This document shows positions 1 through 64,000 of a stretch of 64,000 nucleotides of DNA, piece after piece. This DNA comes from Meandrina meandrites (Eukaryota > Cnidaria > Anthozoa > Scleractinia > Meandrinidae). Below the pieces are notes generated by a model. It searched no databases. It saw only the letters and a list, made by a program, of their open reading frames with translations, and had not been told where the DNA came from. Position 1 is the first letter of the stretch; each line of letters starts with the position of its first letter. Both the position numbers and the translations under genes were made by a program. The DNA is taken from positions 42,339,395 to 42,403,394 of the forward strand of contig OY855905.1 of the NCBI GenBank assembly GCA_963693305.1. Direction: 5' to 3'.

Positions 1-966
1 CTTCAAACAAAAATGTCAAGTTATGCAAATCAAACTGGAACAAAAGTGTTCAGTGAAGCGCTGTGTTCAAGAGCGATCCAAGACGACCGAGCGATCCCAC
101 ACGGACTCCTCATGACTCCGACGATCTTGACATTTGTACATTTGACGTTCTGTATTGGATTTCGTCGTCCAACGTATTTCGCTTCTCCCTTGTTTATGAA
201 CGAACTATATGCTGTCAGCTGCATTATAAGGAGGCGTTCTAAATTCAATTTTGAGTAGGGCCGCGAGACTGCCGCCCAGCAAATGAGAGGTCAGATAGGT
301 CTGTTCGGTTTCCTGTTGACACGTCTGTATAGGTCTGTATTCTTTTGCGGTTTGTATGACTCATTCATATGTACGTTGTTACCTCTCAAAATGTTCGTTC
401 TTAGAGGGCAAGATCGATCTTAAATTTTCCGTAAAGATGTTGAATACTTATTATTAAACGCCGTAGCCGGCTGTTTACTACTGTTGCAAGATGTGCTAGC
501 TGCTTCTTATCAGGGATGACATATTTGTTTTTGTCTATTTTAGCTAGCGCCTGCGTTGCTTTTCTTCGAGAAAGCTATAAATTTGATTTAGAGAGACTCG
601 TGTCATGAAGGTTATGTTTCTTGCATCATTTTGATCAAGAGTTAAGTCTTTTGAACTCCCTGTTTACGTTTATAACTCCCTCGTCCCTCGTTCGTTTTGT
701 GACATTCTTGCTCACTGAATTCAATGTTGATTACATATAACTGCACATCTACCACAGGCAAGTCTGTTGACCTCTTTGCGTGTTGAATATGCCACACTAT
801 TCAGGATCGCACATTTGCTGTAAGAGCGGGTCCAAGACGACCTAACACAGAAATTTGCTCTCGAGACTCCGCCATCTTGCGCTTTGATTATGCGATATTC
901 GATTTCACTGTAATTTATTACACCCAGAATTTTCGGGTGTCAGATGGGCACGTGACCAGCCGATGC

Positions 967-1010
967 CAGGGCCTTTTCCCGACCGCCCCACGAAGAAGGG
1001 AAAAGCCCTG
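967..1010. repeat. Hairpin MITE remnant
   Basis: CAGGGCCTTTTCCCG pairs with GGGAAAAGCCCTG across a short loop and is followed by GGAACGAGGTTG, a terminal motif I associate with small palindromic repeats of corals. Confidence 0.5.
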
Positions 1011-1559
1011 GGAACGAGGTTGTAAATCTATATATTATTTGTTTTGAACTCGGAGATTATGCTTACAGTCCTTTTAGCTTGGTAAGTGCGGAAAACACTC
1101 CTTCGGGTAGCACTGTAATCGCGTTTGAATTCAAAATTCTGTAAAAAGGTGATACACATTAACAATACATACTCTTTGCATTAATTTTCATGTCATATTT
1201 GCTCCCTTCACAGATTTTTTTGATGATTTTCATATCACAACTTAGTAGTGTGAATTACCATGGTTACGTTCAGAGTGATACAGTCTCCTAAAAATGTTTT
1301 ACAATCTACAATAATGACTTAGAACATGTTAGAAACCGACCCACGCATTGATCATTCAATGGACGGATGGACGACGAATTCACAAACATCGCAAAACTTA
1401 CAGCCATTCCAAATTGATAAGGTGAGAAAAAACTCCAGCTGAAGGAATTGAGATGTAACTGCCATGCACTTGCCTAGAAAAACACCGAAAGCAACTGTAT
1501 GAACTGTGGATTAATGATGAAATGAATGAACAATTGCATTTTCAGCCTGACAAAAAAAA

Positions 1560-1640
1560 TACAAGGCTACAACGGCATTTGAAGCCATGAACTCCGCGAA
1601 TACCAGTGCGTTGCTCGACCAACTGAGCTATGAAGCCTTG
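1560..1640 (-). repeat. tRNA-derived SINE head
   Basis: On the - strand: GGCTTCA, then an A box TAGCTCAGTTGG with a good D stem, and a B-box-like GGCTTCAAATGCC, closing with TGTAGCC able to pair with the start. The anticodon stem is broken. I read it as a SINE or tRNA pseudogene rather than a working tRNA. Confidence 0.5.
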
Positions 1641-1778
1641 ATACGTTGGGATCGGGTCAACTGCAGGCTGTAATATCCCGCAGATGGAGAGGATGACGTA
1701 ATGAATATTATAAAATGAATGAAGGCTAAAAAGTGCAAGCGAGGATCATTTCATTCATTTCACTAGTAGTGCTGTTAA

Positions 1779-1829
1779 GTGGTAGTGGTAGTGGTAGTGG
1801 TAGTGGTAGTGGTAGTGGTAGTGGTAGTA
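1779..1829 (+). repeat. (GTGGTA)n microsatellite
   Basis: About eight perfect copies of the hexamer GTGGTA. Confidence 0.95.
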
Positions 1830-2135
1830 GACAACGACCAATTAATTTCGCCAAATAAAATATATTACAATAAACTAATTAATTATATTGAAACAAATTA
1901 GCTTACATTATATAAAGTTCTGTGTCCTCGTATAAATTAACTTACATGGTTTGTGTATTCGTTGGAGTGCATTTCGTAACATTTAGAAGTGAAATAACAT
2001 TACTACATATGATAGTGTTCCCGTAAGTATTAAGCCATCCTTGAGCACATCCAGGTCCACAATCTAGAGAGTAAATACAATAATGAAGATGGATTTTTCA
2101 ACAATGACACGAGCATGGGACAAAGAAAATTTCTG

Positions 2136-2200
2136 AGTCCCCGACGGGAATCGAACCCATAGCCCCCCAGATACCGGTTGGGCGCTCTAACCTGATACAA
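2136..2200 (-). repeat. 5'-damaged tRNA-derived SINE fragment
   Basis: On the - strand GGTTAGAGCGCCCAACCGG is followed by a good B box and T arm (GGGTTCGATTCCCGT) and GGGGACTC. The acceptor 5' half and A box are degenerate, so it is not a functional tRNA. Confidence 0.5.
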
Positions 2201-4940
2201 TAACTCTGGATAAATATTTCTTATCTGTAAAAAGCCTTTAAAAAGATTTTTGTCTACTTAACCTTTAAACTCGCCTTTTCGTAGTGTTTAGGCAACCAGC
2301 TCCTCTCGTTTTTGGCAATTCTTGGTTTTCACGTGACGTCATCAAAATTTTAAATCCAAAATCGCAAGACCCCTGAGTTTCAATAGTTTTGAATTGCGTG
2401 TCGTAAAACAGAAACCAAATTAATCAATGTGGCTAACGATTACAAAGGACGTAATCAGTCCAAATTTTTTTTTTTTTAATGTTGCCGGTGCGAAGCGCGG
2501 GAAAACGTGCACGTGTGAGTCAGTTTTTCTTCTTATTGGATCAGAAAGTGGTGCAATTTTTTTTAAAGCAATCAAAATTCTTAATATTTTTGTGCATCGT
2601 TCAGTTGTTCGTTGCACACTCCTCTTGTGTCTACAAGATGTTTTGTATGTTTGTCATCGATCAGTTGTAAGAGATGTGACGCACTAAGAGAAAATGCAAG
2701 ACCCTTACTAAAATCAAATATGATTCGGCGCATGAACTACTTGCAATCGTTTTTCGAGAGATTAAGTTTGCAATTCCAAATGCTGAAAATCCAGAATTTT
2801 AAATTCAGTTTTTCTGAATAAAAATTCTGTAAGGTTACGTTAAGGGAAACAAAGAGTTCATTATGTACTCACCCGCAAGGGTACATCCTCGATCATTCCA
2901 CATTATCACAAATAGTAACAAAAACTTTATCATGATGCTGAAGTACGCTTCGTTTAATGATAACTCAGATGTCCAACGCTAACCTCTAGTTATCATTCCT
3001 GCAGATAGAGAGGATTTTTATGTCCCAGTAACACAAGTTAAAATATCAAATGTTCAGATAATAATAAAAAAAATAGTATAATCTCGGCCGTTATCTCGGT
3101 TATACTGGAAATCCGGGAATCTGACTGGTTCTCCTATGGTTCTCTGTTCGCTGGTACGAAACATTCCCGCGCACACTTTTAGACATAAAAAAAGGTAAGT
3201 TTGTCCCTGGATTTCATTTCTTCTAGTAAACATTCGTTCGTGTCAGGGCCAAATAAGCATTGTATACGAAGATTTTGCAGCACGGACTGAAAATCCACTT
3301 TAAGATTGATGTTGTTCTACAAAATAAATAATATGGCATTCAGTGTGAACATCGGTTCTTGAGCATTTAATATTCCCGAGAATGTTACTTGACCGATCAT
3401 TAAGGGGAGCTCATAAAATCGTCACGAAACTTCTGCATTAGTCACACTTGATACTTCTTATGAATCGGGAAGATCCGTTTTTAATTGGGAAAAGATTATG
3501 GAAGATTTTCTAACATGAACCAAGAACTACTGAATCATTGTGTTTTATCGCATATTAAAAGAATTTGCGGTCGATTCTCTTTGGGAAGGTATTCTTTTTT
3601 CGGGAACTTTTTATGGGGTGGGAGTACAAATATGGCGCGAGAGTCTGCGTACACGAATTCTCCTTTTAATGTTTTCCGTTAAATTGTATTTCAGAATGTT
3701 GCATTTAACTGGTACCATTCGGGAGATGTAGCTACGTTTTCTTGAATTTTCATACAACTGCTGTAATTTTTGTCCTATCGATTGGAGTCGCAAAACGTAG
3801 AGTTGATTCACTATTATTTAACTATATTTCTACGCGACAAATATTTTAGTTCAGCAGCGGGAAGCAGTGAGACTGATCCAGAAACAATGATTAACAACAA
3901 AGGAGCCGGATCCAACGAATGCTATATTCATTTCATTTTTAGAGCAAACAGTCCAATTCTTATTTAATGACACAGTATTTTAAGTTTGTTTTTCTCGCAT
4001 AGAAAAGCCATGAAAGGCCGGTATGAAAGTCATTTTCATTTAATTTTTTTCATAGCGGATGTTCAATTACGGTGGAGTTTTTTGGTAGAAGGCAAGCAAA
4101 CCGTGAAAACGTGGTAACGAAATAAGCGAGAAAGGATCAGTCGTAATAACGGAAGAACATATTGAGCGATTCTCGGCAGAAACGGAAGCAAAGATAGCAG
4201 CAACAACGTGATGACGTTATGAGCAAATCTTGAAAAGCGCCAGAAGAGTTGTAAAGGTTTACTATCACAGTGGGTTAGTTTGTGTCTAAAACACAAGAAT
4301 TTTTTTCTTTTGAGATTCAAATTCGGTTTTCTCAGCAAGAATCAAATTAAACGTACCTTTAGTTCATTTTTTTATAGCAAGTATTCCATTCCAAAGATAA
4401 ACCTCTTTTTTTGTTTTCCCAGAAAAGAAAAGCCATGAAAAGTCTGTGTGAAAGTCGATCATCTTCATTTTTTTCATAGCAGCTGTTCATAGCTATTAAT
4501 TCATGGTAAAGTTCTATCAGAAATAATATTGCATTCAGGGTCGACTCTTGAGCAACAATTATCTCTGGAAATGCTTCTTGGCCGATCGTTATGGGCATAG
4601 GTCACGTGTGGCACTTCCTTCTAAACGCGAAGATCAGATTGTAATTGGTAAACGACTTTAAAATGAAACCTTAGACGATTGTATAGCATTTACCAAGTAC
4701 TACTAAATCATATTGCTGTATTGCACAAAAATAAAATATCCCCACGAATCCTCGTTTCCCGGGAAAGTGTTTTTTGGGTCCAGTTGTTTTCGAGGGAGAT
4801 GTATTTAGGCTTTATTGCATTTTGCCATTCAACAGTTTGTAATTGTTTTTGTGTAGTTTCGATGGAAAATGTAAAATGTATAGTTGATGCACCTTTTCCA
4901 CAACAGTTAGCATGACAAGCTACGGTGGCCCATATCTGCC

Positions 4941-5280
4941 ACGGCAAAACTTACTTTTCCACGGCAAAACTTACTTTTCCACGGCAAAACTTACTTTCTC
5001 ACGGCAAAACTTACTTTCTCACGGCAAAACTTACTTTTCCACGGCAAAACTTACTTTCTCGCGGCAAAACTTACTTTCTCACGGCAAAACTTACTTTTCC
5101 ACGGCAAAACTTACTTTCTCACGGCAAAACTTACTTTTCCACGGCAAAACTTACTTTCTCACGGCAAAACTTACTTTCTCACGCCAAAACTTACTTTTCC
5201 ACGGCAAAACTTACTTTCTCACGGCAAAACTTACTTTTCCACGGCAAAACTTACTTTCTCGCGGCAAAACGTACGTTTTA
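4941..5280 (+). repeat. 20-bp tandem array, left arm
   Basis: Seventeen uninterrupted 20-bp units, almost identical and alternating between two variants (ending ttttcc or tttctc). The last unit is degenerate, and a further partial unit follows at 5285. Because 20 is not a multiple of 3, the array stays open in more than one frame, and the repetitive peptides it could encode are meaningless. Confidence 0.95.
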
Positions 5281-5321
5281 ATTACACGGCAAAACTGGGA
5301 CAGGATGTAAACAGAATCAAG

Positions 5322-5593
5322 ATGGTGGCAGCTTACAGTGACAACGAAGACGACGGCAACGAAGACGAAGAAGAAATACTCATAAAATACTATTTTTGTC
5401 GTGGTTATGAATACAAAGATATCTTAGATTTTTAGCAACTTACCACAATATCGAAATAAGTGAATGGACGTTACACAGACGACTGAGGATGTACGGATTA
5501 TCGAGAAGAAATCTTGAATATGACATTGATGCCATAACTGACGAAGTTCGAAATGTGTTAGATGGTCCTGATTGTATTTCCGGCTTGATGTGA
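5322..5593 (+). pseudogene. N-terminal fragment of an integrase-core transposase-like protein
   Basis: From the ATG at 5322 the + strand reads an acidic start, then IKYYFCRGYEYKDILDF. A one-base deletion gives a stop, and the next frame continues TLHRRLRMYGLSRRN and stops at 5593. The pattern (YYF.RGYEYKDIL...LHRRL...GLSRRN) resembles the N-terminal helix-turn-helix of integrase-core (DDE) proteins common in fish and cnidarian genomes, possibly the IS3EU group; that name is from memory and uncertain. The catalytic DDE part is missing. Its position just inside the left array suggests it is the remnant of the element's own transposase. Confidence 0.5.
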
Positions 5594-5650
5594 AATAAAA
5601 AGACAGGCCAAACACAACTCCCATTGGTCGAGATTTGTTATTGACGACCT

Positions 5651-7110
5651 TCAGATTTTTGCTATAACGAGTATATCTTTTAACGACCTCCCTTTTCTGT
5701 ACGAAAGGATGGGAGGGTCTTTGAATGTTTCTTTGAGCACCGGTTGATTCTCTATTAGGTGCCACTTTTTCAGTAGAATGTTCTTAAGATTAGGCACAGA
5801 AGGGCGATATTCTGTTACGAAAGGTAGAATTCTGTTGTGCGTCTTTTGTTTATTTTGTAGAGCCGACATTCTTTCGCTAACTTTAATTCCTGACAGAATC
5901 CTCTCCGAAAGGTTATCTGGATAACCCCTCGCTCGCAATCTTCGTTTGAATTGTCTAATGTTTTCTTCAAAAGTTCTCTCTGAAGAATTAGTTCTGAGAA
6001 GTCTTAAGGCTTCGCCTTAAATGAAGCCCTTCTAGACTCCTGGAGGGTGGCAGGAGGTGAATTCTACCTATTGGAATGTTTCTGTCGGTTTGAAATGCGT
6101 GCGCACGTCAAGAATAGATTCTCTCTTGAATCGTTAGCCCTTGTAAACATATGTATCCAGAAAAGTTCTCTGTGTCTGAAATCTCAGCCGTAAATTTTAT
6201 GGTCGAATGGTAATTGTTAGCTAGTTGTAAGAACAAGCCTAAGTCTATATTCGATAGGGAAAATATATCATCAATATATCTTTTCCAGACTAGTGGTCTG
6301 TTAGAGCTATGGAGAATGATTTCTGTCTCTATTACGCTCATGAAAATATTGGCAAATGCTACCGCAACTCGTGTCCCCATAGCAGTGCCATGAGTCTGTA
6401 AGTAGTGGTTCCCATTGAATTTGAAAGAGTTTTCCTTCAGGATGAGGTCAAGCATTTCTCTAATGTAATGGGTTGGTATGGGAGGACTGTTTTTGTGGAA
6501 TGTTTCGTATGCATTGCATACAGTGGGTATTCCTTCCTCCTGCGGAATGTTGGTATATAAGCTTGTCACATCCATGAAGACTGGGACTGCATTTTTCTCG
6601 ACCTTCGTTTTTTCCATGAAGTTAATGAAATCTGTTGTATCTTCAAGATACGATTTTTGTGCTTTGGCCATAGGCTGAAGGAGATAATCTAGAAAAGATG
6701 ATATTCGTTCTGTAGGGCCTTCACAGCCCGAAATGATTTGGTTTGTGAATCTTTGTAAGAGTGTAGAAAATCGGAATTCGTGGCGGGTTTTGCGTGAGTA
6801 AAAGCCATTTCTCTGTCATTTGTATCAATATGGTTGTCATGGTGTAGTGCTTTTATGAGTTGCGTGACTCTATGATAAGTTTCGGACACCATTGGTGATG
6901 AAAGGGCTTTGTAGTTTTCTCTAACATCTACTGGTAGTTGCATTTGCCCCTCGTGTATTTTATCTTTTTTTATTCATAATGACAGTGGATGTGCCTTTGT
7001 CTGCCTTTTTGATATTAATTTTTGGTTTTTCTTTCAGCTCTTTGATGGCTAGACGTCCTGTGTTCAGTTTATGTCTGTGTCCTGACAGAATAGACTCAAT
7101 ACAATTAGCA
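5651..7110 (-). pseudogene. Penelope-like element reverse transcriptase fragment
   Basis: On the - strand the frames carry, in order: KKADKGTSTVIMN (near 7000), the region at 6943-6689, the RT core at 6671-6108 with MDVTSLYTNIP, HGTAMGTR.A..FANIFM and the catalytic KRYIDDIF, and a C-terminal part at 5938-5651 ending PPILSYRKGRSLKDIL. These are signatures of Penelope-like retroelement RT. At least three frame changes break it, and no GIY-YIG endonuclease follows. It lies inside the inverted-repeat element at 4921-7459, opposite to the integrase-like fragment, so it is probably a later insertion or capture. Confidence 0.8.
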
Positions 7111-7220
7111 AGTGTAAAATCAAATCCGTCATACTTACACGAAATCTTCCTCTTCCGCTATGTTGGATCGGAGTGCGATGAAAAATTCCCGGATCTTTAA
7201 TGGCGGGGAGGGCTGGAAGC

Positions 7221-7440
7221 CGGAAGTAAGTTTTGCCGTGAGAAAGTAAGTTTTGCCGTGAGAAAGTAAGTTTTGCCGTGGAAAAGTAAGTTTTGCCGTG
7301 GAAAAGTAAGTTTTGCCGTGAGAAAGTAAGTTTTGCCGTGAGAAAGTAAGTTTTGCCGTGAGAAAGTAAGTTTTGCCGTGAGAAAGTAAGTTTTGCCGTG
7401 GAAAAGTAACTTTTGCCGTGGAAAAGTAAGTTTTGCCGTG
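7221..7440 (-). repeat. 20-bp tandem array, right arm (inverted)
   Basis: Eleven copies of the same 20-bp unit as the left arm, in reverse orientation (gtaagttttgccgtg plus gaaaa or agaaa). Copy number differs from the left arm (11 against 17), so the arrays change length independently while unit sequence stays similar. Confidence 0.95.
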
Positions 7441-7465
7441 GCAGATATGGGCCACCGTAACAAGC

Positions 7466-8020
7466 AGTGGAAACGTCTCTTTCCTTTTTATCCTACTAAT
7501 GGCATAAAAATTATCACGTTTTCAATGATTAATAAAAATAAAAAGCGAGAAGTTCATTAAACATACATGAAATGAGATTCGAATACTCTCACCATGTTTT
7601 CTTCATCAATTTTACGACCAATGGAAACTTTGAAAGTGCTGAATCGATGCTAAAACATAAACCAAGAAACCATTAGTGTATCTGAACAGTTAATAAGATA
7701 GAAGTGTTCAATTCGTTAGATTTTTTTCTTTCTAATAACGTTTTACGCCAGTATCATAATGAATAGCAAGTACTACAGCTTTGCTGCTAAAATTGAACTC
7801 TCTTTGTACAATTACCTGAAAAAAAAGTTGCTGACTGACGTGGAGCTCGCCTGGTCTACTATATTGATAGTTGCGGTAAACATCAACTGCTAGGCTGTTA
7901 ATAGTGCATCAAACACTTTGACAGCTGCTGTTAAAATTAGTTTTATGATAAAAGAAGGAACACACGATGATAATTTGTGGTTGAATGTTTAAGAAAGATT
8001 GCTTTCGCACCATTGGGGCG
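7466..8020. other. AT-rich DNA, nothing recognised
   Basis: No open frame, repeat boundary or RNA gene seen between the 20-bp-array element and the nested palindromes. Confidence 0.6.
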
Positions 8021-8241
8021 GCAAAGTTTTAATATCACAACGGATTAGTATTTGCCTCATATACTATATGTTTTCTTTAAATAAATGAAAAAAAAAACAG
8101 GGAATATGAGGCAATAAAATACTAATCCGTTGTGATATAGAAACTTTGCCTCATATACCAATTTTTTTTTATTTTTTTAAATAAATAAAAAACATATGGT
8201 ATATGAGGCAAATACTAACCCGTTGTGATATTGTAACTTTG
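8021..8241. repeat. Nested palindromes
   Basis: A first inverted pair (ATCACAACGGATTAGTATT near 8033 and its complement near 8117) is followed by a second hairpin (CCTCATATACC/GGTATATGAGG, about 8149-8206) and a third copy of the CCCGTTGTGATAT arm at about 8216. It looks like one AT-rich MITE inserted in, or duplicated next to, another. Confidence 0.6.
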
Positions 8242-8803
8242 ACTATTTAAATATTCTTGAATAGAAGAACCAAATCAAAAGTAGCTTTAGATCATTTTAT
8301 TTTTCAGATAAAATGATCTATTCCTGAATCTATGACTTTTAAAAATCGTTATGAATTTCTCTTAATTCATGTTTGTCTAGAATAGAAAAGTTATGAAAAG
8401 CCTCTATCAAAGTCATGTTCAATTTTTCATATTAAATATTCATAATAAGATTTAACAATTACGGCGGAGGATTTCGTTTTTTGGTCAAAGGCATGCAAGG
8501 AAAGATAGCCGTAACAATGTAATGACGTAATTAGCTATCCTTGGCCAAAGTGCTTTCGCAGCAGCGGTGAGACAAAGTTTCAATTCCTGGCTTGTATGTG
8601 ACGTCATTAAGTAAAGCATAATTCCAATATCGCAATGCTATAGAACAGTTTTCAATTTAGTGTGGTCAAACCAAAAGTATAGTAATTACTCTGACCAATC
8701 ACAAAGGATGTAAACAATCCAATGATCCAACCAAAACGTCATGCAAATACATATGCCGGCGCGAAAACGTGCGCGAGCGAGTCACAATTGGAAATTGTGT
8801 TAA

Positions 8804-9638
8804 GGTGGCTTACTACAGTATTTAAGAGACTCAAGAGCGCGCGCTACGATTTTCTGCCTGTCGTCAATATTGCTCGCGCGGATAAAAATTGCGCGAGCAA
8901 CTCTAAAAAAGCACAAACAAATTTCAGCACTTAAATCGCGTTAAACCAAATTGAAATTTCCATATACTTTCAGAAATGTTTTATTACCTAGGACTGAAAA
9001 GAGTTAAGACCAGGAAGGTTGATAAATAGCCCGGTAGAGGAGTTCTAATTTTGTCTTTCTTTATCGCACGCGATGCATTGCGTCACACGAGCGCGCGCTA
9101 AATGAAAAGGCATACGCAATTCGGATCCTGTCGGAGGTTGTGCAAACTTTTTTTTGACATCAAATTACTCAAAAGCCTACCGTACGACCCATAATGAAAT
9201 TTTCACAAATTATTCATAGGGTTGAAACATGTCCGCGGCCAAAATTTAAGAAAAATCTGTAAGACCGATTTCGAGCTATTTTTAAAATAGCGAAAATACG
9301 ACATTTTCCTATTTTTCGAAAAATCTATCTTACAGATTTTTGTTTATTTTTGCATGAGTGTTCAATCAAAGATAATTTTTGATTTATGAAATTTTGAGGT
9401 AGGGTCATACGGGTAGATTTTGAGTAAAACGCTATGGAAACTGCTAGTGCCCAGTCCCCTCTTAAGCACTCGGTTGCTTATTTTGGCTATCTTTAGCACC
9501 TATATGGTTGGAATGTCGCCTATGATGGTTGTATACTGTAACAAACAGTAATTAGAGACAGGGAAAAACATTTTTGAGCATTTAACAAAAAAGTTCAAAG
9601 TTGGGCAATTTTATCCCTCAAAACTGTAGTAAGCCACC
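8804..9638. mobile_element. TTAA-flanked non-autonomous element with short terminal inverted repeats
   Basis: The ends are GGTGGCTTACTACAGT (8804-8819) and its complement (9623-9638), flanked by TTAA at 8800-8803 and 9639-9642. The 835-bp interior has no coding potential I can recognise. A TTAA target points to piggyBac- or Kolobok-type transposition. The terminal GGTG resembles that of the larger element at 11305-13850, so the two may share a mobiliser. Its right TTAA is also the left TTAA of the next element. Confidence 0.75.
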
Positions 9639-9642
9639 TTAA

Positions 9643-10337
9643 GCCTGGTTTATACTAGCGACGGAAGCGACGGAAGCGACGGAAGCGGAGTCGTAAGCGG
9701 AGTCGGAATCGGAAGAAAGTTTTGATCTAGTGGGAATCGGCGCGACGGAAGCGGAATCGTAAGCCTCGCTTTCAGCGTAAGCCTCGCTTTCATTTGCGAA
9801 CATTCAAGATGGTGGACCCGGGAGATGAAGAGGACTGCTGTTTTTAATTTGCTTTGCTTTTTCTTCTCATACGACGAAGAACACGTCTGCAACGGAACCA
9901 GAGAAGGAGAAGGTTGTGGGTACGTGGAGTATTTTTAAAAAGGAAAAGTCAAGGCGAATTTGGAAACCTTGTGAAAGAACTTCGTACGTCAGACAGAGAG
10001 CTCTACTTTCGATATGTTGTCAGTTTTGTATTTTGGTTTTCAAAGTGATTGCAAGTGTTTTACAAACTTGTTCGACGTCCCAGATGCATGAAATAAAATA
10101 TAACACACACCTCTACATAGTTTTTTGATTTGCTGATAATTTAAAAACAGCAGTCTCTCTTCATCTCCCGGGTCCACCATCTTGAATGTTTGCAAATGAA
10201 AGTGAGGCTTACGCTGAAAGCGAGGCTTACGATTCCGCTTCCGTCGCGCCGATTCACACTAGATCAAAACTTTCTTCCGATTCCGACTCCGCTTACGACT
10301 CCGCTTCCGTCGCTTCCGTCCCTAGTGTAAACCAGTC
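9643..10337. mobile_element. Fold-back element with arms of about 200 bp carrying a Harbinger-type transposase exon
   Basis: Arms of about 200 bp (9643-9845 and 10140-10337) are near-perfect inverted repeats rich in GACGGAAGC-like motifs, with ends G(C/A)CTGGTTTA(T/C)ACTAG. TTAA occurs on both sides (9639-9642 and 10338-10341). The interior encodes on the + strand, near 9890-10020, RRRRLWVRGVF...GEFGNLVKELR..DRELYFRYV. This resembles the N-terminal exon of PIF/Harbinger (HARBI1-like) transposases, whose usual target duplication is the 3-bp TTA/TAA contained in TTAA. It is therefore a short deletion derivative of a Harbinger transposon. Confidence 0.75.
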
Positions 10338-10344
10338 TTAAAAG

Positions 10345-10490
10345 AAACTCTTCTGATCCTTCTGACTTCGATTCCGTCGAGCTTCCGACTCCGCTTCCGA
10401 TTCCGTTTTTTGATTTACACTGGATCGGAACGCTCCTTGCGCTTCCGATTCCGACTCCGCTTCCGATTCCGTCGGTAGTGTGACCTATCA
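10345..10490. repeat. Second GACGGAAGC-type repeat arm
   Basis: Complementary GGAAGCGGAGTCGGAATC-like motifs resume just after the right end of the Harbinger-derived element and finish near 10490 (cggtagtgtgacctat). This looks like a solo arm of a related element. The apparent Gly/Ser-rich reading frame on the - strand here is a product of the repeats. Confidence 0.5.
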
Positions 10491-11300
10491 TTTTTTTCTC
10501 TTTCTCTGAGTCCAGTGAACGCCTCCTTTCTACGCAGTGAATATAAACAAATTTGAATGTTGAAAGTTCAGTAATCAACGGAAACGTGAAGATAAATTTG
10601 TGGCCTCGAGAGCACTGTACGTTTGGAACAAGTTGAATCGCTGTTGTGCCTTTGTCCTGAAACAAACAGTAAATTGTTTCTTGAAGTCGATGCAGTGCTC
10701 CTATTGATAAATATCACGTTTTGCGTCCTCCCTATTTTGTCTGCTCCAGCGAAACGTTAACTGAACGGTTCAAATGACACTTTCCTGGAGGCTGACATTT
10801 GGGGTACATTCAAAGTCCTCCTGCTCCCAAACGAATACGAGGACCCCTCTTTTTTATTTTGAAATTTAGGTTCCCTTAAGATGAACAATCAATAGACAGA
10901 GTTTGAATGAAAATCTATTGTCAGTTCTATTTCAGAGGAATGACCTTAAATTGAGCAAAAAAATAATAAATTTGAGCTCCGCTTTTAGGCCTGCCTAAAT
11001 CTATATATTAGGACTTTTATAGTAAGAGTATTCCTAGACGAATTTAAATTTTGATTGGATTTTATCCATTCGCAACTGATCCAAAAATTTTCGCTCCTAC
11101 AGCATTCAAGACACTGTATGGATAATGTAATTTTTCTATAAAGCGAGATCGTATGAAACCAAATAAGTCCTGCTGTTACTCATTTTATGTTTCATATTGG
11201 GCTTCGATTGTCTTCGTCTGGAAGAGAAGGGGCCAGAAAATGAAGCCATTTTAATTTTGTTCCTTTTCCAATTTTTTTTTATAGCAGATGTCCATAGCTA
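10491..11300. other. Non-coding DNA, no gene seen
   Basis: Only short chance frames. The last 80 bases (ttttttatagcagatgtccatagcta) match the dispersed motif seen at about 4.47 kb and form the target site of the 849-bp-arm element. Confidence 0.55.
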
Positions 11301-11304
11301 TTAA

Positions 11305-13850
11305 GGTGACTCGATCGAAATAAATTACGGGCTGTATGCCTGTCTAAAAACTCTAATAACTTCGCCATTTTTGACTCGATTTCCTTGAAACTTTCGCATT
11401 TTACACAACATTTATTGAGGAATAATATGCATGTCAATATGTGGATGTAATATTCGATAGTTTTGCGTGATGTTACTTTTATTGAGCACTACTTTTTGGA
11501 TAAAATTGTCATTTACAGATAACTGAGCGCTAAGATTTCGTTAAAATTTCTGCAATTAGCTCGTAATAACATCTTGCCATGACTGTTCAAGTTTCCGCAA
11601 AATCGTCGGAACAGAAACCCCGGTACAATCTGGACATCAAAATATTAACTTCGAGCGAACTTCGAGGCCTGGAACGCTCCGGCGCTTCCAGATTTTACCT
11701 AAAAGCACAATAATCAAAGCAAAAGTAGGTTCAATGTATCAGTTTTGTTAGCTCCAAATCGCATTCGGCTATTTGCAACGATGAAAAAGTTTGAGCTAAT
11801 ATAATAAACTCACCTTTTGCGTCAAAATGTAGCGAAGTCGCCAAATTTACGTTTTTCTGAATTATATGAAAACTAACCGGACGAATCGAATAAAACTACC
11901 GGAACAGTAAAATGAACATCTTACATGCACTTTGCGCTATTTTATGTTTCTGGAGCTGCCTTGATTTGGATGAAATATATTTTTAAAGTGAAGCACTGCT
12001 TCAAGTCTCTTGTGAACACGGCCTTGTTGTTATTTAGATTCTACAGCTGACGCTATGCAATTTTTTTGGATTTCATGAGAATTTAAAGAATTTACACGTG
12101 GGCTAGGGGGGTGCATTGACAGTGCTCAGTCGGTACATGTTCTAATCTCTGAGGTGTCTATAATAGAGAGGTTAAGCATGACGTTTACGGCAAACGGCAA
12201 ACGGCAAAAATCGAACTTTTGGTGTCTGATTTTAGCCGTTTGTACAATTTAGGGAAATTGTTTGCATTTACTGTGATTAAGGGATTTTTTCCTATTTTTC
12301 GACTGGCTTTATTTAAGTGCTAAAGAAAAGTGAGCAAAATCAGAATTATTTTTGCCGTTTGCCGTTTGCCGTAAACGTCCTGCTTAACCTCTCTAATATT
12401 ATGTCACGTGAAACTTGAAAAGAGGTGATACCAAAGTCGGGAAAACATAAAAGCTGCACATTTTCTTCTCAGCCCCGTCCCGCACTAATGCGGACAAATC
12501 GGATAAATTATTTTCTGTTCACGCTATCGTTTTCGTATCGTTATCAATATTTTCACCGTCCACACTAATCTGGAGAAAATGGAAAACGGAACGCGGCGTC
12601 GGCCATAGACGAATGGCAGAGCATACGTGGATATTTTTACTAGAGTCTGCACTAAATTTAAATTCGGGAGTTTAATGTTTTTGTTGACGTCGATAAAAAA
12701 CTGAAGACCTCGCGATAATCCATAGAGGAGCTCGCTGAGGCCCGTTTGACAAGAGCAACAAACATAAAGCGCTTTGACATCCACGTAGGACTATTGCATA
12801 AGGTTGTAGTGCGCAACGTTCAACTCTAAACAAGCAATCAAGTGCAATAACAGACAAAATAGTGTAAACATCATAATTTCTTATTAAATTTTTTCCAATG
12901 TCCTGTCAGTGACACAGAGCATCAGTATCATGATCATGATTTGATGTTGCTAAACCAGGAAAGCCTTAGTTATGCTAGCAAATCCAAATATGCTTATTAG
13001 GCTCAGAGATTAGAACATGTACCGACTGAGCACTGTCAATGCACCCCCCTAGCCCACGTGTAAATTCTTTAAATTCTCATGAAATCCAAAAAATTTGCAT
13101 AGCGTCAGCTGTAGAATCTAAATAACAACAAGGCCGTGTTCACAAGAGACTTGAAGCAGTGCTTCACTTTAAAAATATATTTCATCCAAATCAAGGCAGC
13201 TCCAGAAACATAAAATAGCGCAAAGTGTATGTAAGATGTTCATTTTACTGTTCCGGTAGTTTTATTCGATTCGTCCGGTTAGTTTTCATATAATTCAGAA
13301 AAACGTAAATTTGGCGACTTCGCTACATTTTGACGCAAAAGGTGAGTTTATTATATTAGCTCAAACTTTTTCATCGTTGCAAATAGCCGAATGCGATTTG
13401 GAGCTAACAAAACTGATACATTGAACCTACTTTTGCTTTGATTATTGTGCTTTTAGGTGAAATCTGGAAGCGCCGGAGAGTTCCAAGCCTCGAAATTCGC
13501 TCGAAGTTAATATTTTGATGTCCAGATTGTACCGGGGTTTCTGTTCCGACGATTTTGCGGAAACTTGAACAGTCATGGCAAGATGTTATTACGAGCTAAT
13601 TGCAGAAATTTTAACGAAATCTTAGCGCTCAGTTATCTGTAAATGACAATTTTATCCAAAAAGTAGTGCTCAATAAAAGTAACAGCACGCAAAACTATCG
13701 AATATTACATCCACATATTGACATGCATATTATTCCTCGATAAATGTTGTGTAAAATGCGAACGTTTCAAGGAAATCGAGTCAAAAATGGCGAAGTTATT
13801 AGAGTTTTTAGACAGGCATACAGCCCGTAATTTATTTCGATCGAGTCACC
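11305..13850. mobile_element. Large fold-back element, 849-bp arms, TTAA target
   Basis: The left arm 11305-12153 and right arm 13002-13850 are inverted copies of equal length (849 bp) with only scattered mismatches. They begin GGTGACTCGATCGAAATAAA and are flanked by TTAA (11301-11304 and 13851-13854). The 848-bp spacer has no transposase and contains a nested TA-flanked MITE (12166-12393). The empty site (ccatagcta/TTAA/gactcacgg) lies in a local diverged repeat. The TTAA target suggests piggyBac or Kolobok machinery supplied in trans. Confidence 0.85.
12166..12393. mobile_element. Tc1/mariner-type MITE nested in the fold-back element
   Basis: Ends GAGAGGTTAAGC (12166) and GCTTAACCTCTC (to 12393) with inner inverted runs of cggcaaacggcaaa, flanked by TA on both sides (12164-12165 and 12394-12395). 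At 228 bp it is non-coding. It lies in the spacer of the 849-bp-arm element and so probably inserted later. Confidence 0.7.
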
Positions 13851-14400
13851 TTAAGACTCACGGAGGAGTTCATAAAAACGTCATTTGCCCATACAAAATG
13901 ACAAATAAAAATAAGTATTCTCTTTTTCACATAATTCACCTTTATTTCAAGAGAATAACAACTCGTTTGCAGAATAAAAAGCAAAACAAGCAATCGGTAG
14001 TTTTGAACAACAACAATTATTTTTAGCTTCATTCCAGTTATTGACAGTAACAAAAAATGACCAATTTACCATCGCCAAGACATAATTGTTCAATCATACT
14101 GGATTTCATTCAAAGTATCTTAAACAATAATTCACCCAGGAGGTTTCATTCAAAGACAGATGGTGGTTTTACCGTTTCCACTACACCTCTCAGCCTAGAA
14201 ATACTAAGCGACTTTAGTTTGGTATTCGAGGGAAAAAAAATAGTCGAAATAAAGCCAAATACAACGAAACAAGATTGAATCGAGAAAATTTCTCATGCTA
14301 TCGGAACAGTGCCACGTTAACGCTTTTAGCGTCCCCTTATCATGACTACTAATACGGGACACAGTAACGTCTTAAAATCAAATAGTGTAAGATGAAGGTT

Positions 14401-14472
14401 AGCCTGCGAACGCAGACGTTTTTCCGGCTGTCCTTCGTCCCAGCGACAACCGGAAATACGTCTGCGTCCGCA
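14401..14472. repeat. Short palindromic MITE
   Basis: Inverted pair GCGAACGCAGACGT and ACGTCTGCGTCCGC around an inner pair TTTCCGGCTGTC/GACAACCGGAAA. It can form a near-complete hairpin of about 70 bases. Confidence 0.6.
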
Positions 14473-14714
14473 GTGCTATTGATACAGCTTCATACAGTAT
14501 AAAATTGTGCTTATTTACTACAGAGGCGGAGCAACTGAACATGCACGTACGCACGTGCATACCTACGGAAATCTGAAAAAAAAAATATTTTTTTTATTTG
14601 TTCATTTTTTGCGAAATTAAATGGGCTTGATTGACAGAGTTTTTCTGATTACGTTGCTGCAATTTTATGATATCATTTATGAATTACAGAATGAAAGCTT
14701 TGCGAATATTAAAA

Positions 14715-14763
14715 TTCAGTTCAAAGCCTAGTCATCGTAGTGATGACTAGGCTTTGAACTGAA
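14715..14763. repeat. Perfect 22-bp hairpin
   Basis: The 22-bp arm at 14715-14736 is followed after five bases by its exact complement at 14742-14763 (core AAAGCCTAGTCATC/GATGACTAGGCTTT). No terminator or gene context explains it; probably a minimal MITE or cruciform. Confidence 0.8.
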
Positions 14764-16140
14764 AACAAAATAGACCGAAATCCACCAGTCGCAACACACA
14801 GATTTGACCTTTCTAATCCCTTGGAGTGTTTTTCTGAGACGTCCGCAGCGTAAAACACAATCGTTTGTGTTTTTGACTTCAGAGTTCACGTATCTTTGAC
14901 AAACTTTGAAAGGTGCAGTGAGGTGTTTTAAGCTTTGAGAATTAAAAGCCTTAGACTTTGAAAGAGACACTTGATTTCACAAGCCAGGCATATATGTGGC
15001 CTAGACTTTCTAAAACTCTTTCGCTTCTCGTTTCCTTCGCGCTTCGCCCTCTGTTAGCTCGACTTGTAGGCAAGTCTAATATGTGGCCCTGATCAGACAC
15101 TCTGCTCACGTATCCTGCATGTGTCAACCTGCGCTGCTGGACATAGTTTAAGCGGCATGGAGAGATTAAAAACACCTCCTTGCAGCACTGTGAGTGCGGA
15201 GAGGTTGTCCTCTCTGGCAATTCTTATAAGCATAAGGATGTCGTCATTGACAATGTGGTTTTGGAATTTGCTCGTCTGAAGAGGAGGTTTTGGCGCAACC
15301 TTCATCAGGTTAATCTCTTAGTGCAAGACTCAGTAGAGATTAACTTCAGCATAACTTCTGCACTGACATGCATGCATTAATTTTTAATTCAAGCCATTGC
15401 CCCAAAAATAATCAAAATTAGACGCATGTCAATTTCTTGTAAATAAAATTTGCAAATGAACTAAACGGGCTGCATAGTTTTCTTCTTGTTTGTTTTCTTT
15501 ATAGATATTACTTTTGCTTGTAAGTTTTTGCGGCCACTGAGTTTGTTTGCAGTGTTTTACCTCTTTCGCCAACCACTTTTGTTCATAAGCCTTCTATTTT
15601 CCTAACAATTTTGTTTTTAATAAAAGTATATGCAGTGTGAAGAGTCAAGCTAAGAGTTGAAAAAAAGTTTAGACGACTTGTTATGTGCCTCGGTTTTAGG
15701 AGAATCATAAGGTACTTTTGCAAGTGAGTCATCCATATTATACATTATTATTAAAGAAAAAAAAACAAGACTCGGGTGCCTCGATTTTAGCAGAACCATG
15801 AGATCTTTTTGCAACTGAGTCACTCAAATGATAAATTTAAAGAAAAGACATGACTTGGGTGGGTGAAAGCGAAACAGGAAAACTTTTTCATTCGTCATTA
15901 ACAAAGGAAAAAAGAAAGCAGTGTTAAGAGTCTTTTTTAGTAATTACAGTAGCCTGCAAAAACGATAATTTATTTTTTTTTACTTACGGAAATTCAAAAG
16001 GGTGATAGAGACTGCCAGTGCCTATAATTCATAACTTATTTAGCAAGGCATGATTTCTATCAAGTTTTAAAACATCAACTAATAAACAAAAAACTAAATA
16101 AACAACCATTTCAATGATCGTTCAGGAAAACGGTGTGTTA

Positions 16141-18010
16141 TTAGTACGAACAGTAGATCAAACATTTCACAGTTTTTAAATCGTTTGTTTACTATGCTTT
16201 TAGCATCTTTTCGTCTTTAGAGATCTAAAAGCAAATAAAGTTGTACTTACCACGACAGCTCGCTAAAAGCAAGGCGACATCATACAACATTCATTTCGGT
16301 CACTTCAATTTTCCTTTTTATATATTGATTTATTTATTTTATTTGCAATACACAAACACAAACGTAGTATGTTACAAGCCTACAAAATCAATACAATTAT
16401 CGCGTAAGCAGTCTGTAACTGTTATACTTATAAAACATTTTATCCCTTTTAAGTATCGACCTACTGCATACTGGAACCCGCTGTGTACTAGGTAGAATTG
16501 TGATCCGAAATGAAAAAAAAGCTTACTTTACGTAGTACATCAAACATGTTGAAAACCTGTAATCATTTGTTTACTTGCGGTTCGTCATCTTTCCCATTTA
16601 TGATTGTGGTCAAGAAGCATCTGACTAAATGGCTGTACGATTAGCTATGGGAAAACAAACACTTCCCAGTGCAAATCAAACATATTACGAACTAGTTAAA
16701 TTGTTTCTTTACTTGGCTTTCAAAGCCCTTTTTTTCGCGCAAAGGGGTAAAAGCAAATAAAGTTGTACTATTTACGACAACTCGCCAAAACCAAGGCCAA
16801 AGAACAACCTTTACTTAAACAATGTGTAAAACAACTTTTTGCAAAAAAATATAATCCCGTCCGATCCGCTACTATTGAAGTCACCTACCGACTATGTACT
16901 GCAACAATTAGTTATAAATAATTTTTGTTAGTGGTACATCAACCCTTACACCGCTGTTTGATTGCCACTTGTCATCTCTCATTTATGCGCTCCTTAAACG
17001 CCCAAAAAGTTTTACAATAAGGTAATTGGAAAATAAACGAACCATTTTTAGTGGCTTTTTATGTGAAAACTGTGTATAGAGTAGGCACATCAAGGCAAAT
17101 AACGTTTTACCTATCACGACAACTTGACAAAACAAGACAAAATTACAATTTTCGGACGCTTTTTATCTCTTTTGTTTATTTAGTTTATTTGCAACAACAC
17201 ATAATAATTATAATATCATTCAAGACTACAAAATCAATATCGGTTGTCACGAAAACAACATGTAAAACGTTATTGGTAAAAAAATGTTAACCCCTTAAAA
17301 GTATCGATCTGCTACACACTGAGACCGCCTGTGTACTAGGTGGAAATTTGGTCCGAAATGAAAATTTATCGAATTTTTGTGGTAGGATCAAATATGTTGA
17401 ATCCCTTCAATTGATTGTTTACTTGCGATTTGTCATTTTTCATTTATGGTTGTGTTCAAGAAGCCTCTGCTAAAAGCCATATCACGAAGCTGTACAATCA
17501 GTTAACAGGAAAACAAACGAACAATTGTTGATCGCTTTAAAAGCAAAAAATAAAAAGTGCAGTAATCATCATGATCAAACGAAAAAGAAAATTAATATGA
17601 GCACTTCCCAGTACAGATCAAACATATTACAAACTTTAAATCGTTTGTTTACTCGCCAAAAGCAGGGCAAACAAACAACTTTTAGTCGCTTCTATCGCGT
17701 AAACAATGTGTAAAACGATTGTTTTTAAGGGGTATAGTCACGGTAAAGTATTTATCTTCCACCGGCCGAGTATGTAAAGCAGCCATTATTTACGTAGAAT
17801 TTTTGACCCAAAACTGAAAAACAATTCCTTTTTGTTGTATGTCAAGCGTGTTGCACACCTTTAATCGATGTTTAATTGCAATTTATCAGCTTCCATTTTT
17901 GGGCCCCGTTTAGTTATAAGTAGCCTCTGTTCAAACATCATATAAAGTTTAACAACAAGTTAATGGGAGAACAAACGAATAACTTTTAGTCGCTTTTAAT
18001 GCGAAAAAAG
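16141..18010 (+). repeat. Diverged tandem array, about 450-bp units, upstream of the trypsin gene
   Basis: A recognisable unit (atcaaacatgttg... TTGTTTACTTGC..TTTGTCAT.. CATTTATG, then gaagc.tctg and acaatnagtta..ggaaaacaaacga) recurs at about 16.16, 16.54, 16.94, 17.39 and 17.84 kb. Units differ by many substitutions and indels. The array stops about 170 bp before the trypsin start codon, so it may be part of its upstream regulatory region. Confidence 0.6.
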
Positions 18011-18099
18011 TGTTTAGAGTAAGTAATTATGAAGATCAACATAAACGGTCAGAAAGAGGGACACCTGTGAAAATAAGGCGGTACCATAGAGGTATTTGG

Positions 18100-18181
18100 T
18101 TAACTACTGTGCGCTATAAGAGTAAGCTGATGAAGAAAGTTTCATCGCAGAAGTTGAGACTTTGAAAGGACTTCATTGAAA
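18100..18181 (+). promoter_or_regulatory. Likely core promoter and 5' leader of the trypsin gene
   Basis: A TATA-like GCTATAAGAG at about 18111-18120 lies roughly 65 bases before the start codon, giving a short leader. No binding-site claim is made. Confidence 0.4.
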
Positions 18182-21100
18182 ATGATGACCCTAGTGTTTT
18201 TCGTCTTGGCTACATTCTTTATTAGGATTCAAGGTAAGTAGCTTGTCTCTTTGCCAATATTATACACTAAATTTTAGTTCTTTGCTGTAAAATTTCTGTT
18301 TTTGAAGAAGTTTAATTGGTCGGCCGTATTACTGATGGAATGTGTTACAATATATGAGTCAATTCGAAAACCACGCAGAGAGCCGTAAAAAAGCAGCAAA
18401 ATCATTTACCCAGTTTTGTGCTTGAACATTTTGAAAGTATTTTATTACTGGTGTTTGATACGCTGAGCTTACGCCACCTAATGTTAGACCCCAATTTCCA
18501 AGGTATAATCTTCCTTATGAGTAATAAAACGAGGTTCACAGGCAAAATTGATCTGTACCATAGTTTGAAGAAGAGACCCCTCTACTAGCTATGTTCAGAA
18601 AGGCCCCTCAACTTTTGATTTCTGTAAAGTTCAGATATGAAAATATTCCAATTCTCTTGTTTCTTATTCATTTCATTTTCTATTGTAGGTATCTAACTGG
18701 TCGCTTTTTCAAGGTATTAAAGAATAATTGGTACTTATTTTTCATCTTTAATTTTCTGTTTAGGAAATCCTGTTCCTGAATTTCTTGATGACTGTCCCGG
18801 CGGATCCGGCGACTGCACCCGTAAGTCGTTTCAGGCAAGCCTTAAACGAGGAATTATATCCCAAATTGTTAGACTAGCACATCTTTATTTTCTAATATTG
18901 TTTAAAAATGTTTCTTTGTAATTACTTGCTATTTTCACTTATCGTCACCAATTACTCTTTGCTCGGAGAGTTCAGTACAGTTTTGTAAATTTCGCGATTT
19001 ATTGGTCGTGAACATACGTAACATCTTTCACCAATGAATCATCTACGCTGGCAAAAATAACCGTTTCGGGAATTCCTCGTCCAGATTGCTATTGGAGTAG
19101 AAAAATATAGAAGAGCTACAATTTTGGATGTAATTAATTAGAGCATTGTGGGGAGAGGTCCGACTTTAAAATACATGTATATAAGTATAAGCTTACTAAA
19201 CCCAATCCACATTGTTTTTCTGTCCATTCAAGCTGCGCCGCCACCACCAGGAACGTCACCACCACCAGGACCGTCACCACCACCGCCCTCTCCATCTTCC
19301 TGCGGTGACCGTCCAACGTCCAATGCACGAATCGTTGGTGGACAGGAATCGGTGAAGAACAGCATTCCATGGCAGGCTATGCTGCGAACCGACGCAGCCC
19401 AGTTCTGTGGCGGCTCGCTGATCAGTAAACAATGGGTGTTAACGGCTGCTCACTGTGTTGAGGGTTCATCAGCAGGAAGCTTTAAAATTTGGTACAGTTT
19501 GTCTTTTGTGGCTGCTACCCTGCATGCATTAATATGGTCGAGTCATTGTGTGAAACCGTCCAAAGAGAAAGGGAGCGGAAAAGTTCGCTTCAATGAACAC
19601 GACAGCAATATTCCTATATAATTCTAAGGGAACAGACCACAAACTCAGTGGTAGTTCCTGTAAATATATAAATTGTCGGTAAATATATAAATTGTCGTAC
19701 CCCTTCATCGGTAGGATGCCTTTAAATATATGCAATTTCACATTTGGTTTCGGCGGCGATTTCGTTGTATTTGCCATAAAAAAAATGGCAGTTAATTTTA
19801 TCGGAAATTTTAAACATGACGAACACGTGGTAAAAGAAAACCAGGTGTCAAAAAATCGTCTGGATATTAACCCTTAATATGCTAAATTTACTCCAAAAAA
19901 CACGTTTTTTAACCGTTAAATCGATTTTTTTGGCGCTACGGTGCTAAATTTCTCTAATCTTTGCCGGAAATGCATTTTCTCACACTGCAGTAAGATTTTG
20001 AGGAAGATTTCATGTAAAAATGTACAATATTTTACTTTGACGCATGCGCATAAGCCGAACAGTTCCGATTTTTTTCCTCGCTGCGTTGCTTTTCGTTTAT
20101 CTCTGCTTTCTTATTATCTCTACCTTCTACACTGTACATCCTTTCTTTTGACCTGAAAAGTTTCGATCTTTAGCAATGAAAAGTTGTGGAAAGTACATGA
20201 TCAAGCACAGGTATATTGGCCTATTTTACCACCAATTTTGCACCAAAAGCTGACCACGTTTATTTCGATTAGCTCTGTCAGATTGCAGTCAATCGTCAAA
20301 ATGGAGAGTCCTGTGGAAAGATCTATCCAACTGGTATTAGTTGCATATCCCAAGAATCTGCTGACGTGCAAATTCGTGACGTCACAAGTGCTTGAATGGA
20401 CATTCCTCCAAATCCCGGAATAATCCGGACTTAGCATATTAAGGGTTAATTATTTAACGTGAAACCACGCGTTGTGGCGTGCATGCCACGGTGTTTTGAA
20501 GCTGGTAACGAACGCTTAAAAAAATGTAACACATCTCAAAAGGTACACAACCGCCGCTTGTTTTATTTGTTTTGTTTGTTTGTTTGTTCTTAAAATGTCT
20601 TTTTTCGTTAATTTACTTTTGGTTTGTATTTCCATTTCGTTTAATTGAATTAAATAACAAATTGCAAATTAAACATATTTTGCTCTTTTTTCGCCTAGCA
20701 GGTAAAAAAGTTATTTTTTTTGTAGCTTTCTCTCACTTTTTGCTTGCGCTTTATTCTAATCTGATAACGGTTTAAACACTTTTAAGGTTATTTACTCATA
20801 TTTGCATTTAAGAGCACATGTTCACAAGAATCAAACAAAATCGAAAATTCTTGGCAAGTGTCGACAAATGGATTTCGCTTATATTCTTACCATAGGTAGG
20901 TCTTTATGTGAAACAAATACCAGCATACTTAGTTTGGCTGAATATCGATTTGTTTTCGAGAAAATCGATAATCCTTGAAAACCGCCATATTGCCACTTTC
21001 GGAGCTCAAAATTTATGCCGAGTTTCGTAGCTTTGCGTGAAAAAATAAAGAACTCTGGAAGGAAAATACCGGCCAAATGTTGTAGAATGATATCAAGGAA

Positions 21101-22700
21101 GTACGTCGAAAGCAATTTTAGTCCTTCGTGTCCTTTTATTTACAAAATATAATTAAATTCATTCGACACACTTTTAATAGGGTTCAAAATAGGTCAAACT
21201 TATCGTCTAATTTAAGTATGTGCGAAGCGAAATAATTGGTCACAAATTCCGTATTTGCAAGTCAAAGGACTGTTCTTTACGACTTTAGAAAGATTAGCTT
21301 GGGAAATGATTTCCTGCGATGCTTTCGAATTTCGAAGTTGCCTAAAATTCGTCAATTTAACTAATCGTGGAGATCCGCCGTTTATGTAAACATTTCACGC
21401 AAAGTTGAATTCTTCCCGACGCGAACTTAACTGTGTCTTATAAAAACGTAGACATGTTTACCTTGATGTTGCTGATGCATTTTAAGCGTTGTATTCTTCA
21501 TTCACGATAAAACCCAAGCCCGCGGTGAGGTTAGTTAACCGATTTTCTCGACGCCATGTGTCATTAATTTCCTCGTCTTGAAGTGACACTGATCTCTTTT
21601 TCATTCGTTCTTGAAAACATTCCAGTCTCAAGTGATTAACCTAACAGCCATACATATTCATGCTTTAAATCAGCTTCGAACTGAGAAGAAGAGGCAGATA
21701 AACCGGTTCAGGAGACAAACCGTCATTTCAAAAACCGCCATTTGTCCCAAGGCAGCTAATTTATTCACAAGGACAATTTCACCTGAAATTTACAACCACT
21801 GCCGTGACAAAGTAAGAAGCAAGCACCGAACCTTTTTGGTATCTGGTTAAGGTATTTTGCTGTTATTATTTTAATTTGAGCTTAAAATGACACAGTACAC
21901 AGTTGGACTGACTAAACGCAGCATAAATTTTGAGCTCCGAAAGTGGCAATATGGCGGTTTTCAAGGATTATCGATTTTCTCAAAAACAAATCGATATTCA
22001 GCCAAACTAAGTATGCTGTGATTTGTTTTATATAAAGGCCTACCATAGGTAAAAAAAAAAAGCGAAATCCATTTTTCGACACTTGCCGTCTTTTGTCTGA
22101 CCGTTGGTAACATTGGCTCTTAAGTGTAATATCAAACTGTTACCCTGTTTTTTTAGGCTGGGTGCCCATCGCAAGGAAACCAAAGAGGATACAACACAGG
22201 AATTCAACGTGATAAGAGTTGTGTCCCATCCTCAATACAATTCCAATACCATGCAAAACGACATTGCACTGGTCAAGCTCGACAGGGAGGCTGTACTAGG
22301 ATCCGGCGTCGGTCTTGTCTGCCTGGGAGACGATTCGTTCCACCTTCCGCTGGACGATCTTAGCAACCAATGCCTGATAAGTGGATGGGGAACTCTTGAA
22401 AGCGGAGGCAATCAACCGGACAAATTGCAAGAGGTCTTGGTCCCTCTTGTCTCTAAATCCGTGTGTCAAAACGCTTATGACGATCTTCACGACTCAATGC
22501 TGTGTGCCGGATTGAAAGAAGGCGGAAAAGACAGCTGCCAGGGTGACAGCGGTGGTCCATTGGTGTGCCAATACAATGGGAAGCATTACATTGAAGGAGC
22601 GACAAGCTGGGGAAGTGGCTGCGCCGGTCCTAACGCGTACGGCGTATACGCAAAGGTGCGTCACCTGAGAAGCTTTATCGACAGCAATATTCAGGCATGA
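18182..22700 (+). CDS. Secreted trypsin-like serine protease with proline-rich linker
   Basis: Four exons: 18182-18233, 18764-18820, 19233-19491, 22157-22700; GT-AG introns, phases agree, 303 aa. Residues 1-17 are a hydrophobic signal peptide starting [13 protein letters not shown]. Residues 18-60 form a short acidic, Cys-containing stretch, then a Pro/Gly/Ser linker ending in the Cys usually disulphide-bonded to the protease domain. The activation site is Arg68 before IVGG (69-72). The catalytic triad is His109 (TAAHC), Asp158 (NDIAL) and Ser254 (GDSGGP). The residue at chymotrypsin position 189 is Asp (Asp248), and the SWGSGC loop keeps Gly at 216 and 226, so cleavage after Lys/Arg is expected. 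It is presumably an extracellular zymogen, in digestion or matrix processing. Intron 3 (2.7 kb) holds two inverted-repeat elements. I chose the first of two adjacent ATGs; the second would also work. A polyadenylation signal follows at 22767-22772. Confidence 0.9.
19871..20445. mobile_element. piggyBac-like MITE in trypsin intron 3
   Basis: Ends CCCTTAATATGCTAA and TTAGCATATTAAGGG are exact inverted repeats flanked by TTAA (19867-19870 and 20446-20449). A CCC start next to TTAA is typical of piggyBac elements. 575 bp, no transposase. Confidence 0.8.
20853..22087. mobile_element. Inverted-repeat element in trypsin intron 3
   Basis: Arms of about 168 bp: GGCAAGTGTCGACAAATGGA at 20853 and its near-complement ending at 22087, sharing ATTATCGATTTTCT/TTTGAGCTCC-like inner segments. 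The spacer of about 900 bp has no recognised gene. No clear target duplication was seen. Confidence 0.7.
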
Positions 22701-22772
22701 ACAAACCTCGTGACAAAGAATGGAAATTGTAGGTCAAAGTTGTAAGGGATAACAAGTGGTGAAATGAATAAA

Positions 22773-23239
22773 GAGATTAATGCATGGGAAATAACGTGGT
22801 CTAGTGCTTTATTAAAATCGATTCAAATTGCAATATTGGTTGTCTCGTTCACAGCTGGTTTTTATGATGTCACGCGGCGCCCTCTAATCCAATCGCCGAT
22901 CTAGGAAGCGAGGCATAAGGGCCCTCGCCGGCTAAAAATTATATAGTTTTTATAAGCTTGTTGGGCATTTCGAGTCGGACGAAAGCATTTCCTTCCCAAA
23001 TTAGCCACGAATCTTGATCTCTATAAGTTCAAAAATATAAAAAGAAGAAACTTAAGGTCTAGTAGGCGACTGGTGAAATTCTAACAGCTTAGCGGATGGA
23101 TTTTGCTGCCGACTTCTCTGAACTCGAATAATTATTCCCTAGCCAGCAAAGGCTGAATTTCATCCGTTCTCTGGTAGCTTATAGTCAATTTTGTATTTTT
23201 TTTATCAATAAAATGAAACCGCTTTAAAATTTACAAGAA
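22773..23239. other. Intergenic DNA after the trypsin gene
   Basis: No gene or clear repeat seen. Confidence 0.5.
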
Positions 23240-24889
23240 CTTTTAGGAAACAGATTTTGCTTTGGGAAGTCCTTTGGTTTTCGATCGGAATGAAAAATTT
23301 CCAGTATCGACAGGGAAACTCGTGTAAACAGATCTCTTTTCAACCGAATGATTCGTGTATATGGCAAGGAACCAATTTGTTGCAGTCAATCGTAGCTCAG
23401 ATATCAAAGTGTGTAAGACTTTTACAAAAATAGAAATATTTTTCTGTGACGTACCGGCAAGTAACAACGTTAGGAAAAAAATTAAACTTGATTTTTCCAA
23501 GGAAATGATAGAAATTACGAATAAAAACCAACCACGTACTTTTAAGCTCATTTTCTACTGAGTGATATAGGGTTCCAAGGCTAGCAATTCAGTTATTACA
23601 AAGAAAACACAGTCCGCTTTACGGTGAAAGGATGTGGGTCCCCATCTTAGTAAAAAACAAATGATAATAAAATGTATATTAGAAGGTGACAGTTTATTGG
23701 CTTCTCAGTGATATATAGCTTTCCGTTGCTTATATTAAAGTAGAACGCGAAAGGCAATTTTCCTAGAAGGCACCTTTGAATACCACAGTAACCTTAATAA
23801 GTTGTAATTCACTTCTTGTAAAAGTGCAGACGAAAATGTTTCTTGGTACATCAAGAAGGTTGGTACACCGCTAGTTTCGCTGGGCACTTCGTAGTAGTGG
23901 GAGGTTGGAAAAGGGAGTATTTATCTACGAAGACACTTACTGTAATAGCTCGAATTTCGTTATGTACTAGAAATCACGGTTGCGCTTCAAAAAGTAGTGT
24001 GTCGGAAAAACGGGTTATCGGTGTTGAAGAGAATATCAATAAAGAATACATGTGTACAATGCTGAACTTACAAGCATGACAACGAAACAATAAATGACGA
24101 AGCTGCTTTTTAGCGCTTGGCAACATCAAGGAGTTGGGTTTTTGTTCCATTATTTATGGCAAAAAAGAAACAATTATCTCTCTATTATTTGAGTCAAATC
24201 GGTTGAAGGCAAACATAAATAAGGGGAAAAAGTAAAATGACAACGTAACATTTTGGCTGGACACAGCTAATTCAATAAAGATTTTCCGATAAAACTATAT
24301 TTTTCTCAACTGGTTCTGACTGATGATTGCTTTTTACGCCATTCTAGGTAATTTTTGGTAACTTTTGTTCACGGATCAGTTAAAAAAATTAAAACACTTT
24401 TATTAAACCCAATCTATCTTTGTCGAAAAATTAATTTGGTTCTATTTGGTGAGTATTAACGTATGAATAATATCTAATTTAAATTTAGATGTGACGTCTT
24501 TGCAAACTTGAAAAAGGCATTGTCTATTTTAGGAAAAATAATGTTTAAAAGAAATTTGGTTTGCCAATAATTTACACAAAGACTTCTGAATGTTGGTCAA
24601 TAAATTAAAGACTTAAATGAACAATAAAAACAGTAGACAATAACTCGCATTATAGGGGCGTATTTAGAAAGGGTTAAGTCCTGCGTAGTTTTTATTTTTC
24701 GCTATTTTATCTTTCTATGGCCTAACCTTCTCAACTCGAAGTGAGATAGCAACAATAATGGCGGTAATATTGGATTCAGCCAAGTGGGGTGTGCTTTGTT
24801 CTTGTCCATCTATCCACTTCCCTCTACTACCTTAACACCGCCTTTGAACCTCTCACAATTACATCCACTTCACTCCACCTTGAGTTGGT

Positions 24890-25111
24890 CAAACCTCAGT
24901 AAACGTCTGAACTCATAATTTAGCTAACAGATTGGAGGAAACCCATTAGTGGCATAAAAGAAATGTTAAGCATGACAAGCTGAAAAATAAACGAAGAACA
25001 AACTATTTAATAACAATAAAAAAAATGTCAACCTACTTTGGGATAAATCTGCAGCAGCGCCATTATTCGGATATCATTGTGTCTCGACCTGAAAAGGACA
25101 GCACAGGCAAA
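24890..25111 (+). promoter_or_regulatory. Promoter and 5' leader of the MAM-phosphatase gene
   Basis: A TATA-like GGATAAAT at 25041-25048 precedes a leader containing catattattcggatatcattgtgtctcgacctg-type sequence. The stretch (tggaggaaacccattagtggcataaaag onward) is strongly conserved with 39890-40109 before the MAM-protease gene, which argues for shared control. Confidence 0.55.
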
Positions 25112-28100
25112 ATGAAGTCGATGATCTTCCTTCTTCTGGCATTTGCGGTTTCTCGTGGTGAAGGTAGGCATAAAAATATTTTCTTTGCCGTCATATGTTG
25201 TTTCAATACCCTTTCTGCCGGAACGAGGTTACCGGGGCTGAGTCCCAGCATGCAATAGACCTAGTGCCCAGTCCGGACAGTACGATACTACAAGATCGAA
25301 TAAACAGGGCTAACATTGCAGTGGACCTATTTTTAGTCACACATAGTAAATAATGATTGTCTGAACAAAAATTGCTTCACTTGAAGATGGGAAGCGGATG
25401 AACTATATGGATCTTGGAAATAAGGAAGGATTGTTCCATTTTTAGTTTAGCCTGCTTGAAAACCTCCATTTTCTAGAAGGTACGACAATAGGCCATTTCC
25501 GAATTGCCTTTTGGCTCTGTTTCCAAACGAGTATTCGTGCGAAGCCATCCAAACGAAAATGACTGATTTTCATGAAAATAGGCGTGAAGGTTGAACACAT
25601 TTTCATATGAATAGTTTCGCACGTAGACTCGTTTTGAAACAGAGGCAAAGGGGAACTCGGAAATGGTCAATTGCTGATCGTTTTCATTTTCTTAGATGCA
25701 GCCTGTGATTTCGAAAAGGGCTTCTGTAACTGGAATCAGTCCACAGCTGACCAGTTTGACTGGACACGCAAGTCTGGTCGTACTCCATCTAGTAAAACGG
25801 GACCAGACTCTGACAACAATGGAAAAGGTACTAACAGAAATTTAAAAATTGAAACGTCAAACATTGTTGTTCTGTTATTCCCGCCACTATTCTCGACTAC
25901 TGGAGAAAGTGTTTTTCTAGTCCTGATACATGCATTCGTAATAAATGCAATTATTTTTGTTTCAGTGGTACTAGCAACTTTGCCTTCCGATTGAAACAAC
26001 TGACACAACAAAACTTCTATCCATTATTTCTCCTTTTAGGGTTTTACATTTATATTGAAACCTCTCGTCCCCGTAAAGTTGGCGACAAAGCCATTCTGAC
26101 TCTTAAGGGTGCCAACAGCAAATCCGTTTGCCTCTCTTTTTACTATCATATGTATGGAAAATCAATCAACATCCTGAACATTTACAACCGTGGACAACTA
26201 ATTTGGAACATGAAGGGTGAGCAGGGGAACCTCTGGAAAAAGGCTGAAGTGTCAATCAGTGGTGATTATGATGTAAGTGTTCATGAAACGAGCCATTTTG
26301 TTTTTCTCCTTTAGCATAATTATTTATTCGTTTCACATTTACATCACTTCCGTAAATGAATAGTATACATGTATGATGTAATTTCTTTCCATTTTCCAAC
26401 GCTCTAATGTTTTGCAAACATACCTCGGCATTTCATTTTCAATTTATTGAATAAACTTTTAACTTAAATGGCCTGAAGTTGGTCTTATAGTTAGTTATGT
26501 TTTCCAATTATTTCATAAGCATCATTTTCCCAATATCTATTTAGGGATAATCGAATCAAAGAATGCTGTATTAAATGTTTAGCGGAAGGTGCCATGTAAA
26601 TTGTAATATGGAAAGGGTGATGAATGAAGATTTATTAATTAGGATTCTTAGCCAATATTTACCAGATGCGCACCGAAATAGTCGGGTCCCCGACTATCTC
26701 TCGGAACGAGTTACTTCATTGGTTTTAAAAACAATAGATAACTGGTCATAACAATGCGCCTAGCCCTTAACAACAATAGAGGTAGTGTTCATAGCAGGCG
26801 AATGAAAATAGAGGTTCCAGAGAGGTAGTGTCTTACTGACATAGCCCACCTCTACTGTGAGAATAGAAAACATTTTTATATTGGATATATGCAACTGAAT
26901 GGGCTAAACAATTCTTTCATTTTCCCCAATGCGAGCTCAGCTCAGCTCAAAACACTTATGACAGTTTTGCACCCCATTTTTTTTGTTTATGTATATTCAG
27001 TTCAATTCGTTTATTCCTTGCAAATAACTTTCCTATGTAATGCAATGTGATTTAAGACTTAAGTTTATTTACGTGTCAACAGGATTTGTACAAACTAATA
27101 GGGAGCATGTCTTCAAACCTTTCCTTATAGCTCAAGATCGAAGGAATTAGGGGCACATCCTACACCGGTGACATTGCTCTAGATGACTTGTCCGTGGTTG
27201 ATGGACCTTGTGGTGTGGTGGTACCTACAACGGTACCAACCGCCCCACCACCTACAGGTAGTAAGCCTCTTTCAGGAGCTCGGTTAGTTGGGAGGCAAAT
27301 TTGTACTTTGGTTGCGGTAGAAAGTGATTCGACATCCGGCGTTTTACTTTTACAAAATTGGCTTTTGGCTCTATTTACGGGAAATCTCTGATTACCCCAA
27401 TGGCGTTCTTGAGAATCAATGGATACCTCATTTGATTGCTTTCATTTGAAGTTTCTCGCTTTTAACAAAACGTACCTGAAGAAATTTAAGTATGTCAAAT
27501 AATCCCCCTTTCCTTTAGACATTACAGCTACTTGTGTTGCGACGCAAAATATGTTTAAAGTTTTTAGTACACCTACGTTTGTATTATGAGCAGCTGCAAT
27601 AGTTTTTAGTGAAGTCATTGATTTGTTCTTCCTTGCGACTTGTTTTGATATAAACCAGACACATTACTTCATACTAATATAAGTATCATGATAGTTAAAA
27701 TATGACGGATCACCAAGACCTACTTGAACTATAAATTCTTAACAATAACATTCTTACAAGAGATAAACATACTGAAATACCATGTACCGCAGAACGTGGA
27801 AAATGATGCATCCTGCGGGAGCTTCATGTCAATTTGCCATTGCGCTGGACAGTTTGCTCACTCTCGTCTTGCCTCAGTCATAACCTTTTGACGCTTTAGG
27901 AAGCTCAATTTCGCCCGATCTTCGACTTAATTCGAAGCAACTTCGCAATTTTTCATTAGCATGTCCAAACGTTTCAAAGATCATTTCAGCGTAAGATTTA
28001 AATTAACAGAGGAATAAGTTGAAAAGGACATTCGAATGACCTCTGAAAAACGCGTTCAAATGCCACGTGGACTATACCAGTAATAGGTGGTTCAGCGACA

Positions 28101-31100
28101 CATAAAATAGATCAGGTCATTACTGGAAGCGAAAACTTTCTGAAAAAGACTTATTAGGCAAAGTTTGTCAGTTTTCTTATCTATGTATCCTTACATACAT
28201 GCAATGGGTTTAGTCGCTGATAGCACAAAGCTGTTTTATTGATGGTATAAATCGTCTTACTCATCTTAGTTAGGCCTTTTCTTAATGGAAGCAATTATGC
28301 GTGCGTTGTAATATTGATCCCGGCTCTAAAGGAAATGATCAGTATCCGTGTAAAGAACTCAAATGAAGGATATTTGCTCAAAACGATATTTGCTTCTTCT
28401 TTTCTTCCAATCAGTTTTATTTTGATGGTATGAAAGGAAAGCAAGATGAACCAATTATGTTAGATAAATCTAGTTTGCCTTCCTAGTTTGCCTTCTAGTA
28501 TGCGCTCCAAATGTTAATTTTGAAACAACTGTAAAATAATAACTAACTGTAAACTTTCATTCACAACTCATCAGCTGGCAGTGGGAACATTCTGAATAAT
28601 CAGGACGACAACCAGTGGTATAAAGATGGTATCAAGCTAATTCAAGACAACCTTAAGGTAAAACCAAACACCAAAACTGCAAAAAACGCTATTATCTTCG
28701 TGGGCGATGGAATGGGCATCTCAACTATCACTGCTGCCCGTATATTAGATGGACAGATGAAAGGCAATTCAGGTGAGGATAATGTTTTGAGCTGGGAGAT
28801 GTTTCCTTGGTCGGCCATGGTGAAGACGTATTGTGTAAACGAGCAAGGTACAGATTCAGCCGCTTCGGCGACAGCGATTCTGACTGGAGTTAAGACTGAC
28901 GATGGTAGGTGTTAAATTAACAATAGTGTTCAGTAATCTTTTTTTTTTCAAAATCGACCGGTGTAGTCTATCCGAGTCCTTTTGGGCTTCCATTTCCTAT
29001 TTGTTTTTTCTTTCGATACGACGGTCTGGGCATTCAAGTTAACCGTGCCAGAGATATGTAGTTTCTCTTCTTTCTCTTGACGTTTTTTTTCTGGTCTACT
29101 GACCAAGACAGAAACATTACGCGGATATTTGTGGTGCTACGTAATTGGTAAGGAATCTATCACTTCCCCTTAAATCAATCACTGGACCACACATAAAAAT
29201 CAGCCTGCGCGCCTAACGAGGAACGAAAATATCAGAGAAGGAGGAATCAGACAGACCGAAGGAAATAAGGACTGTACAACGGGCTTACGCACTGAGTTCG
29301 TTAAACGGCAGACAGGCAGACAAGACAAACGGACAGACAACAAGACAAGGACATCATTTTCAGTATAAATTTTCCTTTACTTATTAGCAATGATTAATGT
29401 AAAAATCTGAACAATGCAAAAACTTCATTGAGACAAAGTTGGAAAGACGTAAAGCGACGTAATATTGAATTGTATGTTACTTCCAAAATGGGGGGGGGGG
29501 GGGGGAATAAACAGATCATAACATAACATCTGCTTAAAAATCAGATAACAATTCATCTCGGAAGCGACAACACTAGCTCAAAGGTTATTAGCTAAAAAGC
29601 TTAACTTTCAAAAACAAGAATAATGTATTGACCATTTGTTTTTATTCGTGTTTCATTTTAACTATCAGGTGTTCTTGGAATGGACGAAACTGTAGCACGA
29701 GGCGATTGTTCTTCTGCGAGTGCAAATCGAAGAGCGATTTCTATTTTATCGTTGGCGGAGATGGCGGGGATGTCAACAGGGATTGTATCCACCGCGCGAG
29801 TGACGCATGCCACTCCCGCGAGCGCGTACGCAAATTCTGCGGATCGCGGGTGGGAGTGTGATGCCAACAAGAAGGCTGATGCATCTGAGTGCAAAGATAT
29901 TGGTATTTTTTTGTTGTTCCAGCATCGAATTTCTTTTATTAAATGAGAACATCAATTATTACATTTTCATAAAAAAACATGCCGCCAAGTTCAAATTCTA
30001 TTTCTATTTATAAATATAACAAAATACCATTGCTCAGCTTACAAGAATTTTTTTAATTAATAAAAATGAAAGCATGTTTTAGTTCCAAACATCTCCACAA
30101 GAATTTTGTCTAAAACGAAAAATATAGCCATGTGGAATATTAGTCTGATATATAGCTATTGATGAATATTAGTCTGAAATGCGTGTTAATCAAAATGTTT
30201 ACTTTTTAACTTCGTTGTTATTGTTGTTGTTGTAAACCTGGAATCTGTTTTAAAAAAAGTTAAAATGAAAGGACGAAAAGGACAATTAACTAGCTAGATC
30301 TTAAGAATATTTAACACTACAATGCGCTGCAGGGAGCATCGCTCCACTGACAGTTCAATGTCGAGTACTTACGCTTGTAGACAACACGATGGGAGAACGT
30401 ATTTTTGGAAAGAAAGCGTCGGTGGCCACTATTATTTATTAAACCATTCATTTTCAGCCTTGCAACTTGCTGAATACCCATATGGTGATGGAATAGAAGT
30501 CATCTTTTCCGGGGGTCGTGGAAAATTTATGCCTCGACATCAAAAAGACCCTGAGTATCCGTATAAAAAGGGAGAGAGACTGGACGGCAGAGACCTGATT
30601 CAGGAGTGGGTGGGCAAACATCCGAACTCCAAGTACGTGTGGAACAAATCCGGGTTTGACCAAATTGACGTGAAGAACGTTGATCACGTGATAGGTAAGC
30701 AATGGTTTCTACTAAAAAGGAGTCAAGATGTGGAACAAATATTTTTACTTCCTGATTATGTAGGATTAAGTCATGATTTTTACGTCAGTGGCCACCGTTT
30801 CTATCGCTACATTTTCCTTTCTCGTTCAAATCCATGAACCACACAATTGAAACGTAAATAGTTAACTGAAGCCCATTTCAACTTCACGAATTAGGGTAAA
30901 GCTGAAGCTGTTCTAACCTGAAAGTTTTTATAGTCAAAATACTCAGCGCGTGCCGCTTAGAATTCCGGAAAAGTTTTGATTAACGGCGAACGGATTGCAT
31001 TATTGGTTTCAAACATTCAAATTTAATTTGAATATTGTAGATCATCCAACCGTGAACACGTGAACACGTGAGCCTGTCAGAAATGAAGCAATTTGATTGG

Positions 31101-34100
31101 TTTATTTTTTACAGGTTCACGTGCTCACGTGTTCACTGTTGGATGATCTACAATATTCAAATTAAATTTGAATGTTTGAAACGAATAATGCAATCCGTTC
31201 GCCGTTAATCAAAACCATTCCGGAATTCTAAGCGGCACGCGCTGAGTATTTTGACTGTAACAGTCTCTAACGGATTTGTTTGGATTCCTCTGACTTACTG
31301 GATAGTTCGGTTAGATCATTTGGTTGGTATGTTGGATGGTAATTAGTCTGTTTTTGGTTGGTTGGTTGGTTGGTTGGTTGGTTGGTTGGTTGGTTAGTTA
31401 GTTGCTTGGTTAGTTGCTTGGTTACTTGGTTGGTTGGTTGACGGACCAGTTTAGGAAAAGTCATCAGTTAGGTGATTAAACCTTGAATCGTTTCGAAATT
31501 ACACATCTTCACATTTGGAACGGGCCACGAAAGGTTGTATCCTGGATCTAAAAAGGATTAAGTAAGTTGCTTTAATGATCTCTGCATATGCCAATTACCA
31601 TTGCAGGACTATTTGAGTATTCCCACATGAAGTATGAAGTGGACCGCGCAGACGATACAGCTGGTGAACCGTCCTTAGCGGAAATGACGGAAAAAGCCAT
31701 CCAAATACTACAGAAAAACCCTAAAGGATACTTCTTATTAGTTGAAGGTATTAATAGAAGTGCAATATCTGCTTGAAAATAGGCTTTTTGCTATTTTAAT
31801 TCCAAGTAGGAATTTATACCACTATTCAGGAGAGTTGACGTTTTGAGTGACCTGGTTCTAGTAGCTATAACCGCACTGTAAATATGCCTACATGGCAAAA
31901 ACCCGTTTTCTAACGTATATAAAGTTGACGTTTCTACCGATAGAGTGCTAAAACAAAAACGTTTGAAACTTTAAAATATTATGCTAATTAAAACTCGGAT
32001 GCGAGAACTTTCATTTACTTTTCTTGCGTTTAAGTACAAGTGCTACACAGTACACGGAAATCTTTTATTAATCAATTATGTTGAGTTGCACACTGTATCT
32101 GTTAATATGCAGCATTTGCCTATAATGGCACTCCCTCTGTCATTTTGATTATCACTGCAAGTTCCTTTATCCGTCCATCCGTCCACCCAGTCGCTGGGAA
32201 CAAGTTCAGGGTGATGACAAGTTCTGTTCTTCGACACCGGACTGATCCACGTGCATAATTTTCCGTCAAAGTTGCCAAGCATTGGAGCAACAAATTTTTG
32301 AGTATTCCTGTCAATATGCCAAGAAAGGCACTAATTCCAGGGACTGCAGAAACCATCCCAGCATGCAGGGAAGAGGTTGGGAAGAAAATGGCTTTGCAAA
32401 AGGACTTGGAAAGGAGGCGTAGCGGTGCCGAGAATCAGGGTGTGCACAATAACAATCGAATGCTTGCTTAGGTAAACATTTCCTGCGCCTGCAGGTTTCT
32501 TACCGAATCGAGAACCTTCGGGCAAGACCAAAACCCTGGGAAACTGCTTTTCCGTATTACTTCGTACGTTTTTATGCATGTAGCTAATCGCTAAAAAAAA
32601 CCAGTAGCTTTACTCAATAATATATAAATAGATTATCTTTTAGTAATAACACGACGTATTCTCTGCGACAGGTTCATTGGCAGCATTTCGTCAGTGTATC
32701 AGGTACTGCTATAAGAACAAAGGACCATGCAGGCATGCCTCACGGCCATGCCTCCCTCCCTCCCCCCCCCCCCCCCCCCTCCCCGTAATCCATTAATTGC
32801 CACATCGAAACCATTTCTCCATCTATTCATAGATCAATCCAATAATTACTTTCTTCCGATTACGTCACGTCACTAATTACGCAATATTTCCTTTCGCAGG
32901 AGCAAAAATTGATCACGGGCATCACGCAGGTCAGGCGGTTAGAGCTATAAACGAAGCAGTTGCTATGAATAAAGCGGTATCCAAGGCGTCAAAAATGATA
33001 AATCGAGGTAACCAAGTGACCTGGTGTTTGTGTATACATTTACTAAAGAAAATTAGTAGAATTCTACTAGTACACTAATGCAAATGCTGCAATGTGATTG
33101 GCTGAGCTATTGAACACTATCAGCCATTAGTGTGCAGTTGCCGAAGGTCGTCCACAAAATGCGACGTTTTTATTGTTTTTCCGAAGTTTTGGAAGGAAGT
33201 TTAAATGTAAATGGATAATAAAATTCCCGAGAAGACTAAAAGAAGGACATTAGCGGTTTCTTGACTTTAAAAGCTTGAAATTATTGAAAAACGGGTACAC
33301 GCGCGTAAACAACTGCAAATTTACCAAGGACAATTCAATGCGTGCGATTTTGTTAAAACGTTAAGTTCGATAATGCGTAGGAAAATAATTAGAAACCATT
33401 ATTTGCGTTTATTTCAGTCAGAATTCTACTAAAACAATTAGATTATTCGCTCTCAATTTCTATGAGGTGATAGTTGATTCGACCTGCGGCCTCATCAACT
33501 ATCACCTCATAGAAATCTCGAGCTCATAATCTAATTGTTAATTAGTATTCTCCGTTGTTATATTTTCTTATAAATCAGCTCCTCCCCGCAAAGAACAAAA
33601 TTCAAAGTCCCGCAAACTTCACAAATTCTGAAAACAGTTAAGGCAGGGAAACAATGCATAAGACTGTTGAGTTACTTGTTTTAATTGCACTCTCACTCAG
33701 CCGTGTACGTACGAGGGTTAAACGACTTTCCATTCCACTAAATAACAACTCTTTACGAGAATTTACCTTGTCCTGTGAGTCTCGTCTTACTACCATCTTT
33801 GAAAGCAGCAATGGTAAAGCAAGTATTTTCACAAAAAAAATACTTTTTTGTTGCAGACGAAACACTGATAGCGGTAACCGCTGACCACTCACACGTCTTC
33901 ACCATCGGTGCTTACCCCCAGCGCGGAAACCCAATATTTTCCACTGTGCGGGAAAGGGGCGGCAAGTTAGCAGCTGGTTCCGATGGCAAGACATACACCT
34001 CTCTTGGTTACGCTAACGGCCCGGGAGCCTCTCGGGGTGCTCGTCCGGACCTTAGGGGGGTGGACACAACGGACAAGAACTTTCGTCAACAAGCTACAGT

Positions 34101-34427
34101 TTTGCTGGGCGGTGAGACTCATGGAAACGAAGATGTTGGTAAGTAATATTTTATTTGTTTATTTATATGCTCGTTCTTCATTGTTTATTTATTTATTTAT
34201 TTATTTATTTATGTTCGATTATTTTTTGTGGTCGGTCTCCTTCAAGTGTTTCCCAAAGAAACGGAGTTTTTCCTTTTACAGGACTATTTGCGGACGGGCC
34301 TGGAGCCTACTTGTTTCATGGCGTGTTTGAACAGTCGTATGTTTTCCACGTGATGGATCATGCGTTATGTTTGAGTAGCAGCAAACAGAAATCATGTGAA
34401 AAGCATGTCGAACGAAGAGGGGCCTAA
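25112..34427 (+). CDS. Secreted MAM domain-alkaline phosphatase fusion
   Basis: Eleven exons: 25112-25163, 25696-25827, 26040-26272, 27131-27257, 28575-28904, 29669-29902, 30458-30694, 31607-31747, 32900-33007, 33857-34138, 34282-34427; every junction keeps frame, 673 aa. Signal peptide 1-17 ([13 protein letters not shown]); MAM domain about 18-165 (CDFE...CNW start, IALDDLSV end); Pro/Thr linker to about 181; alkaline phosphatase from about 182. Phosphatase landmarks: Asp226 (VGDGMG), nucleophile Ser276 (DSAAS), His338/Thr340, Arg351, Glu495, Asp500/His504 (DHGHH), Asp541/His542 (ADHSH), His620 (THGNED). These cover the two zinc sites, the magnesium site and the substrate arginine of animal phosphatases. 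The C-terminus is polar and lacks the hydrophobic GPI-anchor tail of the mammalian enzymes, so a soluble secreted phosphomonoesterase is likely. The MAM half is nearly the same as in the protease gene at 40110-51632. Caveat: the MAM-phosphatase join crosses a 1.3-kb intron and rests on phase agreement, not a transcript. Polyadenylation signal 34522-34527. Confidence 0.87.
25491..25668. mobile_element. MITE in intron 1 of the MAM-phosphatase gene
   Basis: GGCCATTTCCGAATTGCC at the left pairs with the complementary GGAAATGGTC region at the right, with a further internal pair GAAACAGAGGCAAA. It occupies the intron that in the protease paralogue carries the Pro-rich exon. Confidence 0.6.
29490..29505 (+). 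repeat. Poly-G run (16)
   Basis: Sixteen consecutive G in a phosphatase intron; the length is likely variable or poorly sequenced. Confidence 0.9.
30931..31257. mobile_element. Mariner-type MITE in a phosphatase intron
   Basis: Arms of about 130 bp begin (T/C)AGTCAAAATACTCAGCGCG and are flanked by TA at both ends (30929-30930 and 31258-31259). A CAGT start with a TA target is typical of Tc1/mariner derivatives. Confidence 0.7.
31354..31440 (+). repeat. (GGTT)n microsatellite
   Basis: About ten perfect TTGG units, then an imperfect tail with TTAG and TTGC variants. Confidence 0.9.
32762..32779 (+). repeat. Poly-C run (18)
   Basis: Eighteen consecutive C in a phosphatase intron. Confidence 0.9.
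33435..33528. repeat. Palindromic MITE in a phosphatase intron
   Basis: CAATTAGATTAT...TCTATGAGGTGATAGTTGAT is followed by its near-perfect complement after a loop of about 15 bases. Confidence 0.65.
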
Positions 34428-34527
34428 CTGACAGCGGCGCTGGTAGACACTACTTTCACGTGCTAGACGAGTATCCTACCTTGCTACCGATGTGTGGCTG
34501 ACGGGACGTGAAGATGTCTTAAATAAA

Positions 34528-36999
34528 CAACCGAGTTGTAGTAATTAAAAAAAGAATTAAAGTAGATCTGACGGGATATACTGTTTTACCTGGTGTTTTA
34601 CGAACCGGTCTCACTTGTATTTTATGGTCAGTTTTGTAGTGGTATTATTAGAAATTTCTTATTTTAATGACACTCAGTTTTGACAAATTCATATAACAAT
34701 AGATTGCTTCTGTTTTGGAGTTATAGTTGACGTTTGCCAGCGGAAATTTTAATGTTTCGAGAAAAGAAGCATTATCCAGCAACGGAGTTACAGTGTTTAA
34801 GAATTATGCCAAAAACTTCTTCTCGATTATCGGTACGGTTACCAAATTTCTTATCCACGAAGCGCTCGCCATTAACTAGGGAGAGGTCGAAGACAAAATT
34901 TCGGGCGCCTATCACCTGATAGACTGAGAGAAAACCATTTTTTTGTTACGGTCGATGAAATCACGGACAAGTTCACAGTCCGATTATATTTCGCCCATAT
35001 TGGAAGGCGCTATCTCTACACTTGTCACATAGAATTTACTAAATCTATCAAAAGCGAGAGACAATGCACGTTTCACCATACTTCCAAACACCGAAAAGAA
35101 GCATTAAAAATAAGAGGCCCAGCGGAGTAGTTTCGACATATTTCGAGATATTTAATTTGTGAAAGTTCAGTACAACACTGTGCGACTGCTTGCACAAACT
35201 TTCGCATTTTGAATGAGGAAGTTGTTCTATCACTAAAATTTAATTTGCTTGTTTTTCAACGGTTTAGCGGTAATTACGCTTACGCTTAGCGCTTACAAAT
35301 AGGGAAGTGAATTTAACTCGCATCATATAATTAATCTTCTTTTTTATTATTGGCAAACTGGCCCATCGTGAAAAACGGCAATCCGTTTTGTTCCATTAGC
35401 GATTTCGAACACCGCGAGGGTTACTCAAAAAACTTACACCACCCCCTTCCCCAACGATTGTAGTGACCCAAGACTAGCTCTGCTAGAATTCTAATGATGG
35501 CCAATAAATAAGTTCGCCCTTTTCCCGTAGCACCAGTCTTGCAATCCATTTAGTTTTATTTGCACTTAGCACGACGACTGGTACGAGCATTTCTTTAATA
35601 TGAGATCCGGGAACAGACAAGCCAAGAAGTTTTATTCAGTGCAATCTCTTTTGCAGGTTCTTAGGTAAAAATGGTGCCTCTCTTTTCAAAACTTTTTCAC
35701 TTGCTTAACGAATCAGCCATTAGGAGTGCGCGTCTGATCGAGATATCAGTGCAATCTCTATATACCTATATAACAGTTTTTTTGTTCTAAGTTTTATACC
35801 TTACCCGTTTAAACACCACCACTTGGCCTAAAGCTTCCTCCAGGGCTCGAAAGAGCAAGTATTTCAGTTAGCCTAACAAAGTTTTACTTTCGGGTGGAAC
35901 CTTCCTGTATAGACCACTATGCCAAAATTCAAGGATAAGGATTTTTTATTCTTGTTTTGGTTTGTGTGTGAAGAAACAACAGCCAATAAACTCGTACATA
36001 CCAATGAAAACTTTTTGAAAACTTTTTGGCCTGTTTAAACGTGCTCATTGAACTGCCATTACTTTAAAAAAAATGGCAACCCTGTTTACTAACCAACAAT
36101 GGACTAAAAAAAATTACACCAAATTGCATGTTTAAATTGCAGATAAGATTTACACATTTAAAACTGTTTACCCTGTTTAAAGGAAACAGAAGGGGGTGTG
36201 AAATGACAATGAATCTACCAGTAATATTTACAGCTAGCTCCTGCCTTGTTTAATTAATGTATGACAGATGGAACAATTTTATGGAAATCCCAACCTGTTA
36301 TGACATCCCTTCGCCCAACAAATATAATTCTTAACCCATTGTTATTCTTTACAAAGAGGCGAATAACTTAAGAGTGCGACTTAATTGGTGATCAAAAATC
36401 TGTACAAAATTCCTCTTGCCAAAACTAGAGCACTGACGAAAACACGTTTTTGCAGATAATTTAATTCTGTAATATTTTAGGAATTTGAGGTTATGTAACA
36501 AATTGCAATTGTCATGCATATCTTGTTCATTTGAATGTGCAATTGACTATCAAACGTGGGTAAGACAATTTACGATATTTTCCATTCATTGTGTAGCTAA
36601 ATAAAACTCGACAAAAATCAGTTTAATTTGTAGACTGAGAATACGACTTTTTTACGAGATCAGTTGCAACGTGTTTCCAGGACATGTGAGTCAGAAATAT
36701 TACACTAAATTTTATCTTTTAATTGGCTGCTGCAAATACAAATTGCTGTTTTTCTACTGGCATATCTACACAAAACAAAATTGATTGCAAGGCTGCTCGG
36801 CAAAAGGCAAAATTTATTGACCAATATTTCAGCTAGCAGAGATACTAGCCTTCACGGCTAGTTCTATATAAGAGTCGTCTGATATGATCATTTCTGGGGC
36901 AACAGATCCGCCAAAAGAAAAGCGAAGCAGTTTTATGCAATTTTACACATTAATATATTTTTTTAAGTTTTACATATATAATTAGGTATTTTTATTACA
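34528..36999. other. Intergenic DNA between phosphatase and MAM-protease
   Basis: AT-rich, no supported exon, no clear inverted repeat. It separates the phosphatase terminus from the second copy of the duplicated upstream block. Confidence 0.55.
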
Positions 37000-39889
37000 T
37001 GTAAAGCGCTTTTGAATATCGAGGATTTTTACGCCTGCACAAGTCACACAGCCTTATTGTCAGAGCAACCTCCCTCAACTCTTTAAGACGAAAACTTGAA
37101 TTAATGGAGTATTTTGATACCAAAGTGCGTGAGGCTTTTACGAAAATCAGAATATGTCTTCTGCGAAGTACCTGCAACGTTAGGACAAATTCAATTGCCC
37201 AACTTTTAAACCGGTTTTGAGGAAATAATAGAAATTTGGAAAAAGCCACACTCAAATTTATAGTTCTTTTACTCCTGAACGATAAAGTACAGTATGTTTG
37301 CCCATTGGACGTTCCAAAGCTGGTAATTCATTATAAAAGGAATGCATTCAGTTCTACGAGTAAGAAAAAGAAATTGCTTTACAGTGATATATAGTTTACT
37401 ATGGCTTCTTTTAAAGTAGAACACGAAAGGGCATTTTCCTTAAGGTATCTTTAAAGGTTAATAAGTTGTGATTCGTCTCTTGCAAAGATGAAGATAAAAT
37501 TTTTACTATGTCATTTCAGGTCTCATATTACACCTTTTGGTTTAAAAGGGGGGTATCCGGGTACTTCGTTGCATTGGGAAGTTCTTTTTAAACAATAGTT
37601 TTATCGCGAGTTTTTTGTATTGTGAAGTTCGTAATCTCAGCAGGCACTTAATAACGCGAGTTTCGTTCTGTGTTACATTGTTCGTTAAATCAGGGTTTGC
37701 ATTTTAGAAGGTCATCAGTGTATCTACAAAGTATGCATGTGTCCAATGCTGAATTAACAAAAATGACAAAGGAATAATACAAGACGATGTTGACTTTAAT
37801 CTATTGACAACTTCAAGGAGATGTCTTCTTGTTCCATTCTTTGTTGCAAAACTCTCTATTTGAGACCAAAGCCTAGAAGGCAAATATGCATTAGAGAAGA
37901 AAGGAAAATGACTTAACGTACTCCTTGTCAAGACACAGCTTATTCAATAAATTATTTTGGATAAAACTAGATAAAGTATGTTATTTTGAATAGAGGAAAA
38001 ATACGGGAGAGGTACTTTCCACATATCGGACGTACATTTTGAGTTTCAAAAGATATCTAAAGAAATATAGTTGCTGTCAATACCACCGATTAAATTCACC
38101 TGATTTGATCGTCTCCAAAAAGAGTTTTCACATCTTCGCACATTTTTTTCACAACTGGTTTTCCTTAATTTTGCTTTCGTTTTACGCTATTTTTTTTTCA
38201 AACTTTTGCACAATAATCAGTCAAAACAAAAACTACAAACATTTTAGTTGAAACCTGTCTAACTTTTTCCGAAGATTTATTCAGTTCTGTTTGGTGAGTA
38301 TAAACGTACGAATCATAGCTAATTAACTTAGGTATGACATCTTCAACAACGGCGCCATTCTCGTTTGAAAGAGGCATTTTTTAGGAACAGCACAACGCTC
38401 AAAAGATTACTTTTTTACCAAGAATTCACACACAGATTTCAGAAACCCGTGCCTTAAAAAACATGATTACTTTTATGGGTAAGGTGTGGGGCATACAAGG
38501 GTGTTTCATTTTGCTTTACCCTGGTGTTAATTTCTCTGTTTTCCCTTTTTTCTTTATTTTTCCGAATTGAATATGCTTGGTTTACAATACATGGTGTATT
38601 TACAAACGTTAAATCCCGAAGTCTTTCATTGTTTGCTGCTTTTATCTTTATTTTAAAACAATTTCTTCCTGAAGTGAGAAATTGCTTTTATTTTCAGTCA
38701 AGTGGGTTGTGCTCTGTATTTTTGTCCATCTTCTCCTCTATCTTAACGCCGTCTTCCCACCTCTTACAATTAAATCCACTTCACTCCACCTTGAGTTGTT
38801 CAAACTTCAGTAAGCGTCTGAACTAATAATTATATTGGAGGAGTGAATGCTACGAAGAATACATGTGTACAATGCTGAATTAACAACAATGACAAGAAAA
38901 CAATACAAGACGATATTGACTTTAAATGATTGATAACTTTAAGGAGCTGGGTTTTTTGGTAAAAACAAGACATTTATCTCTCTATTTGAGATAAATCCGA
39001 AGAAATCAAATATAAATTAAGGAAGAAAGAAAAAATGACTTAACGTAACTCTTTGGTTAGACACAGCTTATTCAATAAAGGTTTTATTTTCTAAAAGTAG
39101 TAACGTTTGTTTTTTAGGAATAGAGGAAAAATACGGGGGAAGCTCTTTTCACAGATGGGACCGTACAGTTTGGTATTCAAACGCTGATAAAATTCACCCT
39201 TTTTTAATCTTCAACAAATTGAAGTTTTTCCACAACTTGTTCTCATTGATTTTGCTTTCTTTTACGCTATTTGAGTTAAATTTCTCTTTCTTACCTTTGC
39301 ACATTTATCGGTCAAAACAAAACTCAAACATTTTACTTGAAACCAATCTACCCTTCCTCAGGGATTTATTGGCTTCTATTTGGTGATTATAAACATACGA
39401 ATCATTATTATTTAAGTTTGATGTGACGGTTTGAACAACAGCGACATTCTCATATTAAAGATTTCTTTTTCGGGAAGAGGATAACGTTGAATAATTAGAA
39501 CATAGATTTCAGCAACCCGTGCCTAAAAAAATGGTTACTTTTGAACGTAAGGTGAACAGCATAAGACGTTTCATTTTTGCTTTACTTATAAATTTCTTCT
39601 ACTATTTTCCCTTCTTTTTTTTTTTTGCTTGTACATGATGTCAATACATGGTGTCGAGATTTACTAACTTTTAATCCCGAAGTCTTTCCATTTTTTTTGT
39701 TATTGTTGTTTTGCAATTTTTATGTTTACCTTTATATTTTTCTGCCTGAAGTGAGATAGTCGCCGCAAAAGACTGTTCTTTTCAGCCTAGCTGGGATTGT
39801 GCTGTTCCATTTTCCTGACCATCTCCCCCCTGACTTCGCACCTCTTACAATTCAATCCATTTTTACTCCACCTTGAATTGGTCAAACCG

Positions 39890-40109
39890 CAAAAAGCACC
39901 TTAACTAATTATTAAGCTAATAGATTGGAGGAAAGCCATTAGTGACATAAAAGAAAAGCTAAAACAACGCAAGCTGGAGAAACAAACGAACAACAAACTA
40001 TTTAATTACGATGAAAGGGTGGCAACCTACATAGGCATAAATAAGTCTACAACAGTGCCATCATTCGGATATCATTGTGTCTCGACCTGAAAAGGACAGC
40101 ACTGGCAAA
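39890..40109 (+). promoter_or_regulatory. Promoter and 5' leader of the MAM-protease gene (duplicate)
   Basis: A TATA-like CATAAATAAG at 40036-40045, with the same leader (TCGGATATCATTGTGTCTCG, then ACCTGAAAAGGACAGCAC) as the MAM-phosphatase gene up to the shared ATGAAGTCGATGATCTTCC. Confidence 0.55.
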
Positions 40110-51632
<11,523 letters not shown>

Positions 51633-52404
51633 TATGTTCAAAAATGTTGTAATGCGGTTTGATGTAGAAATCAGCTAAAAATAAAGAGGACAGTCCTGAG
51701 ATATTTGGTTGTTTTCTATATACTTCTATCTTTAGTTTCAATTCCTTAACATTTCCTATTCTATCCGATGTTTAACTAAATCTGCATAAATAGGGTTAAT
51801 TTAAGGCACTCGGACTGGTTTAAATCATAAGCTCGGGCTCAGAGAAAAAAAAATGATAGTCTGCTGCAAAGCGTTGCTTTAATTCAGTTGTTACGCAGAA
51901 TAACTCCTTTATGTTCCTTGAACTGATATATTATCAAACCAGCAAGACTAGATTTCTTTACCGGGCTCGAATGTTTCGTTATTGTTGTTTAGTTATAAGA
52001 AAGATACTTTATTTACAAAGTACCTCTGGTATCTGGTATCTGGTACTGGCATCTGCAACTACAAACTGTTTTGGCGCTTTATAACGGGAAAATTACTGGA
52101 AAACCTAACGGAGAAGCAAATTCTATATGAAGAAGAATTCCAGAGACTAAAGAAGAGTCCAGGCGGCAATGCATGAATGTAAGTTTGTCTTCGAACGAAA
52201 CTCGCTCAATCCAGACATAATTTTATGCCACAAGGTCGGTTTAGTCTGCTACACGATTGATTTTAACACTTCTCAATGACGACTATTCTTTTCGGTCTAA
52301 AGAATTCTGTGATTTCCTTTCCAAGAAAACTTTAGAACAAAGATTGTTATGAGTAATTTTGTGGTAATAGTAATAGAGTTGATGTTCTTGGGCATGAATA
52401 TGTT

Positions 52405-52500
52405 TTTGGCCCTTCTCAGAGCTCATTTTAGCCCTCGCCTGCTGCTCGGGCTGAAATTAGCCTGACTCGGGCCAAAAACATATTTACACCCACGAAAATC
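52405..52500. repeat. Imperfect palindrome
   Basis: ATATGTTTTTGGCCC...CTCGGGCTG pairs with CAGCCCGAG-like and GGGCCAAAAACATAT segments. Short MITE or remnant between the protease and EGF-like genes. Confidence 0.5.
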
Positions 52501-52879
52501 ATTTCTATTGCTATATTATTCGACATTACAATGTTCATGGATTTGAAAGAAAAATTTCTGGCTAGTCTTGGCTATCTTTTGTTTGTTAACATTCAAGGTT
52601 TAAAGAACGACTTCATTGTTAAGGAATAAAAAAGGAGAAATAATCATTTGAAATGGTGGGAACATGTGTGAAAAGTGCTTGAGTGTCTTTTGCCAGTACA
52701 TTTTACTCTTCGTGTGGTACGACTTCGCCTAATAACACAGGACTAAAGCCTTCTTCGAAAACATTATTGAAAGAAATATGGAGAATAATGGAAGAAATAA
52801 GAAACACTGCAAATTGGAAATTATACAAAAAAAGCTCTATACTGATTCCGCAAAAAGGTGTTGTTAACCTTTCTCTTGC

Positions 52880-52961
52880 TCCTCCGCCTCCTCCTCCTCC
52901 TCCTCCTCCTCCTCCTCCTCCTCCTCCTCCGCCTCCTCCTCCTCCTCCTCCTCCTCCTCCC
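52880..52961 (+). repeat. (CCT)n microsatellite
   Basis: About 27 CCT units with two GCC interruptions. It makes a poly-proline reading frame that I do not accept as a gene. Confidence 0.95.
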
Positions 52962-53329
52962 CGTGCCGCCCCCGCCTTCGCCGCAGCGTGACAGCCCGTG
53001 ATTTAAGTAAGTTCCTTATCAAAATTAAAGCCATTAGCGCTGCCTAAATATTTTCAACTGATCTGGTTTTGCACGTATTCGATAATGTAAGTCCGTAGCG
53101 AAAACGGAAAAGCTTTACTAAAACGTCCTCTTTCAGACTAGTCTAGTCGTGTTGTTCCTCCTGATCTTCTCCTCTTCAATTCTTATTTCCCTTAACTTTT
53201 TTCTTTCCTTTAGTTTATGACTTTTTTACCGTTTCAAAATGCGGCCCTAAAACATTGTTATTTCAATGATGGTGCTTTGTTCTTCCAAGAAGGCAGGTAC
53301 AAAGGCAGGTACAAAGACCACAGTACAAA

Positions 53330-53602
53330 CAAATTGTAAGTATTTACTCTGTCTTGAAGTAAAGAAGATTCAATCACTCGTTTGGTTATTAAAATTTAAA
53401 CCGCAGAGGCGGGGAGCACAAAGGGTCCTGCAGAACACCAAAGCCACCAACATAAGTGCAAACGCTTGATTGGATAAAGAATAGTTAGAAGCAAGTAACA
53501 TCTCGTCAGCATGACGTAATGAAGGCCTAAAACGCAAAGGAGAGCCAAATGGATACAAACGATTACCAGATTTCTTTGAATTAACTTAAGAACTACGCCA
53601 AG
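53330..53602 (+). promoter_or_regulatory. Upstream region and leader of the EGF-like gene, duplicated at 57028-57290
   Basis: About 270 bp ending at the start codon are repeated almost unchanged before the truncated copy (tttactctgtcttgaagtaa through gcatgacg and cgccaagatgaa). A TATA-like GGATAAAG lies near 53473. The conservation suggests the duplicated unit included the whole promoter. Confidence 0.55.
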
Positions 53603-54661
53603 ATGAAGAGTACAGCTTTGATTGTCTTCCTAATTCTTGTTGGGATAGTTTACTCAGCTGCCAAGAAGAAAGAAAGTAGGTTACTAGCTGCATAGGCATT
53701 ATAATATGTTATGTTTTTTTTAATTCACAATAGTACATTTTTCTCCAGCTAGCCTTAGCGACATAGAACTTATCGCTTATAATGAACTATTGTAAATATA
53801 TCATTAAATTAAATTTTCTCTTATTACAGTAAACAGAGAGGTAAAAGCATATTTTGATGCCACTTATTTTTCAGAGCACCATAAGCCAAAAGATGATCTG
53901 CCCGAGACGTTTAGAGGTCTCCCCATCGAAGGTAAACCACTTGTTACCTTGCGTAGAATAAAAAGCAAAAAAATATATAGGAAAGTCAAGAATTTATATT
54001 TTAGTGCAAATTTGCTGACTGGGTCCCGACTTGACCCGAATCTAATTTCGCGACACCGAACGGAAAAATCCCTAAGGACCAAGGTTTCATTGTCTTACAA
54101 ATCCTAACCATAACAACAGGCAAAGTTTGATACGAGAGTTGGGGTCACTTGACCAAATGTCAAAAATAGCAATAAGGCAAAGTGTTAGGCTTCTGGCCTT
54201 TAAGAGTAAGGTTATACGACAGTTCGAATTTTTGGAACATTTAAAGGAGGACAATGTCTTGCCCTCCAACAACGTTTTCCAGCCAAATGATTCTAATTAT
54301 CAAAACTTTAAAGCGTCATAAAATTTCATTCTTTAACGTCAGGAGCCTCAAACTTGACCATATTACTTTGCTCTTTTCATTTCTGGCATTCGTTGAGTTA
54401 TAGCCCATAATTATATGAAAAGTAAGTCACGTGGTGGACTCTTCGTTCTTGTCCGTTACTAATTTACCTATTTATTTGTTACATTTAACCCTTTTAGAAT
54501 GCGACAACCAAGAGTACAAAGAACATTATTGTTTTAATGGTGGCACTTGTTTTGTTATTTCGAATACGAATGACGAGGCAGCTGGAAAAAGAGATCCTCA
54601 CTGTATATGCAGGCCAGGTTTCACTTCAGAACGATGCGACAAAACGGAAATCATAATTTAA
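53603..54661 (+). CDS. Small secreted EGF-like peptide precursor
   Basis: Three exons: 53603-53675, 53875-53931, 54498-54661; 97 aa, phases agree. Residues 1-20 are a signal peptide (MKSTALIVFLILVGIVYSAA), followed by a basic KKK stretch and an acidic propeptide-like segment (KPKDDLPETF). The last exon encodes one EGF domain with six cysteines spaced C-x9-C-x5-C-x17-C-x-C-x8-C, including YCFNGGTC and CICRPGFTSERC. One EGF module at the end of a short secreted precursor fits an EGF-type growth factor. It also fits the EGF-like peptides of sea anemone secretions, so sequence alone does not separate signalling from venom use. No transmembrane segment is present, unlike most membrane-anchored EGF ligands. 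An in-frame upstream acceptor (exon from 53830) would add 15 residues. The promoter and first exons are duplicated at 57028-57528. Polyadenylation signal 54704-54709. Confidence 0.78.
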
Positions 54662-54709
54662 ATCATGTTAATATAAACCTGTTGCAATGGAAGAATATCA
54701 TTCAATAAA

Positions 54710-55919
54710 GGTTTACTGATAGTTCCTGTTTTTGTTTTCACGGTGTTTCTCCTTAACCATCTCATGAACTAAAATTCACTTTAATTTAAAATGCTACCTT
54801 ATTCTTACCGTAGTTAATAGAGAGAAAGTTCTTTCGTTGTTGTATGTTTTGTTCGCCAGTTTGGGGGTTGATCGTGCACAAAACCTGACAAATACAATAG
54901 GTGGTTACGTGTGCTCATGCAACTAACCTATAAAAACATCGCGATTGCGTAATTTATGCATAGAGTATGAGCGCAAAACAAAAGATGGGCATGGCTATGG
55001 GCCTTCCAACCTAAATCTTGGCCTCTTTGTTTGCTCCTTTGATGTTTCCTCTATTAACTACGTTCTTACTAAACTTTGCGCGTACTTATTAAATTTTGCG
55101 AAACTCTGGGTTGCTTGAGTTTGCAATTCCAGGAAAAAATAAGCATGGAGAGAAGTGTATTTTTAAATGCACATCTCCCTCTCCCAAACCCTGCAGTTGA
55201 GGACTCGGTTTTACACAGCTTTTTGTACTCAATCACCTGACTGTACATTAAATCAAGGGAAGAGCACCAGTCTACAGCCTGACCAGAGAGAAGTTTTGAA
55301 ACTCGGGTTTATGGTGACGAAAACGTCACAATTTGATTTTGATTTTCTTCTTCAAAGTTTGCCTTTGCTGGGAATACTTAATTGCATAGATACTAAAGCT
55401 AGTAAAAATTTAGTTGTGGAATTTTGGTGACAAAATGATTAATTATAAAAGAGGAGTAGCTGGTGGAAAGCGGGTAGGAACTATTTTCGCGTAGCGTTAT
55501 GAAAAGTTGGGAGGTAAAAATGTTCATCTTCATTTAAAACGGCATTTCTTGTAAGAAAATAAATCAGTTAAAAAGTTCGAGTTTCACGATCGATCATCCA
55601 CCTACAATGGGCGAGAAAAGTGGTTGAGAAAGTTTGTTGAAATGAGTGACAATTTCAATATTTCCATTATTCCACTTCAAATCCCGTGTAGATTGTAAAC
55701 TACCCCTTCCCCTTTTAGATGTTGCACAGAAAAGAAGCAAGTCTTGCAATCCAACAGTGTTTCAGAAGAAAAGGTAAAACCGACGAGGTTAGGGGTGAAA
55801 TTTAACAAAGGTGCTACAGCAGAATAAAGTGTCTCAACAATTTTCTCGTCAATTGAAGCCCGGCCTCTACAGAGATACCACTAGGAGAGTTTAAGTAGAA
55901 GAACCAACTACTGGACTCT
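54710..55919. other. Intergenic DNA, nothing recognised
   Basis: No gene supported; an 87-codon frame at 55167-55430 has no recognisable domain. Confidence 0.5.
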
Positions 55920-56423
55920 CAGATATGTCCAGGATTGAACGCTAATGAGATGCATGCTCTTTATAATAAGCATCACAAAGTGTCCTCCCTGTTAAAAGTT
56001 CACCTAAACACATATAATTCTGTCAAATATGAAGTAGTATGAAAATGGTCAAAAATCCAGTCATACATGAAGTACTTGCCAAACAATACCTGCGTTCAAT
56101 CCTGGACATAAGTGTTCCTGTATTCTGATTGGCTGTATTTTCTATGGCATGGTATTTTTAACTGATGGAAGTATTGTGTGAAATAATTTAACTACAGAGA
56201 GTTCTGGTCTCCAAACCCCGACTTATACACTTATGTCCAGGATTGAACGCAGGTATTGTTTGGCAAGTACTTCATGTATGACTGGATTTTTGACCATTTT
56301 CATACTACTTCATATTTGACAGAATTATATGTGTTTAGGTGAACTTTTAACAGGGAGGACACTTTGTGATGCTTATTATAGAGAGCATGCATCTCATTAG
56401 CGTTCAATCCTGGACATATCTGA
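55920..56423. mobile_element. Fold-back element with arms of about 194 bp
   Basis: 55920-56113 and 56231-56423 are inverted copies with very few differences (AGATATGTCCAGGATTGAAC at the left outer end), separated by about 117 bp. No coding content. The near-identity of the arms suggests recent activity or arm correction. Confidence 0.8.
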
Positions 56424-56689
56424 AATTTAGAAAGCGTATTTTCTATGGCATGGTATAAAATAGTTAGCTTAAAGGCTCGTGTGTATACCGAGAAAATAAA
56501 AGTGACTCGTGGGATATTCCATATCATTCAAAAACTAGCAATGGTATATTGCAATTCCTGAGTTTTGATTGGTTAACAGGCAATGGTACATGAGCTCATA
56601 TATCATTGACCACAAATTTTGTAGCCGATACGCGTCAACGAAAACAGCTGGGGAGCTCAAATATTGCAATTCTTTTGGACGTTTTTAAT

Positions 56690-56806
56690 AAAACAATTAT
56701 TCCACTCGTGCTTGTTGGATATGAGATGGTCGTAGCCAATTCGGCGCTACGCGCCTCGTTAGCTATCTACCATCTCATATCCAACGTGCGCTCGTCGAAT
56801 AATTGT
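56690..56806. repeat. Palindromic MITE
   Basis: ACAATTATTCCACTCGTGC and GTTGGATATGAGATGGT pair with ACCATCTCATATCCAAC and GCGCTCGTCGAATAATTGT around a GC-rich loop. Confidence 0.65.
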
Positions 56807-57290
56807 TAAGTATACCACTAGTATGTATGAGAAGATAAGAGGTAGTTATATTTTATTATATATTTTATATTTTCATTTATTTTCAATTTTTTTTCACATT
56901 TTTGCTCTTATTTTGCATTTGCACAACTTAAAAATCGTATCTTTTTTTAATCTCGCGGGTTTACTTAAAAGTTCCTCACTGCCTAGCTGTGATACGAACG
57001 AAAGACCTCAGTACGAAAATATTTTGAGGATTTACTCTGTCTTGAAGTAAAGAAGATTCCATCACTCGTTTGGTTATTAAAATTTAAACAGCAGAGGCGG
57101 GGAGCACAAAGGGTCCTGCAGAACACCAAAGCTACCAACATAAGTGCAAACGCTTGACTGGATAAAGAATAACTAGAAGCAAGTAACATCTCGTCAGCAT
57201 GACGCAAGGAAGGCCTAAAACGTAAGAAGAGCTAAATGCATTCAAATGATTACTAGATTTTTAATTAACTAACTTTAGAACTGCGCCAAG

Positions 57291-57528
57291 ATGAAAAGCA
57301 CAGCTTTGATTGTCTACCTTATTCTTATTGGGATAGGTTACTCAGCTGCCAAGCTAATAGTTGTATAGCGGGCTAGCTGTGTTTTTGTTTCACTTCCAAA
57401 TATTCTCTGATTACGATACATCTCACTAGAGAGGCAATCAATGTAATTTGATCTCAATTTATTTTCAGAGGACCATAAACACAAATCAAAAGATGATCTG
57501 CCCAAGATTAGAAGTTTTCCCATACAAG
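57291..57528 (+). pseudogene. Truncated second copy of the EGF-like peptide gene
   Basis: The signal-peptide exon (from 57291, MKSTALIVYLILIGIGYSAA) and the propeptide exon (57469-57528, with SKDDLPK) closely match those of the EGF-like gene at 53603. In the signal exon the sequence after GCCAAG has changed: the splice donor is gone and a stop follows about five codons later. I find no EGF exon between here and 61 kb. The copied block begins at about 57028 and includes the promoter region. I read it as an incomplete tandem duplication that has decayed. An unseen donor or a new short secreted peptide cannot be excluded. Confidence 0.65.
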
Positions 57529-57761
57529 GTTAATTATCCTAATAGTTAAATGGAAAGTAAACAAAGAAAAAAGCACTTTAGAATGAATGCTTGAAGATAA
57601 TGTAATTAACGTGATATTTATAATGCATAACACAGAAATGTTATCCTTCACATATTCGTTTTTAAATTTTTCTTTTTCTAACAATAAAATGATTTTTTCG
57701 AATTTTGTTTCTCGTCGGGAAGGTTTTCATTTACGTACAGGCAAGTTCAAACCCCCCACCA

Positions 57762-57777
57762 CCCCCCCCCCCCCCCC
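57762..57777 (+). repeat. Poly-C run
   Basis: Sixteen consecutive C in a C-rich tract (57752-57786). A matching G-rich tract lies at 58183-58204. Confidence 0.8.
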
Positions 57778-58182
57778 ACCTCCCCCAAGGTTTTCGTTCT
57801 ATTAATGCACAGCGAAATTATTTTGCATTAAGCAAAACACCCTTAGCTCACTCTACAAGATGACTTTTGTTGGGTGCGACGTCGTATGACGTCATTGGAG
57901 AGGCCATCTTGGATTTCACCATATAAAGTCAGAAAGTCAGAAAATAACTGAAATTGATAGAAACCATCCAAAATGCTAACGGAATGTAAAAATATACGGA
58001 TCGTACAATTGTGTTTCGAGAAGAAAAAGTGGAAAATTAAAGAAGTCAAAGAATTAAGTCAAAAAGCGATTTTGGCCATATATATATCACAATTTCCGCA
58101 AGGGAAGAATGAACAGCTAAAAAAAGTTTCAGAAGAATCGAGTACTTCCTCCTTTCAAAATTTCGAAAACCCCATGGGCGTT

Positions 58183-58204
58183 GGGGGGGGGGGGGGGCGG
58201 GGGC
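58183..58204 (+). repeat. G-rich run
   Basis: Fifteen G, one C, then further G. With the poly-C tract 400 bp upstream it could be the second arm of a small inverted-repeat element. Confidence 0.75.
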
Positions 58205-59739
58205 ACGTCTACGGGTTAATCTAAGGATGGAATTTCAGTGAACTGGTGAATCCAAGAACTTACGCGACATCCTTGTCAGAGCCAAGCACCGAACGCCACC
58301 TTTAAATTGAAGGAAGACGGAACCACTTCTTACAACTTTAAAAAAATACATGTCAATAATGTCATTTATCCTGAACTCGATTTCCAAACAATGGTTGCAA
58401 TGTGTTCTAGATTATCCTTAGACCTTCCCGTTTCAACTGGGATCGATAGTGAATCTGGTTAACTTTCGTGCAAATGATCTGCACTGAAAAAAGTAAAACT
58501 TTTTACAGAGTTGTTGACTTGCTTGTAAATTTATTTTATAGACGTCTTATTATAAAATGTTTGTTAAGTCTCGCGGCTGGAATAAAAGGTAAAGACGCAG
58601 AAAATTTGTAAATGTGCCACTTAAATAGACTTCGCGGTGTTCTGGTCTTATCATGCAAAATGTCTCTAAACGACATGTACTCATCGGGATAACTAACGAC
58701 ATCTCTATAAATTGAAGCAGCCTATAGAATCTCTGTTAATTGATCCAAGCAAGGCACCTTAAAATCTATGTAAATTTACCTAGGAAGTTCACCATAAACG
58801 GAGTCTAAGTGAATTGACGTCCCAAACAGGACATCATAACATCTCTCTTAATTGATTGTATTTATTTCTATTTATGTATATTTATATGGATTTTAATGGA
58901 CTTGGTACTACAACACGTCCCGATAAGCTGTACAAGCTTAAATTTTGACCATGTATAAATGAAAGGATTGTTGTTGTTGTTTTGTTGTTATTGACCCAAG
59001 TGGGCCATCATATTTTCCGGGGGATGGGAGGTGGTGGTGGGCATCGTGAAATGTCTGTAAATTGAGCTAAGCATGGTATCCATGGCTACAAACTAGGTGT
59101 CAATTTGGTGGCGCGTTAGCCATCAATATATAACGTTAGCAAGGTTTGTTGGTCTTTGTTTTACGCGTTGGATAAGTTGATCAACGGCTGCGTCGAATCA
59201 TCCTATAGCATACAATGTGCTAAGATAGAAGGAAAATAATATCAGTATTTTGGAGCATGACCACTGGCGCACTAGAATCTTTAACGCTCAATGACTGGTC
59301 CCAAGGAAGACAATTTTGTGTCTTGAGAATCTCAATGTTTTCCTAAGCATACTATGTTGCTGTGAGGACGTCTTGGAAAACTTGAATTGTTTCCAACTTG
59401 GCACCCCTCTAAGTATGTTAAACAGCAGTAGTTTTAACCTTTATTGAATAAAATTTTCTTCCTTTTTTTTAACATCGTGAAACCAAACTTTTAAGTCAAT
59501 AAAACAATCAGAACAAGTTTCTTTTGAGTGTTATAAAACCAAGCCCGAAATAATCAGCCTGGCTAATCACAAAGGAAAAAGACCCTCCAGTAAACGAATC
59601 AAAATTTCCCGCTGCGAAGCGCGGGTAACTTGCAAGCAAGTCAGGCAGGATTAGTTTTAGTTTTAATTCTGATTAGTTGAGCAGGTGCCACGAGATTTTC
59701 AAACCAACCCCTTAGGGTAGTAAATACAAAACACGTATC
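58205..59739. other. Intergenic DNA with a possible retroelement tail
   Basis: 58860-58990 reads like the 3' end of a non-LTR element (tgtataaatgaaagg, then a (TTG)n tail). The stretch near 59560-59690 (caatcacaaagg... gcgaagcgcggg) is also found near 2430-2510 and 8690-8790, so it is a dispersed repeat. Confidence 0.4.
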
Positions 59740-60327
59740 GTGCAATCGCTCATTTTATTTTTTAAGTGTTTTAGACTCGGTGGCCCAAATTATATTTCCC
59801 AGTTTTTTACACCTAGGTTAACTAATTACAATTTACGAGGTAGAGGCTCAAATGTTGTGCAGCCCCCATATAACAGCCTTGTCATGCACAACCCCTTTCT
59901 GTATATAATTGCCCACTTGTGGAACCAGTTGCCAGCTTACGCCAAATCCTCGCCCACCTTAGCACAATTTCGCGCTCGTCTAAATGGTATGAAGTTTGCA
60001 GGGTGCCAGTGTATGAACTGTATATAATTTTATCTTTATTTTTATATTTGTACATATATATGTTTTATACTTCTAGTACTAACTCAAATTTTTAATATTA
60101 GGATTAGTTGCAATTTAAGAATAGTTTATATTTTAATTCTAGATTTATCTTAGCATTTCTCTTTATTTTCCTTTTATCTTTATGATATTAATGTAATAGT
60201 AATGTAAGTAGTTATGCTTTTATTGTAAATAGTCGTGCGTTTTTAACATGAGCCCCTAGCTCGGGAGATTGGGCAACCACTTCCAACGTCTACGACTTAA
60301 AATAAATATCATACCATACCATACCAA
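59740..60327 (+). mobile_element. 5'-truncated non-LTR retrotransposon, 3' end
   Basis: A frame ending at 60027 carries the C-terminal signature of LINE-type ORF2 proteins: NYNLRGRG, then LWNQLPAYAKSSPTLAQFRA and a Cys-containing tail (CQCMNC). About 280 bp of AT-rich 3' untranslated sequence follows and ends in a short (CATAC/ACCAT) repeat at about 60310-60327, as CR1/L2-type elements often do. The reverse transcriptase is missing, as expected of 5' truncation on insertion. Confidence 0.7.
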
Positions 60328-61190
60328 AACAACTGCTCCCGTCCCTTCGTCCCTTGCGCACCTATTTTAAAAAGAGGCGTCCGGGAACGAGGCAGGAAAC
60401 ATTCCGTAATTGGATAACATTTTAAGAACGTGAAACTTCGTGAGAGTTTTAGAATCTTTAAGAAATGCCGAGAGAGCTTTGAATGTTCAATTTTTTAATT
60501 TCCATGATATGTAAAGCAACGATCGAAACTAAATACTCAAGCGGGCTCTATTCACGTGAAACTTCGGTTTAAAATGAATACTTGCGTTTTCATGGCTTAA
60601 AGGAGTAAGGTCACGGTCAGCACATCTTGAAAGAATTGACCAAGTTTTTCAACATTTGTCGTTTGTGATTCGTGTTAAATGGGCATAATGATGAATATTT
60701 CTTCGAGAAGTAAAAGAGCAAAAGACATAGTTAAAAGAAATCTAAAAATAATGGTTTAGCTTTGTTGAAAATGAGTACATTTAGTCTACTGAAGTACCAA
60801 AAGAGGTATTCTCTTGAGTTATACAGGCCCGAGATTTTGATCAAACTCTGCCCGTGGGTGTTGGAAAAATCGCTAAAAACTAATTACACTTTGCTCTCCC
60901 TTTAGTAATTCACTTACATCTTCACTCTGGTGATCCAGGGGCATCTTGTGAATAATCAAAGCTATTCAGTCATAATTTACTTATCTCCGTTGTGACCACA
61001 AAAGCATCAAAATGCCCCGTGATAGTGCCCTTTGACCTTGACCAGTCTTCCTCAGTCCTCGTCCTTCTTTATTCGGTTGAATATTAGTTCTCGGGTGTTT
61101 TTCTCTCTTCAAAAACGATTATTTTCCGTCAAAGGTGTACATCGTAATATATAAACATATTTGTATTAACCAATAAGTCGATAAATGGAT
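60328..61190. other. Non-coding DNA, 3' side of the GT31 gene
   Basis: No coding signal seen. The part nearest 61190 should be the GT31 3' untranslated region. Confidence 0.5.
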
Positions 61191-62213
61191 CTAATTATTA
61201 ATCCGGCCAACCAATCCAATCATGCTATGGTAAAGCTTTATAGAACAATTCCCCGTCGCTGGGTGCTGAACTAAAGTAGTTTCCTTGTATTCACAGTTGT
61301 TTTCAAACATGCGGAAATCTTCATTATGGGTGACGTTGACGCCAGCCCGATCCGCCAGTAAACCGATGTACGCATCGTCGATTTTTAAAGGCTTTAAAAC
61401 GTCAAAATACGACAGGAACTTTTCCACCACGTCACGTGACAAGACGTAGCCTCCTCCACTACAATATGGCTTATAAAGGGTTTCGTTATATTCTTCAGGC
61501 GAGACGCCATACCTACCATCTCGCAGAACCTCACTTCCAATCATGATATTACCAGTGTAGAACTTTCTCCTTGGTGTTGTATACTTGCTTAAGAAATCCA
61601 TCAGACCGAGTGTGTTCACAAATACGTCATCATCTGCCTTCAGAAGGTAATGAAACATGCAATATTTCACAGACCATTCAAAACCCATTGCAACTTTATA
61701 ACTCATGTTCCAAAAATGCTCTTGATAATCTGCTTGTACAATATCGCCATATATTTGTGACTCTTTGCTGACGTCTTCCATTTCCTTGTCATTGCTGTTT
61801 TTCCCCAAGAGGAAAACTGTTTTCCATCTAGTGTTGATAAAGAAGTCGGTACCCCACGTTTTGCGAATTAATTGGCGCCTGGCAAAATTTCCAACATTCG
61901 AGGACACCAAAACGAGAAGAAAGAATGTATTAGGACAAACTGCAGTGCACAGTAATTTTGTGAGATGGGAATTACGTTGTAAGGGGGGTCTGGGGCTTGC
62001 ATAATCCGACTGCAATGAGTTTAGTTGATTGGTGGATGTTCTTGAAGAAGCTAGTAAACTCAAGCTTACGCTGGCGTCGTTCAACCCGCTCCTTATACTC
62101 AAGGTTAACAAAAACGTTAGAGATATCAGCAAAAGAGGAAGAGATTTCTTGAGGAACCAAGTCATCAATTTCATAAATCTCCTCACCGGCAATTCATTCC
62201 GTAAAAGTTCCAT
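61191..62213 (-). CDS. Golgi GT31 glycosyltransferase (beta-1,3-galactosyltransferase-like)
   Basis: One uninterrupted coding exon of 340 aa with the type II membrane layout of Golgi glycosyltransferases: short basic N-terminus, hydrophobic segment about 24-40, Ser/Thr-rich stem to about 85, then the catalytic domain. GT31 motifs in order: RKTWG (117-121), KADDDVFV with the metal- and UDP-sugar-binding DDD at 194-196, CSGGGYVLS (251-259), IDDAYIG (278-284). Four N-glycosylation sequons are visible (169, 243, 293, 322). It should transfer galactose or N-acetylglucosamine in beta-1,3 linkage; motifs alone do not give the acceptor. Start choice: an ATG 24 bases upstream is also in frame, but the bases between read as a pyrimidine tract ending in an acceptor (TTTATTTCAG, exon from 62217), so the upstream ATG is probably in a 5'-UTR intron. 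A possible polyadenylation signal lies at 61073-61068. Confidence 0.88.
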   Translation of the reverse strand: MELLRNELPVRRFMKLMTWFLKKSLPLLLISLTFLLTLSIRSGLNDASVSLSLLASSRTSTNQLNSLQSDYASPRPPLQRNSHLTKLLCTAVCPNTFFLLVLVSSNVGNFARRQLIRKTWGTDFFINTRWKTVFLLGKNSNDKEMEDVSKESQIYGDIVQADYQEHFWNMSYKVAMGFEWSVKYCMFHYLLKADDDVFVNTLGLMDFLSKYTTPRRKFYTGNIMIGSEVLRDGRYGVSPEEYNETLYKPYCSGGGYVLSRDVVEKFLSYFDVLKPLKIDDAYIGLLADRAGVNVTHNEDFRMFENNCEYKETTLVQHPATGNCSIKLYHSMIGLVGRINN

Positions 62214-62668
62214 CTTGCTGAAATAAACAGTAAACAAAAATCAGATTTCGGGCTCAATACAACCACCGCCTTATTATAAATTTATTAACAACTGCCTATT
62301 TCAGTAGATCACTCGCAGAGACCGTGCTGCACCATGGGATGGTTAGTTCTCAACTTGTTGCCCCCGTTGAGTGGATTGATAGAAACAACCAAAAGATCAA
62401 ACGTCTAGATATGCATATTGACACACGTTTCAAACTTTATCCTCAGGACCGCAAGCAGTAGGGTGCGATGGGTGCGTCCGCAAACGCCGTCGGCACGAGC
62501 CGCAAAGTACCGCTTAATCTGAGAGGGAGGGTTAAAATGACTCTCGGAATACAGCAAAAGTGGACTTGATTTTTCAAAATTTCCCGTATAGATATACCCC
62601 CTGATCCGCTCTAGACGCTCATGCTTTGCTACTGGTACCCACCCAAGCAAAATCCTGCCAACAGCCCT

Positions 62669-63669
62669 GGCGTGCGTTTCTCAAAAGCCCCGAAAACTTC
62701 TCGGGCCCGAAAACGGTCCCGTAAAGCCCCCGAAACAGCTTTCGGGTGTTTCTCAAAGCGCACGAGAAGTTCGAGCCCGAGAAAACACGTCATTTTTTCC
62801 CGAAAACTTTACGGGAGCTCTTGAGCTCCCGAAAACCTTTCTCGGGACTGATTTTATCGCCATAGAATTACATCCCCTAAGTACCTTTTTTGGAAATAAA
62901 GTCGGCGAACGCCTTAAATGAAAAGGACGTCAGTAAAGGATGTGAGGGAGAAAGAGATCTGGCATAATTCGGTGGTTTAATTGACAAATTTCAAAACAAA
63001 CTCGGGCGCGCCAAGAATTTTCACTTCGCGAAGAGAACGCAGCGCGATTTACAAAGGCACTTGATGATCGACTTTTTCCGCCTGAAATTGTTTACAGAAA
63101 CTGCCAAAATTCATTCAGCATATGAACAACAAGTTCGCCAAAGTTCTGAGCGACAATAATAGCGAAGAATTCAACCAAACTTAACTTTACTTGACCAAAT
63201 TTCAAGGCTCAAAAACAAGATTACGAAAGTTTATTAGCTCGTGCTTCGTAAATTACAAGCGGGGAATAAGACACAAAAAACACTTTAAGCACTTACATCA
63301 GGCTGCATTTACGTTCAGTAGCCCATAGAGGTGAATCAGTGTTAAAAACTAAACGTTGCCAGAACTGTACAAATCGCTGTAGATAAAACTTTGCGGGCGA
63401 TTTATCAAAAAGTCTTGAATTTGATGCGTACGTGACGAACCCAACTTAGTGCAACGGTGTCAATTGCAATTTTTGAACCAATCACAGGCTGGAAAATTGA
63501 AGCTCGCGCTATTCCTTGCGTTACATTTCCCGAAAACATCCCCGAAAATCTCGGGAGAAAATCGGGCGCTTTGAGAAACGCTTTCCGGAACCCGAGAAAC
63601 GCGCCCAAAAACAGCCCCGAAAAGTTTTCGGGCCCGAGAAGTTTTCGGGTCTTTTGAGAAACGCACGCC
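62669..63669. mobile_element. 1-kb inverted-repeat element with CCCGAAAA motifs
   Basis: The outer ends GGCGTGCGTTTCTCAAAAG (62669) and CTTTTGAGAAACGCACGCC (to 63669) are exact inverted repeats. Both arms are full of CCCGAAAA/TTTTCGGG motifs. The centre (62.88-63.48 kb) is ordinary AT-rich DNA. No transposase; no certain target duplication. It lies about 450 bp upstream of the GT31 start codon, probably in its 5' region. Confidence 0.75.
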
Positions 63670-64000
63670 TGATTATTTCCTATATCGTTCAGTCGTTTTG
63701 TTTATGTTCGTGCTAATCATGCTGTAAAAACGTTTTCTCACCACTGCATCCCGCGATGACACAATTCTTTTGCATGTACAGAGGCAAAAGGTAACTCAAA
63801 ACTGACCTAATGATTTCCTTTACCAAAGTTTTCGAAATACCTCTGGTTATCATTGTATTGCATTGCGCATCCATACTGCGCAGAATTTTACGCGTAATTA
63901 GCGCCCACATAAACAAAATGGCGGCTTTTTTCTATGCAACTTATCTCGTGACAGAAATAAATCGTCGCTTTCTCGAGTACAGTGGCCTATCAATTTTTTC
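63670..64000. other. Window edge, no gene identified
   Basis: Contains aaacaaaatggcggcttttt near 63913, which could be a start region of a gene outside the window; too little is visible to call it. Confidence 0.3.

What the first reader, a model, noticed from the sequence alone, without database searches (positions are those of the whole stretch)
25112..51632. One signal peptide-MAM cassette in front of two unrelated enzymes
Seen: two genes 15 kb apart share promoter-proximal DNA, leader, signal exon, three MAM exons of identical length (132, 233, 127 bp) and a VVVPTT(V/A)PTAPPPT linker. One then joins an alkaline phosphatase, the other a chymotrypsin-like protease, both through a phase-1 junction. 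Known: phase-1 introns favour domain shuffling in secreted animal proteins, and MAM domains usually mediate adhesion or oligomerisation. Inference: a MAM cassette with its own promoter was duplicated and captured a different catalytic domain, putting a phosphatase and a protease under the same control and perhaps in the same extracellular complex. I do not recall a described MAM-alkaline phosphatase family, but could not search.
Basis: partly seen in the sequence, partly recalled or inferred. Interest (0 to 1): 0.85.

Follow-up and report, generated by a model that had tools for sequence, protein, structure and literature searches.

The report
Coral phosphatase wearing a protease's front-end
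In what is likely a stony-coral genome, a duplicated stretch holding the upstream DNA, signal-peptide exon and MAM adhesion-domain exons of a predicted secreted protease gene lies in front of alkaline phosphatase exons, and together they are predicted to encode a secreted phosphatase with the protease's adhesion domain, a pairing that our protein searches found elsewhere only in the coral Oculina.

Summary
Gene A (25112-34427) reads signal peptide-MAM-linker-alkaline phosphatase, 673 aa. Gene B (40110-51632) reads signal peptide-MAM-linker-chymotrypsin, 466 aa. All splice phases fit.

The fusion is unlikely to be a reading error. An Oculina patagonica protein prediction has the same two domains (P0034, 675 aa). 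No alternative signal-peptide exon was found between MAM and phosphatase. The joint falls where coral phosphatases leave their signal peptide (AGSG against AVSG). MAM-chymotrypsin occurs in Desmophyllum, Porites, Pocillopora and Acropora. MAM-phosphatase was found only in Oculina and here, so the protease gene most likely donated its front-end.

The phosphatase groups with coral phosphatases lacking a hydrophobic GPI-type tail. The last MAM exon shows 0 synonymous differences between A and B in 35 sites, against 13 in 47 for MAM2, which suggests gene conversion.

Transcription, co-expression and a shared complex are untested. MAM-protease exon shuffling in anthozoans is known (PMC6767649); I found no paper on MAM-phosphatase. 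Verdict: new architecture by a known mechanism.

The parts
23400..25111 (+). upstream DNA of gene A, homologous in blocks to 37116-40109 upstream of gene B
   Evidence: blastn blocks 67-83%
25112..25163 (+). gene A signal-peptide exon, [17 protein letters not shown], phase 1 out
   Evidence: 49/52 nt identical to B
25696..25827 (+). gene A MAM exon 1 (132 bp, phase 1-1)
26040..26272 (+). gene A MAM exon 2 (233 bp, phase 1-0)
27131..27257 (+). gene A MAM exon 3 plus linker (127 bp, phase 0-1)
   Evidence: 125/127 nt identical to B
27258..28574 (+). intron carrying the end of the main duplication (27330); no signal-peptide-like exon and no protease relic found
28575..28904 (+). gene A phosphatase exon 1 (330 bp, phase 1-1); opens with AGSG, holds D226 and the presumed catalytic Ser276
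29669..29902 (+). gene A phosphatase exon 2 (phase 1-1)
30458..30694 (+). gene A phosphatase exon 3 (phase 1-1)
31607..31747 (+). gene A phosphatase exon 4 (phase 1-1)
32900..33007 (+). gene A phosphatase exon 5 (phase 1-1); D500, H504
33857..34138 (+). gene A phosphatase exon 6 (phase 1-1); D541, H542, H620
34282..34427 (+). gene A last exon, short tail ending [10 protein letters not shown], stop 34425-34427; AATAAA at 34522
37116..40109 (+). upstream DNA of gene B, homologous in blocks to A's and internally duplicated (37717-38832 / 38842-39914)
40110..40161 (+). gene B signal-peptide exon
40934..41017 (+). gene B extra proline-rich exon (84 bp, phase 1-1), absent from A; similar stretch in Desmophyllum P0050
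41561..41692 (+). gene B MAM exon 1
42117..42349 (+). gene B MAM exon 2
43390..43516 (+). gene B MAM exon 3 plus linker
45407..45495 (+). gene B protease exon 1 (presumed activation site R224/V225)
46142..46233 (+). gene B protease exon 2 (His265)
48958..49202 (+). gene B protease exon 3 (Asp314)
49921..50028 (+). gene B protease exon 4
51394..51632 (+). gene B protease exon 5 (Ser415, Ser409 in the 189 position) and stop; AATAAA at 51680

Best explanation
Gene A is predicted to encode a secreted MAM-alkaline phosphatase, and it likely arose when the front of a MAM-chymotrypsin gene like gene B (upstream DNA, signal peptide, MAM domain, linker) was tandemly duplicated and joined, inside phase-1 introns, to phosphatase exons that had lost their own signal exon. 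Shown by sequence: the duplicated segment and its end in an intron, the intact phase-compatible gene models, the domain assignments, the same architecture in an Oculina gene prediction, and the joint aligning with the end of the relatives' signal peptide. Inferred: the protease gene was the donor, because MAM-chymotrypsin is found in both complex and robust corals (grouping recalled) while MAM-phosphatase was found in two genomes only; the phosphatase exons came in as DNA, since six introns remain inside them, from a phosphatase cluster that in Oculina lies on another contig; a later gene conversion copied the MAM3+linker exon between A and B. Likely working, untested: the enzyme would be made and secreted like the protease, probably from digestive gland cells, hydrolyse phosphate esters outside the cell, and be held by its MAM domain to other MAM proteins or to the cell surface. 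That hold would replace the GPI anchor, whose hydrophobic tail A and its nearest relatives do not have.
For: Gene models and phases. Pfam. P0034 of Oculina patagonica: MAM and phosphatase over the whole length, 137 of 164 aligned MAM-linker residues and 431 of 490 phosphatase residues identical. Joint AGSG against AVSG of P0101, P0102, P0103 and P0105. No rival signal exon in the joining intron, while the same scan finds the signal exons of A, B and the upstream trypsin gene. Only chance-level tblastn hits (E 3 or more) for protease in gene A's span or phosphatase near B. Tree of 25 phosphatase rows: A with P0034 100/99, next to P0101, P0102, P0103, P0105 at 97/90. None of these 6 has a strongly hydrophobic tail (best 12-residue mean 1.22 or less), while the other 4 rows of the surrounding 10-row clade do (2.27-3.01). 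Metal and catalytic positions are kept (roles recalled). MAM-chymotrypsin relatives covering 90-100% of B: P0013, P0050 Desmophyllum; P0053 Porites; P0055 Pocillopora; P0056 Acropora, 62-78% identical. AATAAA after both stops. Trypsin-MAM genes expanded in anthozoans, and exon shuffling is named among the routes that diversified Nematostella trypsins (PMC6767649); MAM domains on digestive trypsins can bind MAM-bearing membrane receptors according to PMC6733828 (passages).
Against: No transcript or protein was seen. The Oculina protein is an unnamed gene prediction and might share an annotation error, although its linker differs by two inserted residues and several changes, as a real homologue's would. 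The window's own genome could not be searched, so other phosphatase copies and the source of the phosphatase exons in this species are unknown. Oculina contig identity is judged from contig length alone. Absence of a GPI tail in relatives also rests on gene predictions, and P0101's tail runs into a protease-like stretch. The MAM tree does not resolve A, B and P0034. dN/dS between A and B is 0.58 over the cassette, 0.36 in MAM2 but about 1.05 in MAM1 on few sites, so purifying selection on all of the cassette is not shown. The gene-conversion edges would have to fall near the exon edges, since the 70-base flanks of that exon are 53% and 75% identical; constraint on synonymous sites is an alternative.
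Confidence: 0.75

Rival explanations
1. The MAM exons and the phosphatase exons are two separate genes: an orphan duplicate front-end lies upstream of a phosphatase with its own unrecognised first exon.
For: No transcript was available; a first exon that is non-coding, split or weakly hydrophobic would escape the scan.
Against: No signal-peptide-like exon with a phase-1 donor in 27258-28574, strict or relaxed; A reads through without a stop or broken splice site; Oculina P0034 has both domains in one model.
Confidence: 0.1
2. Assembly chimera: the MAM segment was joined to the phosphatase locus by the assembler.
For: The region holds duplicate segments, which can mislead assembly; the window's genome could not be searched.
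Against: The Oculina prediction has the same joint; the 70-base intron flanks of the duplicated exons are 37-76% identical, too diverged to be confused easily; splice phases fit.
Confidence: 0.03
3. Another order of events: MAM-phosphatase is old and was lost in most corals, or the cassette reached the phosphatase from a MAM gene other than B's lineage.
For: The MAM tree leaves A, B and P0034 unresolved within a group supported 86/93; A lacks B's proline-rich exon, as do P0053, P0056 and P0013.
Against: 1 of 98 MAM hits and 1 of the 120 listed phosphatase hits has both domains, and it is the same protein; A and B also share upstream DNA.
Confidence: 0.12
4. The near identity of MAM3+linker between A and B reflects constraint on that exon's synonymous sites (splicing or RNA signal), not gene conversion.
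For: Identity falls off close to the exon edges: flanks 36/68 and 43/57. In MAM1 the protein sites are mixed: A with B against Oculina 4, A with Oculina 2, B with Oculina 3.
Against: Protein changes also fit conversion: in MAM3+linker A and B agree against Oculina at 4 sites and neither agrees with Oculina against the other at any; in MAM2 A agrees with Oculina against B at 6 sites, A with B against Oculina at 4, B with Oculina against A at 1.
Confidence: 0.3

Closest known systems
Anthozoan trypsin-MAM proteases (Nematostella 'tryptome', PMC6767649)
   Same: Gene B has MAM plus a trypsin-fold protease; exon shuffling and tandem duplication are among the reported routes.
   Different: Reported there are trypsins gaining domains; here the protease front-end, with upstream DNA, lies on a non-protease enzyme.
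Animal alkaline phosphatases (tissue-nonspecific and placental types; Pfam PF00245)
   Same: Full domain, best solved relative tissue-nonspecific phosphatase (E 2e-124), active-site residues kept.
   Different: Extra N-terminal MAM domain and linker, no hydrophobic GPI-type tail.
Meprins and enteropeptidase (MAM plus protease)
   Same: A MAM domain on a secreted or surface hydrolase; both hit the MAM query among solved structures.
   Different: Other catalytic domains and other domain orders (recalled); no phosphatase.
Oculina patagonica ACROYT_G007718 (P0034)
   Same: Same architecture over the full length; 83-88% identity; the likely orthologue.
   Different: Linker two residues longer; catalytic motif reads ESA in place of DSA; unnamed in its record.
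Coral skeletal-matrix MAM/LDL-receptor protein (PMC4890752, passages seen)
   Same: Repeated MAM domains in a coral extracellular protein; the paper invokes domain shuffling for some coral skeletal proteins.
   Different: Long repeat protein without phosphatase; the paper's main text has no word starting with 'phosphatase'.

Membership tests
MAM domain (PF00629) | score above Pfam gathering cut-off, nearly whole profile | tested here: met
   119.2 and 117.8 bits against 26.4, profile 1-157 of 158
MAM domain (PF00629) | four conserved cysteines (recalled) | tested here: met
   Four cysteines in each translated MAM, read
MAM domain (PF00629) | mediates adhesion or oligomerisation | not testable with these tools
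   needs biochemistry
Alkaline phosphatase (PF00245) | whole domain above gathering score | tested here: met
   444.1 bits against 24.4, profile 1-423 of 423
Alkaline phosphatase (PF00245) | catalytic serine and metal ligands (identities recalled from E. coli and human enzymes) | tested here: met
   D226, S276, T340, R351, E495, D500, H504, D541, H542, H620; aligned, numbered
Alkaline phosphatase (PF00245) | phosphatase activity | not testable with these tools
   no assay
GPI-anchored animal alkaline phosphatase | hydrophobic C-terminal GPI signal | tested here: not met
   20-residue tail, best 12-residue hydropathy -0.45
S1 chymotrypsin-like protease (gene B) | catalytic triad and GDSGGP | tested here: met
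   H265, D314, S415; Trypsin 3e-65
S1 chymotrypsin-like protease (gene B) | serine in the 189 position (recalled) | tested here: met
   S409, six residues before S415
Anthozoan trypsin-MAM clade of PMC6767649 | position in the published protease tree | not tested
   its sequences were not fetched
Exon-shuffled 1-1 module | module bounded by phase-1 introns on both sides | tested here: met
   in A and B the MAM+linker block is entered and left in phase 1

The most novel reading that the evidence does not exclude
A travelling secretory front-end: upstream control DNA, signal peptide, MAM docking domain and linker move as one unit in corals and conscript whatever enzyme lies behind them into the gland-cell secretion programme, with gene conversion keeping the docking exons of phosphatase and protease matched so that both enzymes work in one MAM-held extracellular complex.
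Probability: 0.15. Interest if true: 0.8.

Novelty: new variant of a known kind. Interest (0 to 1): 0.55.

Why it matters
It is a readable case of domain shuffling: the likely donor type and the recipient lie side by side, the end of the duplication is visible in an intron, and a second species helps to date the event. Animal alkaline phosphatases are usually thought of as single-domain, membrane-anchored enzymes (recalled); here one likely traded membrane anchoring for a docking domain. It gives a direct test of whether moving upstream DNA plus a leader and MAM is enough to put a new enzyme in coral digestive gland cells, and bears on how corals might obtain phosphate from organic food.

Tried and rejected
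Scans for a phosphatase-specific signal exon found none in the joining intron; window-wide the strict scan gives 18 start sites in 64 kb, so one 1.3-kb intron without a hit is not by itself improbable. Search for protease or phosphatase relics: chance-level hits only. Considered and dropped: lateral origin from bacteria, because the most identical named relatives are stony corals (Oculina 88%, Desmophyllum 80%) and the gene has introns; retrocopy, because the phosphatase part keeps six introns. Literature searches: MAM domain, alkaline phosphatase, coral: 0 papers; two of three terms: 79 papers, 20 listed, none on such a protein by title; MAM domain, cnidarian, trypsin: 5 papers, three of them opened by passages or sections; PF00629 with PF00245: 0; 1 paper, unrelated by title; nothing on the fusion by title or abstract start; one search returned 0. 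The phosphatase tree used 25 of the 79 phosphatase rows held, chosen by me to span corals, anemones and the nearest relatives. In the tail count 8 of 79 rows had no readable end motif and were not scored. The MAM tree used 9 rows and leaves A, B and P0034 unresolved.

Full report
What is there. Two + strand genes were rebuilt from the window. Gene A has 11 coding exons from 25112 to 34427 and encodes 673 aa. Gene B has 10 coding exons from 40110 to 51632 and encodes 466 aa. Every intron has GT and AG ends and the phases fit. Both leave the signal exon in phase 1, share MAM exons of 132, 233 and 127 bp, and leave the linker in phase 1. In A, every intron from the linker to the last exon is phase 1. 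Pfam finds MAM and Alk_phosphatase in A, MAM and Trypsin in B.

The duplication. Similarity between the A and B regions starts at about 23400/37116 and ends at 27330/43579, in the intron that follows the linker; beyond it only a 21-bp match at 27371/43583 (E 0.003) and a chance-level match (E 0.13) remain. The shared stretch therefore holds upstream DNA, signal exon, MAM exons and linker, with unlike stretches between the blocks. The last 40 or so bases before the start codon are nearly identical (alignment). Upstream DNA of B is itself duplicated once more (37717-38832 and 38842-39914, 68%). Nothing catalytic is shared: tblastn finds only chance-level hits (E 3 or more) for protease in gene A's span and for phosphatase around B.

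Is A one gene? I found no signal-peptide-like exon with a phase-1 donor between the linker and the first phosphatase exon, also not with relaxed donor and hydropathy limits, while the same scan finds the signal exons of A, of B and of the upstream trypsin gene. A non-coding or weakly hydrophobic first exon would be missed. AATAAA lies 95 bases past A's stop. A protein predicted in Oculina patagonica, P0034, has the same two domains, start to end. Identity to A is 137 of 164 aligned residues in MAM plus linker and 431 of 490 in the phosphatase. In the alignment of 17 proteins, A's phosphatase starts AGSG where Desmophyllum P0101 and Oculina P0102, P0103 and P0105 have AVSG directly after their signal-like start. 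So the cassette stands in place of the native signal exon. No transcript was seen for either species.

Where the phosphatase came from. In a tree of 25 phosphatases (of 79 held) A and P0034 are sisters (100/99), next to P0101, P0102, P0103 and P0105 (97/90). These six have tails without a strongly hydrophobic stretch (best 12-residue mean 1.22 or less), while the other four rows of the surrounding ten-row clade have one (2.27-3.01), as GPI-anchored enzymes do. A further group, among others P0123, P0125, P0134, P0152, P0154 and P0173, also lacks the tail but begins with a hydrophobic stretch. Loss of the tail thus seems older than the fusion, though all rest on gene predictions. In Oculina the ordinary phosphatases listed are on a contig of 38,537,115 bases and P0034 on one of 46,518,285, which also carries S1 proteases such as P0223 and P0047 (contigs told apart by length only). 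The six introns inside the phosphatase part argue for a DNA copy rather than a retrocopy.

Direction. MAM-chymotrypsin relatives covering 90-100% of B come from Desmophyllum, Porites, Pocillopora and Acropora at 62-78% identity (P0013, P0050, P0053, P0055, P0056). Of 98 proteins matching the MAM part of A, 17 carry Trypsin, 8 carry astacin (two of them with Trypsin as well) and 1 carries Alk_phosphatase, by the precomputed Pfam domains. Of the 120 phosphatases listed (7956 passed the cut-off of 1e-60), 1 carries MAM, again P0034. Hence the protease gene is the likelier donor. These are limits of that database, of capped lists and of word-based candidate choice, not proof of absence elsewhere.

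Gene conversion. Between A and B the MAM3+linker exon differs at 2 of 127 bases, both amino-acid changing: 0 synonymous differences in 35.3 sites, against 13 in 47.3 for MAM2 (Fisher p 0.0004). Signal plus MAM1 exons are also lower than MAM2 (3 in 38.6, p 0.025). The 70-base flanks of the MAM3+linker exon are only 53% and 75% identical. In protein, A and B agree against Oculina at four sites of MAM3+linker with no site the other way; in MAM2 A agrees with Oculina against B at six sites, with B against Oculina at four, and B with Oculina at one; in MAM1 the counts are mixed, 4 for A with B, 2 for A with Oculina, 3 for B with Oculina. A short conversion after the split from Oculina explains this mosaic; constraint on synonymous sites remains possible.

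How it likely works. Active-site and metal positions are kept in A (D226, S276, T340, R351, E495, D500, H504, D541, H542, H620; roles recalled), so activity is expected but untested. The signal peptide predicts secretion. MAM domains on digestive trypsins are said to be able to bind MAM-bearing membrane receptors (PMC6733828, passages), and I propose the same for this phosphatase: docking by MAM in place of a GPI anchor. Shared upstream DNA makes expression with the protease in gland cells plausible, not shown. In Stylophora, alkaline phosphatase activity is among the terms enriched when phosphate is limited (PMC12316964, passages), which gives such an enzyme a possible use.

What is known. 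The anthozoan trypsin-MAM expansion, tandem duplication and exon shuffling are described around Nematostella (PMC6767649: section 7 and passages, including parts of the abstract). A coral skeletal protein with repeated MAM domains is described, and domain shuffling is invoked for some coral skeletal proteins (PMC4890752, passages). I found no paper joining MAM with alkaline phosphatase. The architecture is new to the literature searched, the mechanism is known, and one unnamed database entry already has it.

Noticed in passing
18182-22700 (+): A third S1 protease gene, trypsin-type ([10 protein letters not shown]), with its own signal exon (18182-18233) and a proline-rich stretch lies just upstream of gene A; the region looks like a small protease cluster interrupted by the phosphatase. 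Its full exon model was not built.
   Followed up: partly
protein P0101 (Desmophyllum), residues about 550-608: A coral phosphatase without MAM ends in what looks by eye like the end of an S1 protease (DSGGP...WYLEGV): either a merged gene model or another phosphatase-protease neighbourhood. Pfam did not call it.
   Followed up: partly
11301-12153 and 13002-13854: Inverted repeat, 853-base arms 99% complementary with 848 bases between: perhaps a young mobile element.
   Followed up: partly
6111-6815 (-): Fragment of a reverse transcriptase (RVT_1, 2e-07).
   Followed up: no
4921-5296 and 7224-7459: Arrays of a short repeat in opposite orientations, giving long ORFs that are likely spurious.
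   Followed up: no
61191-62240 (-): Uninterrupted ORF of a galactosyltransferase (PF01762, 1.8e-45).
   Followed up: no
37717-38832 and 38842-39914: Tandem duplication (68%) of the DNA upstream of gene B; the strict signal-exon scan gives no hit between 35919 and 40110.
   Followed up: partly
protein P0034 (Oculina): The residue before the catalytic serine is E in place of D in the motif DSA of the other coral rows aligned.
   Followed up: no
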